Origin: Acidobacteriota bacterium | GTDB taxonomy: Bacteria > Acidobacteriota > UBA6911 > RPQK01 > JAJDTT01 | Reading direction: 5' to 3' | DNA: 64,000 nt | NCBI GenBank assembly: GCA_028874215.1 | Contig: JAPPLF010000108.1 | Location: forward strand, 5,730-69,729 | Shown: in pieces, positions 1-64,000 of the stretch | Numbering within the stretch: the first letter of the stretch is position 1 | How the letters are laid out: every line of letters starts with the position of its first letter | Position numbers and translations under genes: made by a program | The notes under the pieces: model-generated | The model's database searches: none | Told to the model about the DNA's origin: nothing | The model's input: only the letters and a program-made list of their open reading frames with translations

Positions 1-1
1 G

Positions 2-370
2 CTCTGTGGGACGGGAAGCTTGATCCTCCGTCTTTCGGACAGCGTTTGCGCAGAATACCTCGCCATGCTCATCGGATCACCCGATGTTCGGGAGTACCTC
101 CAAGGTTCTTCCGTCGGCATAACAATGCGGAATCTGAACCAATCCATCCTGCTGGCAATGAGCATCGGCCTGCCGCCCCTCGCCGAGCAGCACCGCATCG
201 TCGCCACGGTCGATGCCCTCATGGCGCTGTGCGACCAGTTGCAGGCCGAGGTCGGTGAAGCGGATGGCATACGCAGCAAGCTGCTCGATTCCCTTCTGCA
301 TGAGTCGCTAGCCTTCCAGGAAGCCAGCATCAATGTAACTGTCGGCAGCAGTGCGAGGGTTTGGGCATGA
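2..370 (+). CDS. hsdS: Type I restriction-modification specificity subunit HsdS, C-terminal part
   Basis: The frame is open to the left edge, so only about the last 122 residues are present. They match the C-terminal end of HsdS: a GSPDVREYLQG helix, then the PPLAEQHRIVATVDALMALC segment that closes the second target-recognition domain and begins the conserved coiled coil separating the two half-sites. HsdS sets the DNA sequence recognised by the HsdM methylase and HsdR nuclease. No HsdM or HsdR is visible; they would lie upstream. The stop codon TGA at 368-370 overlaps the ATG of the next gene as ATGA, so the two are probably translated together. The family call is firm; the recognised site cannot be read from this fragment. 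Confidence 0.88.
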   Translation, partial: LCGTGSLILRLSDSVCAEYLAMLIGSPDVREYLQGSSVGITMRNLNQSILLAMSIGLPPLAEQHRIVATVDALMALCDQLQAEVGEADGIRSKLLDSLLHESLAFQEASINVTVGSSARVWA

Positions 371-3300
371 TCTTCCCTGACCAGCCCTACATGAATCACG
401 TCAGCGAAGCACTGTGGCGGATCGGCGGCGGCGCATCTGTCATGGTGGGCAGCGGGTTCAGCCGGAACGCCCGGCCCCGGCGCCCGGATCCGCCGCCGAT
501 GCCCACGCTCAAGGAGATGGCGCGAGAGCTTCATAGGATGCTTCATCCCTGCGTGGGAAACCCAACGGATTGTCCGCCGCCCGAGCGAGTTCCCCGACTT
601 GCCGAGGAGTACCAAGCGGCGTTCGGACCCATCGGATTGCACGAGGCGCTCCGGCGAATGGTCCCGGATCGCGATTATGTGCCCGGTCCATTTCATGAGC
701 GGCTCCTCCGAATGCCTTGGTGCGACACCTTCACCACGAACTGGGACACGCTCCTCGAACGTGCGCGCGCCGTACCAGCATACGCCGCCGTCCGCGCCCC
801 AAGCGACCTCCCGTCGAGTACTCGCCCTCGAATCGTCAAGCTGCACGGATCTCTGCCGAACCCGCCTCTCATCCTTACGGAGGAGGCCTATCGCACGTAC
901 CGGCGCACATACGCGCCGTTCGTAAACACCGTTCAGCAAGCGATGATGGAGACCGTCGTGCTCCTCCTCGGGTTTTCGGGCGACGATCCGAACTTCCTAC
1001 ACTGGTCCGGCTGGGTGCGCGACAACCTTGGCGCCGACGCTCCGAAGATTTACCTCGCTGGCCACCTCCGCCTGTCGCGCACGCGGCGGCGAATGCTGCA
1101 AGCGCGCAACGTCGTTCCCATTGACCTCGCGGAACACCCGAAAGCCAGCGAGTGGCCGGATCGCCACCGACTCGCAACGGATTGGATCCTGACCTCGCTC
1201 GAATGCGGCCGACCCTATGACCAGACGCGATGGCCAAGGCCGGAGAAGCGGAAGGAGGTTGATTCGCGGCTCGAACCTGTAGCGGCGCTGCGACCCTTGG
1301 CCGGTCCCGTCGCCGAACCCGACATGGTTCCGCCCCAATCAACTTCAATTGAGGCCAACAAGGCGGAAGTCACCAAGGTAGTAGAGGCATGGCGGCACAA
1401 CCGAGAGTGCTATCCCGGCTGGATCGTGTTCCCGCGAGACATACGATCGGACCAGCGGGACACCGTCGAGAGCTGGGCTCCATTCATTCTTGACGTTCTG
1501 CCCAGCATGAAGCTGTTGGAGCGTCTGGATGTCATCTGCGAGATGATCTGGCGATTCGAGACATCGCTGGCGCGGATGCCGGAGGCACTGGAAACGGCCG
1601 CCAACGAGGTGTTGGTTGCCATCGATTGCCGGACGCGTACGGTTGGCGGCGACAGAGTTGCAACGGCTGACTGGACTGCGATTCGGGCCAAGTGGCGCGA
1701 TGTGGCCTTGTCGCTCCTGACGGCCGCGCGGTACCGGCTGGATACGGACGGATTCGAGGCGGGCCTTGAACGGCTGACGGACTACATAGATGACGATCCC
1801 TGCGCCGCCGAACGGTTTCACCACGAGCGTTGCCTCTGGTCTCTGTGGGAACTGGACTACGAGTCGTTGGAGGAGAGGCTCGGCGAATGGAATGTCGGCG
1901 ACATGGATCCGATGTGGAAGGTGCGCAAGAGCGCCCTGCTGAGGGACATTGGAAGGGGTTCGGAAGCGAACAGTCTGGTTGAAGAAGCAGTTGCGGAGAT
2001 CGGAACTATCCCGCAGTCGAGCGGGGAAATCGCAGCAGTGTCTCGCGAAGGATGGGCGCTACGGAGCACGATGTCCCGGGATAACTTCGCGAGAATCCAT
2101 GGGCGGTTGCGCGAACTCGCACCACTGAAGTGCGACGCACGGGATGTCTGGGACCTGAGTAGCGAGCTGGAACACCTCGATAGGACTGGACAGCCTGCAC
2201 CCCACTTCGATCTGGGTGTCAAGCGCACGAGCCGCCAATCGATCCGGTCCGCGAACGATGTGCGGACCAGTGCCTACACGAGCGTGCGATTGGCTGAAGT
2301 CGCTGGCCTGCCCACTGCCGTGGACTTGATGGTTGTCGCGGGTTCCTTGCTCGCACTTTCGGCCGAGCGGCTTGCGATAGACGATCCGAGAATCGCCGTT
2401 TCATTAGTTCTCCGGGCAACGAAGGTTGAGAGCGCCCCGGCGCTTGAGCGTGTCTTGTCCCGAGAACGCGTCGCCGCGCTTCCGAAAAACGAAGCGAGAC
2501 GGCTCTGCGACGCAACGCAGCGTTTGGCCCTTCATGCCATCAGCCGGATCGAGACGACGAGGCGGCGGGAGAAGAATATCCCGTGGTTAGAACGTGCCCG
2601 AGTAGCTATGGAGGGTTGGTCGCGTTTGGTATTGCGGAGGGGTGCCGAGGCCGCCAGCGAGACCTTCCGTCGCGCGCTTGAGTTGTACCGAGACCCGGTG
2701 GTGGAATCGCACGTCTTGTTGCACGATGCGTTGGGCAATCTCCTGAGGCGCTCGTGGAAGACGATGCCGCCACACTACCGGGTGAGGTGGATCCTTGACA
2801 TCCTCGAAACACCAATTCCAAACAACGACGAGGACGGAGCGATCTCCAGGTATCCGGAGCCCGGCGATCTCTTGCGTGATGTGCGGCGACCTCCGGATCG
2901 AACGCCAGAGAGCGAGTCTCGTTGGACGAAGGTGGTGGAGACGCTCGTACGAACTGCGGATGGGAGCGGGGAGTTACGCGAGCGAGCCTCCAGAAGGCTT
3001 GGCAGGCTTGCGGCCTGGGGGCTCCTGACCGAACCTGAGGCCATGCAAGCGGCGGCGGCTTGGTGGGGAGCCGAAGCAGACGAGGACACCCCTGTCCCCA
3101 CACAGACCACTCTCCACGACTATGCCTTCATCGTACTGCCGGAACCACGTCCGGGCATGGGCAGGAGGGCGTTCGCGCGAAAATGGCTTGCAGGCGATGC
3201 CTCGCAGATCGCACTCACCAAGCTATACGGGTATGGTGCGTCTGGGTTGACTGCGCCCCATCAGAATCCGCGGAGCGCTGACGACATCCTGTATCAGGCG

Positions 3301-4137
3301 GGACGTGCGGTCGCCTTCATGCGACACCGCGAGCGCAGCCTCGAATTGTCACAGTCCGAGGAGGCCTTCCTCACGGATGTAATCGATCGATGGACGGAAA
3401 CCGGTGTTCGGTGGGTCCGGGACTTCCCCGACATGGTCTATGCACCGTTTCGTACATCCATGAAACATGCGGGTGACGGACTTGGGTGGGTGCTCTCCGA
3501 CATGCGGGTGCCCGCTTCTCTGGCCGAAAAGCTCAACCGGAAGGCAAAGGAGTTGCACGGCACGCGCCTGCCAGACAAGGGGATTCCCGCTTTCGCGATA
3601 CTACCGGGAATCCTGAGATCCGCACCCGAGTTGCTTGACGACATTGCCTTGACGATGGCGGTCGGACTCGCGTCGGCGGATGGAGACATGGCCCGGGACG
3701 CATTTCATGCGTTGCACCTATGGCTCCGATGGGACCCGGACGAGACTCTACCATCGCCGCCGGAGCGCTTGGTGCGCGAAGTGGGCGTCGCAACCGCCGG
3801 ACGGCTAGCGGCGACTGGAGAAGCCCTCGGCATAGCCCAGTGGATCTTCGAGGAAGGCCGCGCCGATCACCGAGAGATTATTCGCGATCTGGTCCTGAGC
3901 GGAATGGAATATCTGCTTGAGGAGCTGCGCTACGACCGGGAGACCGCAGCGGCGAACACGCTGGACATCCCGCTGGCGCGATGGCGGTGCATTCAGGTGG
4001 CGCGGGCAATCGCGGCCGAGCAATCGGAGACGCCCGAAGTCGTGCGGAGATGGCTGGAATTCGGGCGGGACGATCCGTTGCCGGAGGTGCGGCATGTGGC
4101 CGCGAACTGGTCGAAGGAAGGCGGGATCGCGAAGTGA
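367..4137 (+). CDS. SIR2-family NADase-like defence effector, 1256 aa
   Basis: The N-terminal 230 residues form a SIR2-like domain: GASVMVGSGFSRNA near residues 22-35 (NAD-binding loop), FTTNWDTLLERA near 122-133 with the Asn/Asp pair, KLHGS near 158-162 with the catalytic His, and LLLGFSGDDPNF near 200-210. The Asn and His needed for NAD hydrolysis in defence SIR2 proteins are both kept. The remaining ~1000 residues match no family I recognise; they look mainly helical and could be a repeat-type sensor, as in DSR-type proteins. I chose ATG 367 over TTG 361 because it has a GAGGG ribosome site seven bases upstream and forms an ATGA overlap with hsdS. Inferred role: abortive-infection NAD depletion linked to a type I RM locus. 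SIR2 call firm; trigger unknown. Confidence 0.82.
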   Translation: MIFPDQPYMNHVSEALWRIGGGASVMVGSGFSRNARPRRPDPPPMPTLKEMARELHRMLHPCVGNPTDCPPPERVPRLAEEYQAAFGPIGLHEALRRMVPDRDYVPGPFHERLLRMPWCDTFTTNWDTLLERARAVPAYAAVRAPSDLPSSTRPRIVKLHGSLPNPPLILTEEAYRTYRRTYAPFVNTVQQAMMETVVLLLGFSGDDPNFLHWSGWVRDNLGADAPKIYLAGHLRLSRTRRRMLQARNVVPIDLAEHPKASEWPDRHRLATDWILTSLECGRPYDQTRWPRPEKRKEVDSRLEPVAALRPLAGPVAEPDMVPPQSTSIEANKAEVTKVVEAWRHNRECYPGWIVFPRDIRSDQRDTVESWAPFILDVLPSMKLLERLDVICEMIWRFETSLARMPEALETAANEVLVAIDCRTRTVGGDRVATADWTAIRAKWRDVALSLLTAARYRLDTDGFEAGLERLTDYIDDDPCAAERFHHERCLWSLWELDYESLEERLGEWNVGDMDPMWKVRKSALLRDIGRGSEANSLVEEAVAEIGTIPQSSGEIAAVSREGWALRSTMSRDNFARIHGRLRELAPLKCDARDVWDLSSELEHLDRTGQPAPHFDLGVKRTSRQSIRSANDVRTSAYTSVRLAEVAGLPTAVDLMVVAGSLLALSAERLAIDDPRIAVSLVLRATKVESAPALERVLSRERVAALPKNEARRLCDATQRLALHAISRIETTRRREKNIPWLERARVAMEGWSRLVLRRGAEAASETFRRALELYRDPVVESHVLLHDALGNLLRRSWKTMPPHYRVRWILDILETPIPNNDEDGAISRYPEPGDLLRDVRRPPDRTPESESRWTKVVETLVRTADGSGELRERASRRLGRLAAWGLLTEPEAMQAAAAWWGAEADEDTPVPTQTTLHDYAFIVLPEPRPGMGRRAFARKWLAGDASQIALTKLYGYGASGLTAPHQNPRSADDILYQAGRAVAFMRHRERSLELSQSEEAFLTDVIDRWTETGVRWVRDFPDMVYAPFRTSMKHAGDGLGWVLSDMRVPASLAEKLNRKAKELHGTRLPDKGIPAFAILPGILRSAPELLDDIALTMAVGLASADGDMARDAFHALHLWLRWDPDETLPSPPERLVREVGVATAGRLAATGEALGIAQWIFEEGRADHREIIRDLVLSGMEYLLEELRYDRETAAANTLDIPLARWRCIQVARAIAAEQSETPEVVRRWLEFGRDDPLPEVRHVAANWSKEGGIAK

Positions 4138-4360
4138 TCGGATCCACCTCTAGGGTTGCGAGGGTCGAAGCATGACCCGCGTACCGGTACCGCCGAAGAT
4201 GCTTCGCTGGGCTTGCAAGCGTAACCGTTCTGCCACGGCTTGACCGAACGGTTGCGTCCACGGACCTCCAATAGGGTCGAATGGAATCCCGTTTAGAAGG
4301 TGGGATTAAATGAGGGACACAGCTCGGGAGTATAGATCTTAACTCCTTTATTATCAACAC
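4138..4360. other. Non-coding boundary after the SIR2 gene with inverted repeats
   Basis: No gene is visible in these 223 bases. They hold a 5-bp stem with 7-base loop (4162-4166 with 4174-4178), a perfect 10-base palindrome at 4211-4220, and an 8-bp inverted repeat AACCGTTC/GAACGGTT (4223-4230 with 4246-4253). The last 100 bases are more AT-rich than the surroundings. The repeats may terminate the hsdS-SIR2 transcript or mark the edge of a defence island. No U-run follows them. Confidence 0.4.
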
Positions 4361-4452
4361 TTATGAAGTCCTCGTTGTGTAGTCCCCCCTACCCCCCCTG
4401 TCGGCGACAGGGATGTCGCCGCTCCCGGCGATTGGAAACCGCCGCTCCTTGC

Positions 4453-7260
4453 TCATTCCGTCGGCACATATTGAATATGCCGGATCCTGGGCGTGAACGA
4501 GTACAGCTCCGCCCTCTCGAGGTGGAAGCGCAGGCGGATGGGCCGGCCCTGGATCGGGTGGCAGTCCCGATTCCCGTTCCATTCCAGGACGTGCCGGACG
4601 CTGTCGGTGGTGAGGGGCTTGCAGTCTTCTCGGCCGAATCCCTCGATGACCCTTCCGTCCGGAGCCAGGACCTCCACCCGGATCGTCCCGCCTTCCGCGT
4701 CGGCGTTGACCTCCAACTCGTCGCCGACAAACACGAGGGGCTTGGTGGTGAGAGTTCCGGCTTTCGCAGCCTGGACTGCGACGAAGCCGTCCAGCCGCAG
4801 CGTGGCCAAGCCGACTCCGCTGGACTCCGTGTCGCCGTGGTAGCGGACTCCCCCGTGTCGGGTGGTGCTTCCCAGGTAGTAGATCCGGATCTGGTCGCCG
4901 ACCGCCAGCGGCGGCTGAAAGGCGTAGACGCTGCCCCAATCCCAGTCCTGGCCATGCTCGCCGTAGGAGAGGATGGCGGATTTCCGGGCGATCCTCCGCC
5001 AGTCGCGTCCATCCTGTTCCAACTGGCCATGGGGGATGGCGCCCTCGGGGCCGACCCGGGTCCAGGTGAGGCCGTTGCGGCTGAAGGTCAACTGGGTGTC
5101 GGCCCTGTCCATCCAGAGCTTGTCCGTCGGGATGGGCGCGTCGGTCTGGCCGTGGTAGGCCTCCAGCAATCCGATGTAGACCCCCTCGTAGGGCATGATC
5201 TTCATCCCGTAGTGCTGGGTTGCGAAGGGCTCGTCCATCCGGGTCCGGCGGATCACAGTGAGCTTGGGAGACCAGTGGACGAAGTCCTCGCTCTGGGTTC
5301 TGGCGATGAGCCGGATGTTGGGGGGGCCGAAGCGGAGGTAGCTCACGTAGGCGCCGGATCGCGGGTCCCAGTGGACGGAGCAGATGGTGTCGCTGTGGGG
5401 AACCACCGGGTTCAGGGGCTCCGGCGTCCAGCGGATGCCGTCGGGCGAGTAGGCGACGAAGGTGGCCCAGCCGTTGGGGACCTTGGGGTCCACGCCACCG
5501 TACATCATCTTGTAGCGGCGCCGGGGATCCGGATCGGCCGGGTCCTTGAAGACGGCCGGAGGATTGGCGTGGACGGGAGCGTCGGCGAGGTTGTTCCCGT
5601 CCCGGGTGTTGATGATCGGTTTGTCCCAGGCCAGTCCGTCCCGTGAGGTGGCATAGCCCAGAACGCCCTCGATCTCCCAGCCGTCCGCCGTCTTCTCCTC
5701 CTTGACGAAGTAGGGGTACCACATCTTGAAGATCCCCTCCGGCTCGTCGTAAAGGACCGCGCCCCGGTTGAGCTTCTGGGTCTCCCAGGGCCGGTCGGGG
5801 ACCATCAGGGGATTGCCGCGGTGCTTCACGGCCCGCTTCAGGACTCTGCGGGCTCCCTTGAGCTCTTGGATGACGTGATCGTCGATGAACAGCTCCTTGC
5901 CGCTGACGATGACGGCGTCCCCCAGGATCGCGTCGTCCAAGTCCCGGAACGGTCCCGAAGCCGGCGGCTCGGGGATCCCATCCCTCGCGGTGGTTCGTTC
6001 CCTCCGCCTCACGTCACCGGCGTCCGGCTGAGGCCCCTCGTTTCGCCACCAGCGCAGTTCCTGGCTCCCGCGCTCGGCGCAGGCCACGATGTCGAGCCTC
6101 CCGTCGCCGTTCAGGTCGGCCAGCAGCAGCTGATTGGCGCTGCGCCAATCCTCCTTCAGGACCCGGGTCCGCCAGAGACGGCCTGGGAGGCCCGGGTTTT
6201 CGAACCACGCGACGCGGCCGGGAGAACGCCAGGACGTGGCCGCGGCGTCGAGGTCTCCGTCTCCATCCAGATCGCCGGCCACCACTTCGAAGGCGTCCTG
6301 AAAACCCCGGGCCAGCACGTGCTTGGGCCAGGCTCCCGCCGCTGGGTTTCCGGTGTTTTCGTACCAGGCGACCTGATGGGTGTTGGCGTCCCCGGGATCC
6401 GCGTGCATGCCCAGGGCCATGACGATGTCCATGTCGCCGTCGCGGTCCATGTCCACCGGCTGTCCGTGGGTCGGGTAAGGCGTCTCGGCGTCCACGGAAT
6501 GACGCTTCCACGACACCTTTCCGCGGTCCCGGCCTCCCTGGTTCTCGTACCAGGCCACCAGGTCCGCCTCATGAACCGTGGCCAGCAGGTCCTGGTCGCC
6601 GTCTCCGTCGAAGTCGGCTGCCCGGATGGTCAGGGTCTGGGCGGGGCCGTTGTCCCGTGCGCGAAGATCGTCCTCGATGCGGTGCCGCGGCCAGCCGCCG
6701 GTTCCGGGCCATCCCCGGTTCTCGAACCAGAAGAAGTGACTCCCCTTCCAGGCCGATGCGGCGGCATCCATGTCTCCGTCCCCGTCCAGATCGGCCAGCT
6801 CCACGTCGTAGGCGTAGGGCATGGCGCGGGTGATCACGAGACGCTGCCACAGCCGGCCGTCCCCCGGGTTCCCGCCATTGCGAAACCAGAGCAGGTTGCC
6901 ATGGAGGTTCTTGACCGCCACCACGTCCAGGTTGCCGTCACCGTCCACGTCACCGATGGCGTGGCGCTCCAGGCGTTCGGGGTCGTCTCTGAAGATGAAA
7001 TGGCGCCGGAAGTTTCCGGAGCCGTCGTTCTCCAGCCAGTAGAGGGAATCGTGTCCGAAGGCGTCGGAGCTGGTCAGGTCCAGGTCGCCGTCGCCGTCCA
7101 GGTCCGCCGCCGCCACGCCGAAGGCGTAGGTGTAGTCGTCGAGGATCAGGTGCTCGGAGAATCTGGTGGCGTGTCCCGGCAGGGAAGAGCCGGGAACCAG
7201 GATGGCCAGGATGAAGAGAATCGGAAGTCGGGTGGGACCGGCCGGAAGGACGGGACTCAT
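4453..7260 (-). CDS. Secreted fusion of FG-GAP/VCBS propeller and glycosidase-like propeller, 935 aa
   Basis: The start at 7260 follows from the ATGA overlap with the gene upstream; a longer frame reading back to 7626 is antisense-like sequence. A signal peptide covers about residues 1-30. Residues 30-430 carry repeated DLDGDGDLD-type calcium-binding loops of FG-GAP/VCBS repeats, ending in LRWWRNEGP. From about 450 (ELFIDDHVIQ) begins a GH32/43-like five-bladed propeller with PWE, KMWY, YATSRDGLAW and IRWTPEP blocks, then a ~95-residue C-terminal beta domain shared with five other proteins here. Its N-terminal half is nearly a copy of the upstream protein, so it looks like a tandem duplication fused to a second module. 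Likely extracellular carbohydrate binding or cleavage; catalytic residues not identified. Confidence 0.75.
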   Translation of the reverse strand: MSPVLPAGPTRLPILFILAILVPGSSLPGHATRFSEHLILDDYTYAFGVAAADLDGDGDLDLTSSDAFGHDSLYWLENDGSGNFRRHFIFRDDPERLERHAIGDVDGDGNLDVVAVKNLHGNLLWFRNGGNPGDGRLWQRLVITRAMPYAYDVELADLDGDGDMDAAASAWKGSHFFWFENRGWPGTGGWPRHRIEDDLRARDNGPAQTLTIRAADFDGDGDQDLLATVHEADLVAWYENQGGRDRGKVSWKRHSVDAETPYPTHGQPVDMDRDGDMDIVMALGMHADPGDANTHQVAWYENTGNPAAGAWPKHVLARGFQDAFEVVAGDLDGDGDLDAAATSWRSPGRVAWFENPGLPGRLWRTRVLKEDWRSANQLLLADLNGDGRLDIVACAERGSQELRWWRNEGPQPDAGDVRRRERTTARDGIPEPPASGPFRDLDDAILGDAVIVSGKELFIDDHVIQELKGARRVLKRAVKHRGNPLMVPDRPWETQKLNRGAVLYDEPEGIFKMWYPYFVKEEKTADGWEIEGVLGYATSRDGLAWDKPIINTRDGNNLADAPVHANPPAVFKDPADPDPRRRYKMMYGGVDPKVPNGWATFVAYSPDGIRWTPEPLNPVVPHSDTICSVHWDPRSGAYVSYLRFGPPNIRLIARTQSEDFVHWSPKLTVIRRTRMDEPFATQHYGMKIMPYEGVYIGLLEAYHGQTDAPIPTDKLWMDRADTQLTFSRNGLTWTRVGPEGAIPHGQLEQDGRDWRRIARKSAILSYGEHGQDWDWGSVYAFQPPLAVGDQIRIYYLGSTTRHGGVRYHGDTESSGVGLATLRLDGFVAVQAAKAGTLTTKPLVFVGDELEVNADAEGGTIRVEVLAPDGRVIEGFGREDCKPLTTDSVRHVLEWNGNRDCHPIQGRPIRLRFHLERAELYSFTPRIRHIQYVPTE

Positions 7261-8519
7261 CGGGAGCCGCTTGCCTGGGAGCGTCCCGGCGGCCCCAGGT
7301 TTCGCCACCAGCGCAGTTCCTGGGTGCCCTTTTCGGCACACGCCGCGATGTCCAGCCGGCCGTTGCCGTCCAGGTCTGCGATCAGGATCTGATTGGCGCT
7401 CCGCCAGTCTTGCTTCAGGAGGTGCATGGTCCAGCGCTCGCCCTTGCGGCCGTGATTCCGGAACCACGCCACCCGGCCCGGGGTCCGCCACGAAGTGGCC
7501 GCCGCGTCCAGGTCGCCGTCGCCGTCCAGGTCCCCCGCCACCACCTCGAAGGCGTCCTGAAATCCGTCCCGGATCAGGTGCTTGGGCCAGGCGCCCGCAG
7601 CCGGAGTCCCGTTGTTCTCGTACCACGCGATCTGGTGAGTGGTCCTGTCCCCGGGCTTCCCGTGCATGCCCATGGCCATCAGGATGTCCAGGTCGCCGTC
7701 ACCGTCCATGTCCACCGGCTGTCCGTGGATGGGATTGCGGGTGCGGCCGTCCACGACGTGTTTGGTCCAGAGGACGGGGGTCGGCTGCAAGCGCGGCCAC
7801 GGCGCCTCGGTCGCCGTGGAGCGCCGGTTTTCATACCAGACGGTGAGGTCGGCCCCGGGCGCGGTGCCCAGGAGGTCCAGGTCCCCATCCCCGTCGAAGT
7901 CCCCGGCCCGCATGGCCCGGGTCCGGGAGGGTCCGTTGTCGCGGCCGCGGATATCGGCCTCGATCCGGTGCCTGGGCCAGCCTCTACGCCCCGGCCAGCC
8001 CGTATTCTCGAACCAGTAGAAGTGGGCTCCCTTCCAGCCGGAGGCGGCCGCATCCAGATCGCCGTCGCCGTCCAGGTCGCCCAGCACCACGTCGTAGGCG
8101 TAGGGCATACCCTGGGTGAGGACGACCCTCTGCCAGAGCCGGCCATCCTGGGGCGTCCCGTTGTTCCGGAACCAGAGGAGGTCTCCGTAGAGGTTCTTGA
8201 CGATGACCACGTCCAGGTCCCCGTCGCCGTCGACGTCCCCCAGGGCATGGCGTTCCAGCCGCTCGGGATCGTCCCGTTGAATGAAAAACTTCGTGAATTC
8301 TCCGGTCCCGTCGTTCTGGAACCAGTAGAGGGAATCGTGCCCGAAGGCGTCGGCGCTGGTCAGGTCCACGTCGCCGTCGCCGTCCAGGTCGCCGGCTCCG
8401 ACTCCGTAGGTGTAGGTGTAGCCGTCCTGGATCAGGTGCTCCGAGAATCGTGGCGCTTGGGCCAGGAGCGGTGGTGCCAGAAAGAAGGCGGTGAAAACGA
8501 GGGCAACAGCGCCGTTCAT
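7257..8519 (-). CDS. Secreted FG-GAP/VCBS repeat propeller protein, 420 aa
   Basis: A Sec signal peptide (MNGAVALVFTAFFLAPPLLAQ) is followed by about seven FG-GAP/VCBS repeats, each with a DLDGDGDxD calcium loop and a WF/YENxG strand. Such domains fold as an integrin-alpha-like beta propeller outside the cell and bind calcium and often glycans. An AAGGAG ribosome site lies five bases before the ATG. The last codon overlaps the next gene (ATGA), so the two are one transcription and translation unit. Its sequence is closely similar to the N-terminal 400 residues of that downstream protein. No enzyme motif is visible; a binding or scaffold role is inferred. Confidence 0.8.
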   Translation of the reverse strand: MNGAVALVFTAFFLAPPLLAQAPRFSEHLIQDGYTYTYGVGAGDLDGDGDVDLTSADAFGHDSLYWFQNDGTGEFTKFFIQRDDPERLERHALGDVDGDGDLDVVIVKNLYGDLLWFRNNGTPQDGRLWQRVVLTQGMPYAYDVVLGDLDGDGDLDAAASGWKGAHFYWFENTGWPGRRGWPRHRIEADIRGRDNGPSRTRAMRAGDFDGDGDLDLLGTAPGADLTVWYENRRSTATEAPWPRLQPTPVLWTKHVVDGRTRNPIHGQPVDMDGDGDLDILMAMGMHGKPGDRTTHQIAWYENNGTPAAGAWPKHLIRDGFQDAFEVVAGDLDGDGDLDAAATSWRTPGRVAWFRNHGRKGERWTMHLLKQDWRSANQILIADLDGNGRLDIAACAEKGTQELRWWRNLGPPGRSQASGSR

Positions 8520-8619
8520 GGTGTCTCCTTAGTCCGCAATCTGTCACAGTCGGGGTATCATTGCAACGGGCCGAACGGTGACGCCCACAGGATTGGGAGT
8601 GACAGGTACGAAAGAAGGT

Positions 8620-8877
8620 ATGTTGCCAATCCATCACTTCACACTGATTGTCGATGGTGCCGACCTGCAGGATGATGCGGTCATCGACGCGTTGTTCGAA
8701 GCGGGGTGCGACGACGCGACGGTTGGCCGAACCGACGGAATCCAATATCTCGACTTTGACCGCGAAGCAGCCACCCGGGCCGAGGCGATCCGATCAGCAG
8801 TGACCGGTGTAGAACGTGTCGATGGTGTCCATGTCGTTCGGATTGCAACCGCCGAACCGCGACCTGCGGTTACGTGA
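8620..8877 (+). CDS. Small protein resembling the N-terminal domain of an HTH antitoxin-like family, apparently truncated
   Basis: This 85-residue frame starts MLPIHHFTLIVDGADLQDD and contains LFEAGCDDATVG and YLDFDREA blocks. From memory these are typical of the N-terminal part of a family of ~130-150-residue proteins whose C-terminal half is a helix-turn-helix of the DIAERTGRSRESVR type. Here the frame stops at VRIATAEPRPAVT, and I see no HTH in any downstream frame. It may be a degraded regulator or a short natural variant. A 42-bp longer in-frame start exists at 8578. It is flanked by convergent and divergent secreted-protein genes that give no clue to function. Confidence 0.55.
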   Translation: MLPIHHFTLIVDGADLQDDAVIDALFEAGCDDATVGRTDGIQYLDFDREAATRAEAIRSAVTGVERVDGVHVVRIATAEPRPAVT

Positions 8878-8903
8878 GACTTTGTTTCGCGAAACGGGTC
8901 TCA
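8875..8903. terminator. Palindromic hairpin between convergent genes
   Basis: Nested inverted repeats TGAGAC (8875-8880)/GTCTCA (8898-8903) enclose the perfect palindrome GTTTCGCGAAAC (8884-8895). It overlaps the stop codons of both convergent genes (8877 on plus, 8901 on minus), a position suited to a bidirectional terminator. No strong U-run follows, so factor-independent termination is uncertain. Confidence 0.4.
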
Positions 8904-10700
8904 GTCGGAATGCGGAGCTTGTTCGATTGCCTGCTCTTGTCGAGTGGGTCCCGCAGCGCCACCGCCGGGACGGGATGAGTATGACCTGCCGCGCACCTCT
9001 CGTCCCTTGAGGCGAAGAGGTTCGAGCTCCGCCCCCTCCTTTAGACGGTAGTGAAGATTGGCCGCGACTCCGTCAAAGGTCTGTACCGCGCCGCTACGCC
9101 AACGGACGATCAGCTTCTTCGCCTCCGCCAACTCTCCCAGGCCGAAGTGAAGGCGGAAGTCGTTGGTGGCCTGGTAGCTGGATCCCCCCTGGACCTCCTG
9201 CAACTGGCTCCAGTCCCCGGCCTGAAGGATCACCCGGGTGCCGATGGCGCTCCGGTTTGAGGGTTTTCCTTCCAGTGCCAGGTTCAGCCAGTGTCCGGCG
9301 CCTCCCGCGCCCTCGTTGCGGTAAAGGGAGGCGCGCTCGTCCAGGTTGTTGACGGCCACGTCCAGGTCGCCGTCATTGTCGAAATCGGCGAAGGCCGCTC
9401 CCCGGCTGGACCAGGGCCGGGAGAGGTCCTCGCCCCATTCCCCGGCCGTCTCCCGGAATTTCCCGTTCCCCTGATTCCGAAAGAGGAGCTTGCGCTGGGC
9501 GAAGCGGGTGCCCGTCTCGTAGCCGTCCACCTGCGGATAGATGTGCCCGTTGGAAACGAACAGATCCAGCCAGCCGTCGTTGTCCAGATCGGCGAATTGG
9601 ACTCCCCAGCCGAGGAACTGCCAACTGGGGAAGGCCACTTCCGCAGCGTAGGTGACGTCTCGAAACAGCCGTCCTCTCCGGTTGCGGTAAAGGGTGTGGT
9701 AATCGTCCGAGAAATTGGTCACATAGAGATCCAGAAAGCCGTCCCGGTCATAATCGCCGAAGGCCACTCCCATGCCCGCCTGCTCCCGGCCGTCCTGGTT
9801 GTAGGCGACTCCTCCCAGCGCCGCTACCTCCAGGAAACGTCCGTCCCCCCGGTTTTGGAACAGGAAGTTGGCCATGGAGTCGTTGGCCACGTAGAGGTCC
9901 GGGTCGCCGTCGTTGTCGTAGTCGCCCCAGACGGCTCCGAGGCCGTAGGCGGGAGTCACCGCCAGGCCCGCCTCGGAAGTCACTTGGGTGAAGGTCCCGT
10001 CGCCGCGGTTTCGGTAGAGCGCGTCGGGGGCGGCGGTCATCTCTTTGGGGCCGCAGTGGACCGTGATCCCCCGGTAGTTGCACTCGGGCGGGAGCGGGGA
10101 ATGGGGATCGAATACCACATAGTTGGTGACGTAAAGGTCGATCCACCCGTCCCCGTCGTAGTCGCTGAAGGCGGCCGACGAGCTCCAGCGGGAATTCCCG
10201 GCGCCGCTGCCGGCGGTGACGTCGGCGAAGGTGCCGTCGCCGTTGTTTCGGTAGAGGATGTTGGGACCGAAGTTGCACAGGTAGAGGTCGGGCCAGCCGT
10301 CGTTGTCCACGTCGCCCACCGTGGCTCCCATGCCCCAGTGGGGACTGGTCAGGCCGGATCCGGCAGTGACGTCGGCGAAGGTGCCGTCGCCGTTGTTGCG
10401 GTAGAGGGCGTTGGAGACGCTCCGCGTGCCGGCCAGCAACTCGTCCCACTTGCCCCCGTTCACCAGGTAGAGGTCGGGCCAGCCGTCCCGGTCGTAGTCG
10501 ATCCAGGCGACCCCGCCACCGATGGTCTCCAGGATGAAATTCTTCTCGGGACTCCCGCTGTGGTGCCGAAAATCGAGGCCCGCCTCAGGGGCGATGTCCA
10601 GGAATCGGATGCTCAGCAGAAGAAGGAACGGGATCATGAATGACCATATGGTTCCCCAGGAAAACCTCAGTGTCGAGTGCTGCCGGTCGGCCGCCTGCAT
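8901..10700 (-). CDS. CRTAC1-type protein: FG-GAP/VCBS repeats with C-terminal ASPIC/UnbV domain, 599 aa
   Basis: An N-terminal hydrophobic segment (IPFLLLLSIRFL) is followed by FLDIAPEAGLDFRHHSGS, the usual opening of CRTAC1-like bacterial proteins. About seven repeats follow, with WIDYDRDGWPDLYLVNGG, VGDVDNDGWPDLYL and FADLDNDGWLDLFV calcium loops. The last ~100 residues are an ASPIC/UnbV domain (HWLNLALEGKPSNRSAIGTR, VQGGSSYQATND, LHFGLG, VRWRSGAVQTF). These proteins are secreted or surface-bound and usually lie near uncharacterised catabolic loci; the molecular role is not established. An internal ATG at 10637 would give a more typical signal peptide and could be the true start. Confidence 0.85.
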   Translation of the reverse strand: MQAADRQHSTLRFSWGTIWSFMIPFLLLLSIRFLDIAPEAGLDFRHHSGSPEKNFILETIGGGVAWIDYDRDGWPDLYLVNGGKWDELLAGTRSVSNALYRNNGDGTFADVTAGSGLTSPHWGMGATVGDVDNDGWPDLYLCNFGPNILYRNNGDGTFADVTAGSGAGNSRWSSSAAFSDYDGDGWIDLYVTNYVVFDPHSPLPPECNYRGITVHCGPKEMTAAPDALYRNRGDGTFTQVTSEAGLAVTPAYGLGAVWGDYDNDGDPDLYVANDSMANFLFQNRGDGRFLEVAALGGVAYNQDGREQAGMGVAFGDYDRDGFLDLYVTNFSDDYHTLYRNRRGRLFRDVTYAAEVAFPSWQFLGWGVQFADLDNDGWLDLFVSNGHIYPQVDGYETGTRFAQRKLLFRNQGNGKFRETAGEWGEDLSRPWSSRGAAFADFDNDGDLDVAVNNLDERASLYRNEGAGGAGHWLNLALEGKPSNRSAIGTRVILQAGDWSQLQEVQGGSSYQATNDFRLHFGLGELAEAKKLIVRWRSGAVQTFDGVAANLHYRLKEGAELEPLRLKGREVRGRSYSSRPGGGAAGPTRQEQAIEQAPHSD

Positions 10701-10868
10701 CGACCGGATTCAAGACCCGCTTCCTTTTCGCTGCAACGGGGATACTGACCCGAGTCCGCTCGTTGCAGACAATCGCAGAAACGCCTTTGGGTTGTCCGGA
10801 AGCCATGCCACTTTCATAATAGATTCCCGGAACTCACCCAATGGCCAGTTGTTGATGGAGAAGGAAAA

Positions 10869-12344
10869 ATGACGAAACAGTGGAAGCGCCGGAGTTTTCT
10901 CAGCACTGCGGGCCGCGTTGCGGCGGGGTTGGTGATTCTCCCCAACAGCCGTTCGGTCTGGGGCTACCCGGCCAACGAACGGCTCAATATCGCTGTTGTC
11001 GGCGTCGGCGGCATGGGGGCGTGGAATCTCGCTCACTTCGCGGGGGAGAACGTGGAGTACTCGACGGGTATGAGGGTCAAGCCGTCGTCACAGCCGAAGA
11101 TGACCGGAGAGAACATCGTGGCGATCTGCGACACGGACGAGCGGTCAGCCGGCGAATCGGCTCCCAGGCGCCGGAATCCTCCCGGGCACGCCCTCGCCCG
11201 CTATGGACAAGCGAAGAAGTTCAACGATTACCGGCAGATGCTCGACGAGATGGACCGCGAGATCGACGCCGTGGTGGTGTCTACTCCCGATCACACCCAC
11301 GCGCCGGCCAGTCTTGCGGCGATGCTGCGCGGCAAGCACGTCTACTCAGAAAAGCCGGGAGCCATCTCGGTCTACGAAGCCCGCATGCTGGCCAAGGTCG
11401 CCGCCGAGAAAAAGGTGGCGACGCAGTTGGGAACCCAGATCCACGCCTCGGACAACTTCCGCCGCATCGTCGAGCTGGTCCGCAGCGGAGCCATCGGCGC
11501 GGTGGAGGAATGCCATATCTTTGTCGGCGGGAGACGCAGGACGCGCGAACGCCCGACGGAGACGCCGCCCGTCCCCAAAGGGCTTCACTGGGATCTCTTC
11601 GTGGGAACGGCGCCCTACCGTCCCTATCATCCCACCTATTCCCGCGGCTGCGGCGGCAACTGGCAGGGCTGGTGGGATTTCGGCATCGGGGGTCTCGGCA
11701 ACACCGCCACCCACTACTTCAACCTGGCCTTCTGGGCTCTGGATCTCCGTTATCCCATCTCGGTGGAGGCCGAGGGGCCGCCACCGCATCCTGAGAGGTC
11801 TCCCGAGCAGATCCATGTCCGCTACCGGTTCCCGGCCCGCGGTGAGATGCCGCCGGTCACCCTGACCTGGACGCGAGGCGATCAACTGCCTCCGGTGGTT
11901 GCCGAGAACGACTTCCCCGACTGGGCCTGGGGGGTCTTCGTGGGCACCGAGGGAATGCTGCTGGTGAATTACCCGCAGCGGATGCTCTGGCCTGCGGACA
12001 AGTTCGCCAAATTCCAGCCGCCCAAGCCCAGCATCCCGCCCTCCATCGGCAAGGAAATCGGCCGCCGTCCCGAGTGGATGGCCGCCTACAAGCATCACGA
12101 GGAATGGCGTCGAACGGCCGAGGTGGGGCATCGGGCCGAGTGGATCGCCGCCTGCAAGACAGGGAGCCCGACGAGCAGCCACTTCGGCTATTCCGGACCC
12201 CTCACGGAGACGGTCAACCTGGGCGTCGTGGCCCACCGCAGCGGCGCCAAACTCGAGTGGGACGCCGAGAATCTGCGGGTCGCCAACTCTCCGGAGGCGA
12301 CCGCGCTGCTGAGACGGGAATACCGGTCCGGTTGGACGTTGTAA
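10869..12344 (+). CDS. Tat-exported Gfo/Idh/MocA-family oxidoreductase, 491 aa
   Basis: A twin-arginine leader (KRRSFLSTAG) begins the protein. A Rossmann fold follows with VGVGGMGAWN near residue 42, VVVSTPDHTHAPAS near 135 and the family hallmark EKPG near 159, then the C-terminal Gfo/Idh/MocA alpha/beta domain with a GGLGNTATHYFNLAFWALD segment where the catalytic His is expected. Members oxidise or reduce sugars and inositols with NAD(P); some Tat-exported members carry tightly bound cofactor. A GGAGAAGG ribosome site precedes the ATG. It is monocistronic, running towards the convergent propeller gene 19 bases away. Substrate unknown. Confidence 0.88.
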   Translation: MTKQWKRRSFLSTAGRVAAGLVILPNSRSVWGYPANERLNIAVVGVGGMGAWNLAHFAGENVEYSTGMRVKPSSQPKMTGENIVAICDTDERSAGESAPRRRNPPGHALARYGQAKKFNDYRQMLDEMDREIDAVVVSTPDHTHAPASLAAMLRGKHVYSEKPGAISVYEARMLAKVAAEKKVATQLGTQIHASDNFRRIVELVRSGAIGAVEECHIFVGGRRRTRERPTETPPVPKGLHWDLFVGTAPYRPYHPTYSRGCGGNWQGWWDFGIGGLGNTATHYFNLAFWALDLRYPISVEAEGPPPHPERSPEQIHVRYRFPARGEMPPVTLTWTRGDQLPPVVAENDFPDWAWGVFVGTEGMLLVNYPQRMLWPADKFAKFQPPKPSIPPSIGKEIGRRPEWMAAYKHHEEWRRTAEVGHRAEWIAACKTGSPTSSHFGYSGPLTETVNLGVVAHRSGAKLEWDAENLRVANSPEATALLRREYRSGWTL

Positions 12345-12363
12345 ATCCGATTGAGAATCCGCT

Positions 12364-13887
12364 TCAGCGGAAGCGCAACGAAAAGAGGTCGGCGTCGGTC
12401 ATGACGAACCTCAGGCGCACAGTCATGCCGGCCAAGCGCCGGAGTTGGTCCCGATTCCGGCCGCCGGCCCGGCGCCACCGCGCGGTTCCCTCGATTTCGT
12501 CTCCCCAGATGGGGATCGAGTCCTGGAGGGAGAAGCCGGCCAACGGTTTTCCGCCCTCATCCTGGATCTCCACCTGAATGCTTCCCGCCGCCGCCGTGGC
12601 GTAGTTCAACACCAGGTTCTTTCCTTGAAAAACCAGGGGCCGGGTCGTGAACTCGCCGCCGGGATAACCGGCGCTGACCGAGACAAACCCGTCCAGCCTC
12701 AGGCTCATCCGCTGCAGGTGGACGCTGGGATAGGTGTAGTGACGGGTCACGTACAGCGAGATCTCGTCATCCGCGCTCCGGATGATTCCACGGCCCACGA
12801 AGTTGGTCCGGTGGATCCAGTTCCGCCGGTCCCGTCCGGGCCGGATGAAGGCCTCCACGAAACGATGCCAGTGCAGGCCGTCGCGGCTGCTCATGAAGAC
12901 CCCTTCGGAGAGCCCCGGCCGCTCGGTGGCGCTGGCGTAGTCGTAGTGTTGGGGACTCCTCCAGGGCACGAACCGCTTGGGAAAAGCCACGTAGATGTGG
13001 GGAGCGCGAAAATAGGGGACGGTCGCGTTGGTGTAGAGATGCTCCTGAGGCGCGTCTCCGTAATCGACCCACGAGCCCTCGGTCCATTCGACGAAGTCCT
13101 TCGAGGTGGCGTATTTGAGTGAGCGCACCCCGTGGGCGAAGTCCCGGTACAGCGCCACGTAGTGTCCCCGGACGCCGTCCCAGAAGGCCACGTTGTGGGA
13201 ATCGAAATACCCGTCGGTGATGACCGGGTCCCGGGCCATCCAGGTCCAGCGCACGCCGTCGGAGGACTGGAGGGGAATCAGGCCTCTCTCCTTCGAGTGG
13301 GGCGGGGCGCCGGGAACGGTCCGGTAGAAGCCGATCCCCTTGTAACGGGCCGAATCGGGAGCATCGGGGTTCTCGTCGCGAAAGGGATTGAGCTTGGTGA
13401 CGCCCCCCAAGTCCAGAATGTTGTTGTCCCGCGAGCCCTGAAATTCCACTTGGCCCAGAGAGGGCCGGGTCCAGTGAATGCCGTCCCGGCTCTCGGCGTA
13501 GCAAGTCACCTTCGGGTGCTGGGGAACGATCTTTTCTCCCGGAAGCAGTTCCTCCCGGATGATGTAGTCCGGGTGGGCGCTGCCGCGGTAGTACAAGCGG
13601 TAGATGCCGCCGTCGCGGAAGGCGGCGATATGGCCCGGAGTGTTTCCCTCCCAGGGCTGGTCGAAATGGAATACCTTCTCCCGGGGCTGAGGTTGCCCCA
13701 GCTCCAGTTCTACGCCGTCCATGACTTCGATGAGATACCGGTCCACAAAGAGTTCCAGGCGGTTCCCGATGTCCAGGACCTCCGGGGAGCTTTTTTGCGG
13801 TTGGGACGCCAGGGCGCCCGTCGGGTCGAGCGCAACGGCGGCCGCCAGAAATGACCAGAGCAGCGATCGAGTCGAGAGATCCTTCAT
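12364..13887 (-). CDS. Secreted GH32/43-like propeller family protein (paralogue 2), 507 aa
   Basis: I placed the start at ATG 13887, the first residue of a Sec signal peptide (MKDLSTRSLLWSFLAAAVA). The mature protein opens IGNRLELFVDRYLIE and keeps the family blocks PWEGNTPGH, YRLYYRG, YAESRDGIHWTRPSLG, GSRDNNI and ARYKGIGF. Repeated S-x-DG-x-x-W motifs resemble shortened Asp-boxes of sialidase-type propellers. The last ~95 residues (FTTRPLVFQGKNLVLNY to DLFSLRFR) are the shared C-terminal beta domain. It is transcribed divergently from its nearest paralogue across 61 bases. Likely an extracellular glycosidase or glycan-binding protein; I cannot assign catalytic residues. Confidence 0.75.
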   Translation of the reverse strand: MKDLSTRSLLWSFLAAAVALDPTGALASQPQKSSPEVLDIGNRLELFVDRYLIEVMDGVELELGQPQPREKVFHFDQPWEGNTPGHIAAFRDGGIYRLYYRGSAHPDYIIREELLPGEKIVPQHPKVTCYAESRDGIHWTRPSLGQVEFQGSRDNNILDLGGVTKLNPFRDENPDAPDSARYKGIGFYRTVPGAPPHSKERGLIPLQSSDGVRWTWMARDPVITDGYFDSHNVAFWDGVRGHYVALYRDFAHGVRSLKYATSKDFVEWTEGSWVDYGDAPQEHLYTNATVPYFRAPHIYVAFPKRFVPWRSPQHYDYASATERPGLSEGVFMSSRDGLHWHRFVEAFIRPGRDRRNWIHRTNFVGRGIIRSADDEISLYVTRHYTYPSVHLQRMSLRLDGFVSVSAGYPGGEFTTRPLVFQGKNLVLNYATAAAGSIQVEIQDEGGKPLAGFSLQDSIPIWGDEIEGTARWRRAGGRNRDQLRRLAGMTVRLRFVMTDADLFSLRFR

Positions 13888-13948
13888 GATTCGGAATTCT
13901 ACATGCAGCGCCGCCCTCCTTTCCGTATTCTTTGCCCCGAGGAACGAG

Positions 13949-15439
13949 ATGATCCGATTCCCGTTTGGTCCCCTCAATTCATTCCGCTACGGGTCCGTCG
14001 CCTGCGGAGTCTGGACGGCTGTCTCCGTCATGGCGTTGGCGTCGGGTCCCTCGTCCGAGCCCATCGATCTGGGTTCCCGCCTGGAGCCCCTGGTGGATCG
14101 ATTCCTGATCCGGTCATTGGCCGGCGGCGCACGCCTCCAGCTCCACAAGCCTCAACGGCGGGAAGTGGTCCTGGTGCACGATGCTCCCTGGGAGGGCAAC
14201 CTCACCGCCCATCACACCCTCTTCCGGGACGGCGGCATCTACCGCATGTACTACGGGGGCCGGCACTACCAGCCGGGCCGGAAGGTCCGGCACGTGTTGG
14301 TCTGCTATGCCGAGAGCCGGGACGGCATTCACTGGACCCGGCCCAACCTGGGTCAGTTCGAATACGAAGGGTCCCGCGCCAACAACATCGTCTGGATGGA
14401 CGATCCCCGGGCCGGCTCGGAACAGCGCAATCCCATGGCGGTCTTCAAGGACACCAGCCCGGCCGCCGCGCCGGACGCCCGGTACAAGTCGATCGCCCGG
14501 GGCGACGACGGCGTCTACGCCCTCAAGTCGCCCGACGGCATCCACTGGTCCCTTCTGTCCAAGGAGCCGGTGATTCCCAAAGGGGACATGTCTCTCGACT
14601 CCCAGAACCTGGCTTTCTGGGACAGCCGGAGGGGCCGGTACGTCTGCTATCTCCGGAGCGGGCGCACCCATCCCACGGGGCAGCGCGTCCGCGACGTCAA
14701 GACCGCCGTCTCCCGCGACTTCCTGACCTGGTCCGAACCGGTCTTCCTGGAGTATCCGGGAGCGCCGGTGGAGCATCTGTACACCAACCAGATCCGCCCC
14801 TATGCTCGCGCTCCCCACATCTATCTGGGGTTCCCCAAGCGGTTCGTTCCCGAAAGAAACCAGGACCGGAAATTCTCGGGAGTTTCGGACGGGATCTTCA
14901 TGAGCAGCCGGGACGGCATTCGATTTCACCGCTGGGGAGAAGCGGTCGTCCGTCCCGGGCTCCAGCCGGAGCGCTGGGTGACCCGCAACAACATGATCGG
15001 CTGGGGAATCCTCACACTTCCCTCATCCGTAGCGGGCGAACCCGAAGAACTCTCCATCTACGCCACGGAAGGGTATTACTCGGGGCCGGCCAGCCGCCTG
15101 CGCCGTTACACCTACCGGCTGGACGGCTTCGTGTCGGTGCAGGCGCCTCTGGCCGGCGGCGAAATGACCACCCGGCTCATTCGCTTCAACGGCTCCCGCC
15201 TGGTCCTGAACTATTCGACCTCGGCCGCGGGGAGCATCCGGGTCGAAATCCAGGACGAGACGGGCGGACCCGTTCCCGGATTCTCGCTACAGGATTCCCG
15301 GGAAATGTTCGGCGACTCGGTGGAACAGGCCGTGAGCTGGAAACGGAACAACGATCTGGGCTCCCTTTCCGGCAGAACGGTGCGCCTTAATTTTCTCCTG
15401 AAAGACGCCGATCTCTACGCCCTCCGGTTTCTTCCCTGA
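13949..15439 (+). CDS. Secreted GH32/43-like propeller family protein (paralogue 3), 496 aa
   Basis: The start is ATG 13949, preceded by AGGA at a good distance; longer in-frame starts would run back into the divergent gene. The protein has a hydrophobic leader, then IDLGSRLEPLVDRFLI, PWEGNLTAHH, YRMYYGG, CYAESRDGIHWTRPNLG, GSRANNIVW, SPDGIHWS, SRDFLTWSEP and APHIYLGFPKRFVPE. The C-terminal module (MTTRLIRFNGSRLVLNY to DADLYALRF) matches the other paralogues. It is closest to the divergent gene at 12364-13887, including the PHIYxxFPKRFVP block, which suggests a local inverted duplication. Likely periplasmic or extracellular; substrate unknown. Confidence 0.77.
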   Translation: MIRFPFGPLNSFRYGSVACGVWTAVSVMALASGPSSEPIDLGSRLEPLVDRFLIRSLAGGARLQLHKPQRREVVLVHDAPWEGNLTAHHTLFRDGGIYRMYYGGRHYQPGRKVRHVLVCYAESRDGIHWTRPNLGQFEYEGSRANNIVWMDDPRAGSEQRNPMAVFKDTSPAAAPDARYKSIARGDDGVYALKSPDGIHWSLLSKEPVIPKGDMSLDSQNLAFWDSRRGRYVCYLRSGRTHPTGQRVRDVKTAVSRDFLTWSEPVFLEYPGAPVEHLYTNQIRPYARAPHIYLGFPKRFVPERNQDRKFSGVSDGIFMSSRDGIRFHRWGEAVVRPGLQPERWVTRNNMIGWGILTLPSSVAGEPEELSIYATEGYYSGPASRLRRYTYRLDGFVSVQAPLAGGEMTTRLIRFNGSRLVLNYSTSAAGSIRVEIQDETGGPVPGFSLQDSREMFGDSVEQAVSWKRNNDLGSLSGRTVRLNFLLKDADLYALRFLP

Positions 15440-15450
15440 TCCTGCCTCTT

Positions 15451-16964
15451 TCATTCGACGGGGCCTCCGTCGCCGTGCAGGTCCCGGAATTGAAAGGCGT
15501 ACAGCTTCACGTCCCGGAGCTTCCAGTGGAGGCGCACCGGCCGTCCCGAAAGGGCCGACACATCCGGTCCCTTCCGCCAAGTCGCGATGCGCCGGACGGA
15601 ATTCCCGCCCAGCACCTGCGAATCCTCCAGGGAATAGCCCGGGATCGGTTCTCCTTCCCGGTCCAACAGTGCGATCCGGACCGATCCCCCGGCGCCGGCA
15701 TCCATGTTCAACTCGAGACGGCTGCCTGAGAAGCGGATCGGCCGGCTGATGATCTCTCCCCCCCGGTAGTCGGCGTCGGCGGACACGAAGCCGTCCAGCC
15801 TCAGGACCAGCCGGCTGATCACGCCGTTACCTCCCTGCTCCAGTGCGTCTCTGTCGCCGTGCGTGTAGTCGAATCCCACGTAGTACATCCACAGCTCGTC
15901 GCCTCGACGCAGCATGCCCCGTCCCATGTACATGTGACCACTGTCGTAGGAACCGTCCCGGCCTCTTCGCACGAAGGGACTCCGGGAGGGGCGTGAGAAA
16001 TGAACCCCGTCGCGGCTCACCGCCAGTTGAATGTCCATGGTCCCGTCGTTGCGGCGCGCCGACTCGCCCACGAAGTGGTAGTAGGCGCTGGGAAATACGA
16101 AATAGGCCCGATCGGCGAACGGATAGCGGACGGCGGCCGAATTGTAGAAGTCGGCGTCCCTGCGGTCCCCCGAGTCCATGGCCAGCACGATCCTGGCGGG
16201 AGGCCACCGGTCCAGCCGGTCCGTCGTCATGCGCCAGATCTTCCGGCCCTTCCTCACGCCGGCGGGGAGGACCGGCCGAGCCAGCGCGCCCCGGGAATCG
16301 AAGTGACCGATGGTCTTGGTGTAGGCGACGTATCTTCCGATGGCCGGATCCCAGAAGGCCACGTCGTGGGTGTCGCTGATCTGGCGCGTGGCCGGTCTTC
16401 CGTACAACGGCTTGAAGCTCAACCCGTCGGCGGAGGCGTAGACCCAGGATCCGGCTCCGGCGACCCGGTCCTCAAGCATCGCCACGCGGTTTCTCCCGAA
16501 GTACTTGTATCGCTCCTCCGGCGCAGCGTTGGGATCGAGATGTTGTTCTGCCTGGAGCCCCGAAACGCGTAGGCGCCGACGATGGGCTTGCGCCAGTTGA
16601 TGCCGTCGTCCGACTCGGCGTAGCAGACCGTGCGGTAGGGGAGCTGATCCTCCGGTTGACGGTCGTACATGGCGTCATACCACATCCGGAATTTTCCCTG
16701 GTCCTCCATGACGGTACAGGGATAGCCCACACGGACTGCTTCCCAGGGACGATCCGGGCCGGGCGCGAGGTTCCGTTCCCGGGTCTTGTGAGGCGGGTTC
16801 ACGGTCAGCCGGACACCGTGCCGCGAGGAGACGAACAAGTCGTCGACGAAGAGCTGTTTCTTCGATCCCACGTCGATGACGGTTCCGGCAGGAGAAGGGT
16901 TGGCGTAAAGGGGAAGCGGGTGCAGGAGCAGCAATGGAACCAGGCTGAAGATCGTCCGACTCAT
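15451..16964 (-). pseudogene. Frameshifted GH32/43-like propeller family gene (paralogue 4)
   Basis: Two frames together make one family member. The 5' part starts at 16964 with a signal peptide and has KKQLFVDDLFV, FRMWYDAM, CYAESDDGINWRKP and GSRQNNI. At 16537-16538 the reading switches: the other frame continues DPNAAPEERYKYFG and runs to 15451 through the normal remainder and C-terminal module (SGSRLELNM to LYAFQFR). Only two bases separate the NNI codons (16539-16547) from the DP codons (16531-16536), where intact paralogues have about 17-22 residues. So a deletion of roughly 50-65 bases, not a multiple of three, has broken the gene. An assembly error is possible but would have to remove a block, not one base. 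Confidence 0.75.
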
Positions 16965-17042
16965 CGCTTCGCTCGTAAGGACTCCTTGAGGCCCTTGGCG
17001 GGAGACGCCGTCCAGTGTACCGTTCGGACCGGGATCCTGCCC

Positions 17043-18512
17043 ATGAGTTCAGAGCCTCGATCCAGTCCTAAGCGCCCCGGCTCCGCCAGGAGCCGGTCTC
17101 GCCGGGAGGTCTTGAAGACCGCCGCAGCCTTGACCGGCGCCGCGGTGGGGGCCCCGTCGCTGCTCCGGGGCCGGGAGAGACGGCCCAACGTGCTGCTCAT
17201 CATCGCCGACGACCTGGCCGCCTGGATGACCGGCTGCTACGGCAACCGGGTGATCCGGACGCCCCATATCGATCGTCTGGCGGCCGGCGGCACCCGTTTC
17301 GAGAACGGGTTCGTCTGTACCCCCATCTGCTCTCCCAGCCGGGCCACGCTGATGACGGGACGGATTCCACCCCAGACCGGGATCCACGACTGGCTCACGC
17401 CGCGCCCCATTGCCAACCCCCCACAGGGACAGGCGCGGCTTCCCCGGAGCTGGCGCGACGAGATCTTCATCTCCGACCTGTTGAAGGAGGAGGGCTACCG
17501 TTGCGGCTACAGCGGCAAGTGGCACCTGGGAGAAAACGGCCGGCCCCAGCATGGTTACGGGTTCTGGTATACGCAGGACCGCCCCAACCGGAACCAGGAT
17601 CCCAACATGTTCCGGGGCACACAGCCGGTCACCGAGAAGGGCTACATCGCCGACCTCATCCACCAGGAGGGCATCCGATTCCTGGAACAGGTCCGAGGCC
17701 GGCGCGAGCCCTGGTTTCTCACCTTGTCGCACTTCAATCCGCACACTCCGTACGCGGGTCATCCCCAGCAGTACTACGACATGTATGCCCAGGAGGACTT
17801 CGAGTCGGTGGGATTCGAGCCCAAGCGCCGGGACGCCCTGCGGGAGGCGGAGCTGATGGACGATCCGGTCACCAACATGAGGGGCGCCGCCGCCTCCACC
17901 ACCGCCCTCGACGACCGGATCGGCCGGATTTTGGACTACTTGGACGATAACGGCCTGACCGGGAACACGCTGGTCCTGTTCGTGGGTGACAACGGCTACC
18001 TGCACGGCCGCCACGGCCTCTGGAGCAAGGGAGAGGCGGCCTGGCCTCCGGTCATGTACGAGGAGGTTCTGAGGGTCCCCACCTTGTGGCGCTGGCCGGG
18101 AAGGATCGAGTCCGGCGCGGTGCGCCGGGAGCTGGTGAGCTTCTACGACGTTCTGCCCACCCTCTGCGAATTGCTGGGCATTCAACTGCCGCGGGAGGGC
18201 CATTACTGCGGCCGGAGCTACGGGCCGCTGCTCGAAGGGCGGAGGCCGGACGGCTGGGTGGACCGGGTCTACGCCTACCTGGGCAACACCTACTGCGTCC
18301 GGGAACCTCGATACAAGTACGTGATGCGCAACCAGGGTTACGGTCCCAACGAGTTGTGGGATCTGGAGACCGATCCCACCGAGCATCGCAACCGTGTCGG
18401 CGACCCGGCGCTGGCGGGAGTCACGGACCGGTTGCGCGGAGAGTTGGTCAACTGGTTGCGGCGGTACGGCGAGAAGTGGGCGGTTCTGCCCTTCGAGGAA
18501 GGCAGGGTTTGA
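17043..18512 (+). CDS. Tat-exported sulfatase (type I, formylglycine), 489 aa
   Basis: A twin-arginine leader (SRREVLKTAAALTGAA) precedes RRPNVLLIIADDLAAWMTG, the usual start of arylsulfatases with the calcium-binding Asp pair (near D56-D57). The catalytic signature is C96-S-P-S-R100 followed by ATLMTGR, with Cys converted to formylglycine by a separate enzyme not seen here. GYSGKWHLGE and VGDNGYLHGRHGLWSKG supply further metal and sulfate ligands. ATG 17043 was chosen because the longer frame upstream is antisense to the neighbouring gene. The next gene starts two bases after the stop. Role: removal of sulfate esters from glycans or other sulfated compounds in the periplasm. Specificity cannot be read. 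Confidence 0.9.
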   Translation: MSSEPRSSPKRPGSARSRSRREVLKTAAALTGAAVGAPSLLRGRERRPNVLLIIADDLAAWMTGCYGNRVIRTPHIDRLAAGGTRFENGFVCTPICSPSRATLMTGRIPPQTGIHDWLTPRPIANPPQGQARLPRSWRDEIFISDLLKEEGYRCGYSGKWHLGENGRPQHGYGFWYTQDRPNRNQDPNMFRGTQPVTEKGYIADLIHQEGIRFLEQVRGRREPWFLTLSHFNPHTPYAGHPQQYYDMYAQEDFESVGFEPKRRDALREAELMDDPVTNMRGAAASTTALDDRIGRILDYLDDNGLTGNTLVLFVGDNGYLHGRHGLWSKGEAAWPPVMYEEVLRVPTLWRWPGRIESGAVRRELVSFYDVLPTLCELLGIQLPREGHYCGRSYGPLLEGRRPDGWVDRVYAYLGNTYCVREPRYKYVMRNQGYGPNELWDLETDPTEHRNRVGDPALAGVTDRLRGELVNWLRRYGEKWAVLPFEEGRV

Positions 18513-18514
18513 AA

Positions 18515-19240
18515 ATGAGTCGATATCCAAGTGGACTTCGATGGGTGACCTTCGTGATGTTGCTGGGTCTGGCGTTGGGATGCCGGCCGCCGTCCCGCGT
18601 GGACCGGAGGGCACCTGATTCAGACCGGCCGGGAGCGAGGCTCATCCTCTACAGCGGCTTCGACAGTCTGGGCAAGAGCGAGGGCTGGCACAGCTACGAC
18701 TACGACGGCGGCATCGAGAGCGGTCCCGACCTGTTCCATCCGGTGAGCTGGGAACCCAGGGGAGGCGCCTTCGGTTCGGGATACATCTGGACCGACGATT
18801 CCCGCTGGAGAATCGACACCCCGGAGCAGCCCAACTCCATTCTGGCGCTGATCTTCTACCGCAGGTGGGTGGGCGGCCCCAAGCTGGACCTGCGGGGAGC
18901 GCGGATCTCCGTGAACCTGCGGGGAGACGACCTGGACCTCAAGGGCGCCCAGTGCTACTTCTGGGCCCACATCCGAAACAACCGCTGGCACTTCACGGAC
19001 CAGCCCATCCCCATCTCCCAGGGATCCTGGGGACGGCGCCATACCTTCGTCCTGGAGAACGACGAGACCAAGTGGACCCGCACCTGGGCCTGGACGGGTC
19101 CGGCCAGCCTGGACCGGGTGTTGAGGGAATGCGTGAGCTACGGGTTCTCCTTCATCGGATTCCCGGAAGGAGAAGAGGTGACGGGGCGGCTCTCCATGGA
19201 CGTTCTTCGGATCGAGGCCCGGGTCGCCGACATGCGGTGA
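18515..19240 (+). CDS. Lipoprotein with carbohydrate-binding-like beta fold, 241 aa
   Basis: The N-terminus has a lipobox, LGLALGC, at about residues 18-23, so the mature protein should be anchored to a membrane through Cys. The rest is rich in aromatic and beta-prone segments (YIWTDDSRWRIDTPEQP, LDLRGARISVNLRGDDLDL, CYFWAHIRNNRWHF, LSMDVLRIEARV), suggesting a laminin-G or CBM-like sandwich. I do not recognise a named family. It begins two bases after the sulfatase stop, so it is almost certainly co-transcribed, and may hold a sulfated substrate or anchor the pathway at the membrane. That role is inference from position. Confidence 0.7.
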   Translation: MSRYPSGLRWVTFVMLLGLALGCRPPSRVDRRAPDSDRPGARLILYSGFDSLGKSEGWHSYDYDGGIESGPDLFHPVSWEPRGGAFGSGYIWTDDSRWRIDTPEQPNSILALIFYRRWVGGPKLDLRGARISVNLRGDDLDLKGAQCYFWAHIRNNRWHFTDQPIPISQGSWGRRHTFVLENDETKWTRTWAWTGPASLDRVLRECVSYGFSFIGFPEGEEVTGRLSMDVLRIEARVADMR

Positions 19241-19245
19241 CCCGG

Positions 19246-20487
19246 TTAACGATCCTTCATGATCTCCCCGTAACTGTAGACGATTCCCGTGACGGCGGGC
19301 TCCTTCTCGAACGCCGCAACGAGGCTCTTGCGGAGCTCGGGCGTCTGTGAGCCCCGTCCGTGGGCGGGATGGCGGAAGCTCATGCGGAAACCTCGGGGCG
19401 CCAGGTAGAGGCCGGCTCCGGATCGCTTGCTGAGCGGACCATAGCTTTGCCGAACGGCGTCCTCGATGGGTGGAAGGCCCATGTCCTCTTCCTGATTCTG
19501 GATGTACCCCATGGCCCTCTGGGTCCGGTTGGGATAACGGGCTCTCTCGTTGGTGATGTGACCCACTACCAGTGAGTCGATGATTCCCTCGGAGACCCAC
19601 CGGCGCCACTGCAGCTTCATGTTGCCGAAGGGAGGCCCGATATAGTCTCCCTGCGCCACTCCGATGGAAAGGGTCTGCCCTTTCTTCTTGAGGTGCTCCT
19701 TCACCTCGACCAGAAACCGGGTCAGGTACTCCCCCCGGAGTTCCCTCCACTTCTCCAGATCGAAGCTGGCCTGGAGGATGTTCCGGCCGTATCGGCGCTG
19801 ATACTCCTTGACGATGGGCTCGTTGTACCCGAACTGGTCGGCATGCTCGGCGGGCGGCGAATGCGTGCGCACACTGAGAAAGACGCCGTCGAAATCCAGA
19901 GGATCGGCGAAAGCGCGGATCACCCTGAGCATGTATTCCCTCACCTCGGGGTAGGCGTACTCCATCACGCCCCAGTGATACTTTCGCTGATTGGCGGTCA
20001 GAGACCGGTCGGCGGAGAGGAACTGGGGGTTCTCCCGGGTGAAGTTCGATTGCCATGAGAAAAAATCGGAGTCGCTGTAAAGAACGTGCTCCGGGCATCC
20101 CTCATCGAAGATGGTGATCCACATGTCGACCTTCATGCCCTGGTCTTGTATGGCCTGGACGGCGACTTCCAGCAACCGCTGTTCCCAGGCCTGTTTGGTG
20201 GTCTTCAGCCACTCCTGTATGTAGGCGTTCCTGTAACTGGGTTTGATCTGGTGAAAGAGGAGAACCCGGAAGTCGTCGGCGCGAAACAGGACCCTGTCCA
20301 CGCCCCGGTCCTTCCAGATCCGGGCCGCCTCGACCACCTTTTCGGGCGTGTCGAGCTGTGCCGTGCCCTCTCCCCTGTGTTGCCAGATGACGTCGCCCCA
20401 GCTCAGGATCATGAGCTTCTCCTTGGCCTGGACAGGCAGGGAGAGAAGGAGGATGGAAGCAGCGGTCAATAGTGTCCTGTTGAGCAT
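19246..20487 (-). CDS. Secreted TIM-barrel protein, GH10-like glycoside hydrolase superfamily, 413 aa
   Basis: The start at ATG 20487 gives a clear Sec signal peptide (MLNRTLLTAASILLLSLPVQ). The mature part has the look of a glycosidase-like TIM barrel: MILSWGDVIW, AARIWKDRGVDRVLFR, AIQDQGMKVDMWITIFDEG, YPEVREYMLRVIRAF, DFDGVFLSVRTHSPP and LSIGVAQGD. Related proteins are annotated as family 10 glycosylhydrolase-like. A second member of this broad type lies at 61627-63219. No catalytic acid pair can be named with confidence. It converges on the lipoprotein gene, leaving five bases between them, and precedes the enolase-superfamily gene on the same strand. Confidence 0.6.
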   Translation of the reverse strand: MLNRTLLTAASILLLSLPVQAKEKLMILSWGDVIWQHRGEGTAQLDTPEKVVEAARIWKDRGVDRVLFRADDFRVLLFHQIKPSYRNAYIQEWLKTTKQAWEQRLLEVAVQAIQDQGMKVDMWITIFDEGCPEHVLYSDSDFFSWQSNFTRENPQFLSADRSLTANQRKYHWGVMEYAYPEVREYMLRVIRAFADPLDFDGVFLSVRTHSPPAEHADQFGYNEPIVKEYQRRYGRNILQASFDLEKWRELRGEYLTRFLVEVKEHLKKKGQTLSIGVAQGDYIGPPFGNMKLQWRRWVSEGIIDSLVVGHITNERARYPNRTQRAMGYIQNQEEDMGLPPIEDAVRQSYGPLSKRSGAGLYLAPRGFRMSFRHPAHGRGSQTPELRKSLVAAFEKEPAVTGIVYSYGEIMKDR

Positions 20488-20540
20488 GTCTTGATTCCAG
20501 TCTTGGTTTTTCCCGGTCCGCCGCGCAAGAGGAGGGAAGG

Positions 20541-21740
20541 CTACCAATCGACGATCGAACCGTCGTCCCTATCGTAAATCGTCCGGGACTCGCGCGGTTC
20601 GCCGACCCTCGCCATCAACTTGTCCTCGTCGATGGTGATGCCGAGACCGGGGTCCGTCGGCAGCGGACGGTGCCCGTTTCTGACCGGGGGCAGCGGTTTG
20701 GCCAGCAGGTCGTGCTCCAAGTCGCCGCGCTCCTGGATCAGGAAGTTGGGGATGCACGCCGCGATCTGGAAGCTGGCGGCCATCGACACGGGACCGTTGG
20801 GATTGTGGGGGGCCAGCGGAGCGTAATACGCCTCGGCCATTCCGGCAATAAGCCTGAGCTCGGTGATGCCGCCCGCGTAGCAGACGTCCGGCTGCAGGAT
20901 ATAGGCCGCGCGCTTTTCCAGGACCTCGCGGAATCCCCACTTGGTGAAGATGCGCTCTCCCGTGGCCAGCGGGATATGGGTCCTGGCGGCGATCTCGGCC
21001 ATCACGTCCACGTTGAGCGGCTGCACCACCTCCTCGTAGAACCACGGATGGTACGGTTCCAGCGCCTTGACCAGCAGCATGGCCGTCGGCGGCTGAACAG
21101 CGCCATGGAAGTCGATTCCGATGTCGACGCCGTCCCCGTACTTCTCGCGCAACGCCCGGAAGTTCTCCACCACGGCGTCCACGTATCTCTGGCCTTCGAT
21201 GTACTTGATCGCCTGGCGTCCCATGGCGTTGGGGCCGACCTTCATGGCGTTGACGCCGGTCTCCTCGTTGACCTCTCCGTAGACCCGGATGCGGTCCCGG
21301 GTGGGCCCTCCCAGCAATTTGTACACCGGGACGCCGTAGACCTTTCCCTTGATGTCCCAGAGCGCCTGGTCGATGCCGCTCAGGATCGCCGTCTTGATGG
21401 GACCCCCGCGGTAGAAGGCCCCGCGGTGGATGGCCTGCCAATGGTGCACCACCCGGCACGGGTCCTGGCCCACCAGATAGTCCCCGACCTCCAGAGCGCC
21501 GGCGGCGCACGCCTTGGCGTCGTCCTTGAGCATCTCGCCCCAACCCACGATCCCGGCGTCGGTGGACACCTTGACGAAAACCCAGGTGTTGGTCAGCACG
21601 AAGGTCTCGATCTTGGTGACCTTGATCTTGTCGTTGGGGCCGACGGCCGCGGCGCTGGTGCGCCGGGCGGTGAAGAGGGCATCGAGACCGAACATGGCGC
21701 CCGCTGCGGCCCCGACGCGGAGCCATTTGCGACGGTTCAT
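20541..21740 (-). CDS. Mandelate racemase/enolase-superfamily dehydratase, exported, 399 aa
   Basis: The start ATG 21740 gives an N-terminal RR-containing hydrophobic leader (NRRKWLRVGAAAGAMFG), Tat-like. The fold follows the galactonate-dehydratase branch: an N-terminal cap (VKVSTDAGIVGWGE), GPIKTAILSGIDQALWDIKGK, then barrel ligands DFHG (metal Asp plus the His two residues on), WFYEEVVQP (Glu), LATGERIF (Glu) and the late-barrel His in LAPHNPNGPV. Such enzymes dehydrate sugar acids to 2-keto-3-deoxy acids. An exported version is unusual, since its products are normally used in the cytoplasm. The divergent SelA-like gene and the symporter suggest sugar-acid catabolism. Substrate not assigned. 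Confidence 0.85.
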   Translation of the reverse strand: MNRRKWLRVGAAAGAMFGLDALFTARRTSAAAVGPNDKIKVTKIETFVLTNTWVFVKVSTDAGIVGWGEMLKDDAKACAAGALEVGDYLVGQDPCRVVHHWQAIHRGAFYRGGPIKTAILSGIDQALWDIKGKVYGVPVYKLLGGPTRDRIRVYGEVNEETGVNAMKVGPNAMGRQAIKYIEGQRYVDAVVENFRALREKYGDGVDIGIDFHGAVQPPTAMLLVKALEPYHPWFYEEVVQPLNVDVMAEIAARTHIPLATGERIFTKWGFREVLEKRAAYILQPDVCYAGGITELRLIAGMAEAYYAPLAPHNPNGPVSMAASFQIAACIPNFLIQERGDLEHDLLAKPLPPVRNGHRPLPTDPGLGITIDEDKLMARVGEPRESRTIYDRDDGSIVDW

Positions 21741-21828
21741 AGTTGGCACAATGTTAGCGTGAGGAACGGCGGTTTCCAACCGCCGAACTCCTTATACTCG
21801 CGCGAGGGCCGAAAGCTGGAGACCTGCC

Positions 21829-22959
21829 ATGAATGTCTACGAACGTCTGGGTGTGAAGAAACGGATCAACGCCGCCGCCAACGGGACGTCCATCGGCGGG
21901 TCCATCATGTTGCCCGAGGTGGTGGCGGCGATGCAGGAGGCCGGCCGTTCCCACGTCAGCATCCCGGAACTCCTGGAAAAGGCGGGGAACCGGATCGCCC
22001 AAATGGCGGGAGTCGACGCCTGCACCATCACCAACGGAGCGGCCGCGGGAGTCGCCGTCTCGGTCGCCGCGTGCATGACGGGATCGAGCAACGCCCGGGT
22101 CCACCAGTTGCCCGACACGGCCGGGATGAAGGACGAGGTCATCGTCCAAAGGATGCAGATCAACTTCTACGAGCTCATGATCCGGCTGACGGGAGCCCGG
22201 ATCGTCCCCGTCGGCCTGGCCAATCGAACCTATCCCTGGCACCTGGAGGCGGCCTTCACCCCTCAGACGGCCGCGGTCGTCCACTTTCCCGCCTATTCGC
22301 CTCCCACCGATCTCCCCATCGACCGGGTCGTCGAGCTGGCCCATGCCCGCGGAGTCCCGGTGATCGTGGACGCGGCGGCCGAGTTTCCTCCCTTCTCGAT
22401 CCTGAGCCACTACTGGGATCTGGGAGCCGACCTCACCATCGTCAGCGGCGGCAAGGGCCTGCGGGGACCCCAGTCTTCGGGACTGATCCTGGGACGCAAG
22501 AGCCTGGTCGAGGCCTGTGTCATGAGCGGCAGTCCCAACCATGGCGTGGGACGCCCGATGAAGGTGGGCAAGGAGGAGATCGCCGGTCTCCTGACTGCCG
22601 TGGAACTCTGGTCCGACCCCGGGTTCGAGGAGAAGATGTTCGACTGCTGGCGGCGTCGCGCCGGTTCCATGATCGAGATCCTCGCCCGGGTGCCGGGTGT
22701 CCGGGCGCGGACGGGAGATTCGCCTTCCGCGTCGACCGGACTGGCGGTGCATCCCGACGGACTGCCGTTCGCGCGGGTCGAATGGGACTCCGAAGGAATC
22801 GGCAAGGGCGTAGGACAGGTGATGGCGGAGTTGTGGGAAGGAGACCCGAGCATCATCGTGGCGGAGACGCCGTCCGGCATTCTACTCAACCCCGCGACAC
22901 TGGAGCCGGGTGAAGCGGAGATCGTGGCCAAGCGGGTGTCCGGCGTCTTGAGTGGGTAG
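21829..22959 (+). CDS. PLP-dependent SelA/DgaE-like lyase, 376 aa
   Basis: The protein belongs to the fold-type I family that includes L-seryl-tRNA(Sec) selenium transferase and D-glucosaminate-6-phosphate ammonia-lyase. It opens YERLGVKKRINAAANGTSIG, keeps an MPEV-like substrate loop (IMLPEVVAAM), VDACTITNGAAAG for phosphate binding, VIVDAAAEFPP with the PLP-binding Asp, and TIVSGGKGLRGPQSSG with the Schiff-base Lys. At 376 residues it matches the DgaE-like length, and no tRNA-Sec or other selenium gene is visible, so an amino-sugar or sugar-acid lyase or aldolase role is more likely than selenocysteine synthesis. It is cytoplasmic and transcribed divergently from the enolase-superfamily gene. 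Confidence 0.8.
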   Translation: MNVYERLGVKKRINAAANGTSIGGSIMLPEVVAAMQEAGRSHVSIPELLEKAGNRIAQMAGVDACTITNGAAAGVAVSVAACMTGSSNARVHQLPDTAGMKDEVIVQRMQINFYELMIRLTGARIVPVGLANRTYPWHLEAAFTPQTAAVVHFPAYSPPTDLPIDRVVELAHARGVPVIVDAAAEFPPFSILSHYWDLGADLTIVSGGKGLRGPQSSGLILGRKSLVEACVMSGSPNHGVGRPMKVGKEEIAGLLTAVELWSDPGFEEKMFDCWRRRAGSMIEILARVPGVRARTGDSPSASTGLAVHPDGLPFARVEWDSEGIGKGVGQVMAELWEGDPSIIVAETPSGILLNPATLEPGEAEIVAKRVSGVLSG

Positions 22960-22966
22960 ATCCGGG

Positions 22967-24586
22967 TCAGGGTTGGCCCTGGCCGGTGTAGGAGGACGGT
23001 TCCCGGCGCGTGGACCAGGTCAACCCGCGGACCCGCTCCGGATCCCGGTTGGGAAAGACGAAGCTCAGCAACCAGGCCGTGCCCAGCGCGGCCAGTGTGG
23101 AGGAGGGGATGATCCAGGTGAATCCCATCCCCTGGGCGGCCAGCCGCTGCGCGAATTCCGGACTCAGCCACGCGCCGACCAAGTCGATGGCCGAAGGCCC
23201 CAGGACCCGAAGCAATTCTCCCGAGTAGGCGACGGCGAGCGCGGTGCCGACACCGGCCAGGGCCGCGGGCCAGACCGCGCGGCTGCCGGCCCGGGGAATC
23301 AGCATGCCCGCCAGGAACAAGCCGCCCATCCCTCCCGCCAGCGAGTTGAAGGTCTTGGGGAGGATCGTCGGGATGTCGGCGGTTCCGGTCAGCCGGTCGA
23401 AAAAGATGGCGAACAGGGTGACGGCCAGTCCCACCACCAGTGTGATGACACGGGCCTGGACCACGTGGTTCTTCGTCTGCCTCTTGCGCAAGCGGCCGAA
23501 GTCGATGGTGGCCACGGTGGCGAAGGAGTTGACGCCCGAGTCGATGGTGGACATGGAGGCGGCCAACAGGGCGGCAAAGATGGCGCCGGCGAGTCCGGCG
23601 GGAATCCGGGTCGCGACGAAGAAGGGAAAGATGCCGTCCCGATCCTTGCCGCTGGCCGGATCCAGTTCCGGAGGCAGCATTCCGGGTCCTTGGGTGAAGT
23701 AATAGATCAGGCTGGCGCCGATGACCGTGAGCAGCGTCAGCAGCAGGACGTCGACGGCGGCGCTGGTGAGGTAGCTGCGCTTGGCCGCCCGCAGGTCCAC
23801 GGTCGAGAAGTAGCGCTGCATGATGGTCTGGTTGGCCGTGTGGGCCATGAGCGTCCAGAGGCAGCCTCCCAGGATGAGGGTGACCACCGTGGCCGGTATG
23901 GTGGGGTCCAACGAAGCCAGAGGCATGCTCTCGTTGGCCCTGGCGTTCACGGCCTGGATCCAGTCCAGCGGTCCCGATCCGGTGGACACGGCCACGAACC
24001 CGATGGCGAACAGGCCGCCCCCCACCAGGAGCGCCACCTGGATCACGTCGGTCCAGATCACGGCGCGGATCCCGCCCATCATGGTGTAGAGGGTGGCGAC
24101 GATCCCAACGCTGACGATGATGAGCACCAGGGGCAACCCGGTGGCGACGGCCAGCGCCCGGGCGGAGAGGAGCACGATCACGCCCATGTAGATGGTCATG
24201 AACAGCAGGAACAGGGTGGCTCCGAGAAGCCTCACCGAGAGGCTGAACCGATGTTCCAGGTACTCGTAGGCAGTGGTGAACCGGAAGCGGACGAAGAAGG
24301 GAATGGTGACGAACAGCACCAGCACCACGGTGATGGCGATGCCCGCCAGCGTGTTCAGGAAGATGGCGAAGCCGAAACGCCAGACCACCCCCGGGGTCCC
24401 CAGATAGGCGACGCTGGAGAGCAGAGTGGCGATCAGGCTGACCCCGACGGCGAACCAGGGCATGCGGCGTCCGCCCAGGAAATACTCCTCGTCGCTGTGC
24501 TGCCGCTTGGCCAGCCTCCAGCCCAGCAGCATCATGCCCACGAGGTAGGCGACCAGGATCAGGTGATCGACGACGTGAAGTCTCAC
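22967..24586 (-). CDS. Sodium:solute symporter (SSS family), 539 aa
   Basis: About thirteen hydrophobic segments can be seen, with the SSS opening HLILVAYLVGMMLLGW, DEEYFLGGRRMPWFAVGVSL and ATLLSSVAYLGTPG (Na2-site region), and later DIPTILPKTFNSLAGGMGGLFLAGM. I prefer the GTG at 24586, with GGGGAG seven bases upstream, over the TTG at 24619. SSS proteins import sugars, sugar acids, amino acids or vitamins with sodium. The gene converges on the SelA-like gene with only seven bases between stops, which together with the dehydratase suggests uptake of a sugar acid or a product of the exported enzymes. Confidence 0.9.
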   Translation of the reverse strand: MRLHVVDHLILVAYLVGMMLLGWRLAKRQHSDEEYFLGGRRMPWFAVGVSLIATLLSSVAYLGTPGVVWRFGFAIFLNTLAGIAITVVLVLFVTIPFFVRFRFTTAYEYLEHRFSLSVRLLGATLFLLFMTIYMGVIVLLSARALAVATGLPLVLIIVSVGIVATLYTMMGGIRAVIWTDVIQVALLVGGGLFAIGFVAVSTGSGPLDWIQAVNARANESMPLASLDPTIPATVVTLILGGCLWTLMAHTANQTIMQRYFSTVDLRAAKRSYLTSAAVDVLLLTLLTVIGASLIYYFTQGPGMLPPELDPASGKDRDGIFPFFVATRIPAGLAGAIFAALLAASMSTIDSGVNSFATVATIDFGRLRKRQTKNHVVQARVITLVVGLAVTLFAIFFDRLTGTADIPTILPKTFNSLAGGMGGLFLAGMLIPRAGSRAVWPAALAGVGTALAVAYSGELLRVLGPSAIDLVGAWLSPEFAQRLAAQGMGFTWIIPSSTLAALGTAWLLSFVFPNRDPERVRGLTWSTRREPSSYTGQGQP

Positions 24587-24885
24587 CGGGAATTCTCCCC
24601 GCCTGACATCGTTCTGCAAGACAATTTGCCCGGATGCGTTCGCATGAGTTGAAAGATGCCTTGGAATCTATCCTGGAGGGACGATCTGTCCGGAACGGTC
24701 CAGGAGATCATACTCCGACCCCGGCTTGGGATCACGCTACGGCCGGGGATGGAAGCCGGCGGTATCCTTCGCTGGTCCGGTCGCGAGCCGGCCATTGGTT
24801 CCGGAATATCAGTTTCGAACGTCACCAGTGGGCGAAGGACTCCCGGACTCGACGGTCGGCATGGAAAGTCGCTATCGTACTCGGA
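24587..24885. other. 299-base gene-free interval
   Basis: Between the symporter start and the AbrB-type gene I find no frame with recognisable protein. It must contain the promoters for both divergent genes, but I see no convincing -35/-10 pair or operator. Confidence 0.5.
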
Positions 24886-25128
24886 ATGAAGACCACTATT
24901 TCGTCCAAGGGGCAATTCGTGTTACCGGCCAGGTTCCGGAAACAGGACCAGATTGAGCCCGGTCAGGAGTTCGACGTCGAGCGCTTGGATCGAGGTGAGT
25001 ATCGGTTCGTTCGGCGGACGAAACCGCCGAACGAGGGTCTGGTCGACTGGTTGCTCAGTTGTCCCGAAAAAGGGTTCTTCGCTCCCATCGGCGCTGGACT
25101 TGACAGCCGACGGGGAAGTCGAGGTTGA
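24886..25128 (+). CDS. AbrB/MazE/SpoVT-type antitoxin, orphan, 80 aa
   Basis: MKTTISSKGQFVLPARFRKQ is the swapped-hairpin AbrB DNA-binding domain. The C-terminal part (RTKPPNEGLVDWLLSCPEKGFF) is the toxin-binding tail typical of antitoxins paired with VapC PIN-domain toxins. Normally a vapC gene overlaps the end of this ORF; here no PIN domain is found in any frame, and a VOC gene follows 39 bases later. The last residues (GLDSRRGSRG) diverge from the usual acidic end, suggesting that the tail was rewritten when the toxin was lost. It could still act as a stand-alone repressor. Confidence 0.8.
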   Translation: MKTTISSKGQFVLPARFRKQDQIEPGQEFDVERLDRGEYRFVRRTKPPNEGLVDWLLSCPEKGFFAPIGAGLDSRRGSRG

Positions 25129-25167
25129 ATTCACCGTTTGCTCTCCGTTAGCGGGAGACACGAAAAA

Positions 25168-25635
25168 ATGTCTGAAAGACGGCGCCGAGGCGTTCGGTAC
25201 GCTCACACCAATCTGGTCGCCGATGACTGGAGAGCGATGGTGAAATTCTACGTGGAGGTCTTCGACTGCCGTCCGGTCGGGACGGAACGGGATCGGAGCG
25301 GAGCGCACATCGACGCCCTCACCGGTCTCGAGGGAGTTCACATGGCGGGTGTCCATCTGAAGCTTCCCGGATATGGCGACGGCGGCCCCACGCTCGAGAT
25401 CTTCCAATTCGACGAGAACGCCCGGCGCCCCGCCCCGGCCGTCAACCGGCCCGGGTTCGCCCACATCGCCTTCCAGGTGGACGACCTGGAAGCGAAGCGC
25501 CTGCAGGTTATGGAGCGGGGGGGTGCGGATCTGGGAAGCGTGACCACCCTGGACATCTCCGAAGAGGGCCGCCTCACCCTCGTCTACATGACCGATCCTG
25601 AAGGCAACATCGTCGAGCTGCAGTACTGGCACTAG
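25168..25635 (+). CDS. VOC (glyoxalase/extradiol dioxygenase fold) protein, 155 aa
   Basis: Two beta-alpha-beta-beta-beta modules are visible. The first is RYAHTNLVADDWRAMVKFY to PTLEIFQF, the second GFAHIAFQVDDLEAKRLQV to TDPEGNIVELQYW. His, Glu, His and Glu occur at the usual metal positions (AHTN, LEIF, AHIAF, VELQ), so it probably binds a divalent metal. The family covers lactoylglutathione lyases, dioxygenases and resistance proteins, so substrate cannot be assigned. It may share a transcript with the upstream antitoxin, and the next gene is convergent. Confidence 0.82.
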   Translation: MSERRRRGVRYAHTNLVADDWRAMVKFYVEVFDCRPVGTERDRSGAHIDALTGLEGVHMAGVHLKLPGYGDGGPTLEIFQFDENARRPAPAVNRPGFAHIAFQVDDLEAKRLQVMERGGADLGSVTTLDISEEGRLTLVYMTDPEGNIVELQYWH

Positions 25636-25681
25636 GGCAAGAGTCCCGCGCGGCGCCGGGACCGGGACGCTCCGGAAACCG

Positions 25682-26182
25682 CTACATCACGCGTTTCAAC
25701 AGCTTCGGAGTGACGAACCAGATCAGGCTCCCCTCGCCCCAGCGGATGTTCCCCCAGCGGTCCCGCGGCAGGTTGATCCGGGCCATGGCCGCGGTGGGGA
25801 ACCTCATCTGGCCCCCTCCGATGAGGCGGCCGGCCAGCGCGGAACAGGTCGGTTGGTGGCCGGCCAGCAGCAGGCGCGAGTCGGTATCGGAGCAGCCGCG
25901 GATGATCTTCAGCATCTCGTCCGAGGTGGTGTCGTACAGATCCCCGGTGGCTTCCAGGGGACAGGGCCATTCGCCGGCTTGGGCGGCTAGTTCCACGGTC
26001 TGCCACGCCCGTACCGCGGAGGAGGAGATCACCCGGTCCGGGACCTGCCCCAACCGGTCCAGGTATCGTCCCATCCGTTTGGCGGCGGCGATGCCCTGCC
26101 GCGACAGCGGCCGATCGTGGTCAAACCGGAACGCGGCGTTCCAATCCGATTTGGCATGCCGAAAAATGAGCAGTTGTTTCAT
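25682..26182 (-). CDS. sixA: SixA-like phosphohistidine phosphatase, 166 aa
   Basis: MKQLLIFRHAKSDWN contains the RHG/RHA catalytic motif with nucleophile His9. RPLSRQG, VISSSAVRAWQT and the distal AGHQPTCS (second catalytic His) complete the histidine-phosphatase site. Length and the lack of a large insertion fit SixA rather than phosphoglycerate mutase. It dephosphorylates phosphohistidine on phosphotransfer proteins. The gene is divergent from a CHAD protein and close to ppk1; SixA, CHAD and polyphosphate enzymes are often neighbours, which points to phosphate or polyphosphate control in this lineage. Confidence 0.87.
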   Translation of the reverse strand: MKQLLIFRHAKSDWNAAFRFDHDRPLSRQGIAAAKRMGRYLDRLGQVPDRVISSSAVRAWQTVELAAQAGEWPCPLEATGDLYDTTSDEMLKIIRGCSDTDSRLLLAGHQPTCSALAGRLIGGGQMRFPTAAMARINLPRDRWGNIRWGEGSLIWFVTPKLLKRVM

Positions 26183-26243
26183 GACCGGCTGAATCCTGTC
26201 ATTATCCGAAGTACAGCCAGTCTACTACGGCCCATTGCCAAGC

Positions 26244-27215
26244 ATGCAAGCCAGGGAGAGTGGAGAGGGTTCCGCCGGGATCAATGGCCGGGTCCAGGAC
26301 CGCCTCGTCCGCTACCCATCCAAGCCGACGCTGGAACTGTCTGCCGGAATGCCGGCTCATCAGGCTCTTCGGAAGATCCATTTGTCCCTGTTGAGGGCGA
26401 TTCTCCACAACCAGGAGGGTGTGCTCGGGACTCGGGACCCTGAGTTCCTCCACGATTTCCGCGTCGCCGTGCGCCGGGCTCGATCGGCGCTGACCCAGGT
26501 CAAGGGGGTCTTCCCGGCGGCCGAGGCCGAACGCGCCAGGGTCGCGCTCTCGTCCATGACCCGGGTGACCGGCGAGGCCCGGGATCTGGATGTCTTTCTG
26601 GAGAAGCTGGGGGCCTATGAATCCGGCCTCCCGCAGCAGATACGGCAAGAATTGATTCCCGTCAAGGAACTGGCGCGGCGCCGGCGCAGGGGCCAGCAAC
26701 CCATCTTGTCGGAAGCCCTGGGTGCCGCTTCATGGGCGGCGGCGGTGGACCGGTGGGAAACGTTCCTGCTCTCTGGAACCGATCCGCAGTCGCTTCCCAA
26801 GAAGGGCCGACGACCCCTCGGAGCCGTCGCCGCCAAGCGGATTCGGAAGGCGTACCGCCGAGTCGCCGGAAGAGAGAGTCTCACCGGATTGGAAATCGAG
26901 GTTTTGCATCGGCTTCGGATCGACTGCAAGAAGCTCCGCTACCTGCTCGAGTTCTTTCGCAGCCTCTATCCGGGCCGGGAGGCTGCTTCCCTGATCAAGA
27001 GGCTCAAGTCTCTACAGGGCGTGCTGGGAGACCTCCATGACCTGGCGGTCCATCGGGAGATGGCCCGCAGCATCTGGACGGAGATTCGTCCCCGCCCCGG
27101 GTCTTCGATACCTCTGGATCTCCTGGAACGCCGCTTGGAGCAACTTCACGTCCGGGCCCACGAGGCGACGGAGGGGAAATTCCAACGGTTCCGGGCCCAT
27201 GCAACGCCGTGGTGA
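26244..27215 (+). CDS. CHAD-domain protein (polyphosphate-associated), 323 aa
   Basis: The CHAD helical domain spans most of the protein, with its conserved histidines and basic helices: FLHDFRVAVRRARSALTQV near residue 70 and LHRLRIDCKKLRYLLEFF near 220, plus GVLGDLHDLAVHRE. CHAD domains bind polyphosphate through these positively charged helices. There is no CYTH domain attached. The start is uncertain: TTG 26235, ATG 26244 and ATG 26349 are in frame, and the domain itself begins just after the last. Position between sixA and ppk1 supports a polyphosphate role. Confidence 0.85.
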   Translation: MQARESGEGSAGINGRVQDRLVRYPSKPTLELSAGMPAHQALRKIHLSLLRAILHNQEGVLGTRDPEFLHDFRVAVRRARSALTQVKGVFPAAEAERARVALSSMTRVTGEARDLDVFLEKLGAYESGLPQQIRQELIPVKELARRRRRGQQPILSEALGAASWAAAVDRWETFLLSGTDPQSLPKKGRRPLGAVAAKRIRKAYRRVAGRESLTGLEIEVLHRLRIDCKKLRYLLEFFRSLYPGREAASLIKRLKSLQGVLGDLHDLAVHREMARSIWTEIRPRPGSSIPLDLLERRLEQLHVRAHEATEGKFQRFRAHATPW

Positions 27216-27239
27216 CGGACCTCTGTCCGCCGTTCCCGC

Positions 27240-27380
27240 TCAGACGCAATGGAGCGTGCAGCCGCCTGAACGGAGATACGCTGTCTCTCCCTCCAGGTCG
27301 GCGCCCGTGAGGGGATGCCGCCCCAACCATCCGTCGGGAAACTCCAGGGTCACTTTGCAGACCGGATTCCACCCCGCCCC
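27240..27380 (-). pseudogene. Remnant of the C-terminal end of a Ppx/GppA exopolyphosphatase
   Basis: A 46-codon open stretch on the minus strand, closed upstream by an in-frame stop at 27381-27383, reads WNPVCKVTLEFPDGWL then GRHPLTGADLEGETAYL. This closely resembles the FPxGWLxxHPLTxxDLExExxYL tail I remember from bacterial exopolyphosphatases. No start codon, phosphatase core or upstream continuation is visible in any frame. Lying between CHAD and ppk1, it suggests that a ppx gene once stood here and was deleted. The match is from memory over about 30 residues. Confidence 0.5.
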
Positions 27381-27447
27381 TCAATCCGGTTTCCCGTTCT
27401 CTTGAAGAACCTGGGTTGGTTGTGGTCCAATTTGTGAAAACTTCACA

Positions 27448-29634
27448 ATGTCAGCAGTTTCTCAAACGCCGTCATCGTCCCCGCCCCGCATTGCAGTCAA
27501 TTCCCCGGAAGCCTTTCTCAATCGGGAACTGAGCTGGCTGGGCTTCGCCAGCCGCGTGGTCGCCCTGGTGGAGAATCGAAACCTTCCCCTCCTGGAGCGA
27601 GTCAAATTCGCCGGAATCGCCGGGATGCTCCATGATGAGTTCTTCATGAAGCGGATCAGCGGGTTGAAGCGCCAGATCCGAAACCGCTCCAAGAAAACCG
27701 CCATCGACGGCCGCTCGCCGGAAACCGTGTTCCGGACCTGTCAGACCGAACTGCGAAACCAGTCCAGGAGGTTGGGCGAGACGCTTTTGGGGGATCTGGG
27801 CCCCGCCATGGCCGCCGAGGGAGTGGGTGTTGTCGATTACGATCAGTTGCAGGCGTCGCAGAGACGGCACCTGCGGGAATATTTCCAAGATGCGGTGATG
27901 CCGATCCTGACGCCGCTGGTTGTGGATCCGGCGCACCCCTTCCCCTTCATCAGCAACCTGGGACTGAATCTGGCGATCCTTTTCCCCGATGACGACGGAC
28001 GCGAGCGTTTCGTCCGGATCAAGGTGCCGGACAACCGTCCCCGGTGGGTTCCCCTCCCGGACGGTTCCGGGTTCACGCCCTTGGAGCAGGTCATTGCCGG
28101 GAATATCGACCTGCTGTACCCGGAGATTCCTCCTCTGGGAATCTACGCCTTTCGCGTGACCAGGGGCAGCTCGGGAGATCCGGATCGGTTCCGGCACCTG
28201 TTGGAGGACGAGTCCCAGGCCCCGGGGAGCATCATTCAGCAGGTGAGCAGCGAACTGAAGGCCAGGCGCTTCGCGGGCGCGGTCCGGCTCCAGGTGAATC
28301 CGGACATGCCCGGGGAACTCGCCGATTGGCTGATCCGCCAGTTGGAGATGGATTCCGATGACCTCTATCCCACGAGGCAACTGCTCAGGCTCAGCGACTT
28401 GGCCGATTTCAATCCGGGCAATTGCGGCGACCTCCGATTCCCGCCTCACCGGCCCATGACGCATCCCCGCCTGCGCCGCCTGGAGTTTGGCCGCCCCGCC
28501 GCCATCTTCAACGAGATCGGCCGTGGCGATATTCTCCTTCACCATCCCTATCACAGCTTCGACTCGTCGGTCCTGAGGTTCATCGAGGCCGCCGCCGTCG
28601 ACCCGGACGTCTTGGCCATCAAGCTGACCATCTACCGGACCAGCGGCGATTCCCCCATCGTCAAGGCGCTGGCCGAAGCCGCCCGGAGAGGCAAGCAGGT
28701 GGCGGTGCTGGTGGAGGTCACGGCTCGATTCGACGAGGCTCCCAACATCGCCTGGGGGAAGTACCTGGAGAACGAGGGCGCCCACGTGGCCTACGGCGTG
28801 GAGCGGCTCAAGACCCATGTCAAGCTGGCCCTGGTGCTCCGGGAGGAAGAGCAGGGGAGAATCCGCCGTTACGCCCATGTGGGAACAGGCAACTACCACA
28901 CGGGAACCGCGAAAATGTATGAGGATGTGGGGATCCTGACCTCCGATCCGGAGATCTGCCGCGACATCGCGGCGGTCTTCAACGCGCTGACGGGAAAGAC
29001 GCCGCACACCGGGTACTCGCAGATGATCGTCGCCCCGGTGGCCATGCGCAAACGTTTCAATCAGCTCATCCGCCGGGAAGCCGAACACGCGGCCGCGGGC
29101 CGGCCCAGTGGCATCCACGCCAAGATGAATCAGCTTCAGGACGCGGGAATCATTCGGGAGCTCTACCGGGCCGGCCAGGCCGGGGTGCCCATTACCCTGA
29201 ACGTTCGCGGACTCTGCTGCCTCAGGCCCGGAGTCCCGGGATTGTCCGAGAACATTCGGGTGTTCAGCGTCCTGGGGCGCTTTCTGGAGCACAGCCGGCT
29301 CTACCGTTTCGTCAACGGCGGCGAGCCCGAATACTTCCTGGGTTCCGCGGACTGGATGAAGCGGAACCTGAAGAAACGGGTGGAGACCGTCGTGCCGGTT
29401 CGCGACCCGGACTTGAAGCAGGAGCTGGAAGAGATCCTTCGGGTCTACGAGCGGGACAATGCGTCGGCCTGGGACTGCCGGCCGGACGGAACGTACGTGG
29501 GCCGGTCGCCTGAACCTGGGCAGAAGTCGAGAGCGGCCCAGGCAGTCTTCATCGAGAGGGCCGGCGCTAGATCTCAACTCGCCAACCGGGGGTCCAAACG
29601 TCGATCAGGCGGGATGGCGCTTCGGCGTATCTGA
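27448..29634 (+). CDS. ppk1: Polyphosphate kinase 1, 728 aa
   Basis: All four PPK1 regions are present: the N domain (FLNRELSWLGFASRVV, FFMKRISGLKRQI), the head domain (PLVVDPAHPFPFISNLGLN), C1 (HHPYHSFDSSVLRFIEAAA, AIKLTIYRTSGDSPI, LKTHVKLALVLR with the phosphorylated His at about residue 457, RYAHVGTGNYHTGTAKMYED) and C2 (IHAKMNQLQDAGII, NVRGLCCLRPGVPG, EYFLGSADWMKRNL). It makes long-chain polyphosphate from ATP, and the reverse, at the membrane. Length is normal. The gene lies 232 bases after the CHAD gene and appears to be intact and functional. Confidence 0.96.
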   Translation: MSAVSQTPSSSPPRIAVNSPEAFLNRELSWLGFASRVVALVENRNLPLLERVKFAGIAGMLHDEFFMKRISGLKRQIRNRSKKTAIDGRSPETVFRTCQTELRNQSRRLGETLLGDLGPAMAAEGVGVVDYDQLQASQRRHLREYFQDAVMPILTPLVVDPAHPFPFISNLGLNLAILFPDDDGRERFVRIKVPDNRPRWVPLPDGSGFTPLEQVIAGNIDLLYPEIPPLGIYAFRVTRGSSGDPDRFRHLLEDESQAPGSIIQQVSSELKARRFAGAVRLQVNPDMPGELADWLIRQLEMDSDDLYPTRQLLRLSDLADFNPGNCGDLRFPPHRPMTHPRLRRLEFGRPAAIFNEIGRGDILLHHPYHSFDSSVLRFIEAAAVDPDVLAIKLTIYRTSGDSPIVKALAEAARRGKQVAVLVEVTARFDEAPNIAWGKYLENEGAHVAYGVERLKTHVKLALVLREEEQGRIRRYAHVGTGNYHTGTAKMYEDVGILTSDPEICRDIAAVFNALTGKTPHTGYSQMIVAPVAMRKRFNQLIRREAEHAAAGRPSGIHAKMNQLQDAGIIRELYRAGQAGVPITLNVRGLCCLRPGVPGLSENIRVFSVLGRFLEHSRLYRFVNGGEPEYFLGSADWMKRNLKKRVETVVPVRDPDLKQELEEILRVYERDNASAWDCRPDGTYVGRSPEPGQKSRAAQAVFIERAGARSQLANRGSKRRSGGMALRRI

Positions 29635-29767
29635 GAAGCTTCCTCACGAGTGGGCCGCTGCGCCGCGCCTCACTTTCTCTTCTTTCAAAAAGACCGCGGG
29701 CTCTTCACCCAAACATAAGCCAAATTGAAGTTTCCCTTCGGCCCTCGCTGATAATGTATCGGACAGG

Positions 29768-30997
29768 ATGATTTCACCGCATCGGAGGTCTCGCTCCGGT
29801 TCCGCAATGGGTGCCGGCTCCAAGACCGTGGTGCTGGGCAGATCCGCTACGGTGCCCGGAATTGCCGTTTTCACCGACACCCTGGACCAGGTGAACGGGG
29901 TGTCCAACACGTACCAGTACCTTGCGGCTTATTGCCGGCGGCGGAAGATCGACCTGGACTTCTTCACCTACGGTTCCCGGACGTCCCTGGAGAAACAGGG
30001 TTCGGTCCGGATTTATCGCTACCGGCCCCGGCTCCCCATTCGCTACTACGCCGGGCTGGTCTTCGATCTTTGGACTCCGCGAGGGAACCTCCTAAAGGAT
30101 TGCCGTGAGGGAGGATACGGCCTGATCCACGCGGCGACCCCGGGGTCCATGGGCCTCAACGCTCTGGCCGCCGCCAAGAAGCTTCGGCTTCCCCTTGTGG
30201 GCGTTTACCACACGGCTCTGCCGGAATACGTCGAAACCCGAAGACGGAGTCTGATGACAAGATTGGGGCTGCCCTCCGATCTCCTGGAGCGGTCCACGCT
30301 GGAGGTTTGCTGGAAGTTCGTCGAGTGGTTCTACCGGCATTGCCAGACGGTCCTGGCTCCATCCAGCAGCATCGCCCGAACCCTGGAACGGAGGATCCGG
30401 GTCCCCATGGATCGCTTCTCCCGCGGCGTCGATGCGCGGAAATTCAGTCCGGAGCATCGCCAGGAGCCCGCCCGGACGACCGTCCTCTACGTGGGTCGGG
30501 TGTCGGTGGAGAAGAACCTTCCGTTACTGGCGCGGATTTTCCGCAGCCGCCGGGACGCCCGCCTCGTGGTGGTGGGGGATGGACCCTTTCGCAGTCGCAT
30601 GGAGCGGGAAGCGCCGAACGCGAAGTTCACCGGATTCGTGACGGGACTCGATCTGAGCCGGGCCTACGCGTCGTCGGATCTGTTCGCATTTCCCTCAGAG
30701 ACGGACACCTTCGGCAACGTGGTGCTGGAGGCCATGAGTTCGGGCCTGCCCGTCGTCGTCACCGACAAGATGGGTCCCCGGGAGCTGGTCGATCACGGGT
30801 CCAACGGATTCATCGCATCGAACGATCGGGAGTTCGAGCGCTACCTGGATCGCTTGATCAAGGACAAGGAACTGCGAAGGAGCATGGGGGCCCGGTCCCG
30901 GACGATGGCGCTGGAGCGAACTTGGGACGCGGTCTTCGGATCGCTGTTCGACAGCTATCGGAAGGTCATCCGGGAGTGTCGGGAACCAGTGGCGTAG
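29768..30997 (+). CDS. GT4-family glycosyltransferase, 409 aa
   Basis: The protein is a GT-B retaining transferase of family 4. The N-terminal half has GIAVFTDTLDQVNGVSNTY and LVGVYHTALPEYV (acceptor side). The C-terminal half has VLYVGRVSVEKNLPLLARI and the EX7E-type donor site in FAFPSETDTFGNVVLEAMSSG, followed by TDKMGPRELV. The pattern is closest to the MgtA/SqdX-like branch that puts mannose or related sugars on lipids, but substrate cannot be fixed. It follows ppk1 by 133 bases on the same strand. A weak GGACAGG lies just before the ATG. Confidence 0.88.
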   Translation: MISPHRRSRSGSAMGAGSKTVVLGRSATVPGIAVFTDTLDQVNGVSNTYQYLAAYCRRRKIDLDFFTYGSRTSLEKQGSVRIYRYRPRLPIRYYAGLVFDLWTPRGNLLKDCREGGYGLIHAATPGSMGLNALAAAKKLRLPLVGVYHTALPEYVETRRRSLMTRLGLPSDLLERSTLEVCWKFVEWFYRHCQTVLAPSSSIARTLERRIRVPMDRFSRGVDARKFSPEHRQEPARTTVLYVGRVSVEKNLPLLARIFRSRRDARLVVVGDGPFRSRMEREAPNAKFTGFVTGLDLSRAYASSDLFAFPSETDTFGNVVLEAMSSGLPVVVTDKMGPRELVDHGSNGFIASNDREFERYLDRLIKDKELRRSMGARSRTMALERTWDAVFGSLFDSYRKVIRECREPVA

Positions 30998-31020
30998 TCC
31001 AGGCCAGATCGCTCATCCGG

Positions 31021-32379
31021 CTACACGTCCGAGAGGAACTCCACCTGCCCGGTGCTGTCGCCGATGCGCTCGGCCGGCACTCCCAACTGGCTCAGGACCG
31101 TCATGTAGAGGTTGGTCAGCGGAGTCCCCTTTTGGAACCGGACGTGGCGGCCTCCCTTGAGCCGGCCCGCCCCTCCTCCGGCCACCAGAATCGGCAGGTT
31201 GCGGGGCGTGTGCAGGTCGCTGTCGCTCATCCCGCTTCCGTAGAGAAGGGTCACCTGGTCCAGCAGCGAGCCATTCCCCTCCGGGGTGGATCGCAGCTTC
31301 TGGAGGAAATAGGCGAACATCCGCATGTGGAGAATGCTGACCCGAGTCAGTTTCTCCAGCTTCTCCGGATCGTACTGGTGGTGGGACAGGGGGTGGTGCG
31401 GGTCCGGGACTCCGATCTCGGGATAGGTCCGCTGGCTCAGCTCCCGGCCCATCATGAAGGTGATGACCCGGGTGAGGTCCGACTGGTAGGCCAGGACCTG
31501 GAGGTCGATCATCAGCTTGGCGTGCTCTTCGAAGCTGCCGGGGATCCCGGCGGGGCGCTCCAGCACCGCCGCCTGCCGGCCGGCCTGGGTTTCCGCGATC
31601 TGGATCCTCCGCTCCACGTCCCGAACCGCGTCCAGGTATTCGACGATCTTGTTGCGGTCGCCGGCGCCGATCCTGGCCTGCAGCCGGGCCGCTTTCCGGG
31701 TCACCGAGTCGAGAATGCTCCGTTTGCTCCGGATCCGGCGGAGCCGCTCGGCCGGGTCGGTGCTCTCCTGGTCGCCGAAGAGGCGTTCGAAGACCGCACG
31801 CGGGTTGTTCTCCGTGGGGAGGGGCGTGGTCGAATTGCGCCAGGAGAGGGTGTTGATGTAGGCGCAACTGTAGCCGACGTCGCAGGCCCCCGACAGGCCG
31901 GTCGCCTCCAGGGCCAGTTCCAATGAAGCCAGTTGGGTATGTTTCCCGTACTGCGCCGCCGCGATCTGGTCGAAGGAGACCCCGGCTTCGACTCCCGCCC
32001 CTTCCGTCGGTTTCACGTGGACGCCGGTCAGGAACGCTCCCCCGATCCGTCCATGTCCACCGGCCGGCTCGCCGGGCAATGATACGGCCGGCTCGTTGCT
32101 GAGTCCGGTCAAGACCAGCAGGCGGTCCCGAAACGGAGTCAGCGGTTGCAGGATCGGCGTCAGTTCGAACTCGGCCCCTCCGGCGGCGGGAGTCCAATTC
32201 TCCATCACCGCCCCGTGAGGCACATAGACCACTCCCAGCCGGTCGGCCGGCGGGTTCGCCCCGGCGCGTCCGGGCGAAAGGGCCGGCGCCATGCTGTCCA
32301 ACAGGGGCAGTCCGATGGCGGCGCCCAGGCCGCGCAGAAACGTGCGGCGGGGCAGGGAAACCTTGCGGATGATCCTCAT
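31021..32379 (-). CDS. DUF1552 Tat-exported protein, 452 aa
   Basis: A twin-arginine leader (PRRTFLRGLGAAIGLPLLDS) is followed by the DUF1552 pattern: RLGVVYVPHGAVMENWTP, FRDRLLVLTGLSNEPA, GGHGRIGGAFLTG, YSCAYINTLSWRNSTTPLP and VITFMMGRELSQRTYPEIGV. The domain is related to the alkaline-phosphatase/sulfatase-like DUF1501 family, but no enzyme activity is established. Its ATG overlaps the stop of the DUF1592 cytochrome gene (ATGA), and the two families almost always occur as such a pair in Planctomycetota and Acidobacteriota. Likely periplasmic partner of that cytochrome. Confidence 0.9.
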   Translation of the reverse strand: MRIIRKVSLPRRTFLRGLGAAIGLPLLDSMAPALSPGRAGANPPADRLGVVYVPHGAVMENWTPAAGGAEFELTPILQPLTPFRDRLLVLTGLSNEPAVSLPGEPAGGHGRIGGAFLTGVHVKPTEGAGVEAGVSFDQIAAAQYGKHTQLASLELALEATGLSGACDVGYSCAYINTLSWRNSTTPLPTENNPRAVFERLFGDQESTDPAERLRRIRSKRSILDSVTRKAARLQARIGAGDRNKIVEYLDAVRDVERRIQIAETQAGRQAAVLERPAGIPGSFEEHAKLMIDLQVLAYQSDLTRVITFMMGRELSQRTYPEIGVPDPHHPLSHHQYDPEKLEKLTRVSILHMRMFAYFLQKLRSTPEGNGSLLDQVTLLYGSGMSDSDLHTPRNLPILVAGGGAGRLKGGRHVRFQKGTPLTNLYMTVLSQLGVPAERIGDSTGQVEFLSDV

Positions 32380-34766
32380 GGTGCGGACCTTTTCATGCGA
32401 AACGGCCGACTCTTGACGACGCCCAGGATCAGCGCCGACCAGCGGTAGTCGGCCGGCGCCGCTTGCCTCATGATCTCACGGATGGCCGGCATGTCATAGT
32501 GTTCGACGCCGCGGCCCACGGCATAGGTCAGGAGCTTGCCGGTCAGATTCTCGACGAATTCCCGGCGGCGGCTCAGAATCAGGCTTCGGAGGTCGGCCGG
32601 GCCGTGGATCGTGGTCCCGTCCGGCAGGGTGGCCAGGGAATCGATGGGAACGCCGTCCCGGCTCTGGTCCCGCCAGCGGCCGATGGCATCGAAATTCTCC
32701 AGCGCGAAGCCGAGGGGGTCCATCAAGCGGTGGCAACTGGAGCAGGCCGGATTCCTGGAGTGCTGCTCCATGCGCTGCCGCAGCGAGGCGGGACGCGCCG
32801 CCTCGCCATGTTCGGGCAGTTCCGGCACGTCGGGCGGCGGCGGGGGCACCTTGGTTCCGAGAACATTCTCCAGCAGCCATTTGCCCCTCAGCACCGGCGA
32901 GGTGCGAGTGGCGTACGAAGTGACGGTCAGGACGCTGCCCTGGCCCAACAGGCCCCGGCGCCGCTCATCGTCCAGGTCCACCCTCCGGAACCGGTTCCCA
33001 TAGACGTGGGGGATACCGTAGTGCCGGGCCAGGCGTTCGTTGGCGAAGGTGTAGCCGGCGTCCAGCAACTCGGTCACGCTCCGGTCCCGCACCAACTGGC
33101 TCTGTAGAAACAGCTCCGTCTCCCGCCGGAGCGCCTCCCGCAGATTGTCGTCCCATTCCGGGTACCGGTTCTCGTCCGGCGTGACGGCCCGGAGATTTCG
33201 GAGATGCAGCCACTGGCTTGCGAAGTTCGTCACCAGAGTCCCGGAGCGGGGGTCGGCCAGCATCCTTCGCACCTGGTCTGCCAGGACTGCGGGATCGCTC
33301 AGCTTTCCGCCAATCGCGGCCTCGAGCAGTTCCTCGTCGGGGGCGCTGCTCCAGAGGAAGAAAGACAAGCGGGAAGCCAGATCCAGGGCGCCGAGGTTGA
33401 AGGCGGTTGACGGAGCCGCCGTCGGAGGGTCCCGCTCCACCCGGAACAGGAACTCCGGATCGACCAGGATCCTTTCCAGCGCCGACTGAATGCCGGCGTC
33501 GAAGTCCCCTCGGCATCGGCCCTGCCGGTAGAACTCGAGCAAGGGATCGACGTCGCCGTTCGTCACCGGGCGGCGGAAGGCGCGCCGGGCCAGGTTGGCC
33601 AGGATCCGCCGGGCGCAGGCCAGCTCGTCCGATTCTCCCTCCGAGAGGGGACGGCAGATGAAGATTTGCCTGCGGCTTGAAGTGTCGCCTGGGCCTTCGA
33701 CCCGGAAGGGGCCGTCGATCCGGACGCTGCGCACTCCCGAATCGGAATAGCCGCCTCGGAGACTGCCCACGGGGAGGCGCGCCGGGCCCAAGCCCTCAGG
33801 CGCCGGCGCTCTCCGGAGGAAGGAAACGCCCACGGTCCGGGTCCCGGCGCCGGCCGGAAACCGGACCGTCAGATCCGGAGCCGCCGGCTGACCGTATGCG
33901 GAACGGCTCCCCTGGCCGTCGAGGCGAATGAGGCGGAGCTGCTTCCCGTCCAATCGAACGTCCAGTTGCCGGGGCCGGCTGGTGCGGCGCCGTTGAAGCG
34001 AGATCGTCATCGCGTACTCGCCGTCGAGCGGGAAATGATGACGGATCGCCAGTCCTCCTCCGGATCCGAACGGAAGCTCCTCGCTCATGCGGCCCGACTG
34101 CACCGCCAGGGGGGAAGTCGTGTACGTGGCGGCTGCCGGTTGCATCGTGGGGTCGCCGACGGCAAGCCGGCTGATTTTCCGGGCCGCCGACAGGTACCTT
34201 TCAAGGAGCAACGGAGAGAAGGAGAGGGAATCGGCGACATTGTCGAAACCGAACGCCGGATCGTCCGGCGGCAACAGCGACGGGCCGTCGATTTCCAGCG
34301 CCAGGAGGTCCCGAATGGCGTTGGCGTATTGCGTCCGGGTCAGGCGGTAGGACGCCGGCCGGCCCGGGTCCGGATTGGCCTCCGCCGCCTTGTCGAGCGC
34401 GGACTCCAGCCAAGCGCTGAACGCCGAGCGGTCCTCAGCCGGCGGACGCGGCATCCCCTGCGGCGGCATCATCCCGGTTCTGAGCTGGCGAACCACCTTC
34501 TCCCAGACCGGGGCGTCATCACCCACGCGGGACAGATCCAGACTGTCGAGCTCGACTCCCGCCGTCTTGAGTTGCCGGTTGTGACAGCTCGTGCAGTTGC
34601 GGTCCAGGAGCGCCCGGTATGGGCTCAGTGACGGCGGGGCGGAAGCGGGAATTTGCGGTTCGAGTCCGGCTCCGGGACTCTCCAAGACACCTTGGCCTGC
34701 CGCGTGGAGATGAGGGGCGCCGGCCAGGTAGAGTCCCAAACAAGCGGCGATTATCCTGGAATTCAT
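32376..34766 (-). CDS. Planctomycete-type cytochrome c with DUF1587/1592/1588/1585 domains, 796 aa
   Basis: A signal peptide (MNSRIIAACLGLYLAGAPH) precedes a heme site, C58-T-S-C61-H62, in YRALLDRNCTSCHNRQLKT, the planctomycete cytochrome C module. Then follow DUF1587 (YRLTRTQYANAIRDLLALE), DUF1595/1592 (FRRPVTNGDVDPLLEFY, LDLASRLSFFLWSSAPDE), DUF1588 (RRGLLGQGSVLTVTSYATR) and DUF1585 (KLLTYAVGRGVEHYDMPAI). A second CxxCH occurs in ACSSCHRLMDPLGFALENF. The protein is periplasmic and presumably redox-active; its substrate is unknown in the whole family. Start 34766 was chosen for the signal peptide. It is translationally coupled to the DUF1552 gene. Confidence 0.92.
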   Translation of the reverse strand: MNSRIIAACLGLYLAGAPHLHAAGQGVLESPGAGLEPQIPASAPPSLSPYRALLDRNCTSCHNRQLKTAGVELDSLDLSRVGDDAPVWEKVVRQLRTGMMPPQGMPRPPAEDRSAFSAWLESALDKAAEANPDPGRPASYRLTRTQYANAIRDLLALEIDGPSLLPPDDPAFGFDNVADSLSFSPLLLERYLSAARKISRLAVGDPTMQPAAATYTTSPLAVQSGRMSEELPFGSGGGLAIRHHFPLDGEYAMTISLQRRRTSRPRQLDVRLDGKQLRLIRLDGQGSRSAYGQPAAPDLTVRFPAGAGTRTVGVSFLRRAPAPEGLGPARLPVGSLRGGYSDSGVRSVRIDGPFRVEGPGDTSSRRQIFICRPLSEGESDELACARRILANLARRAFRRPVTNGDVDPLLEFYRQGRCRGDFDAGIQSALERILVDPEFLFRVERDPPTAAPSTAFNLGALDLASRLSFFLWSSAPDEELLEAAIGGKLSDPAVLADQVRRMLADPRSGTLVTNFASQWLHLRNLRAVTPDENRYPEWDDNLREALRRETELFLQSQLVRDRSVTELLDAGYTFANERLARHYGIPHVYGNRFRRVDLDDERRRGLLGQGSVLTVTSYATRTSPVLRGKWLLENVLGTKVPPPPPDVPELPEHGEAARPASLRQRMEQHSRNPACSSCHRLMDPLGFALENFDAIGRWRDQSRDGVPIDSLATLPDGTTIHGPADLRSLILSRRREFVENLTGKLLTYAVGRGVEHYDMPAIREIMRQAAPADYRWSALILGVVKSRPFRMKRSAP

Positions 34767-34847
34767 GAATTCGCGACCGGCTCTTTTCGAAGTATTATGG
34801 CGACGGCCCGCGATGGCCCGCAAGCGCATCCCAAGGGTCCGGCTGAG

Positions 34848-36374
34848 ATGAAAATCCGACCCATCAGAAACTGTGGCTCCCGCCTCCCCGGGCTGCCTGT
34901 CGGGCCGGCGTTCCGTTCCCTCGGCCTTGTCGTCCCGGCGTGCCTGGTGTTGTTGCTCCAGATACCGCCGGCCGCCGCCGGCCGGAGTTCCCCGAATCGT
35001 CTGGTGGAGGCCGCCCAGTCAGGGAATGGCGAGGCTTTGCGATCCCTGCTGGCCGCGCGTGCGGACGTGAACCAGCGTCAGGCCGACGGCGCCACGGCAC
35101 TGCACTGGGCGGCCCACCGGGACGACCTGGACCACGCGGTCCTGCTGATCGAGTCCGGAGCGGATGTGAAGGCTTCCAACGATCTTGGAGTCCAGCCCCT
35201 CTGGCTGGCCTGCATCAACGGGAGCGCCCCCATGGTCAGGGTCCTGCTTGGAGCCGGAGCCGATGCCGACGCCGCTCCCGCCGGCGGCGAGACACCTCTC
35301 ATGCATGCGGCCCGAAGCGGTTCGGAGGACGCGGTCAAGCTCCTGCTGCTGCACGGCGCACAGGTGAACGCCAAGACTCCCGGGGAAGAGCAGACGGCGC
35401 TGATGTGGGCGCTTGCGGAGAAACATGCGGAAGTCTCCCGCACTCTGATCGAGCATGGCGCAGAGGTTTCCGCACGTTCCAGGTTCGGCTTCACGCCTCT
35501 GCTATTTGCCGCCCGCGCCGGAGATCTCGACGGCGCACAAGCCTTGTTGGCGGCGGGAGTGGACCCGAATGAGACGGCTTCCGGCGGTGAAAGCGCACTG
35601 GTGGTGGCGACCGTCCGCGGCCACGTGCCTTTTGCCCTCTGGCTTCTTGAACATGGAGCGGACCCGAACGCCGCCGGCTCGGGCTACACGGCTCTGCATT
35701 GGGCCGCCGGCACCTGGGAGACGGAGATGACCGGCCGCAAGGGGATCGTGGCGCGTCCCGAACACGAGTGGGGCGCCATGCGAGGCCTGCAGGAGGACAA
35801 GCTGGAACTGATTCAGGCGCTGTTGGCGCGGGGAGCCGACCCCGACGCGCGGCTCGTGAAGCATCCCCCGCGGTTCGGCTACACCGCCGACCGGAAACGG
35901 CCGGCGGGGGCGACCCCCTTCCTGCTGGCGGCCATGGCCGCGGACGCCGGTGTCATGGAGGTTCTGGCGGCGGCGGGCGCCTCGCCCCGGCTTGCGGCCA
36001 GCGATGGGACAACGCTCCTGATGGCGGCGGCGGGCGTGGGTCGAAACCTGACCGAGAGCCGGGTGACGGAAGAACAATCACTGCGCGCGGTCCGGCTCGC
36101 CCTGGAGTTCGGAGCGGAAGTGAATGCCGCCAACCAGGCCGGGGACACGGCTCTGCACGGCGCCGCCCGCATCAAGTCCCCGGCTCTGGTGCAACTGCTG
36201 GTTGACCGCGGCGCCGAGGTCAACGTGAGCAACCGGGAGGGACACACGCCGCTGTTCGTGGCCCGGCACTATTTCCATCCCGGTTCTCCGCCGCTCCCGG
36301 TCCAAAGCGAGGCCGCGGATCTGCTGCGCCGGCTGGGCGCCCGGGAGACTCTCTCAGAGGGAGTTCGGGACTGA
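34848..36374 (+). CDS. Secreted ankyrin-repeat protein, 508 aa
   Basis: An N-terminal hydrophobic leader (LGLVVPACLVLLLQIPPAAA) is followed by about eleven ankyrin repeats with the T-A/P-L-H/M-x-A-A and G-A-D-x-N turns, such as GATALHWAAHRDDLDHA, GGETPLMHAARSGSEDAV and AGDTALHGAARIKSPALV. Ankyrin stacks bind partner proteins. It is divergent from the DUF1592/DUF1552 pair, a grouping often seen in Acidobacteriota and Planctomycetota, so it may scaffold the same periplasmic complex. No catalytic domain is attached. ATG 34848 is preferred; another in-frame ATG lies about 50 bases upstream. Confidence 0.9.
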   Translation: MKIRPIRNCGSRLPGLPVGPAFRSLGLVVPACLVLLLQIPPAAAGRSSPNRLVEAAQSGNGEALRSLLAARADVNQRQADGATALHWAAHRDDLDHAVLLIESGADVKASNDLGVQPLWLACINGSAPMVRVLLGAGADADAAPAGGETPLMHAARSGSEDAVKLLLLHGAQVNAKTPGEEQTALMWALAEKHAEVSRTLIEHGAEVSARSRFGFTPLLFAARAGDLDGAQALLAAGVDPNETASGGESALVVATVRGHVPFALWLLEHGADPNAAGSGYTALHWAAGTWETEMTGRKGIVARPEHEWGAMRGLQEDKLELIQALLARGADPDARLVKHPPRFGYTADRKRPAGATPFLLAAMAADAGVMEVLAAAGASPRLAASDGTTLLMAAAGVGRNLTESRVTEEQSLRAVRLALEFGAEVNAANQAGDTALHGAARIKSPALVQLLVDRGAEVNVSNREGHTPLFVARHYFHPGSPPLPVQSEAADLLRRLGARETLSEGVRD

Positions 36375-37080
36375 ACCTGACCCACCCGGACCGACCTTCA
36401 TCCATGCCCCCGGTCAATCAATGAGTCCAGGTCTTGACCTGCCCGTGGAGAAGCTCCGCAATGGTTTTCAGGCCGATGTCCTTGCCGCGGTCCCGTAACC
36501 AAACCGTTGGTGCCGGGCCGCGCTTGCGCCAGGCGAGGTGAGGCTTGTAGAGGACAGAGATGTCCCGAGCCGTCCGGATCCAAATCGTCTCGCTGTTGTG
36601 GCTGGACTAATCTCCGTCTGGTTTCTTCGGAGCAGAGGGGAACAGGCGGTGCGGCGCATCATTTCACTATTTTCTCACCCGATCCGCCAAAACTTTCACG
36701 TCAGATTCATTCTGGCTCTGTATCGTTATAGAAGCTGTCCGATGGACGCCAACTATGGATGGTGAGGGGACTATGGCAGCTCGCCGGAGGCGGACGAAAG
36801 CATCAGGTTGAGTCCATGGACGACTGAGAATGCGTGAAGTGAACGCCAGGAGGAGGCACTGGGCCAAGCGTTCACAGCACAGGGGAACAAGAGAAGGGTC
36901 CGGATATTCCCATATAGCCGATTTTTACTTCGTGGACCGTGTAACCGACTGAAGTCCCAGAGAATGACAAGGGCCATCCGTCCGGCGCGCGGGTTGTCCC
37001 CAGCGGGGCAGGCCGACTCTGGTGGTCCCTGGCCTATATGGGATTCAGCCGGTCTTGATCATCGCCCGCTCGAACCTGCC
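36375..37080. other. 706-base interval without a recognised gene
   Basis: No frame gives a protein I recognise. One minus-strand stretch (36418-36606, 62 codons, no ATG) reads like a natural protein C-terminus, with segments such as SVLYKPHLAWRKRGP and KDIGLKTIAELLHGQVKTW, and may be the end of a deleted gene. The part from 36650 to 36960 is more AT-rich and has several stops in each frame. The end of the interval must carry the bactofilin promoter. No insertion-sequence ends are visible. Confidence 0.4.
36418..36606 (-). pseudogene. Possible C-terminal remnant of an unidentified protein
   Basis: The stretch is bounded upstream by TAG (minus strand, 36607-36609) and ends in TGA at 36418-36420. 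It has no normal start codon. Its residue mix is that of a folded protein end: ETIWIRTARDISVLYKPH, then WLRDRGKDIGLKTIAELL. I do not recognise the family. It could equally be chance in high-GC DNA. Confidence 0.25.
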
Positions 37081-37623
37081 ATGTGGAGAAGGAAGAAGGC
37101 TCCGGAACCCTCGATCCCTTCCCTGGACTCCCGTCCTGCAGATCCGGTCCAGACCCATCCCACCGGCGAATCTGCACAGCAAGCCGTCATCGGGGAAGCG
37201 CTCGTCCTGAAGGGGGAGGTCAGCGGCACTCAGGACTTGACGATCCACGGCCGGCTCGAAGGCGGGCTGTCGCTTTCGGGTCACTCCGTCACGGTGGGCC
37301 GGGCCGGGCGGGTCCAAGGCGATATCGTGGCCCGGGTGATTCGGATCGAGGGTCACGTCAAAGGCAACCTTCAAGGAGAAGAGCTGGTCTTTCTGGGTCC
37401 CTCCGGCGTGGTCCACGGTGACCTCACCGCGGTCCGGGTCAGTATGGAAAAAGGATGCAAGTTCAAAGGCCATGTCCAGGTCGCTCTCGAAGAACGTCCG
37501 GCGAGAGAACTCTCCGAACCCCAGATTGTCTCCCCTGTGCCCGGTGAGGAGGACCCCGGCGAAGTCACGCCGGGGAGACGGCGTTTCCGGCGGGAGCCGG
37601 GGATTCCCCGAAGTAGGGAATAG
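37081..37623 (+). CDS. Bactofilin (polymer-forming cytoskeletal protein), 180 aa
   Basis: After a short basic N-terminus (MWRRKKAPEP) and a Pro-rich linker comes the bactofilin/DUF583 beta-helix at about residues 38-140: VIGEALVLKGEVSGTQDLTI, GRLEGGLSLSGHSVTVGRAG, VQGDIVARVIRIEGHVKGNL and GVVHGDLTAVRVSMEKGC. The repeated hydrophobic-Gly pattern every 15-18 residues is diagnostic. Bactofilins assemble without nucleotides into filaments under the membrane, involved in cell shape or polar organelles. The C-terminal tail is charged and disordered. ATG 37081 fits the family length; the longer in-frame start at 36964 would add an atypical leader. Confidence 0.9.
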   Translation: MWRRKKAPEPSIPSLDSRPADPVQTHPTGESAQQAVIGEALVLKGEVSGTQDLTIHGRLEGGLSLSGHSVTVGRAGRVQGDIVARVIRIEGHVKGNLQGEELVFLGPSGVVHGDLTAVRVSMEKGCKFKGHVQVALEERPARELSEPQIVSPVPGEEDPGEVTPGRRRFRREPGIPRSRE

Positions 37624-37690
37624 ATTCAATGCCATCGACACCGTTGCCGTCCCCGCCGGCTCCCGGCGTCCCTTCCTCGGGACAGCCTCC

Positions 37691-37969
37691 TCAATAAAGC
37701 CGGCGCTGTCCGTTTCTGCGCTCGGCCCGTTCCCGGTAGTGGGCGGCCACCAACTGGCGGCGGCAACCCTTGCAAGTCGGCTCGATGACCCGTGTGTCGC
37801 GTCCGCAACGGACGCAGGACCGGAAGTCCATCCAGCGCAGTAGGGTCTCGGTGACCTTCCCGCAACGCCCGCAGTGCTGGAGCCCGCGCACGGCCCGCAA
37901 AGCCCGGCATTCGGCACAGGTTCGCTCGAAGCTCAAAGTGTCTTTCTCCTGGCCGGGATGGGTTCGCAC
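37691..37969 (-). CDS. Small zinc-ribbon protein, 92 aa
   Basis: Four CxxC pairs occur in 92 residues (CAEC, CGRC, CVRC, CKGC), giving two probable zinc ribbons, with a basic tail (YRERAERRNGQRRLY). Such proteins bind nucleic acid or protein, but no family is recognised. The gene converges on the bactofilin gene and lies upstream of nothing else on its strand. Regular Cys spacing argues that it is real, although start and expression are uncertain. Confidence 0.5.
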   Translation of the reverse strand: MRTHPGQEKDTLSFERTCAECRALRAVRGLQHCGRCGKVTETLLRWMDFRSCVRCGRDTRVIEPTCKGCRRQLVAAHYRERAERRNGQRRLY

Positions 37970-38048
37970 TTGTCGCCACAGCGGGGACAGGCGCGCCGAT
38001 TGCCTTGATCCCTGTCAATGACCATTGAAACTCGAACGCAGGGAGAAG

Positions 38049-38133
38049 TGCGAAAGGGGGGACTCGAACCCCCACGGGGAGTAACCCCACCAGATCCTAA
38101 ATCTGGCGCGTCTGCCAATTCCGCCACTTTCGC
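38049..38133 (-). tRNA. tRNA-Leu (anticodon TAG)
   Basis: Read on the minus strand, the acceptor stem GCGAAAG pairs with CTTTCGC, followed by discriminator A; no CCA is encoded. The anticodon arm is CCAGA-TTTAGGA-TCTGG, giving TAG. A long variable arm (TGGGGTTACTCCCCG region) and the T-loop GGTTCGAGTCC confirm a class II leucine tRNA reading CUA/CUG codons. Confidence 0.95.
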
Positions 38134-38229
38134 TTTGTCGGGAACATTCTAACGCAAGCGTACGATCCGCAGAGGTCGTGCCGGCTGCCGGCGGAACACC
38201 GTGTGGTATTCTCCAATTCTCGGTCGTGG

Positions 38230-38306
38230 CGGGGCATGGCGCAGTCTGGTAGCGCGCCTGCTTTGGGAGCAGGAAGTCGGGGGTTCAAATCCCTCTGCCC
38301 CGACCA
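38230..38306 (+). tRNA. tRNA-Pro (anticodon TGG)
   Basis: CGGGGCA at the 5' end pairs with TGCCCCG at 38296-38302. The anticodon arm is CCTGC-TTTGGGA-GCAGG, anticodon TGG. The T-arm holds GGTTCAAATCC, and discriminator A plus an encoded CCA end at 38306. It lies 96 bases from, and opposite to, tRNA-Leu. Confidence 0.96.
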
Positions 38307-38402
38307 TTTTCCCGGGGTCGGCCCCATTTCCCGGAGTTGTGCGGCCAACTGCCCGACGCTGGCCGCGCCTTTCGCAGTTGGCATCGTCGTAAATAGAATC
38401 CC

Positions 38403-39881
38403 GTGAGACCTGCCTGGTTCCCCTGCTGCCTGTCTCTTCTCGCCCTCTCGGCGCCGCCGGCGACCCTTGCCGTTGGAACGGGGATCCGTGAGCCGGCAGG
38501 AGAGTCCCGCCTCGTCCATATCGGTCAACGGGTCGGAGGCTGGGGCCGCATGGAGACTCTCTTTCTCCACGACAATCACGTGGTTGCCCGGTTCCAGGGC
38601 CTGCAGCGTGTCATGGGAGACGTCAGGAAGCATCCCGGCAACCCGATCCTGGTGGCCGATCGGCCCTGGGAGGCCGGTTCCGTCGGGTACGCTTGCGTGA
38701 TTTACGACGGCGAGGACAAGCTGTACAAGATGTGGTACGAGTCCCGCCTCAACCCGGGGCAGCTCAGAGGCCCCAACCTGGAGCAGGGGCGCTGCCTCTA
38801 TGCCACCTCCAGCGACGGACTGGTCTGGGAGAAGCCGATCCTCGGCATCGTCGAAACCAACGGTTCCCGGGAGAACAACATCGTCTTCGCGGGGCCGGAT
38901 GGGGCCCGCAACAAGGTCTACTGGGTGGTCAAGGATCGAGCCGAGCCGGATCCGGCCAGACGCTACAAGATGATGTTTCATCTCTGGGATTTCCGGGGCC
39001 GCGGGGTGGGCATCGCCTTCTCGGCGGACGGCCTGCACTGGAAGACCGACGCCCGGGTGAATCTCCACGGGGGATTCGACACCCACAACATCTTTTTCTG
39101 GGATGACCGGGTGGGACAATACGTGGGCTACTTCAGAACCCGTATGCTGGGACGGCGCTTCATCGCCCGCGCCACCAGCCCCGATGCCTTCCACTGGTCC
39201 AATCCGGTGAGTGTGCATGGTCCCGACGAGGCCGATCCCCACGACTTCGACCTCTATACGCCCGGTGTCTTCAAGTACAGCCGCGCGGCAGACACCTATG
39301 TGCTCTACACAGCGGCCTTCGATCGGGACACTGATCGGCTCTTCGGTCAGCTTGCCGTCAGCCGCGACGGTATCGACTGGCAGCGGTTCCGGGTTCCTTT
39401 CCTGCCCCTGGGTTCGGATGGGAAGTGGGACGCCGGCTCCATTTATCCCGTACCCTCCCAGGTCTCCGTCGGGGAGGAGACGGCCATCTACTACCGGGGC
39501 GACCATGTGGGTCACGGGACCGGAGGCCGGCCCGGCATCGGTGTGGCGTTTCTGGACCGGGGAGGATTCGTCGCTTGGGAGGCCGGGACCCGGGGGACTC
39601 TCACCACCCATGCGCTGGCGGTCGGGGGATCGCGGGAGACCCTCTACGTGAACGGGGATGCTTCCGGAGGATCGATCCGCGCCGAGTTGCTGGATACGGA
39701 CGGGGAAGTCATTCCTGGCTTTTCGCGGCAGGAGAGCCTTCCCATCAGCGGAAGAGGGCCGCGGCTGTTGGTCCGTTGGAAGGGAAAACCGGATCTGGTC
39801 GACGCTGTGCTGCGACCTTTTCGCCTCAAACTGTATCTGGAGCGGGCGCGAGTCTACGGCATCGGTTGTACCCGGCACTGA
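38403..39881 (+). CDS. Secreted GH32/43-like propeller family protein (paralogue 5), 492 aa
   Basis: A GTG start opens a signal peptide (RPAWFPCCLSLLALSAPPA). The propeller keeps KHPGNPILVADRPWEAG, YKMWYES, YATSSDGLVWEKPILG, GSRENNIVF, ARRYKMMFH, SADGLHWK and SRDGIDWQRF. The C-terminal module (TLTTHALAVGG to ARVYGIGC) is the most diverged of the six. The KHPGNPIL block makes it closer to the fusion protein at 4453-7260 than to the paralogues at 12-16 kb. It precedes an SDR-cupin-VOC operon by 86 bases and may share its function in sugar or aromatic breakdown. Confidence 0.75.
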   Translation: MRPAWFPCCLSLLALSAPPATLAVGTGIREPAGESRLVHIGQRVGGWGRMETLFLHDNHVVARFQGLQRVMGDVRKHPGNPILVADRPWEAGSVGYACVIYDGEDKLYKMWYESRLNPGQLRGPNLEQGRCLYATSSDGLVWEKPILGIVETNGSRENNIVFAGPDGARNKVYWVVKDRAEPDPARRYKMMFHLWDFRGRGVGIAFSADGLHWKTDARVNLHGGFDTHNIFFWDDRVGQYVGYFRTRMLGRRFIARATSPDAFHWSNPVSVHGPDEADPHDFDLYTPGVFKYSRAADTYVLYTAAFDRDTDRLFGQLAVSRDGIDWQRFRVPFLPLGSDGKWDAGSIYPVPSQVSVGEETAIYYRGDHVGHGTGGRPGIGVAFLDRGGFVAWEAGTRGTLTTHALAVGGSRETLYVNGDASGGSIRAELLDTDGEVIPGFSRQESLPISGRGPRLLVRWKGKPDLVDAVLRPFRLKLYLERARVYGIGCTRH

Positions 39882-39967
39882 CCTGTCGAGGATGCAGGCT
39901 GGTCGAAATTGAAGGACGGGAGACGATTGCGGGCGGCTTTTGGTAACCGGGCTCGGGGGAGAGAGGC

Positions 39968-40762
39968 TTGAAAGTCGATCTCAAGAATCAAGTGGCGTTG
40001 GTCACCGGCGGGGCACAAGGCATCGGGAAGTCGATCTCCAGGCTTCTGGCGGCCAACGGCGCTCAGGTGGCCATCGTGGATCTCGATCTGGATACGGCTG
40101 AAAAAACAGCGGCCGGGATCAGGGAGTCCGGAGGCGCTGCGTTCGCCATCGAGGGAGATGTGAGCCGCTCCGAGCAAATGAAGCGGGCCGTCGACCGGGT
40201 GGAGGAGAAGTGGGGCAAGCTCTCGATTCTGATCAACAACGCCGGAATCAACACCCTTGGCGGACGTGTGCCCATTCACGAGTTCCGGGAGGAAGACTGG
40301 AGCCGGATCCTGGAGGTGGATCTGACCGGCGTCTACGTCGTCAGCAAGGCTGCGGTCCCCGCCCTGCTCCGTAACCGCGGGGGACGTGTCGTCAACATTT
40401 CATCCGTTGCCGGCCTGGTGCCGTTGCGGTTGCAGAGCGCCTTCGTCGCAGCCAAGGCCGGCGTGGTCAATCTGACCCGCTCCATGGCATTGGAACTGGG
40501 TCCCCACGGCATTCTGGTCAACGCGGTGGCGCCCGGTTCCACCCTGACCCGGGGAACGAAGAAGCTCTTCTACGGCGCCGATGGCGTCTACACGGAGAAC
40601 GCCGCGAGCCTGCTGGCCCATATTCCTCTGGGACGCCCGGCTGAGACGCTGGAAGTCGCCTGGCCGGTGCTCTTTCTGGTTTCGCCGGAGGCGAGCTATA
40701 TCAATGGAGCGGTCCTGACGGTCGATGGTGGATGGACCGCCGGATATACTCGGGACTGGTAG
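39968..40762 (+). CDS. Short-chain dehydrogenase/reductase family protein lacking the catalytic Tyr, 264 aa
   Basis: A TTG start follows GGGGGAGAGAGG. The Rossmann motif TGGAQGIG (TGxxxGIG) and INNAG are present, as is the serine of VVNISSVAG. The catalytic YxxxK is F159-V-A-A-K163 (SAFVAAKAG), with a TTC codon at 40442-40444, so the active-site Tyr is replaced by Phe. The end VNAVAPGSTLTRG and GAVLTVDGGW are normal. It is the first gene of an SDR-cupin-VOC operon (gaps of 29 and 40 bases). Either the enzyme is catalytically altered or it serves a non-dehydrogenase role. Cytoplasmic. Confidence 0.88.
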   Translation: MKVDLKNQVALVTGGAQGIGKSISRLLAANGAQVAIVDLDLDTAEKTAAGIRESGGAAFAIEGDVSRSEQMKRAVDRVEEKWGKLSILINNAGINTLGGRVPIHEFREEDWSRILEVDLTGVYVVSKAAVPALLRNRGGRVVNISSVAGLVPLRLQSAFVAAKAGVVNLTRSMALELGPHGILVNAVAPGSTLTRGTKKLFYGADGVYTENAASLLAHIPLGRPAETLEVAWPVLFLVSPEASYINGAVLTVDGGWTAGYTRDW

Positions 40763-40791
40763 ACGGGCAAAAGAGTAGGGAGAGATCGCAG

Positions 40792-41208
40792 ATGGCCAAG
40801 ATCACCGAGTTCCGGGGATATGAAGGGGAGCCGCCGATTCCGAAGCCGGACGAGTTGGTGGAGCCCAACATCGTCACCGTGCAGGACGGCGTTCCGGTCA
40901 AGTATCCGGGTTGCGAGGGAATCGGTGTCCGCGTGGTGCATCCTTCCAATCCCAGAGCCCCGGCGGAGAACATGGGAATGGTCATGTTCTTCGTGCCGCC
41001 CCACGTGGTCCTGGAAGTGGGCAGCCACCACACCGAGGAGTGCTACGTCATCCTGAAGGGGCAGGGGACCATGACGTTGGCGGGGAAACAGGTCGCGGTG
41101 AGTGCGGGGACCTTCATCCATCTGCCGCCCTGGTGCGAACACGGCGTCGAGAATACGGGGGACGAGACCATGGAGATTCTCATCTGCACCTCTCCTCCCA
41201 ATCCCTGA
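40792..41208 (+). CDS. Cupin-fold protein, 138 aa
   Basis: The single cupin domain shows both motifs: the first around GSHHTEECYVILKGQGTM (His-His-Glu metal ligands) and the second around GTFIHLPPWCEHGVENTGDE (His). At 138 residues it fits small single-domain cupins acting as metal-dependent isomerases, lyases or dioxygenases on sugars or aromatics. It lies between an SDR and a VOC gene and is probably co-transcribed with them. An AGGGAGAG ribosome site precedes the ATG. Substrate unknown. Confidence 0.85.
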   Translation: MAKITEFRGYEGEPPIPKPDELVEPNIVTVQDGVPVKYPGCEGIGVRVVHPSNPRAPAENMGMVMFFVPPHVVLEVGSHHTEECYVILKGQGTMTLAGKQVAVSAGTFIHLPPWCEHGVENTGDETMEILICTSPPNP

Positions 41209-41248
41209 TCCAAGTACTGGCGTTGAAATTCTCCTGGAGGAAACAGGT

Positions 41249-41659
41249 ATGAAGGTTCTGGAACATGTGGCAATCGTGGCGGACGATCCTGAGAGCTTGG
41301 CGGACTGGTATTGCCAGACCCTGGGTTTCGAGCTCCTGTCGAAAGGGACCGTCGTTCTCGGCGATACGGAAATCGACTATCACTTTCTGGGTTTGTCCGG
41401 TGGAGCTCTGCTCGAGATCCTCAACTCCAACGGCAAGGCCCGGACCCGGAAAGAGGACGACGACGCCGGGATCAGGCACATCGCATTCCTGGTGGAGGAT
41501 ATGGACGCCTCTCGCCGCGATCTGCAGGAGAAGGGGATTGCAGTCGAACCGACCCGGGAGCTGCCGAACGGCACCAAGCTGACGTTTTTCCGGGACCCGG
41601 AGGACAATATCCTCCAGCTCGTCTATCGCACTGCGCCCGTGCGGCCCTGGCTGGCGTGA
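41249..41659 (+). CDS. VOC-family metalloprotein, 136 aa
   Basis: The two VOC modules run LEHVAIVADDPESLADWY to ALLEILNS and IRHIAFLVEDMDASRRDL to PEDNILQLVYR. Metal ligands at the usual places are His in EHVAI, Glu in LLEIL, His in RHIAF and Gln rather than Glu in ILQLV, so the fourth ligand is altered. The fold includes glyoxalase I and fosfomycin-resistance enzymes. It ends the SDR-cupin-VOC operon; GGAGG sits nine bases before its ATG. A second VOC protein at 25168-25635 has the complete ligand set. Confidence 0.85.
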   Translation: MKVLEHVAIVADDPESLADWYCQTLGFELLSKGTVVLGDTEIDYHFLGLSGGALLEILNSNGKARTRKEDDDAGIRHIAFLVEDMDASRRDLQEKGIAVEPTRELPNGTKLTFFRDPEDNILQLVYRTAPVRPWLA

Positions 41660-41680
41660 CGAAGCCCGTCAGGATACGGG

Positions 41681-41714
41681 AATCCGCTCGCTCGAATTCG
41701 CCGGCAGGCGGATT
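41681..41714. terminator. Inverted repeat between convergent operons
   Basis: AATCCGC (41681-41687) pairs with GCGGATT (41708-41714), and a CCCGT/ACGGG stem lies just before it. The hairpin occupies the short gap between the VOC gene and the convergent alpha/alpha-toroid gene. No clear U-run is present. Confidence 0.3.
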
Positions 41715-42776
41715 TCAGCGTCCGGCCCAGGAACGGTAGGCGGCCAGTCCCACCAGCGCGTTGCAGGTCGTGTTGAGCCGGAGGTCCAGCGACTGACCCG
41801 GTTTTCCGCCGCCCACGGCGTCGCCCCACCATTGCCCGTCCGGCTGTTGGCTCCGGATCAGATGGGCGGCGATCCGGCGGGCCGCCCGCCGGTAGCGATC
41901 TTCAGAAGACACCTGGAACAGCTCGGTCAGGCCCCAGAGGAACTTGTGGGATTCCACGCAGTCGTAGATCCCGTCCCTTCCGGTCAGGACGGCGTCCGTG
42001 TAGGTCCGCGCCGCGTCGAGATAGCGGTTTTCCCGGGTCAGCCGATAAAGGCGCACCAACAGCACCTGGACCGGCCCCAGTCGGGCCGGCCGTTGTTTGA
42101 GCCCGCCGCGGTCCACGAAGTCCCTGCTGGTCCGTTCCAGGAGCAACTTCCGGGTGCCGTCCGTACAGCGGTCGGCCGCCAGATATAGCCCCTCCTGAGG
42201 GTGGGGTTGAAGCTTCAACAGGTCGATGAGGAAATCACCCGCGCGCCGAGCGGCGGCAACGTGGCGGGTGGAGAGAAGTCCCAGGCCGGCGAATCCGGCG
42301 GTCATGGCGTGCTGGACGCCTTCTCCCTCGTGTAGATCCGCCGCTCTGTCCAGGAAACCGCCGCTCTCCCGGTCCTGATACGCGAGAATGTCCTCGGCAA
42401 GTGGAAAGGCGATGTCATATCGGCCGCAGATCCCGGCGCCCCAGACCAGCCAGCCTCGATCGTAGGTGTTGGTGAACCGGGACGCCTCCTGCTCCGGCGG
42501 AATGGCCAGTTGGCCACGGTTTCCCAGAAAACGCGAGGCAAACCAGTCAAGGCAGGAATACGCCGCGTCGAAGGCGCCGTTGACGGCCAGACTGCCGGGA
42601 ACCTTGTAGTAGAGGGAAGCCTCGTCCGATCTCCGGACGCTCCCCCGGTCGTCCAACAGTGACCGGAGCCAGCGGCATGCCGAATTCAGGCTCTCGGACA
42701 AGCGATGATCGTCGAGGAATCGGCTTCGTTCCCTTACTTCCAATGGAGACTCGATCCGGGGACACTGTTTGCCCAC
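41715..42776 (-). CDS. Alpha/alpha-toroid (six-hairpin glycosidase- or terpene-cyclase-like) protein, 353 aa
   Basis: The protein is a series of helix pairs with W/YxxxG and Q-DG-W motifs: SLYYKVPGSLAVNGAFDAAY, SRFTNTYDRGWLVWGAG, YQDRESGGFLDRA, EGVQHAMTAGFAGLGLL and IRSQQPDGQWWGDA. These match the alpha/alpha-barrel superfamily of six-hairpin glycosidases, prenyltransferases and terpene cyclases; no DxDD or metal site is obvious. There is no signal peptide, and the start (GTG 42776) is uncertain. It follows the ThDP enzyme on the same strand after 85 bases. Function not assigned. Confidence 0.6.
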   Translation of the reverse strand: MGKQCPRIESPLEVRERSRFLDDHRLSESLNSACRWLRSLLDDRGSVRRSDEASLYYKVPGSLAVNGAFDAAYSCLDWFASRFLGNRGQLAIPPEQEASRFTNTYDRGWLVWGAGICGRYDIAFPLAEDILAYQDRESGGFLDRAADLHEGEGVQHAMTAGFAGLGLLSTRHVAAARRAGDFLIDLLKLQPHPQEGLYLAADRCTDGTRKLLLERTSRDFVDRGGLKQRPARLGPVQVLLVRLYRLTRENRYLDAARTYTDAVLTGRDGIYDCVESHKFLWGLTELFQVSSEDRYRRAARRIAAHLIRSQQPDGQWWGDAVGGGKPGQSLDLRLNTTCNALVGLAAYRSWAGR

Positions 42777-42861
42777 GCCAGCACTTTCGTGTCGACCTCG
42801 AACGACTTCGGTTTTCTCAACTACGTTTGTCGTTCGTTATCCCATCCAGGAGCAGATGCAC

Positions 42862-44547
42862 TTAGTCCCAGGCCTTGGGTGCAATGCCTTCGATATGGGT
42901 CTTGACGTCGATCACGGCGGGCCGGTCGGCAGCCAAGGCCTGCTCCAGGGCGCCGGCCAATTCGCTTGGCTTGTTGACCTGGATCCCGCAACAGCCCATG
43001 GACTCGGCGATCTTGGCGAAGTCGGCGTCGGTGAGCCTCCAGAGGAGATCGGACCCCGGCTGGCGGCCGCCGTAGATCCTTTCGTTGAGATCCTTCTCCT
43101 GGTTCAGCGAGGCGTTGTTGTTGATCAGCGTCACCATTCGGATGCCGTAGCGAAGCGCCGTATCCCACTCCGTCATGTGGTACCAGACGCCGCCGTCTCC
43201 GGTGAAGCAGATGACGGGCCGGTCTCCGGCGGCGCACTTGGCGCCGATGGCTGCGGGAATCCCCCATCCCAGGGACCCGGCGCAGCGGATGTAGGATTGA
43301 TCAGGCGACGTCAGGTCCACCAGGGTTCCGGTCCAGATGCCCGAGTGCCCGGTGTCGGACACGAGGATGGCGTCGTCGGGCAGGATCCGGGTCAGCTCCT
43401 TGCACAGCCGTTCCGGCCGCATGGGGAGCAGATCGGAGTTGACCACGGGCGCCACTTCGTCCCGCCACTCCTGGACCAGTTGGTGAATGCGGGCGATCCA
43501 ACCGGCGCGGGACCGGGCCAGCTCCGAGGACTCGACGCCGCTGCAGTGGTCCAGCATCTTGCGCAGTCCGGCCCGGGCGTCGCCCTGCATTCCGGCCGAA
43601 ATGGGAAAGGACCGGCCCAACTCGGCCGGATCGATGTCGAGTTGGACGACCCGGGTTCCGGGCCGGGGGATCCGCCAGTCGTTGGTCACCTGGCCGCCGG
43701 TGTGGCTTCCCACGAAGAAGACCAGGTCCGCTTCGGCCAGGGCCCGGTTGGCGCAGGTGCGGGAGTACTGGCCCGAAACACCGACGGCCAGCGGGTGGTC
43801 GAAGGGGAAGGTCTCCTTGGCGTTCAGGGAGGTGATGACGGGCAGTTGCAGCCGGTCCGAGAGCTCCACCAGTTCCTGGCCCGCCCCGGAGACGGTCACG
43901 CCGCCTCCCGCTACCACGATGGGCCGGCTGGCCTTGACCAACAACTCGATGGCGTCGAGCACGGGTGCCAACTCCGGCTCGGGGCGGAACGGCGGGATCC
44001 GGGCGAAGGGCTCTTCCACCACGATCTCCAGGTCTGCCTCGCCGCTCATCACCTCTCCGCCGAAGATCCCCCACAATTCCAGGTTGGTGGGTCGAGGCGT
44101 TGCCGTCGTGGCCTCCCGAATGGCTTGGCGGAGAAAGCGGGGAAAGTGGTCCACGGCGGTCACGGCCTTGCTGTACTTGGTCACGGCGGCGAAGGGTCCG
44201 GTGTGATCCACCTCCTGGTAGGCGTTCCGGTCCTGACGGATCTGAGGAAGCCGCCCCGTCAGGGCGAGTACGGGGGAACAGGCCAGATAGGCATCCTGGA
44301 GTCCGGCCGCGAGGTTCAGGGCGCCCACCGACTGGGCGCCGCAAACGCCGATCCCCCGGCGGACCCGGGCGTAACCGTCGGCCATGTAGGCGGCCGCCTT
44401 CTCGCCGTGGGTCATGACTCTGGCGATGCCCATCCGCTCCATTTCGGGCATGGCCTCGGGGATGACCACCGGCATGAAGAAGAAGTGAGTGACGCCGTAC
44501 CCGTGGAGTGTTTCGGCCAGGAAGCGGGCGCCCGTCATCGTTGGCAT
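42862..44547 (-). CDS. Thiamine-diphosphate-dependent enzyme, acetolactate synthase-like, 561 aa
   Basis: All three domains of the POX/ALS superfamily are present. The N-terminal Pyr domain has MTHGEKAAAYMADGYARV with the catalytic Glu49 that activates ThDP. The middle domain has SRPIVVAGGGVTVSGAGQEL. The C-terminal PP domain has SLGWGIPAAIGAK and the magnesium/diphosphate motif GDGGVWYHMTEWDTA to LINNN. Family members are acetolactate synthase, benzoylformate decarboxylase, sulfopyruvate decarboxylase and IolD-like hydrolases. No regulatory ALS subunit is near, so a catabolic role is more likely than branched-chain synthesis. Confidence 0.88.
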   Translation of the reverse strand: MPTMTGARFLAETLHGYGVTHFFFMPVVIPEAMPEMERMGIARVMTHGEKAAAYMADGYARVRRGIGVCGAQSVGALNLAAGLQDAYLACSPVLALTGRLPQIRQDRNAYQEVDHTGPFAAVTKYSKAVTAVDHFPRFLRQAIREATTATPRPTNLELWGIFGGEVMSGEADLEIVVEEPFARIPPFRPEPELAPVLDAIELLVKASRPIVVAGGGVTVSGAGQELVELSDRLQLPVITSLNAKETFPFDHPLAVGVSGQYSRTCANRALAEADLVFFVGSHTGGQVTNDWRIPRPGTRVVQLDIDPAELGRSFPISAGMQGDARAGLRKMLDHCSGVESSELARSRAGWIARIHQLVQEWRDEVAPVVNSDLLPMRPERLCKELTRILPDDAILVSDTGHSGIWTGTLVDLTSPDQSYIRCAGSLGWGIPAAIGAKCAAGDRPVICFTGDGGVWYHMTEWDTALRYGIRMVTLINNNASLNQEKDLNERIYGGRQPGSDLLWRLTDADFAKIAESMGCCGIQVNKPSELAGALEQALAADRPAVIDVKTHIEGIAPKAWD

Positions 44548-44709
44548 AGGAAAGCGTCTCCCGGGATGCGCTCTGCCGATTTCAGCGCTGGGAACGCCTT
44601 GATCGGACCTGTTTATGACCCAGTTTTGCCGGGCTCAGTTTACTATGCGCCCGTGGTGAAAGTCGCCGCAGCCGGCGGCCGGCCCGGCGGTACGCTCCAT
44701 CCGGAAACG

Positions 44710-44740
44710 AAAACGGGCAACCACCAGGGTTGCCCGTTTT
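44710..44740 (-). terminator. Rho-independent terminator of the first FecR-type gene
   Basis: A 13-bp perfect stem (44710-44722 with 44728-44740) around a five-base loop contains CGGGCAACC/GGTTGCCCG. On the minus strand it is followed by TTTTCGTTTC. It sits 23 bases after the stop of the 44763-46895 gene, and the same hairpin follows its tandem copy. Confidence 0.8.
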
Positions 44741-44762
44741 CCTTTCCATGTTCGACCCGGAG

Positions 44763-46895
44763 TCACCGTTGGCGCCTGGATGAACGTCGAGAGCCGGAAC
44801 TGCGGTTGGAAGATCCGGATGATCGGGGCGCGGACCGGACCTGGGAACCGGATGGCCTGCTTCTCGGCGGCGACGGAGCGCGATATGAGGGAGTCGACCT
44901 GGGAGCAGGCCGTGATCGCACCGAGGGACGAGAGCTTGAACGCGGCGAGGACCGGACTGACGGACGCGAGACCGTCCGCTGGGAAGTGGATCTCGACCTG
45001 GAGACGGAGGGCCTGGACTGGTTGCGGGGGGTGCGTCGGGTGACGGACCCTCGCGATCCGGACGAGGACCGGGAGATACTCCGGCTCGGAGAAGAGGGGC
45101 GGGACGATTGCGGAGTCCGGTTCGGAGTGCGGCTGAAGCTCGGGCCGGACCGCCCGCGTTCCCGGGAATCGGGACGCTGCCGGGAGAAGGTTCCCGTTGG
45201 CCCGGTCCGATTGGGACGCGTGACGAACGAAGGCCGGGATGGAGTCCGGCCGCGAGAGCCCTTGGAAACGTTATCGGGAGCGGCGACCGGAGGTTTTGAC
45301 AACTGCCGGTTGCTGCGGTTGGTGAAAGACCCTCCGGATCCGGGCGCGGACCGGGAAAGATTCCGGCTCGGAGCAGTGGAACGGGTCGTCTGCGGCGCCC
45401 GCGTCGGCGTGCGGATGACATTAACTCCGGAACCCCCGCTGCGCCGCGAATCGGACCGTTGCCGAACCGTCGATCGGGCGGGCCCGGATCGGTCGGAACG
45501 GCTCACGGCCGATCTCCGGGATGGGGCACGGACGACCGAGCCTTTGGAACCGCTCCTGGCGACGCCGGAACGCCGGGAACCGGTACCCACGAGTCGATCA
45601 CGAGTTCTGGAAGCCGACCTCGAGGAGCGGACGCCGCTTCTCGAATAGACGGCATTCGGACCCCGCCCGCGTGGACGCTGGAGTTCTCGGGGGAGCCCCT
45701 CCCGGAATCTGCCCACGATGGCGTTGGACGCGACGACTCGGGTCCTTCCTGGTCCTCTTCCCAGATCGCGCCCATGAACGACGGTCAGCCCGTTGGAGCG
45801 GTCTCGAGGATTCCAATTCCTGAATATGTTGTTGTTGACCACGACGGTCGTGTTGCCGCGCCCCCGGCGGCCCCTTCCGTAGTAGCCTCTCGGCGCCCAG
45901 CCGACGTAACCGTTTCCCCAGTAGAAGTCGACGTGAGCCGCATGCCAGCGGTTGAATCCGCCGGGCACCCAAGCCCACCGGCTCCGGGGGCCGTAATAGA
46001 TCCAGCGCCCGTAATGGTAGGGCAGCCAGCCCCAGGGCTCGTAGCTGACCCAGGTCCATCCGCCGGCGAGGAAACACCACCGTCCATGCCGAAACGGCGT
46101 CCATCCCACCGCGACGGCGGGCACCCAGACATGTCCGTGGGAGCCGTAGTGAGTCCAGTGGCCATGACGGTCCAGTGAGTGGACACCCGGATAGTCGACT
46201 CCACCCAGGTATCCGGTGGAACGGCTGCTGACCAGAAGAGCGTCCCGGCGCCCGCTCCAGAGCTCGAAGTCGTCCAGGTCGCGGACCAGCGCCTGGATTC
46301 CGACCTGGCGAGCGTCCAGCAGCAATTCCTGTCCGGTCTCCACTCTTTCTTTCCCGTGCCGGCTGTTGACTTCGGCCCGTCCCTTGTGGACCACCAGGCG
46401 CATGGTGCCGTCGGGATTGACCTGGATCCGGTAGAGTCCTTTCTTGCGGATCCTCATCGTAGCCAGTTCCATGTCCAGATAGACCGAACCGGCATCATTC
46501 ACCCGGAGGATCAGGTCGCCCTGGTGAATCTTCAGAAGGGTCTTTTTCCGGGACAGCTCCGTGAAAAAGACATCGGTTTCTCCGGAGATCCGGACGAAGT
46601 TGCCGTCCCCCAATTCCACCTCGATCCGCGAATCGGGATGAGCGACGATCCGGTCGCCGCTGACCAGCGGAAGATTGAGCGTCACCTCGCTCCAGTCCAC
46701 GTCGCCGGAAGACTCGTAGGCGGCGCGGCCGTCCATGAAGCTGACCCGGGCCGGATGGTCCCGGTCGGCCGATACCCAGGTGGTGGAAAATCCTATGGTC
46801 AGGATCAGGAGCGCGGCCAACGGAACCAGCCGGTCCCCTCGCCACGCCCTCGAGTTTTCGGAAATGCCTACTGGGTTGGATGTTGGTTTATTCAT
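44763..46895 (-). CDS. FecR-domain protein with aromatic-rich repeats and Ser/Arg-rich tail (copy 1), 710 aa
   Basis: A leader with one hydrophobic segment (LVPLAALLILTIGFSTTWVSA) precedes a FecR domain at about residues 80-190 (LPLVSGDRIVAHPDSRIEVE, VRISGETDVFF, GRAEVNSRHGKERVETGQE). Next is a DUF6600-like aromatic section (WTPFRHGRWCFLAGGWTWVS, PWGWLPYHYGRWIYYGP, RWAWVPGGFNRW). The last ~300 residues are low-complexity Ser/Arg, strongly basic, recalling eukaryotic SR tails. Probably exported and bound to a polyanion (LPS, polysaccharide, nucleic acid); FecR domains are also used as peptidoglycan or partner-binding modules. It is a tandem duplicate of 47077-48813. Confidence 0.8.
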   Translation of the reverse strand: MNKPTSNPVGISENSRAWRGDRLVPLAALLILTIGFSTTWVSADRDHPARVSFMDGRAAYESSGDVDWSEVTLNLPLVSGDRIVAHPDSRIEVELGDGNFVRISGETDVFFTELSRKKTLLKIHQGDLILRVNDAGSVYLDMELATMRIRKKGLYRIQVNPDGTMRLVVHKGRAEVNSRHGKERVETGQELLLDARQVGIQALVRDLDDFELWSGRRDALLVSSRSTGYLGGVDYPGVHSLDRHGHWTHYGSHGHVWVPAVAVGWTPFRHGRWCFLAGGWTWVSYEPWGWLPYHYGRWIYYGPRSRWAWVPGGFNRWHAAHVDFYWGNGYVGWAPRGYYGRGRRGRGNTTVVVNNNIFRNWNPRDRSNGLTVVHGRDLGRGPGRTRVVASNAIVGRFREGLPRELQRPRGRGPNAVYSRSGVRSSRSASRTRDRLVGTGSRRSGVARSGSKGSVVRAPSRRSAVSRSDRSGPARSTVRQRSDSRRSGGSGVNVIRTPTRAPQTTRSTAPSRNLSRSAPGSGGSFTNRSNRQLSKPPVAAPDNVSKGSRGRTPSRPSFVTRPNRTGPTGTFSRQRPDSRERGRSGPSFSRTPNRTPQSSRPSSPSRSISRSSSGSRGSVTRRTPRNQSRPSVSRSRSTSQRTVSRPSVRSSPRSSSRPSVRSRPAPRSTPSYRAPSPPRSRPSGSQVRSAPRSSGSSNRSSGSRRSSRRQR

Positions 46896-46942
46896 GATGG
46901 CCTCACATCATTCAGACGGAGTGCATCGCTGCTCGGTTCAAT
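46896..46942 (-). promoter_or_regulatory. Upstream block of copy 1 matching that of copy 2
   Basis: Read on the minus strand, this leader shares ATTGAACCG, the spacing and ATGTGAGG directly before ATG with the region upstream of the 48813 gene. The -10-like position reads GAATGAT here rather than TATAAT, so the copy may be weaker. GTGAGG serves as ribosome site. Confidence 0.5.
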
Positions 46943-46996
46943 TGACCGGTGCAGCGTCTTGGCAGCCAACCTCATCTTGAAATGCCTGAAACGAAA

Positions 46997-47021
46997 ACGG
47001 GCAACCAAGCAGGTTGCCCGT
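46997..47021 (-). terminator. Rho-independent terminator of the second FecR-type gene
   Basis: A 10-bp perfect stem ACGGGCAACC/GGTTGCCCGT (46997-47006 with 47012-47021) with loop AAGCA is followed on the minus strand by TTTTCGTTTC. It repeats the stem and tail of the terminator at 44710-44740, so it was copied with the gene. Confidence 0.8.
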
Positions 47022-47076
47022 GTCTATCCATCGTGATGCCCTTGCGCATCTGAGCGCTATGCAAGCAAGGCTTGAA

Positions 47077-48813
47077 TCAGTTCCGGCTGCGGGAGGTGCT
47101 CCGAGAGCGGGACGCGCCTCCGGAAGATCCGGATTGCCTGGGAGGGGACTGTACCCGTGGGCTGGTCGAGCGGCTGAACGATGGTGCCGATCGGTAAGTG
47201 GGAGTCGTCCTGTTGTAGGTCGGCACCGATGACGGTGTCCGTGACCTGGATCCCGAAGAGGATCGGACCGACGGGCCGGTAAAGGTCGGCGAATCGCCGG
47301 ACCTGGATCGTCTCGAACTCCAGACCGATGGCCTGGATGAATTGCGGCTGCTTCGCGTGGTGAAGGACCCTCTGGAGGCGGGCGAAGTGCGAGAAAAGCT
47401 ACGGCTCGACGACCTTGACCGGAAAGACTGTTGGGCCTGGGTCCGCGTGCCGTCGGTTCCACCTCGGGCGACGCTGGGCCGTCGAGAACCCCCGCCCACG
47501 ACTCCCTCCCGGGAAATCCCGGTGGGCCGGGATGCCGATCTGGAGGAGCGGACGTCACTCCTCGAAAGGGCGGAGCTGCGATTCCAGACACGGGAACGCC
47601 GAAGGTCTCTGGGCAGACCTTTCCGGAGACCACCCACGACGGCGTCGGAAGCCAAGACGCGGGTCCTTGTTGGTTCTCGGCCCAAGTCGTTCCGGTGAAC
47701 GACGGTCAGGCCGTTGGAACGATCACGCGGATTCCGATTCCCCAAGGTATTGTTTGGGCGCACCGTGGTCGGATTTGCGCCTCCGATGCCCCTCCCGTAG
47801 TAGCCTCGGGGCGCCCAGCCGAAGTAGTCGCCTCCCCAATAGAAGTCCACAAGTGCCGGCCGCCATCGGTTGAACCCACCCGGCACCCAGGCCCAACGGT
47901 CCATGGGCCCGTAATAGATCCAGCGTCCGTAGTGGTAGGGGAGCCAGCCCCAGGGTTCATGGCTCATCCAAGTCAGTCCGGTGGAAAGATAGCTCCACCG
48001 TCCGTATCGGAACGGAGCCCATCCCACCGAGGCGTCGGGCACCCAGACGTGCCCGTAACTGCCGGCGTTAGCCCAGTAGCCATGCTCGTCCAACGACTGG
48101 ACCCCGGGGAAGTCAACACCTCCCAGGTATGCGGCGGAACGGCTGCTGACCATCGCGGCGTCACGCTGACCGCTCCAGAGCTCGAAATCGTCCAGGTCCC
48201 GAACCAGCGCCTGGATTCCGATCCGGCGTGCGTCCAGAAGCAACTGTTGCCCCGTTTCCACTCGTTCCTTCCCGTGCCGGCTGCTGATTTCAGCCCGGCC
48301 CTCGTGGACCACCAGGCGGATCGAGCCGTCGGGATCGACTTGGATTCGGTAATGTCCCTTCTGGCGAATCTTGACCGAGGCCTGGTCCAACTCGACCTGG
48401 ATGCGGCCGGCGTCGTTCACCCGCAGGATCAGGTCTCCCTCGTGAAGCCTCAGGATCGTCTGCTTCCGGGACAGGTCAGGGAAGAGAACATCCGTCTCCC
48501 CGGAGATTCGAACGAAGTTTCCATCCCCCAACTCCACCTCGATCCGCGAGCCGGGGTGGCCCATGATCCGGTCGCCGCTGACCAGCGGCAGATTGAGCGC
48601 CACCTCGTTCCAGTCCACGTCACCCGCAGTCTCATAGGCGGCGGTGCCGTCCATGAAGCTGACCCGGGACGGATGGTCCCGTCCGGCAGAAACCCACGAG
48701 GTGGAATTGCCCGCAATCAGGACAAGGAACGCACTCAACAGAGCCGTTCGGCTCCATCGCCGCGCTCTTGAATTTGTGGAACTACCGGTGGGAACCGAGG
48801 AAGGTGTTTTCAT
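47077..48813 (-). CDS. FecR-domain protein with aromatic-rich repeats and Ser/Arg-rich tail (copy 2), 578 aa
   Basis: The layout repeats that of the gene at 44763-46895: hydrophobic leader (LLSAFLVLIAGNSTSWVSA), FecR domain (LPLVSGDRIMGHPGSRIEVE, VRISGETDVLFPDLSRKQTI, GRAEISSRHGKERVETGQQ), aromatic section (WGWLPYHYGRWIYYGPMDRW) and a Ser/Arg-rich basic tail. The tail is about 130 residues shorter, so low-complexity sequence changed length after duplication while the folded domains stayed near-identical. Upstream it has a consensus TATAAT and GTGAGG ribosome site. Likely an envelope protein; partner unknown. Confidence 0.8.
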   Translation of the reverse strand: MKTPSSVPTGSSTNSRARRWSRTALLSAFLVLIAGNSTSWVSAGRDHPSRVSFMDGTAAYETAGDVDWNEVALNLPLVSGDRIMGHPGSRIEVELGDGNFVRISGETDVLFPDLSRKQTILRLHEGDLILRVNDAGRIQVELDQASVKIRQKGHYRIQVDPDGSIRLVVHEGRAEISSRHGKERVETGQQLLLDARRIGIQALVRDLDDFELWSGQRDAAMVSSRSAAYLGGVDFPGVQSLDEHGYWANAGSYGHVWVPDASVGWAPFRYGRWSYLSTGLTWMSHEPWGWLPYHYGRWIYYGPMDRWAWVPGGFNRWRPALVDFYWGGDYFGWAPRGYYGRGIGGANPTTVRPNNTLGNRNPRDRSNGLTVVHRNDLGREPTRTRVLASDAVVGGLRKGLPRDLRRSRVWNRSSALSRSDVRSSRSASRPTGISREGVVGGGSRRPSVARGGTDGTRTQAQQSFRSRSSSRSFSRTSPASRGSFTTRSSRNSSRPSVWSSRRSRSGDSPTFTGPSVRSSSGSRSRTPSSVPTYNRTTPTYRSAPSFSRSTSPRVQSPPRQSGSSGGASRSRSTSRSRN

Positions 48814-48860
48814 GATTGCCTCACATTATACAGATGTCGACAATCTTTGCCCGGTTCAAT
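48814..48860 (-). promoter_or_regulatory. Probable promoter of copy 2
   Basis: On the minus strand TATAAT lies at 48830-48825, twelve bases before the ATG, with GTGAGG between, so the leader would be only a few bases long. TTGAACC lies 23 bases further up, longer than the usual 16-18-base spacing, so the -35 assignment is weak. The block is conserved upstream of copy 1. Confidence 0.45.
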
Positions 48861-48902
48861 CTCGGGACAAAATTTCAACTCGTGTTTCCCGTACCGTTCT
48901 CC

Positions 48903-50009
48903 TCAGCGCGTGAGTTCGTAGGTTCCCTTCAAATGCGAGTCATCCTGGAACCGTTCGATCCAACCACCCGAAACCTGATCCGATTCGAATGAGAATTGGT
49001 CGTGTCTCATCGTCATGGTCACCTCTTCGGCGAAGAAGGGATCCTGGAGAATGTTAAAGGCAAGCCGGAGTTTTCCATTCACCAGTTGCCCGTTGACCAA
49101 GCTGAACTCGGGAACGTCAAAAGCCTCGTCGTCCACTCCCGATATCGACATGTATCCGCGTATGAACACGCCCTCGGCCCAGAGGGCAAGTTCTCCAGTG
49201 GCGTAGTGATCACGGGATTCATTACGGTCATGGAATTCAAGACGAACCGAATAGGTGACCGGCGTTGGATCCAGTGGAAGACTGGAGAACTGTCCGCCTG
49301 AAAACGTGAGTGCTGTTCCGAAAACGAGGGAATCAGAAACTATCTCTACCTTGCCTCCCTCCAAAGTCTGTCCCGGAAAGTGCTCATGAAGGAATCTTGC
49401 CGAGTGAGACGGCGAACCCAGGGTTAAGATCTTCGTGGCTCCCAACGGGTTGCCGTTTGCCGAAAAAAGGGAAAGTTCGACTCTAGCCCGTCTTTCTCCG
49501 CTCAAATCCCCGTTTACGAGGGCGAGGGCAGTCTCCCTGAATTCTTCGAAGGGAATAGACGCGCGGTAGAACTCCTTGGACGGAGAGATGCCGACGCTGT
49601 CGGTCACCCGGCTGCCCTCGCGAATGAGATACGTGAGATTTGCCTCGATGAGATTGTCCAGAAATAGATCTTCGGACAGCAGAATGGCGGCCCCGGCTTC
49701 GAGTTGGAAACAGGTGAGTCGTAGTGTGATTGTGGCCTGGGGTTGGACTTCCAATTCGTATCGGCCGTTGCGAACAGCGTTGCCGTTGACCGTCGGGTTC
49801 CAGGCCAAGCTCTCAAGGTTAACGGTTCGGAACAAGACCAGCTCTCCGACATAGGGATGGGGCCCGCGGTTAGTAAGATTGATGATCGTCTCGTAGCCGC
49901 CTCCCACCACGACTTGTCCAAACGCTACGTCCTTCTTGGGGAGAAAACTCTGCGCCGGGACGACTGCCGCGAAGGCGAGCCAGACTAGTGCGAATCGTAT
50001 TGTCTGCAT
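48903..50009 (-). CDS. Secreted protein of unknown function, 368 aa
   Basis: The start ATG 50009, after GGAGGACTCGAG, gives a signal peptide (MQTIRFALVWLAFAAVVPAQ). The rest is beta-rich with regular strand patterns: FGQVVVGGGYETIINLTNRG, GRYELEVQPQATITLRLTC, ARVELSLFSANGNPLGATK and KVEIVSDSLVFGTALTFSGG. These resemble Ig-like or choice-of-anchor domains found in secreted acidobacterial proteins. I do not recognise a named family. Base composition is less GC-rich than its neighbours (many AT-ending codons), a possible sign of recent acquisition. Confidence 0.65.
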   Translation of the reverse strand: MQTIRFALVWLAFAAVVPAQSFLPKKDVAFGQVVVGGGYETIINLTNRGPHPYVGELVLFRTVNLESLAWNPTVNGNAVRNGRYELEVQPQATITLRLTCFQLEAGAAILLSEDLFLDNLIEANLTYLIREGSRVTDSVGISPSKEFYRASIPFEEFRETALALVNGDLSGERRARVELSLFSANGNPLGATKILTLGSPSHSARFLHEHFPGQTLEGGKVEIVSDSLVFGTALTFSGGQFSSLPLDPTPVTYSVRLEFHDRNESRDHYATGELALWAEGVFIRGYMSISGVDDEAFDVPEFSLVNGQLVNGKLRLAFNILQDPFFAEEVTMTMRHDQFSFESDQVSGGWIERFQDDSHLKGTYELTR

Positions 50010-50085
50010 CTCGAGTCCTCCTGTCGTCACGCTGTTGTTGACGGGATGGCGGGGACAAAGGTTCGATCCCGATTAAAGGAGCTGC

Positions 50086-51132
50086 TCAATACCCGGCCGT
50101 CTTGTTGACGACGTTCCGGAGGGGCCGGCCGGTGGCGAACCGTTCGATGTTGTCACGGATCAGATTCGCGAGCCGAACCCGCGACAGACGGGAGCGGGTC
50201 GCCACGTGGGGTGTGATGATGACGTTGTCCATCTTCCAGAGCGGATGGTCGGCGGGAAGCGGTTCCGGATCGGTGACGTCCAGGCCGGCGGCCAGGACTT
50301 TGCCTGATCGCAGGGCCTCCAGCAGCGCGTCGGTCCGGATCACCTTTCCCCGGGAGACGTTCACCACGTAGACGCCCTCCTTCATGGCGGCGAACTCGGC
50401 GGGTCCCAGCATTCCTTCCGAGGCGGGCGTGTGGGGGACGCAGCTCACCACCACGTCGGCCTCCGGGAGGACCCGGTGCAACTGGTCCGGAGCCACCACC
50501 TCCTCCACGTCACGGCTCAGCGGGATGTCCTTGGGGTCGACGCCCAGGACCCGCATGTCGAAGGCCGCGGCGCGTTGGGCCACCTGGGAGCCGATGCCGC
50601 CCAAGCCGATGATCACCATGGTCTTGCGGCGGAGCTCGATCATGGGCAGCCGGGTCTTCCCGCGCATCCAGTTTCCGCGGTCCATTTCCCGGTCGTACTC
50701 TTTGAGATTCCGGGTGAGGGCGAGCAGCAGGGCGAAGACATGGTCGGCGATCTCGGGTCCCATCATGATCTTGGCGTTGGTCAAGGTGATGTCGCTGTCC
50801 CTCAATTCGGGAATGTGGACGATCTTCTCCACTCCGGCGCTGGTGCTGTGCACCCATCTCAGCTTCTTTCCCTGGCGCAGGATTTCCTGGCCCTTTTGGC
50901 CGTAGGGAAGCCCGATGATGGCATCGCAGTCGGCGATGACGCCGGCAATCCCCCCCTGGCCGGCCGTTACCAGCTCCAGGTTGGGCAGCCGCTTTTCCAG
51001 ATCGGCGAACTGTTTCTTGTCGCCGGCCCCGACCAGGACCCTCACCTTCGAGGCGAGGGCCGGACTCTGACCCTGGGCCACGATCCAGAGCAAGCACAGA
51101 ATCGTTGTCTTCATTGCGAACCGCGTGTGCAT
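50086..51132 (-). CDS. D-2-hydroxyacid dehydrogenase with N-terminal signal peptide, 348 aa
   Basis: A GGAGAAGG ribosome site lies before ATG 51132, which starts a Sec-type leader (MKTTILCLLWIVAQGQSPALA inside the first 28 residues). The catalytic core is complete: the GLGGIGSQVAQRA Rossmann loop, VNVSRGKVIRTDAL (substrate Arg), DVTDPEPLPADHPLW (Glu) and ITPHVATRS (catalytic His). Such enzymes reduce 2-keto acids with NADH in the cytoplasm, so an exported form is unexpected: free NAD is scarce in the periplasm. The divergent aldolase-like gene also has a leader. Family certain, export inferred. Confidence 0.88.
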   Translation of the reverse strand: MHTRFAMKTTILCLLWIVAQGQSPALASKVRVLVGAGDKKQFADLEKRLPNLELVTAGQGGIAGVIADCDAIIGLPYGQKGQEILRQGKKLRWVHSTSAGVEKIVHIPELRDSDITLTNAKIMMGPEIADHVFALLLALTRNLKEYDREMDRGNWMRGKTRLPMIELRRKTMVIIGLGGIGSQVAQRAAAFDMRVLGVDPKDIPLSRDVEEVVAPDQLHRVLPEADVVVSCVPHTPASEGMLGPAEFAAMKEGVYVVNVSRGKVIRTDALLEALRSGKVLAAGLDVTDPEPLPADHPLWKMDNVIITPHVATRSRLSRVRLANLIRDNIERFATGRPLRNVVNKTAGY

Positions 51133-51243
51133 AACCTTCTCCTTGGTGGGATCGAACTTAAAACCTGACGCCGAGCCGGGACACTGAGACCATAATGAGA
51201 CAAACTGTTCAGGAATCAAACCTGGATCGGAGGTGCGACAGCC

Positions 51244-52200
51244 ATGAGGAAATGGACACTGCTGCTGGTAATGACCCTTTTCCCCCATCTGGCCGGCTCC
51301 GGGACCGTCGCCTCTTCTGAAGCGGCCGAATCCCCGAAGCGGATCAACAAGGCCATCGAGCTGCTGGAGCGAGGGCAGCCCATCTACTACACGGGAGGCC
51401 ACGGCGGTTACGAGGAGGGGCGCAAGCTGGCCCGGACCTGGGCCGACTACATCAACTACGAGATGGAGCATGGGTCCTACGACGTGACGGCGCTCCGGAG
51501 ATTCATGCAGGGCCTGGTGGACGGCGGCCCCACCCCCAGCGGACACCGGACGCCGGCCGTGATCTGCACGCTGCCCGTGGGCGGAATCGACGAGGCCACC
51601 ATGAAGGCCAACTACTGGATGGTGCAACAGGTCCTGGCCACCGGCGTCCATGGGATCCTGCTCTGCCACGCGCGGACTCCGGGAGCGGTCCGGGTCCTGG
51701 TCCAGGCCGCCCGCTATCCCTTTCACCGCCAGGGAGTGGGGTCCGCGCTCGAAGAGGGGCTGAGAGGCAGCGGAGGCCAAGGCTACGCCAGCCAGATCTG
51801 GGGGGTCAGAGGGGGCCGTTACCTGGAATTGGCCGATCCCTGGCCCCTGAATCCCCAGGGAGAGATTCTGTTGGGTCTCAAGGTGGAAGACCGGCACGCT
51901 CTGATCAATGCGGAGGGGAGCATTCAGGTGCCGGGGGTGGGATTCGCCGAGTGGGGTCCCAGCGACATGAGATTTTCGTTGCGGGCCACAAAACTCCCGG
52001 GCGAGGAAATCTCCAAGCGGCTGCAAGCGGCCCGGCAACGAGTCTTTGCGGCCTGCAAGTCGGCCGGAGTGGCCTTCCTCAACGGCGTGCGGCCGGATAC
52101 GGTGATCGCCATGATCGACGAGGGCGTCATGATCGGGTCCGGAGGGCAGGAAGCCGCCGAGAAGGGGCGCAAGTACACCAAGCGGAAGATGCCCTGGTGA
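51244..52200 (+). CDS. HpcH/HpaI aldolase-family protein with signal peptide, 318 aa
   Basis: A Sec-type leader (MRKWTLLLVMTLFPHLAGSG) precedes an HpcH/HpaI-like barrel: GILLCHARTPGAVRVLVQAA, ILLGLKVEDRHALINAEG (acidic metal ligand region) and GVGFAEWGPSDMRFSLR (Gly-rich turn and Asp), then AGVAFLNGV. Family members cleave or form 2-keto-3-deoxy sugar acids with a divalent metal. Here both the leader and a ~60-residue N-terminal extension are unusual. The gene is divergent from the dehydrogenase at 50086-51132 across 111 bases, so they may process the same acid outside the cytoplasm. Confidence 0.75.
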   Translation: MRKWTLLLVMTLFPHLAGSGTVASSEAAESPKRINKAIELLERGQPIYYTGGHGGYEEGRKLARTWADYINYEMEHGSYDVTALRRFMQGLVDGGPTPSGHRTPAVICTLPVGGIDEATMKANYWMVQQVLATGVHGILLCHARTPGAVRVLVQAARYPFHRQGVGSALEEGLRGSGGQGYASQIWGVRGGRYLELADPWPLNPQGEILLGLKVEDRHALINAEGSIQVPGVGFAEWGPSDMRFSLRATKLPGEEISKRLQAARQRVFAACKSAGVAFLNGVRPDTVIAMIDEGVMIGSGGQEAAEKGRKYTKRKMPW

Positions 52201-52239
52201 ATTTCGGGCCCGCGCGACTCCGTGCGGCAAAGCGCCGGG

Positions 52240-54921
52240 TCAGGCTTCCGGAGGTCCGGTCACGATCGGTGCGGCGACGACTTTTCCGCCCGATCGCGCC
52301 GTCGCGATGACGGTTTCCCCAGGTTCCACGTCGACGAGGCCCGCGACGGGCAACCGCCCGTCCGGGAGTGTGCGCGCGCCGCGCAGCGGTCTTCCGTCGG
52401 TTCGGGAGAGCAACACGTCGGCGTCGGGCAGCAACGTGACGGCGGGCAGGGAACAGGAGGGGATTCTCCCGGTGCGGGAAGCGGGTTCACGGACCTGGCC
52501 TCCGCCACGGGGGCGCTCGGCCGGTGGGTCCACCAGGTTCCGGATCCGCAGACCAATGGCCGGGTCCTCCCCTCTCGGGTCGAACTCCATTTCCAGGAAA
52601 TTCCAGTAGAAGGGTCCGTCCAGCTTGCGCAGGTCCGGCGTGTCGTAGCTCTGGTGGTAGAGCGCCGTGACGGCCACCTCCCGCCCGTCGAAATCGGTCA
52701 TGCGCGGCCCGAAGCCCTCCTTGACGCCCCGGCCCCCGCTCCGGCCGATGGGACCGAAGGAACATTCCAAGACCCGGTGCTCCACGTTCTGCAGGATCAT
52801 GCCGGTATGAACGTCCCCGTAGACCGTGGTCACGCCCGTGCGTGAACCGAGCAGCTCCAGCACCCGGTCCGACCCCGCCGCGACCCATCCGGCGTAATCG
52901 GCCGCCACCCGGTCGCGCTCGCCGAGGCTGGTCTTGGCGTCGGGCCGCCGGCCGTCCCCGGTCCAGATGGTGTGAAGGCCGTTGATGCCGGTCAGGCAGA
53001 TCAGAGGCGAGGAATCGGTGCGAATCGTCTCGCGCAGCCAGGCGAACTGCTCCTCTCCCAGGAGACTGCGGGTGACGTCGGTCCGCGGATAGAGGTTCTC
53101 CCTGGCGCCCCAGCCCTGGTCGTCCCAGATGTTGGTGTCCTGGCTGGAGCGCCAGAGGCGGGAGTCGAGGATGAGCAGGCTGAAATCGCCATTGGGCATC
53201 TTCCAGCGCCGCCATTTCTTGGGGTTTTCGGTTCCGGAAGGCGCCTCGTCTCCCGTCACCAGGTGGTGAACGATCTGGAAGTTGCGCCGCATGTAGTCCC
53301 GGTCCTGGCCGAGATCGCCGTGGGCCCGGATGGCGATCTGCTCCGGACCCTTGACGTCGTCCATGCCGTAATCGTGGTCGCCGGGATTGATGGTGTTCCA
53401 GTGGCGCATCATCTGCCAGCGCGTGGTGGGGCCGCAGAGCGTGGTGGTGACGATCTTGTACGCGTCGTCGGGGGAGGGCGGGTAGAGGAGGAGTTCCATG
53501 TACCAGACGTCGTCCTCCCACATCATGACCTGGAAACCGTATTCCTCCAGGTGCCGGTAGGCGCCCGGCGTGGGCTGGTCGTGGACGAAGAACCCTCCAC
53601 CCGGTCCCGCATCGGGCAGATTCGGCTGACTTCCGTGGATGGCATGGCAGGAGAGGCCGCACAGCCGGTAGGGGGCCGAGAGCCTGGGGAGCCGCCCCAC
53701 GTAGGCGCCGCTTTCGGGGACGCCGCCGACCTGGCCGGTGCCGATGCCGACGGCGTCGCTGCCCGGTCTGGGGTCCGCCGTCACGTTGCGTCCGTCTTTC
53801 CAGACCGTGTAGTAGAGGTCGGTTTCCGCGGGATTCCGTGGCAAAGTGGCGTCGATCACGGCCGAATTGCGCCGGAAGCCGTTGTTGACGATGGGACCCC
53901 GCCCCGCCACCGGAACCGGCTCCCAGCCCCCGGCCGGATGCGGCGTGTCCGCGACCCGCACCTCGGCCCTCTCGCCGTCGCTGCGGAACAGGGCGATGAA
54001 TCGCACTTGCCAGGCGTCGCCTGCCTGGCAAAGGGTGTCCCCCAAGGCGTAGCAGACGTGGCACTCGTTGAGCAGCGGGTCCAGGGGAATGTTCTCGCCC
54101 GGGTCGATCCTGAATTCGTCGACTTCGAAGTCCAGGAGGCCGCGTGCCGCGATTCCTGCGAAGCCCTGAAGGTGTCTTGTGCGGTCCCGGTTCTCCACCT
54201 GAATCTCGGCGACTCTGCCGCGTCCCTCGAGGTCCAGCGACGCCGACACGGTTCCGCGGTTGGAATCGGCGCCTGAGACGGACACGACGATCCGGTAACT
54301 GTCTCCGGCTGCCGGCTTCGGAACCCGTTTGCCGGTGATCACGGTTTCCGAACCGTGCTCACGAATCCCGAAGCGGCCGTCGTCGGTCCACGCCGCGATC
54401 CAGGCCGCCTTCCCGTCGGGTCCGGACATGCCGAACGACTCGTACAGAGTCGACGAACCGAAAGCGAGGCCCAGCAGGCCGTACCCCGCCTGGTACATGC
54501 GCCAGTTCGGATCGTCGTTCTCCCATGGGCCGTGCGAGGGGGCGTGAATCCGTCCCGTCATCTCGAGCCCGTAGTTGCCGGCCAGGCGCCAATGCCGGTG
54601 CCAGGTCAGCCCCGGGGGAAGCGAGGGGTCGTAGTCGACCGGCATGGTGTGGCTCCCCAGCCGGTCTCCGTGAGTCTCGTAGTGATAGGGGAATCCCGTG
54701 TTGCGGGCCCGGTCGCCCAAGTTGTGGATCCGCCGCCGCAGGGCGTTGTTCCGGATGCTCCAGTAACCGGGATTGAGCGTCTCCCAATCGTCCCCGTGGT
54801 AAAGGGAGTCCGGCCGCCGGAACGAGACGGCGTGCGCCCGAGCCTCTTTGGTGGAGACCGAGGCCACCGCCGTGGCCGTCGCCGCCTGCAGGAACGTTCT
54901 GCGGTTCATGGAGTTTTTCAT
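52240..54921 (-). CDS. Tat-exported PhoD-like metallophosphatase, 893 aa
   Basis: The leader NRRTFLQAATATAVAS is twin-arginine type. Residues ~35-290 form an extra N-terminal beta region (LNPGYWSIRNNALRRRIHN, GLTWHRHWRLAGNYGLE) resembling a concanavalin-like domain. The PhoD core follows: SCHAIHGSQPN, INPGDHDYGMDDVKG (metal Asp/His/Asp) and YGDVHTGMILQN (His). PhoD enzymes are calcium/iron phosphodiesterases for extracellular organic phosphate, usually near 500-600 residues, so this one is enlarged. It lies 59 bases after the tetraheme cytochrome and may belong to the same operon. Substrate unassigned. Confidence 0.75.
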   Translation of the reverse strand: MKNSMNRRTFLQAATATAVASVSTKEARAHAVSFRRPDSLYHGDDWETLNPGYWSIRNNALRRRIHNLGDRARNTGFPYHYETHGDRLGSHTMPVDYDPSLPPGLTWHRHWRLAGNYGLEMTGRIHAPSHGPWENDDPNWRMYQAGYGLLGLAFGSSTLYESFGMSGPDGKAAWIAAWTDDGRFGIREHGSETVITGKRVPKPAAGDSYRIVVSVSGADSNRGTVSASLDLEGRGRVAEIQVENRDRTRHLQGFAGIAARGLLDFEVDEFRIDPGENIPLDPLLNECHVCYALGDTLCQAGDAWQVRFIALFRSDGERAEVRVADTPHPAGGWEPVPVAGRGPIVNNGFRRNSAVIDATLPRNPAETDLYYTVWKDGRNVTADPRPGSDAVGIGTGQVGGVPESGAYVGRLPRLSAPYRLCGLSCHAIHGSQPNLPDAGPGGGFFVHDQPTPGAYRHLEEYGFQVMMWEDDVWYMELLLYPPSPDDAYKIVTTTLCGPTTRWQMMRHWNTINPGDHDYGMDDVKGPEQIAIRAHGDLGQDRDYMRRNFQIVHHLVTGDEAPSGTENPKKWRRWKMPNGDFSLLILDSRLWRSSQDTNIWDDQGWGARENLYPRTDVTRSLLGEEQFAWLRETIRTDSSPLICLTGINGLHTIWTGDGRRPDAKTSLGERDRVAADYAGWVAAGSDRVLELLGSRTGVTTVYGDVHTGMILQNVEHRVLECSFGPIGRSGGRGVKEGFGPRMTDFDGREVAVTALYHQSYDTPDLRKLDGPFYWNFLEMEFDPRGEDPAIGLRIRNLVDPPAERPRGGGQVREPASRTGRIPSCSLPAVTLLPDADVLLSRTDGRPLRGARTLPDGRLPVAGLVDVEPGETVIATARSGGKVVAAPIVTGPPEA

Positions 54922-54979
54922 TGCTTGCGTCTCCAGCCGGGGCGGCCGCCGCCGCGTCCCGGCGAGCGCCGGCCCCGTC

Positions 54980-55534
54980 TCAGTTGTGACAGAGTTTGCA
55001 GGCCTGCTCCCGGTCTACGATGAGATGATCCGCCACCGTGGAACCATGGGCGTTGTGGCAGAGGCCGCAGTCGCGAAGGACGTGAGGGGCGTGCTGGTGG
55101 CTGTCCACGAACGTGGTCTTCTTGTGACAGGCGAAGCAATCGCCCTTGAAGCGAAACCGTCCCCGCCGGCTCAGCGCGTGACAGGTCTGGCAGTCGATGG
55201 CGAACGGTGGATGCAGGCGAAAGGGAGCGAATCCCTCGGGCGCTCCCTCTCCCACGAAGAACCGGATCTCCCGGCGTCCGTCCTCCCAGACCAGGGCCAG
55301 CGAGTGCTCTCCGGGACCCGGAGTGACCTTGGCATGGAAAACGTCGGGAAAGGGTTCGTGGGCGGAGAGAAGCTGGCCGTCGAGTTCCAGCCGGGCGCCG
55401 GGACCGGTAGCCGCAATGCTGATCTCTCCGGCGGGAAGGATCGACCGGTCGGGCGGCCGGACGATCTTGCCCTCCTCTCCCGCAATGGCGGGAGGGAGCA
55501 GACCCAGGACGACTGCGGCAACCAGGGTTCTCAC
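54980..55534 (-). CDS. Tetraheme c-type cytochrome, 184 aa
   Basis: GTG 55534 overlaps the upstream stop (GTGA) and starts a signal peptide (VRTLVAAVVLGLLPPAIAG). A beta domain (PPDRSILPAGEISI to REIRFFVGEG) precedes four CxxCH heme sites in the last 75 residues: CQTCH, CFACH, CGLCH and a final CKLCH just before the stop. Extra His residues (HQHAPHV, DHLIV) could be second ligands. It should carry electrons in the periplasm. Being coupled to the propeller and FMN dehydrogenase genes, it is the likely electron acceptor of that dehydrogenase. Confidence 0.85.
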   Translation of the reverse strand: MRTLVAAVVLGLLPPAIAGEEGKIVRPPDRSILPAGEISIAATGPGARLELDGQLLSAHEPFPDVFHAKVTPGPGEHSLALVWEDGRREIRFFVGEGAPEGFAPFRLHPPFAIDCQTCHALSRRGRFRFKGDCFACHKKTTFVDSHQHAPHVLRDCGLCHNAHGSTVADHLIVDREQACKLCHN

Positions 55535-56298
55535 AAGTGGAGGCGGCAGATGTAGCCCGAGTACCGGCTGTTCGAGTCCCCTCCGCCGGGAGCGATGCCG
55601 GCGTCGGTGTAGTAGAAGACCCCCTGGTGCATGGTCATCCCGTGGGGATCGGGGTCGGACCGGCTCAACTGGATGGCCTCCATGATGCGGCCGTCCTTGG
55701 CGTCCAGACGGTGGATCACGTAGTCGTTCGAGAACATGCACCAGATGGAACCGTCGTCCCACGCCAGCCCGTGGGCCCGTCCCAGGGTCACCGGGATGGA
55801 GTGAAGAACGCGGAAATCGGGATCCACCTGGGTCAGGCTCTTGCGGCGCAAGGTGGTGATCCAGAGGGTGTTTTCGGCCCAGTTCAGGCCGTGCACGCCC
55901 CCTCCGCCCGGAACCGGATGCCGGGCCAGGGTCTTGCCGGTTGCGGGGTCGATCTGCAGGATACGTCCGGTCTTGGCGTCCGTCGGTCTCGGCGGCCTTC
56001 GCAGTGCGGGTCCGTTGGCCGCCATCCAGAGGTAGCCTCCCCCGTACGCCATGCCGCTGGTGTTCGTGGACTCGGTCGGAACTTCCTGCAATACCTTGCC
56101 CGTCTTCCAGTCCAGAAGGTAGGCCTTGTTGGTGAGCTGCTCTCCCACCCAGAGCCCCTCGGCGGTGGCCTCCAAGGCGTTGGGATATTTGTCGGGAGAC
56201 CGCCACAGGGTCTCCACTCGGGGTGTGCGGACCGGATAGCCTCGCGGCCCCAGCGCGGCCGCCGCCAGCAGCTCCAAGAATTCTCTGCGATAGAACAT
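55531..56298 (-). CDS. YncE/SMP-30-like beta-propeller protein, 255 aa
   Basis: After a short RR-containing leader (YRREFLELLAAAALGPRG) come repeated propeller blades with GLWVGEQLTNKAYLLDWKTG, GRILQIDPATGKTLARHPV, NTLWITTLRRKSLTQVD and YVIHRLDAKDGRIMEAI. The spacing matches YncE, PQQ or SMP-30-like propellers, but conserved PQQ ligands are not evident. Its ATG overlaps the FMN dehydrogenase stop by one base (TGATG), and its own stop overlaps the cytochrome start, so it is in the middle of a tightly coupled operon. Possibly a docking or substrate-binding subunit. Confidence 0.8.
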   Translation of the reverse strand: MFYRREFLELLAAAALGPRGYPVRTPRVETLWRSPDKYPNALEATAEGLWVGEQLTNKAYLLDWKTGKVLQEVPTESTNTSGMAYGGGYLWMAANGPALRRPPRPTDAKTGRILQIDPATGKTLARHPVPGGGGVHGLNWAENTLWITTLRRKSLTQVDPDFRVLHSIPVTLGRAHGLAWDDGSIWCMFSNDYVIHRLDAKDGRIMEAIQLSRSDPDPHGMTMHQGVFYYTDAGIAPGGGDSNSRYSGYICRLHL

Positions 56299-57500
56299 CA
56301 GAACCCCCGTATCCGAACCAGGGACTTGTCGATTTCGGCAATCCTGGCGACGCCGGCCATTCCCATATCCAGCGCCAATTCCACTCGAAGCAGTTCGAGC
56401 ACCCGGGAGACTCCCTGGTGGCCGAAGCAGGTCAGCCCCCAGAGATAGGGACGCGCCACGCCCACGGCGGTGGCTCCCAGCGCCAGGGCCTTCAGGATGT
56501 CTCCGCCGCGGCGAAAGCCTCCGTCGATCAGCACGGGCAGGCGGCCCTGGGCCGCGGCGACGCACTCGGGCAGAGCCTCGATGGTGCCGCCCACGTGATC
56601 CAGTTGCCGGGCCCCGTGATTGGAGACCACGACCGCCGCCACGCCCTGTTCCGCGCACTTCGCCGTGTCCTCGGCCGTCATGACCCCCTTGATGATGATG
56701 GGCAGGTCCGTCAGCTTCATCAACTGGTCCAGCGTTTCCCAGGTCGGTGTGGGAAACGGACGCTCGGGATAGACGCCGGTGCGCCAGAAGCGGTCCCGGG
56801 GTGTGTAAATCAGATTCCCTTCCGCGTCTCTGGGAATTCCGGTATCACACCACCCGCGTACGAACCGGTTGTAGATGCTCCGTTCCCGGTAGGAGACGTG
56901 CATGTTGTCCACGGTGAAGCAGATGCCGGCGGCTCCCTGATCCTCCAGCCGCTCCACGAAGTTCAGCATGCTGTTTTCATTTCTGAACTCGCCGCCGGTC
57001 GTGTACTGCCACCAGTACCTGGGGCCCTCGCCCGATTCCAGGTATTCGTCGATGCCGCCGTTGGTGATGAACATGGCTCCGGAAGCCGCCGCGCCGCGGG
57101 CGGCCTCCTCTTCTCCGCCCGGAAAGAAACAGTTCTTGCCGCCGGCCGGACAGACGAAGATGGGATAGTCGAGTTTCGTGTCCAGGAAATCGATGGAGGT
57201 GTCGATCTTGTGGACGTCGGTCAGGATCTTGGGGCGGAGGATGATCCGCTCGAAGGCCTTCCGGTTGTCGCGGAGGGACACCTCGTCCTGGGAGCCTTCG
57301 GCCATGTAGGCCCAGGCCACCGGGTCGAGCTTGGACTGGGCCAGCTTTTCGAAGTCGAAGACGTTGACCAGATCCAGAAGCTGCTTCTCGCTTTCCGGGG
57401 ACGAAAGCGCGGATTCGAGCAGGCCGGTCCGTCCCGCCAGAAGCGGAGAGGAGATCAAAAACTGGGCAAAAGCGGCTATAGCGTGGCGTCGAGTGAGCAT
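56298..57500 (-). CDS. Tat-exported FMN-dependent alpha-hydroxyacid dehydrogenase, 400 aa
   Basis: The leader (LTRRHAIAAFAQFLIS) is twin-arginine type. The core is the lactate-oxidase/flavocytochrome b2 barrel: VAWAYMAEGSQDEVSLRDN, LDYPIFVCPAGGKNCFFPGG, LPIIIKGVMTAEDTAKCAEQ and the family signature SNHGARQLD holding the active-site His and Arg, then VLIDGGFRRGGDILKALALG for FMN phosphate. Members oxidise L-lactate, glycolate, mandelate or longer 2-hydroxyacids. Export and the coupled tetraheme cytochrome suggest a dehydrogenase that passes electrons to heme, not oxygen. Substrate cannot be read from sequence. Confidence 0.88.
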   Translation of the reverse strand: MLTRRHAIAAFAQFLISSPLLAGRTGLLESALSSPESEKQLLDLVNVFDFEKLAQSKLDPVAWAYMAEGSQDEVSLRDNRKAFERIILRPKILTDVHKIDTSIDFLDTKLDYPIFVCPAGGKNCFFPGGEEEAARGAAASGAMFITNGGIDEYLESGEGPRYWWQYTTGGEFRNENSMLNFVERLEDQGAAGICFTVDNMHVSYRERSIYNRFVRGWCDTGIPRDAEGNLIYTPRDRFWRTGVYPERPFPTPTWETLDQLMKLTDLPIIIKGVMTAEDTAKCAEQGVAAVVVSNHGARQLDHVGGTIEALPECVAAAQGRLPVLIDGGFRRGGDILKALALGATAVGVARPYLWGLTCFGHQGVSRVLELLRVELALDMGMAGVARIAEIDKSLVRIRGF

Positions 57501-57627
57501 CGAGGACGATCGGTTTTTCGGCGGACCCGTTGCGGATTCAGTCTAACAGTTGCCGGATGGCCCGGAAACCCGGTGAAACCCAGCGCGGCGCTTGTGGAAT
57601 AATTGCCGGCCACCCTGGAGGAATGCC

Positions 57628-58620
57628 ATGGAATTGACCTGGGAGCCGACGGACGCGGACCGGGAACTGTTCGAAAGGGAGTTGGACGGCTTCGTTCCGG
57701 ACCGGATCTACGACGTCCACGCCCACCTGTACGAGTTGTGGCAGTGGAAGAAGCCGACGATCCTGGAGGGTGGACCCGAGAAACTTCCCCTTCAGCGTTA
57801 CCGGAGAGAGATTCAGTGGATCACTCCGGGACGCAAGACCCATGGCCTGTTCTTCGGCGGCGGACTCCACGAGGAGACCTTCCGGGCCTCCAACGAGTAC
57901 GTGGCGGCCCAGGTGGGCCAGGACCCGGCCTCGCGGTCCCTGCTCATCGTGTCCCCCCACATGGACCCCGAGGAGGTGCGCCAGGAGGTCCGGCGCCTCT
58001 CCATGGTGGGATTGAAGGTCTACCAGCATTTCGCTCCGGGCGAGGAGACGTGGGAAGCGGAAATCGAGGAGTTCCTGACTGAAGAGCACGTGCGGGTGGC
58101 GCACGAAGAAGAGTTGGTCATCATGCTCCACATGGTCAAGAGCCGGGCCCTGGCGGACCCGGTCAACCAGGCCACCATCCGGCGCTATTGCGAAACCTGG
58201 CCCAGGATGCGCCTGGTCCTGGCGCACTCCGGCACCGCCTTCAACCCTCACCATACGGCCGAAGGAATCCACTCCCTGGCGGGGCTCCAAAACGTCTGGT
58301 TCGACACCTCGGCCATGACCGAGGCGGGCGCCTTCGAGCCCATCGTCCGGCAGTTCGGCCATACCCGCCTGATGTGGGGGTCCGACTATCCCATCAGCCA
58401 TCTGCGGGGGAGATGTGTCGCCATCGGCGACAACCATATCTGGCTCTACGAGAACAACATCGACTGGAACGCCATCTCTTATCGGAAGATCCAGCCCGTC
58501 TACCTGGGCTTGGAGTCGCTGCGGGCGCTCAAGACGGCGGCCTGGAACCTGCGCCTCTCCGACGCCCAGGTCGAGGATGTCTTCTGGACCAACGCGCGAC
58601 AGCTGCTTCGCCTGGAGTAG
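57628..58620 (+). CDS. Amidohydrolase-superfamily metal-dependent hydrolase, 330 aa
   Basis: GGAGG lies seven bases before ATG 57628. The TIM barrel has the HxH site in RIYDVHAHLYEL, later VIMLHMVK and LVLAHSG histidines, and the final metal Asp in RLMWGSDYPISHL. These match the amidohydrolase-2 (ACMSD/gamma-resorcylate decarboxylase) branch, whose members hydrolyse lactones or decarboxylate aromatic acids with one zinc. No leader is present, so it acts in the cytoplasm. It is divergent from the FMN dehydrogenase operon across 127 bases; a lactonase role beside a hydroxyacid oxidiser would be sensible but is inference. Confidence 0.82.
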   Translation: MELTWEPTDADRELFERELDGFVPDRIYDVHAHLYELWQWKKPTILEGGPEKLPLQRYRREIQWITPGRKTHGLFFGGGLHEETFRASNEYVAAQVGQDPASRSLLIVSPHMDPEEVRQEVRRLSMVGLKVYQHFAPGEETWEAEIEEFLTEEHVRVAHEEELVIMLHMVKSRALADPVNQATIRRYCETWPRMRLVLAHSGTAFNPHHTAEGIHSLAGLQNVWFDTSAMTEAGAFEPIVRQFGHTRLMWGSDYPISHLRGRCVAIGDNHIWLYENNIDWNAISYRKIQPVYLGLESLRALKTAAWNLRLSDAQVEDVFWTNARQLLRLE

Positions 58621-58642
58621 CCGGCTGGTCGATGGGCCCCGG

Positions 58643-58825
58643 CTACTTGTCCCGGATCTGCACCAGCAACAGCGTGACGGCGAAAGCCAGAAAGCCCATC
58701 GATCCCCTCCAGTAGACGACCGCCTCGTTGCCCAACAAGTTCCCTCCGCCCAGAAAGCGGGCCAGCGTCCCCACGATGAAAGCCAATACGGCCAGGAATA
58801 TCAGGATGCTGATCAGTTGATTCAT
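58643..58825 (-). CDS. Small two-helix membrane protein, 60 aa
   Basis: A strong GGGGAG ribosome site lies before the ATG. Two membrane segments are clear, MNQLISILIFLAVLAFIVG and GFLAFAVTLLLVQI, separated by a short loop with LARFLGGGNLLG and VVYWRGSMG. It is not a recognised toxin family, although size and topology fit small membrane toxins or accessory subunits. It is convergent with the amidohydrolase gene. Good ribosome site and topology make it likely real. Confidence 0.65.
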   Translation of the reverse strand: MNQLISILIFLAVLAFIVGTLARFLGGGNLLGNEAVVYWRGSMGFLAFAVTLLLVQIRDK

Positions 58826-58921
58826 GGAATCTCCCCTTTCTCCAAGGCGGCGCCGGAGCACTTGCGAATTCGTTGCCGGGACGAACAGACGTTTATTGGC
58901 AATACTCCACCCGGATGAGAA

Positions 58922-59290
58922 CTAACCGGACCGAACTTTGGGGGGTGCTGCGTCGCCGTAGGACGGGCCGTTTGAGGGACCAGCGAACAACACGACGTAG
59001 TTTCGTTCGATCTCAAGGTGGAAACTCTTCGGCAGTCGCGCCCAATCGTGTGCTTGAACGAGGATCGGGATGTTGGACCGCTCCAGCGCCTCTATGAAAT
59101 CGACGTATTTGTCCCTTGGGACCGGTTCCAGCGTCGGACTGCGCAATACCAGATCCAAGTCGCTGCCTGGATGGCTCTGGCCGTTGACGCGGCTTCCGTA
59201 GGCCCAGGCCTCCACTTCCGGCAGATGTTTCCCCAATAGGGCTTCAATCTGCTTCCGGTAGCGCTGAGGCAGGTCCAGATGCTCAGTCAT
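58922..59290 (-). CDS. MNT-domain nucleotidyltransferase (antitoxin of HEPN-MNT pair), 122 aa
   Basis: WAYGSRVNGQSHPGSDLDLV is the minimal nucleotidyltransferase signature GSxxxGxxxxxSDxDL with the two metal Asp residues. The third Asp is expected nearer the C-terminus (VQAHDWARLP). In HEPN-MNT systems such proteins AMPylate the HEPN toxin on a Tyr and silence it. The start overlaps the end of the HEPN gene by eight bases. The last ~20 residues (GPSNGPSYGDAAPPKVRSG) look like an unstructured tail and may be an extension. Confidence 0.88.
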   Translation of the reverse strand: MTEHLDLPQRYRKQIEALLGKHLPEVEAWAYGSRVNGQSHPGSDLDLVLRSPTLEPVPRDKYVDFIEALERSNIPILVQAHDWARLPKSFHLEIERNYVVLFAGPSNGPSYGDAAPPKVRSG

Positions 59291-59705
59291 CCGGGTTCTC
59301 CGCTATAACCCGAGCCATCTCCTTGGCATCTTCTATGAAACGGGGCAATAGCCTGAGCGTCGTTTCGGCGAAGTCCACGCCGTACTGGTGCGCCGTGTCG
59401 TTTCGGTTGTCCCGGTATTCGAGCCAGCGTTCGCAACTGTCAACGGAGATCAACCCATGTTTGGCGGCATGGCGGAACCGGTTCTTGAAGGTGAGACGGT
59501 CCGCCCTGCGGTTGCTGGCAAAGTAAGGTCTGAGCCGTTTCTTCAGCAGGCTGCCGCTTTGCTCCAAGATTAATTCAAACTCTTTGACACAAGCCGCGCG
59601 AAAGATGTCATAGGCAACGTCACCCGCTTCATGCTGCTGCAACTGCTCGAACGCAACCTCCAAAGTGCGGATACACTGAGTGACGAAATCCGTGTTGAGG
59701 ATCAT
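59283..59705 (-). CDS. HEPN-domain (HI0074-type) toxin, 140 aa
   Basis: The protein is an all-helical HEPN domain of the nucleotidyltransferase-substrate-binding type. Near the C-terminal third, LEYRDNRNDTAHQYG has the RNase motif R-x4-H (RNDTAH), followed by the Tyr-containing AHQYG segment (targeted by AMPylation in MntA-HepT systems). The active motif is intact, so it should be a ribonuclease toxin neutralised by the downstream MNT protein. Its ATG overlaps the stop of a small upstream frame (ATGA), an arrangement not usual for the two-gene system. Confidence 0.87.
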   Translation of the reverse strand: MILNTDFVTQCIRTLEVAFEQLQQHEAGDVAYDIFRAACVKEFELILEQSGSLLKKRLRPYFASNRRADRLTFKNRFRHAAKHGLISVDSCERWLEYRDNRNDTAHQYGVDFAETTLRLLPRFIEDAKEMARVIAENPDD

Positions 59706-59839
59706 ATTCCATTAACTGTCCCAAACCCCAAGCGCTCCGGATTCGTCTCGATTGGCGCGTCCAGCGTAGCGGCCCTGAAGATGACTTCCGCCAAGACTTC
59801 GGTCCTCAACGGTTTGCCGTCCAACTCGAATCGAATCAC
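59702..59839 (-). CDS. Possible small ORF coupled to the HEPN gene, 45 aa
   Basis: A GTG at 59839 opens 45 codons ending in a TGA that overlaps the HEPN ATG as ATGA. The product reads VIRFELDGKPLRTEVLAEVI and then FRAATLDAPIETNP, with protein-like composition. I see no family, and no strong ribosome site precedes the GTG. It may be a third component of the toxin-antitoxin unit, a translational coupler, or the C-terminal remnant of a longer gene. Confidence 0.4.
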   Translation of the reverse strand: MIRFELDGKPLRTEVLAEVIFRAATLDAPIETNPERLGFGTVNGI

Positions 59840-60123
59840 GGGTCCATTTTAGACCTCATTCCTCACCCGTGCACCAGACAAAGGGATACGAGAACTGAAG
59901 ATCGCCGCCGAAAAGTTCATGGTGAGAATCTCTCGGGGTGTGGGCTGGATTCTCATGATCACGCTTGGCGGGGATTTCCGCTTCCCATCTGCACGCCGTG
60001 GAGTCCACTCCGGGATCTGTTACTCTACGGAAACCACGTGGATTCAACCATCTGCGATGGAATGCGGGACCGGCCGCGAAGTTGGGCATAGGCGTCCGCG
60101 ATGAAGACTGGAGAGGAGCCGCA
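59840..60123. other. 284-base divergent intergenic region
   Basis: This region separates the toxin-antitoxin unit from the propeller operon and must carry both promoters. It contains an 8-bp inverted repeat TGAGAATC/GATTCTCA (59923-59930 with 59948-59955) with a 17-base loop that could be an operator or hairpin. No protein-like frame is seen. Confidence 0.4.
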
Positions 60124-61620
60124 ATGATCGGGGGAAACCAATGCTTGAGCTTCGGGGATAGGATTCGATTCGGAAACCGGGGTGCCCTGCTCCTGCTCCT
60201 GGCCACGCTCGTTTCTTCACCGATCGGCGCCGAAGACAAGCCGGTCCGGGACATCGGCTCCCGGCTGGAGATGTTCCTCGACGACATCCTGATCGACCGA
60301 CTCCAGGGCGCCCGGCTCAAGCTTCACCGGCCCCGTTCCAAGGGAATCGTGTTGCGTTTCGACGAGCCTTGGGAAGGAGAGTTTTCCGGATTTCCCAGGA
60401 TTGTCGACGACTCTGGGACCTACCGCATGTACTACCGCGGCCTCCCTCCCTGGAAGAAGGGGGAACCGCTGGTGGAATCCACCTGCGTGGCCGTGAGCCG
60501 CGACGGCATCCACTGGGAGAAGCCCAACGTGGGCCGGATCGAACTCCTGGGCTCGACCCGGAACAACGCCGTCTTCGAGGGGAGCGGTTTCGCACCCTTC
60601 CTGGATACCCGTCCCGGGGTGCCTCACTCGAAGCGCCTCAAGGCTCTCAAGGGGCCTCCCCGGTTGGAGACCGGGATCGGTGTCCGGGCATACGTCTCAT
60701 CCGACGGCATCCACTGGGAGGTGATGCACGACGCGTATCCCGGGGAGCGGTTGGGAAGCGTCTTCTGGAGCGCGGTGGAGGAACGCTACGTCCAGTACGT
60801 CCGGTCCGACGACGAAAGGAGCGAAGAGCTGATCCGTACCGTCAGCCGGGCCACCTCCTCGGACTTTACGGGCTGGGGGGAGTTCTCCTTGATGGACTTC
60901 GGTCCGAATCCCCCGACCCGGGAGGAGCAGCTCTACACCATCGGCGTCCGTCCCTATTTCCGTGCGCCCCACATCTACCTGGCGCTGGCCGCCCGTTTCG
61001 TGCCCAACAAGAGGTCCCTCACCGACGAGGAGTGCGAGAAGCTGGGACGGCATCCGCTGGGGGGCGGCTGCAGCAGCATCGCCGACACCGTTCTGCAGAG
61101 CATCCGCGCCTCTGAGCCTGACCGGATCCGCTGGACGTTCCCGGAGGCCTTCGTCCGGCCGGGATTGGAACCCAGCAGTTGGAGCGCCAGGACCAACTAC
61201 CCGGGAGAGGGCTTCATCGCCACTTCGAAGGACGAGATCTCCTTCTACGTCCAGCGGGACTACGGCTTCAAGACCAATGGCATGGAGCGCTTCGTGGTGC
61301 GGACCGACGGTTTCGCCTCGGTTCGCGCGCCCTACGGCGGCGGCGAATTCCTCACCCGGCCCCTGCGGTTCTCGGGAAACGAACTGGTCCTGAACTACGC
61401 CACGTCGGCGGCGGGCGGAATTCGCGTCGAGGTGCAGGACGAGAAGGGAGAGCCGATCCCGGGACGGAGCCTGGACGACTGCACCGAGATCATCGGCGAC
61501 GAGATCGAACGGGTGGTGCGTTGGAAGGACGGCCCGGCTCTGGGCCGGCTCCAGGGGACGGTCGTCCGTCTGCGCTTCGTGATGAGGGGCGCCGATCTCT
61601 ATTCGATCCGGTTCCGCTGA
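60124..61620 (+). CDS. Secreted GH32/43-like propeller family protein (paralogue 6), 498 aa
   Basis: ATG 60124 has GGAG seven bases before it and opens a leader with ALLLLLATLVSSPIGA. The family blocks are all present: IGSRLEMFLDDILIDRLQGA, FDEPWEGEFSGFPR, YRMYYRG, AVSRDGIHWEKPNVG, GSTRNNAVF, SSDGIHWEV and YFRAPHIYLALAARFVP. The C-terminal module runs FLTRPLRFSGNELVLNY to ADLYSIRFR. It resembles paralogues 2 and 3 most. The next gene starts six bases after its stop. Extracellular or periplasmic carbohydrate role inferred. Confidence 0.76.
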   Translation: MIGGNQCLSFGDRIRFGNRGALLLLLATLVSSPIGAEDKPVRDIGSRLEMFLDDILIDRLQGARLKLHRPRSKGIVLRFDEPWEGEFSGFPRIVDDSGTYRMYYRGLPPWKKGEPLVESTCVAVSRDGIHWEKPNVGRIELLGSTRNNAVFEGSGFAPFLDTRPGVPHSKRLKALKGPPRLETGIGVRAYVSSDGIHWEVMHDAYPGERLGSVFWSAVEERYVQYVRSDDERSEELIRTVSRATSSDFTGWGEFSLMDFGPNPPTREEQLYTIGVRPYFRAPHIYLALAARFVPNKRSLTDEECEKLGRHPLGGGCSSIADTVLQSIRASEPDRIRWTFPEAFVRPGLEPSSWSARTNYPGEGFIATSKDEISFYVQRDYGFKTNGMERFVVRTDGFASVRAPYGGGEFLTRPLRFSGNELVLNYATSAAGGIRVEVQDEKGEPIPGRSLDDCTEIIGDEIERVVRWKDGPALGRLQGTVVRLRFVMRGADLYSIRFR

Positions 61621-61626
61621 ATCGCC

Positions 61627-63219
61627 ATGGGCGCCGCCCGAGAATCTGAATTGGATCGGCGCAGCTTCCTGGCCGGTTCCACCTCGTTCCTAGCGGCGGG
61701 GCGGGGACTGCGGGGCCGGAAACGCGCCTCCGAAGAGGGAACGCGAGACTACCGAATCGTTTACAACGACGATTCCTTTGCGCCGATCCTCATGTCCGAG
61801 AGCCTGGAGCACTTCCTGGAACTGGCCGTCGACCGGTTTCTGGGGACCCAGGTGGATGCCCTCTTCTGGAACGTCATCTCCAGCGACGTGCTGCACTACC
61901 CTTCGGAGGTGGCGGAGATGGTGGGCGCCCATCTGGACGGTTTCGAATCGGCCGACTACTTCCAGTGGTACCAGCGCCTGATGAAGATCGTCGAAGAGCG
62001 GCCCGATTATCTCCAGGCCATGAATGATCGGGCTCGAGCGCGGGGTCTGGAGTTCTTCGCCTCGCTACGGATGAACGACTGTCACGAGAGCCCGGTCTGG
62101 AAATCGATGGATACCCTCAGCCGGTACCGGAAGGAGCATCCCCAGTTCCTGTTGGGAGATGCGGTCCATCCCGGCTTCAGCACCGGATTCGATTTCGCCC
62201 ATGCCCCGGTCCGGGAGCGCCGCTACCGGATCGTCGAGGAGCTGGCGACTCGCTATCGCCTCGACGGTATCGAGCTGGACTTTCTGCGGCATCCGGCCTA
62301 CTTCAAGCCGGATGAGGCCTACCGCAACCGGCATCTCATCACCGGCCTGGTCCGCCGGGTCCGGGCGCTGTTGGATCGGCTCCGGGAGGAGACGGGCCGG
62401 AGGGTCCGGCTCGCGGTTCGAGTCGCCACGCCCATGGAGATCTCGCTGCGGATGGGCCTGGACGTGGAGACCTGGATCCGGGAGGGACTGCCCGACCTGG
62501 TCATCGCCGCCACGCCTCGCGGCTTCGAGTTGAGCCTTCCCTTGGAGCAGTACGTGGAAGCGGTTCGGGACCGGCCCATCACCCTGCTGGCCCAAATGGG
62601 CTGGCACCAGCCGGTGAAGGAAGCCCGCGGCGCCGCCTTGAATTTCTGGGACCAGGGGGCCCACGGCATCTATCTCTTCAACTGGTACTCGCGAAAGGAC
62701 CGGCATCACGAGTCCTTGCGCGAAATCGGCGACCCCGGCGTTCTGCGGAGGCGGGACAAGGTCTATCCGGTCCATACCCAGGAGGGCGATCTCTGGGCCG
62801 GCACCCACCCTCCCGCACAACTTCCCTTGAGCTTGTCCACCGCGTCTCAGGGGGACGGGGCGGACGTCCGGCTCAGGATCGGGGACGACCTGGCCGCGGA
62901 CGCCGCGGATGGACGTCTCCGGAGCGCCCGGCTGCGGATGCGGTTCAAGAAGCTTCATTCCGACGACAGGATGGAAGTGGCGCTGAACGGAATTCCCCTG
63001 GCGCCTGAGACCGGAAAGCGCAGGATCGACGATGCCAACATGTACGTCTGGAAGTACTGGATCGAGTATGAGTTGCCGGTTCCACCGCTGCGGGCGGGAG
63101 TCAACCGTTTTCTAATCCGGCTCGCTCACCGGAACCCCGGTCTGGACGGGCCGGTCACCTTGGCGGAGATGAAGGTGGAGTTGGACTACCGGGACGGCGA
63201 CGATAGCCGAACCGTCTGA
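61627..63219 (+). CDS. Tat-exported GH10-like TIM-barrel protein, 530 aa
   Basis: The leader LDRRSFLAGSTSFLAAGRG is twin-arginine type. Residues ~40-360 are a glycosidase-like TIM barrel (FLGTQVDALFWNVISSDVLH, RARARGLEFFASLRMNDCHE, YRLDGIELDFLRHPAYF, RLAVRVATPMEISLRMGLD, GAHGIYLFNWYSR). A further ~150-residue beta domain follows (LRMRFKKLHSDDRMEVALNG, VNRFLIRLAHRNPG). IELDFLRHP holds acidic residues where a catalytic acid is expected. It is co-transcribed with the propeller paralogue upstream, and probably with the Gfo/Idh/MocA gene 69 bases downstream. Confidence 0.65.
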   Translation: MGAARESELDRRSFLAGSTSFLAAGRGLRGRKRASEEGTRDYRIVYNDDSFAPILMSESLEHFLELAVDRFLGTQVDALFWNVISSDVLHYPSEVAEMVGAHLDGFESADYFQWYQRLMKIVEERPDYLQAMNDRARARGLEFFASLRMNDCHESPVWKSMDTLSRYRKEHPQFLLGDAVHPGFSTGFDFAHAPVRERRYRIVEELATRYRLDGIELDFLRHPAYFKPDEAYRNRHLITGLVRRVRALLDRLREETGRRVRLAVRVATPMEISLRMGLDVETWIREGLPDLVIAATPRGFELSLPLEQYVEAVRDRPITLLAQMGWHQPVKEARGAALNFWDQGAHGIYLFNWYSRKDRHHESLREIGDPGVLRRRDKVYPVHTQEGDLWAGTHPPAQLPLSLSTASQGDGADVRLRIGDDLAADAADGRLRSARLRMRFKKLHSDDRMEVALNGIPLAPETGKRRIDDANMYVWKYWIEYELPVPPLRAGVNRFLIRLAHRNPGLDGPVTLAEMKVELDYRDGDDSRTV

Positions 63220-63288
63220 GACGTGAGAGGGTAGTTGTCGCGGCCATCTTCTCTCGGAGTCCGCGAACGAGCGGCAAGGAGATCGATC

Positions 63289-64000
63289 ATGATTCGAAGG
63301 GATTTTCTGAAGACCGCGGCGGGGACTGCCGCCGCTCTCGGTTCGGGGTCCGCCTCCGCGGCTGCGGCCGAGACGGCGGCACCGACCTATCGAGCCGGCG
63401 TCATCGGCCTGGGCTGGACCGGCGTCCTCTACGATCTGGCCGGCCGAGGTGGGCTGCACCGGCAGGGAACCTATTGGGATCCCGCCTACGACATGGAGGG
63501 AAACCGCCCCACGCCCGGCGAGATCGACGTTCACCGGAAGTTCTACCACCACGATCACCCGGGGAACGAGGGTCTGCCCGTCTCCTACTCGGAAGCGCTT
63601 CACTCCCGTCCCGAAGTGGAACTGGTGGCGGGAGCGGAACGGGACCGGAGACGGCTGGCGATCTTCGGGGAGCGCTATGGAATCGAAGCCCTCTACACCG
63701 ACGCCATCGAGATGTTCCGCCGCGAACGGCTGGACATCGTCGCGGTCTGCACCAACGTCAAGGGCCGTTCCTTTCTGACCTGCGCCGCGGTGGAGCACGG
63801 GGCCAAGGCGGTGATCACGGAGAAGCCCATGGTCTTGACCCTGGAGGAGGCGGACCGGATGGTCCAGGCTTGTGCCGACCGGGGGGTTCCGCTGGTGGCC
63901 GGGGCCATTACCACGGTCCATCCCTCTTTCGAGAAGGCGAAGCAGATGGTTCTGGACGGGACCATCGGAGAGGTGGTCTCCATTGAGGCCGGCTTCTACC
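63289..64000 (+). CDS. Tat-exported Gfo/Idh/MocA-family oxidoreductase, N-terminal part
   Basis: The gene runs off the right edge; 237 codons are visible. A twin-arginine leader (IRRDFLKTAAGTAAALGS) is followed by the Rossmann fold: YRAGVIGLGWTGVLYDLAG, an inserted segment with PAYDMEGNRPTPGEID, VELVAGAERDRRRLAIF, VAVCTNVKGRSFLTCAAVEH and the EKP signature in AVITEKPMVLTLEE. AAGGAG lies eight bases before the ATG. With the two upstream genes it forms a likely operon: propeller, TIM-barrel glycosidase-like protein, sugar oxidoreductase. Substrate not assigned. Confidence 0.85.
   Translation, partial: MIRRDFLKTAAGTAAALGSGSASAAAAETAAPTYRAGVIGLGWTGVLYDLAGRGGLHRQGTYWDPAYDMEGNRPTPGEIDVHRKFYHHDHPGNEGLPVSYSEALHSRPEVELVAGAERDRRRLAIFGERYGIEALYTDAIEMFRRERLDIVAVCTNVKGRSFLTCAAVEHGAKAVITEKPMVLTLEEADRMVQACADRGVPLVAGAITTVHPSFEKAKQMVLDGTIGEVVSIEAGFY

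Follow-up and report, generated by a model that had tools for sequence, protein, structure and literature searches.

The usual view places NAD in the cytoplasm alone, and we know of no supply of it in the periplasm. An extracytoplasmic dinucleotide oxidoreductase is known from Zymomonas, the periplasmic NADP enzyme glucose-fructose oxidoreductase, which leaves the cytoplasm by the Tat route, folded and carrying its cofactor. According to Halbig (1999), as cited in PMC7317946, this enzyme is exported via Tat and needs bound NADP. The protein described here, P0001, is comparable to it in the idea of a dinucleotide oxidoreductase that works outside the cytoplasm, but P0001 is a member of a different family and lacks the twin arginine. 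No Gfo/Idh/MocA domain is found among its Pfam matches.

In its Pfam domains, Rossmann motif and catalytic Arg and His, P0001 resembles the D-2-hydroxyacid dehydrogenases (DHDHs) of the Haloferax mediterranei DHDH/phenylpyruvate reductase type (5mh5, 8hpg), from which it differs by an N-terminal leader and by an Asp at position 288. It scores 218.2 bits against the NCBIfam equivalog, below the cut-off of 400. The neighbouring protein, P0002, resembles the HpcH/HpaI class II pyruvate aldolases (4mf4, YfaU 2vws, SwHKA 6r62) in its fold, its EH motif and the positions of the metal-ligand Glu and Asp. It differs from them by a leader and by having no Arg at the pyruvate-binding position, and its score against the HpaI equivalog, 38.8 bits, is far below the cut-off of 368.8. 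One paper lists a D-2-hydroxyacid dehydrogenase with 'No' in a column of uncertain meaning (PMC12502724), and another gives such an enzyme as cytoplasmic (PMC6444534). We found no report of an exported DHDH clade in the open-access literature. Exported cytoplasm-type redox enzymes are already known; the novelty lies in a clade of DHDHs whose leaders are mostly of the Sec type.

The window, that is, the whole stretch of DNA analysed, comprises 64,000 nucleotides of an Acidobacteriota bacterium (contig JAPPLF010000108.1). In it, P0001 and P0002 are encoded by neighbouring, divergent genes with 111 bases between their start codons. The region contains these features:

50086 to 51132, minus strand: P0001, a leadered NAD-type DHDH of 348 aa (Pfam, structure, leadered clade)
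51052 to 51132, minus strand: predicted Sec-type leader of P0001, residues 1-27, with a candidate cleavage site A25-L26-A27/S28 (sequence; the fold starts at about residue 28; the leader is present in all four genomes of the window's genus)
51139 to 51144, minus strand: ribosome site AAGGAG of P0001, identical in the three remaining genomes of the genus
51133 to 51243, no strand: common divergent intergenic region of P0001 and P0002, 111 bases (alignment to L041, L033 and L034)
51229 to 51235, plus strand: ribosome site GGAGGTG of P0002 (sequence)
51244 to 52200, plus strand: P0002, a leadered HpcH/HpaI-fold enzyme of 318 aa (Pfam, structure, tree)
51244 to 51327, plus strand: predicted leader of P0002, residues 1 to about 28, the cleavage point being uncertain (homologue starts, structure, leader rule)
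52240 to 54921, minus strand: PhoD-like protein with a Tat leader, encoded between the gene pair and the gene of the FMN enzyme (PF09423, E 3e-05, 23.7 bits, below the cut-off of 27)
56298 to 57500, minus strand: FMN-dependent 2-hydroxyacid dehydrogenase/oxidase with the Tat leader MLTRRHAIAAFAQFLISSPLLAG (PF01070, 318.4 bits; recurs near P0002-type genes)

Both genes start with ATG, P0001 at 51132 (minus strand) with AAGGAG 6 bases ahead and P0002 at 51244 (plus strand) with GGAGGTG 8 bases ahead. The earlier note on this DNA had described a complete DHDH and an HpcH/HpaI-type protein, each with a leader, and the reading frames, Pfam matches and structures all agree with that description. It had credited the DHDH with a strong ribosome site; P0002 has a strong one too. 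Within the genus, the intergenic region carries 1 mismatch in L041, 6 in L033 and 15 in L034, and a scan of it for sigma-70-like sites and terminators returned none. A 714-aa reading frame at 50086-52230 (minus strand) arises from upstream read-through in the frame of the DHDH and was rejected as a gene.

P0001 matches PF02826 with 202.5 bits (cut-off 25.1) and PF00389 with 33.5 bits (cut-off 24.6). Its AlphaFold model (pLDDT 88.9) aligns with 8hpg (Z 29.9, rmsd 3.1, 307 residues aligned) and with 5mh5 (Z 29.5, rmsd 3.0, 299 residues aligned). The dinucleotide motif GLGGIG occupies residues 176-181 and the acid after beta 2 is D199, which is of the NAD type. Arg261 and His309 are present, and the acid position is occupied by Asp288; we take this position to be the site of the usual catalytic Glu in many members of the family.

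P0002 matches PF03328 with 35 bits (cut-off 25), and its AlphaFold model (pLDDT 91.7) is a TIM barrel that aligns with 4mf4 over 236 residues (Z 25.1, rmsd 2.7, 22% identity). Residues H76, E215 and D241, presumably the catalytic His and the metal-ligand positions of HpaI, are conserved in the family. The Arg that binds the pyruvate carboxylate in HpaI is, we assume, R70. In a profile alignment to 4mf4 the equivalent residue of P0002 is Thr109; 61 of the 76 leadered rows have Thr here, and Arg is not among the residues listed for this position in any HpaI-like group. As the pyruvate-binding Arg is absent, the name 'pyruvate aldolase' is unsupported, and P0002 was rejected as a pyruvate aldolase proper; it is probably an HpcH/HpaI-fold, metal-dependent lyase or aldolase. 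The proposal that both chemistries of the pair act on 2-keto acids thus loses its footing for the P0002 family, even though the His and metal-ligand positions are in place.

The N-terminus of P0001 is MHTRFAMKTTILCLLWIVAQGQSPALA, followed by the candidate cut and then by SK; that of P0002 is MRKWTLLLVMTLFPHLAGSGTVASSEAA. Both consist of a charged n-region and a hydrophobic core without a twin arginine, as judged by a leader rule of our own, which uses hydrophobicity, charge and the absence of acid in the core and differs from SignalP. A Tat leader on P0001 was rejected, RR being absent. The rule flagged none of the 29 DHDHs outside the leadered clade and none of the 13 leaderless HpaI-like proteins. 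The Met residues of P0001 are M1 and M7, the next being at 123; those of P0002 are M1 and M10, the next being at 74. As neither protein has a Met between its leader and its core, an internal Met start would ruin the core, and such starts were rejected. The remaining three genomes of the genus conserve M1 of P0001 with its ribosome site and do not keep M7. The AlphaFold models begin to align at about residue 28 (P0001) and about residue 33 (P0002), where the solved enzymes have their first residues, so that the leaders are additions ahead of complete folds. Export of both proteins is the strongest part of the proposal and is very probable.

A fixed rule, applied to 86 non-redundant DHDH rows, finds a leader with a start codon in 57 and no leader in the other 29, among them nine paralogues from the window genome (L116, L208-L215). 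Core duplicates and matches spanning fewer than 120 residues were left out of this count. In the phylum sample, 36 places reached an E value of 1e-60 or lower, with loci for part of them, and a further listing gave 43 places, of which the 25 with loci were read. In a maximum likelihood tree (quick search), the 57 leadered DHDHs form one side of one branch (SH-aLRT 92); of 500 label shuffles, none came out as low. In the drawing, which is midpoint-rooted and has no outgroup, their sister branch consists of the leaderless L115, L116, L223 and L224. Given this arrangement, export may have been gained in a single event, in an ancestor of these Acidobacteriota DHDHs.

The motif GxGxxG, Arg261 and His309 are each present in all 57 leadered DHDHs, and Asp or Glu occupies the NAD-type position in 51; they look like working enzymes. 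The form VTDPEP, found in 49, occurs among leaderless rows too. The cores of the leadered DHDHs contain 0.39% cysteine versus 0.92% in leaderless ones (Mann-Whitney p 2.4e-5, a nominal value as the rows are related), as would be expected for proteins outside the cytoplasm. Ahead of the hydrophobic stretch, RR is found in 12 of the 57, KR or RK in 5 and neither in 40. The 12 RR-bearing proteins may use Tat. In two g78 genomes a leadered DHDH is one of several closely packed genes for exported-type proteins:

L219, 2595-8377, and L220, 2154-7912, same strand: Tat-leadered xylose-isomerase-like TIM barrel, PQQ-dependent dehydrogenase, leadered DHDH, DUF3604 protein with a lipobox

In 20 other loci the neighbours of the DHDH gene differ, and many have N-termini that appear leader-like by eye.

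The P0002-type loci, 80 in number, were also judged by eye. Sixty-seven are leadered, L064 being the weakest case, and the leaders are Sec-like, Tat-like (MNRRTLL, MTRKQFL) or, in L058, contain a lipobox. Almost all of these loci are labelled Acidobacteriota; the exceptions are L041, L055, L074 and L076, the submitter labels of which may be wrong. L055, L074 and L076, labelled Acidimicrobiia or Gammaproteobacteria, fall in Acidobacteriota branches of the HpaI-like tree and represent either mislabelled bins or transfer. The remaining 13 loci, from Poribacteria, Dehalococcoidia/Chloroflexi, Latescibacterota and Abditibacteriales, are leaderless: translation begins at the core Met, which has its own ribosome site. 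The outcome that the earlier note named as refuting export, leaders absent in homologues and an internal Met start, is therefore not borne out within Acidobacteriota; in the HpaI-like family, leaders are missing outside the phylum, in these 13 loci.

With rows from the phylum sample added, the HpaI-like set comprises 99 non-redundant rows, of which 73 pass the leader rule, 4 more were called leadered by eye (L061, L064, L070, L094), 13 are leaderless and 9 lie inside long frames; the latter are g78 frames with an HpaI-like domain (L148, L150, L151, L153-L159; 9 non-redundant rows). A tree of 98 rows, from which L140 was omitted owing to its short core, places the leaderless rows on one side of one branch, with a weak support of 63. 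The cysteine content of leadered and leaderless P0002-type cores does not differ (p 0.35), and cysteine depletion was dropped as support for P0002 export.

The neighbours of the P0002-type genes give some indication of their role. The TRAP transporter genes DctP-DctQ-DctM directly follow the P0002-type gene in 10 of the 80 loci, all of them leadered and labelled Bryobacterales or Terriglobia. A close homologue of the FMN enzyme lies beyond the TRAP genes in 6 of these 10, and homologues with 60-68% identity occur in all 11 genomes searched (the ten TRAP genomes and that of L047). In 23 of 23 loci read, the leader of the FMN enzyme carries RR; rows L173 and L174 failed the leader rule and were judged by eye. 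As no DctP protein was found in the window genome, the TRAP link is not directly applicable there, and TRAP was rejected as part of the window's own system. In L036, L040, L044 and L098 the neighbours are Tat-leadered xylose-isomerase-like and GMC oxidoreductase-like proteins. Of the 80 P0002 loci, just two have the PhoD-like neighbour, L033 and L034, both from the window's genus.

The window contains further exported-type enzymes, with Tat-like leaders on Gfo/Idh/MocA, enolase-superfamily, PhoD-like and FMN enzymes. The FMN and Gfo/Idh/MocA enzymes are, like P0001, redox enzymes of a cytoplasmic type that are directed to the outside, but they bear twin-arginine leaders and could be loaded with cofactor before export, whereas P0001 has no twin arginine. 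The earlier note had considered the periplasm an odd compartment for an NAD enzyme. There is indeed a cofactor puzzle, as P0001 has an intact dinucleotide motif and no twin arginine, but an exported enzyme as such is nothing odd in a genome with Tat-like leaders on four enzymes of one window.

By combining these observations, it is possible to describe how the system may work. P0001 and P0002 would both carry a cleavable leader and would work outside the cytoplasm, the periplasm being the most likely place. In the P0001 clade, in several Acidobacteriota lineages, a leader, mostly of the Sec type, would have been gained while the dinucleotide-binding and catalytic residues were kept. A Sec-type leader implies export in the unfolded state, and P0001 must then find NAD(H) outside. 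It might fold after export, capture NAD(H) released into the periplasm or the surroundings and bind it tightly. It could then interconvert 2-oxo and D-2-hydroxy acids in closed redox cycles that require no cytoplasmic recycling, a logic similar to that of glucose-fructose oxidoreductase, with a different export route. P0002 would be an exported metal-dependent HpcH/HpaI-fold lyase or aldolase acting on a sugar-acid-like substrate, the product of which might be imported in other lineages by the TRAP carboxylate transporter. The FMN enzyme, owing to its twin-arginine leader, can load its cofactor before export, and together the three proteins would constitute an extracytoplasmic module for hydroxy and oxo acids. 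Such a module, with NAD capture by P0001, is in our judgement the best explanation of the whole, and its probability is somewhat better than even. That P0001 is active with NAD outside the cytoplasm has a probability at or slightly below even.

Could the leaders be annotation artefacts or chance hydrophobic extensions of cytoplasmic proteins? The leaderless HpaI-like homologues of other phyla (13 of 80 loci) would fit such a reading, and so would the faster evolution of the DHDH leader relative to the core within the genus (nonsynonymous codons 15/81 versus 75/963). However, ribosome sites sit at the leader starts, no Met separates leader from core, leaders occur in 57 DHDH rows versus none of 29 controls, and one and the same HpaI-like core bears Sec-like, Tat-like and lipobox leaders; the artefact is largely refuted already and highly improbable. 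It is somewhat less improbable, yet still quite unlikely, that the hydrophobic N-termini are uncleaved anchors and the enzymes membrane-bound, possibly at the periplasmic face. The leaders are hydrophobic enough for anchoring and sequence alone cannot establish cleavage, but in P0001 the core follows immediately on a small-x-small site, A25-L26-A27, and in many homologues the leader is short and ends in an AxAQ-like site. Both points argue for cleavable leaders.

If the proteins are exported, the DHDH clade of P0001 may still have been repurposed for a binding, structural or scavenging role without redox turnover, NAD being scarce outside the cytoplasm. The Sec-type leaders, the Asp instead of Glu at position 288 (as VTDPEP in 49/57) and, as far as we are aware, the lack of any known periplasmic NAD supply are in line with this possibility. 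The invariance of GxGxxG, Arg261 and His309 and the NAD-type acid in 51/57 would be unexpected had catalysis been lost, and VTDPEP is not confined to leadered rows; the repurposing of the clade is unlikely. A larger share of doubt falls on the link between the two genes, which may be exported yet functionally unrelated and neighbours by chance. Close relatives of P0001 are missing from the examined flanks of 76 of the 80 P0002 loci, being present only in L033, L034 and L041 of the window's genus and in L060, and in a sample of 396 genomes of the phylum both families occur together in 14 genomes of only two genera (overlap counted by hand). On the other hand, the distant genome of L060 (Bryobacteraceae) provides a second pairing in a different orientation, in which a leadered DHDH (51% identical in the part that matches, GTG start, no clear ribosome site) begins 11 bases downstream of the stop of a leadered P0002-type gene on the same strand. 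Moreover, the two proteins would share a compartment, and the 111-base intergenic region is conserved in the genus. Chance adjacency is thus a possibility to be taken seriously, although it falls well short of an even chance; for a joint pathway of P0001 and P0002 the chances appear to be even. The most specific proposal, that Acidobacteriota possess a Sec-exported, catalytically intact clade of NAD(H)-dependent DHDHs that acquire and keep the dinucleotide outside and share an extracytoplasmic hydroxy/oxo-acid pathway with an exported lyase of the HpaI fold and the FMN enzyme exported by Tat, is tentative and lies a little below even.

The observation itself, computed from reading frames, leaders and their conservation, clade structure, intact motifs and recurring neighbours, is real and unusual; leader cleavage, compartment, activity, cofactor source, substrates and a joint pathway are predictions. 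If the extracytoplasmic NAD-dependent role of P0001 is correct, it would imply capture or retention of NAD in the periplasm, which could be tested with one protein, and would run counter to the view that enzymes with cofactors are exported in the folded state, through Tat. The pair would also point to an overlooked extracytoplasmic step in the use of sugar acids or hydroxy acids, tied in other lineages to TRAP uptake.

Several minor observations accompany this analysis. Tat-like leaders are found in the window at 10869-12344, 20541-21779, 31021-32379 and 61627-63219 (Gfo/Idh/MocA, enolase superfamily, DUF1552 and one protein without a Pfam match), and the window genome seems rich in Tat-exported enzymes. 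Two large tandem paralogues, encoded near the pair at 44763-46895 and 47077-48813 (minus strand), resemble each other at the N-terminus and have long C-terminal tails rich in Arg, Ser and Pro. A thiamine-diphosphate enzyme, acetolactate synthase-like and with no evident leader, lies a few genes away at 42862-44547 (minus strand) and is possibly a further 2-oxo-acid enzyme. In L218 (3317-6058) the HpaI-like domain forms the C-terminal part of a 913-aa right-handed beta-helix protein, and the gene upstream of this fusion bears a laminin-G-like domain. A Dehalococcoidia genome carries two leaderless HpaI-like paralogues in tandem (L097, 3178-4089 and 5001-5882), and in four Poribacteria loci (L099, L103, L107, L108) a gene of the RraA-like aldolase family follows the leaderless HpaI-like gene.

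Follow-up and report, generated by a model that had tools for sequence, protein, structure and literature searches.

A predicted Tat-exported FMN-dependent hydroxyacid dehydrogenase linked by gene order to a tetraheme c-type cytochrome in an Acidobacteriota genome

The window, a 64,000-nucleotide stretch of contig JAPPLF010000108.1 from the Acidobacteriota assembly GCA_028874215.1, carries on its minus strand a compact block of three genes coding for a flavoprotein (56298-57500), a β-propeller (55531-56298), and a tetraheme cytochrome (54980-55534). All features of the overlapping layout in the original prediction were found in place: the flavoprotein stop codon overlaps the propeller ATG by 1 nt in a TGATG junction, and the propeller stop overlaps the GTG start of the cytochrome gene by 4 nt in a GTGA junction. 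These overlaps support the proposed co-translation of the three genes. Each of the four genus members that have been sequenced retains the block, with the contig of one of the other three starting within the propeller gene. A flavoprotein gene adjoins a gene with four CXXCH motifs in 17 further loci, one of them cut at a contig end. Retention of the block in the other three genomes, together with this wider adjacency, indicates that the arrangement is not due to chance.

The first gene codes for a 400-aa FMN-dependent α-hydroxyacid dehydrogenase that matches the Pfam FMN_dh profile (PF01070) over the whole barrel (residues 54-396; E value, 7.4e-95; 318 bits against a cut-off of 24.9) and whose predicted structure matches the glycolate oxidase and flavocytochrome b2 folds with Foldseek E values of about 1e-27. 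It falls far short of all curated NCBIfam cut-offs, those for the LldD, lactate oxidase, and MftD subfamilies among them (best score, 175 bits versus 376 to 645), and a Pfam search found in it no fused cytochrome b5 domain of the flavocytochrome b2 type. We placed it in a class, termed class I, that was surveyed through 34 flavoprotein genes (53-100% identical) from genomes titled as Acidobacteria, with nearly all of the loci deriving from metagenome-assembled genomes. At its N terminus (about residues 1-24; 57429..57500) is the twin-arginine leader MLTRRHAIAAFAQFLISSPLLAG, in which an RR precedes a hydrophobic stretch and which is kept across class I. A strict RR-plus-hydrophobic test is passed by 29/34 class I, 12/12 class II, and 9/10 class III proteins and by 0/32 flavoproteins outside this clan, and RR itself is seen in nearly all class I members, so that the proposed Tat leader is borne out in relatives. 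TatC is encoded in the window's genome, and the flavoprotein is predicted to be exported.

The active-site motif SNHGAR (56607..56624) contains the catalytic H295 and the substrate-binding R298, which are also present in glycolate oxidase and lactate oxidase and which, along with the second substrate Arg, R205, and with K271, D198, and Y65, are invariant in all 34 class I sequences. In glycolate oxidase numbering, the class retains the His, Arg, Lys, and Tyr24. The alignment places T167 (57000..57002) where an active-site tyrosine normally stands (Tyr129 in glycolate oxidase); this position is Thr or Asn in 34/34 class I proteins versus Tyr in 37/37 distant homologs. A four-residue pocket loop (the Trp108 loop) is also lost, and GGKNC and WC motifs are invariant in the class. 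C124 and C218 constitute an invariant Cys pair, with low model confidence in the adjoining loop.

The third gene codes for a 184-aa protein with a GTG start, a Sec-type leader, and a Paired_CXXCH_1 match (3e-6), in which alignment of homologs delineates four heme motifs, CQTCH (55178..55192), CFACH (55124..55138), CGLCH (55055..55069), and CKLCH (54986..55000), in support of the anticipated four-heme partner in an overlapping gene. Across 17 aligned homologs, all four CXXCH motifs are invariant, as are four His residues of the heme region outside the motifs (H108, H146, H148, and H163). Several CXXCH motifs, a hydrophobic leader, and additional invariant His are the features expected of a multiheme c-type cytochrome, and the window's genome encodes three c-type cytochrome assembly proteins; covalent attachment of four hemes is predicted. 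The heme region aligns with 6r2q_A (8e-13), which we take to be a decaheme MtrA-type chain, and weakly with DmsE-type models. The protein differs from these doubled-CXXCH cytochromes in having only four predicted hemes and an additional N-terminal, β-rich region without a Pfam match.

Between these two genes lies that of a predicted exported 255-aa protein with an RREFL leader (55531..56298, minus strand), predicted to adopt a five-bladed β-propeller fold (pLDDT, 89) and lacking any CXXCH heme motif. The original prediction described it as YncE-like. The best fold matches of the model are instead the glutaminyl cyclases 3mbr and 3nol, with YncE ranking only 38th among the structural neighbors, and the best sequence-profile match is virginiamycin B lyase (2qc5; 4e-9); the YncE-like label is thus not supported for this five-bladed protein. 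Its identity to any solved structure among the matches listed is at most 20%, and its score against the virginiamycin B lyase profile (PF24684, Vgb_lyase) misses the cut-off (21.1 versus 50 bits). In the profile alignment, the invariant residues H176, D217, H219, and D232 form a pattern similar to the virginiamycin B lyase metal site.

The 893-aa ORF located 58 nt downstream of the cytochrome gene (52240..54921, minus strand) codes for a predicted Tat protein with a PhoD-like match under the Pfam cut-off (23.7 versus 27 bits). It had been considered part of a four-gene order, but it neighbors the block only within the genus and is absent from the loci of other lineages, which rules it out as a fourth subunit. 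Clustering of all flanking genes revealed no other neighbor common to distant lineages.

Among the 34 class I loci, the tetraheme gene adjoins the flavoprotein gene in 18, the propeller gene does so in 15, both do in 6, and neither does in 7; 12 loci pair the flavoprotein with the cytochrome without the propeller, and 9 pair it with the propeller without the cytochrome. Since 18 of the 34 have the cytochrome and only 6 have both partners, gene content indicates that the flavoprotein-cytochrome pairing is real and recurrent and that the complete trio does not occur throughout. The proposal of a self-contained unit accordingly survives as a flavoprotein-cytochrome link and not as a fixed trio; failure of the gene set to be conserved, named beforehand as the outcome that would count against it, was not what we found in the case of this pair. 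The adjacency persists down to 54% identity of the flavoprotein and 34% of the cytochrome, is seen on either side of the flavoprotein tree, and mostly involves gene ends that overlap or nearly touch, with no other ORF having two or more CXXCH motifs in these loci. Full-length tetraheme cytochromes are single copy per genome and located beside the class I flavoprotein, of which several paralogs are present per genome. In 13 searched genomes without an adjacent cytochrome, no full-length copy was found elsewhere except in one (G060), where it is still paired with a propeller away from the flavoprotein. Given this absence, the 16 of 34 class I flavoproteins without an adjacent cytochrome, G060 aside, must use another acceptor. 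Among 396 genomes from the host's phylum, close homologs of the flavoprotein or the cytochrome were found only in its own genus, and horizontal transfer of the unit is possible on account of this limited distribution. The window's genome contained no 16S sequence by which its host phylum could be checked.

Sister flavoprotein paralogs in the same genomes are likewise Tat type. Seven of these have an adjacent six-heme gene, with one more such neighbor reading three motifs, and two have an upstream five-heme gene; in a further 23 flavoprotein sequences, a CXXCH motif lies within the FMN barrel itself and is invariant (23/23). Overall, multiheme neighbors are found for 28/56 exported versus 0/32 other flavoproteins (Fisher P = 1.3e-7, uncorrected for kinship). 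We tentatively suggest, with slightly less than even confidence, that the unit is one branch of an uncharacterized clan of Tat-exported FMN hydroxyacid dehydrogenases with at least four kinds of c-type heme coupling (a four-, six-, or five-heme partner or a motif in loop 4 of the FMN barrel) and two branches lacking the active-site tyrosine, representing a form of periplasmic hydroxyacid respiration not described before.

On the basis of gene arrangement and residue conservation, the flavoprotein is probably a periplasmic 2-hydroxyacid:cytochrome c dehydrogenase that passes electrons to the co-translated tetraheme cytochrome, with the propeller as an auxiliary component. The flavoprotein would fold with FMN in the cytoplasm, undergo Tat export, and, once in the periplasm, convert a 2-hydroxy acid into its 2-keto acid through the hydride transfer typical of the family, involving His295, Arg298, Lys271, and Tyr65, in a pocket remodeled through the loss of Tyr129 and the Trp108 loop. 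Two electrons would then leave FMN singly for the four bis-His hemes of the cytochrome and thence pass to the respiratory chain. The propeller might serve substrate, product, or assembly and would not itself carry electrons. Of the electron-transferring unit originally envisaged, the exported flavoprotein, its multiheme partner, and a likely hydroxyacid-to-cytochrome c chain are retained, and the fixed self-contained trio is not. As a counterpoint, the loss of Tyr129 departs from all characterized relatives.

That same substitution, Thr or Asn in every class I member, is what recommends an alternative in which the flavoprotein uses O2, as an oxidase or as an oxidative decarboxylase akin to lactate monooxygenase, with the cytochrome performing a separate job, such as disposing of peroxide or supplying another acceptor with electrons. 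The equivalent Y128F mutant of Hmo is an O2-dependent oxidative decarboxylase that catalyzes a four-electron decarboxylation (PMC6677016), and the cytochrome is missing in several lineages. We nevertheless consider this unlikely: heme is favored as the acceptor because overlapping flavoprotein-cytochrome gene pairs recur and because the sister classes carry six-heme, five-heme, or built-in heme motifs, and the motifs are like those of cytochromes that transfer electrons through bis-His hemes, with no site evidently open to peroxide.

It is also conceivable, if distinctly improbable, that the propeller is the catalytic partner and, as a metal-dependent enzyme (a lyase, lactonase, or cyclase), either generates the hydroxyacid or uses it up, making the unit a short extracellular degradation pathway rather than an electron chain alone. 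The alignment of its invariant His and Asp residues with the virginiamycin B lyase site, its proximity in fold to five-bladed glutaminyl cyclases, and the nine loci that keep it with the flavoprotein but not the cytochrome are consistent with such a role; the 12 flavoprotein-cytochrome loci that dispense with it, its low identity to solved structures, and its far-below-cut-off Vgb_lyase match argue otherwise. Finally, the incompleteness of the trio in all but 6/34 loci and the variation of flanking genes between lineages might suggest a chance or housekeeping neighborhood of separately acting exported proteins. This reading is already disfavored, and we regard it as highly improbable, as flavoprotein-cytochrome, flavoprotein-propeller, and propeller-cytochrome pairs all recur with overlapping frames at deep divergence.

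The periplasmic dehydrogenase that we favor can be set against several known systems. LldD and other bacterial FMN hydroxyacid dehydrogenases are known to reduce quinone from the cytoplasmic side. LldD, S-mandelate dehydrogenase, and the glycolate and lactate oxidases (PF01070) are like class I in fold and in most active-site features and differ in having Tyr129 and the Trp108 loop and in lacking the GGKNC and WC signature; to our knowledge, none has Tat-exported forms with c-type partners. A closer parallel is flavocytochrome b2, the yeast L-lactate:cytochrome c oxidoreductase (EC 1.1.2.3), which has a homologous FMN barrel (Foldseek, 1.3e-26), the same catalytic His, Arg, Lys, and Tyr, and the same topological side and heme acceptor as predicted here; the unit would work in a similar way to its route from lactate through FMN and heme to cytochrome c. 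It differs in having a fused b-type heme domain in place of a separate tetraheme c-type protein and in having an active-site tyrosine, Tyr254 (equivalent to Tyr129 and Hmo Tyr128), in place of Thr. Since flavocytochrome b2 acts in the intermembrane space of mitochondria (PMC6472588), a compartment topologically equivalent to the periplasm, the contrast originally drawn with known lactate dehydrogenases holds for the separate c-type multiheme partner but not for export alone. The gluconate 2-dehydrogenase type complexes, composed of an FAD-binding GMC subunit, a Tat small subunit, and a c-type cytochrome (PMC6472588), similarly combine an exported flavoprotein with a c-type cytochrome in hydroxyacid or sugar oxidation outside the cytoplasm, though with a flavoprotein of an unrelated family. 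One class I locus (L078) adjoins a GMC and Gluconate_2-dh3 gene pair.

A search of the freely accessible full-text literature found no description of the flavoprotein-cytochrome unit. If the proposed function is correct, soil, freshwater, and other Acidobacteria could oxidize hydroxy acids without importing them, and the unit would give bacteria an independent counterpart of flavocytochrome b2, one that tests the need for the active-site tyrosine when heme, rather than O2 or quinone, accepts the electrons. Developers of direct-electron-transfer electrodes may also find the candidate internal heme c of the sister class of interest.

Three overlapping minus-strand genes of the window encode an FMN_dh flavoprotein (400 aa; 56298-57500), a β-propeller (255 aa; 55531-56298), and a four-CXXCH protein (184 aa; 54980-55534), with overlaps of 1 nt (TGATG) and 4 nt (GTGA), just as the original prediction had described. 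The best-supported reading of these sequences is that the unit would act as a periplasmic 2-hydroxyacid:cytochrome c dehydrogenase, working like flavocytochrome b2 without being one. This mechanism, proposed in that prediction, is favored by conserved catalytic residues, export leaders, and multiheme neighbors, but a fixed three-gene set is not upheld, and the PhoD-like gene is no part of the unit.

The flavoprotein has the profile and fold of glycolate oxidase and flavocytochrome b2. All 34 members of class I, i.e., the window protein and its close homologs, retain Tyr24, Asp157, Arg164, Lys230, His254, and Arg257 (glycolate oxidase numbering). Position 129, a tyrosine in 37/37 distant homologs compared, is Thr in 31 and Asn in 3 of the class I proteins, and their Trp108-bearing loop is four residues shorter. 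In p-hydroxymandelate oxidase, the equivalent Tyr128 and His252 are described as a conserved dyad, and a Tyr128-to-Phe change preserves activity, but the reaction with O2 becomes an oxidative decarboxylation (PMC6677016). Given the retained catalytic residues, these two alterations, and scores below every NCBIfam subfamily cutoff, class I is a homolog with its hydroxyacid chemistry residues intact and its pocket remodeled.

The four CXXCH motifs of the cytochrome are invariant across 17 aligned homologs with identities down to 34%, as are H108, H146, H148, and H163 of the heme region, which would be enough for four bis-His hemes; a fifth invariant histidine, H77, lies in the N-terminal region, a β-rich segment with no Pfam match. 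The heme region resembles that of MtrA-type doubled-CXXCH proteins. Attachment of heme c outside the cytoplasm needs an exported protein; the cytochrome carries a Sec-type leader, and the window's genome has genes for TatC and for three cytochrome c assembly proteins. The propeller is confidently modeled by AlphaFold with five blades (pLDDT 89). Its closest folds are bacterial and plant glutaminyl cyclases, and its nearest solved relative by sequence is virginiamycin B lyase, with invariant H176, D217, H219, and D232 patterned like the metal site of that enzyme. It lacks a heme motif, and we infer an enzymatic or binding role rather than electron transfer. On contig 25 of the window's genome, a paralogous Tat-type propeller is encoded immediately downstream from a GHL10-type glycosyl hydrolase-like protein (L223, 5421-8159).

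Each of the four genomes available for the genus retains the block, and in one of them (G003) the contig starts within the propeller gene. Two genes with signal-peptide-like N termini, a D-2-hydroxyacid dehydrogenase-like one (50086-51132, minus strand; an odd signal for an NAD-type enzyme) and an HpcH/HpaI-type aldolase (51244-52200, plus strand), lie beside the unit here and in two further genus members. Scanning one genome per species recovered about 33 further class I loci, all in Acidobacteria-titled records and, where finer taxonomy was given, mostly Bryobacterales; one is only a C-terminal fragment and one a tandem pair. Among the 34 flavoprotein genes, window included, both partners adjoin 6, the cytochrome alone 12 (one cut at a contig end), the propeller alone 9 (one upstream), and neither 7; every tabulated downstream pair overlaps or is separated by ≤51 nt. 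The predicted three-gene set is one of several wirings. Cytochrome partners fall on both sides of the class I tree, so either flavoprotein and cytochrome have long been associated or the two genes were transferred together. In genomes without an adjacent copy, searches for a full-length cytochrome elsewhere found one only in G060, where a propeller-cytochrome pair is separate from a tandem of flavoproteins. This pair (L222, contig 143, 5831-7176) is oriented divergently from a gene for a Tat protein in the N,N-dimethylformamidase beta-like family. No other neighbor is common to distant class I lineages, and the PhoD-like gene, an 893-aa Tat protein with a sub-cutoff PhoD match starting 58 nt downstream, lies outside the unit. 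At one locus (L078, 6231-10358), the flavoprotein has the propeller upstream and a GMC oxidoreductase-Gluconate_2-dh3 pair on its other side, a hint of sugar-acid oxidation.

Class I-bearing genomes hold further Tat-type FMN_dh paralogs, of which we examined 40 loci. The strongest reason to believe that a c-type heme is the acceptor of this clan is that multiheme genes neighbor 28/56 exported flavoproteins (classes I to III) versus 0/32 others (Fisher P = 1.3e-7, indicative only, as the rows are related). A leader, scored as RR followed by a hydrophobic stretch, is present in 29 of 34 flavoproteins of class I, all 12 of class II, and 9 of 10 of class III; none of the 32 flavoproteins outside the clan passes this test. 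In a quick tree with some long branches, the exported enzymes fall on one side (SH-aLRT 86), class II is the sister group of class I (96), and the internal-CXXCH sequences share a single origin (100). Class II (L230-L239, L242, L243; n = 12) carries Phe at position 24, Ser or Thr at 127, and Thr, Val, or Ser at 129; a six-heme gene adjoins seven members, and an eighth adjoins an ORF reading three motifs. In class III, a five-heme gene lies upstream of the flavoprotein at two loci. Class IV proteins are candidate flavocytochromes c with the heme built in: loop 4 of the FMN barrel bears an invariant CXXCH in 23/23 sequences, some of which came from the first scan and two from alphaproteobacterial records (loci L247, L248, L250-L260, L262-L264, L266, and L269; also L108, L112, L123, L132, and L138). 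Most have RR leaders, and H52 and H116 (L253 ORF numbering) are near-invariant. Five further loci (L246, L249, L265, L267, and L268) encode tandem Tat-type FMN_dh pairs whose second copy is missing most catalytic residues, with His254 replaced by Tyr/Trp in several and Asp157 and Arg164 lost in most, as if catalytic and noncatalytic subunits were paired.
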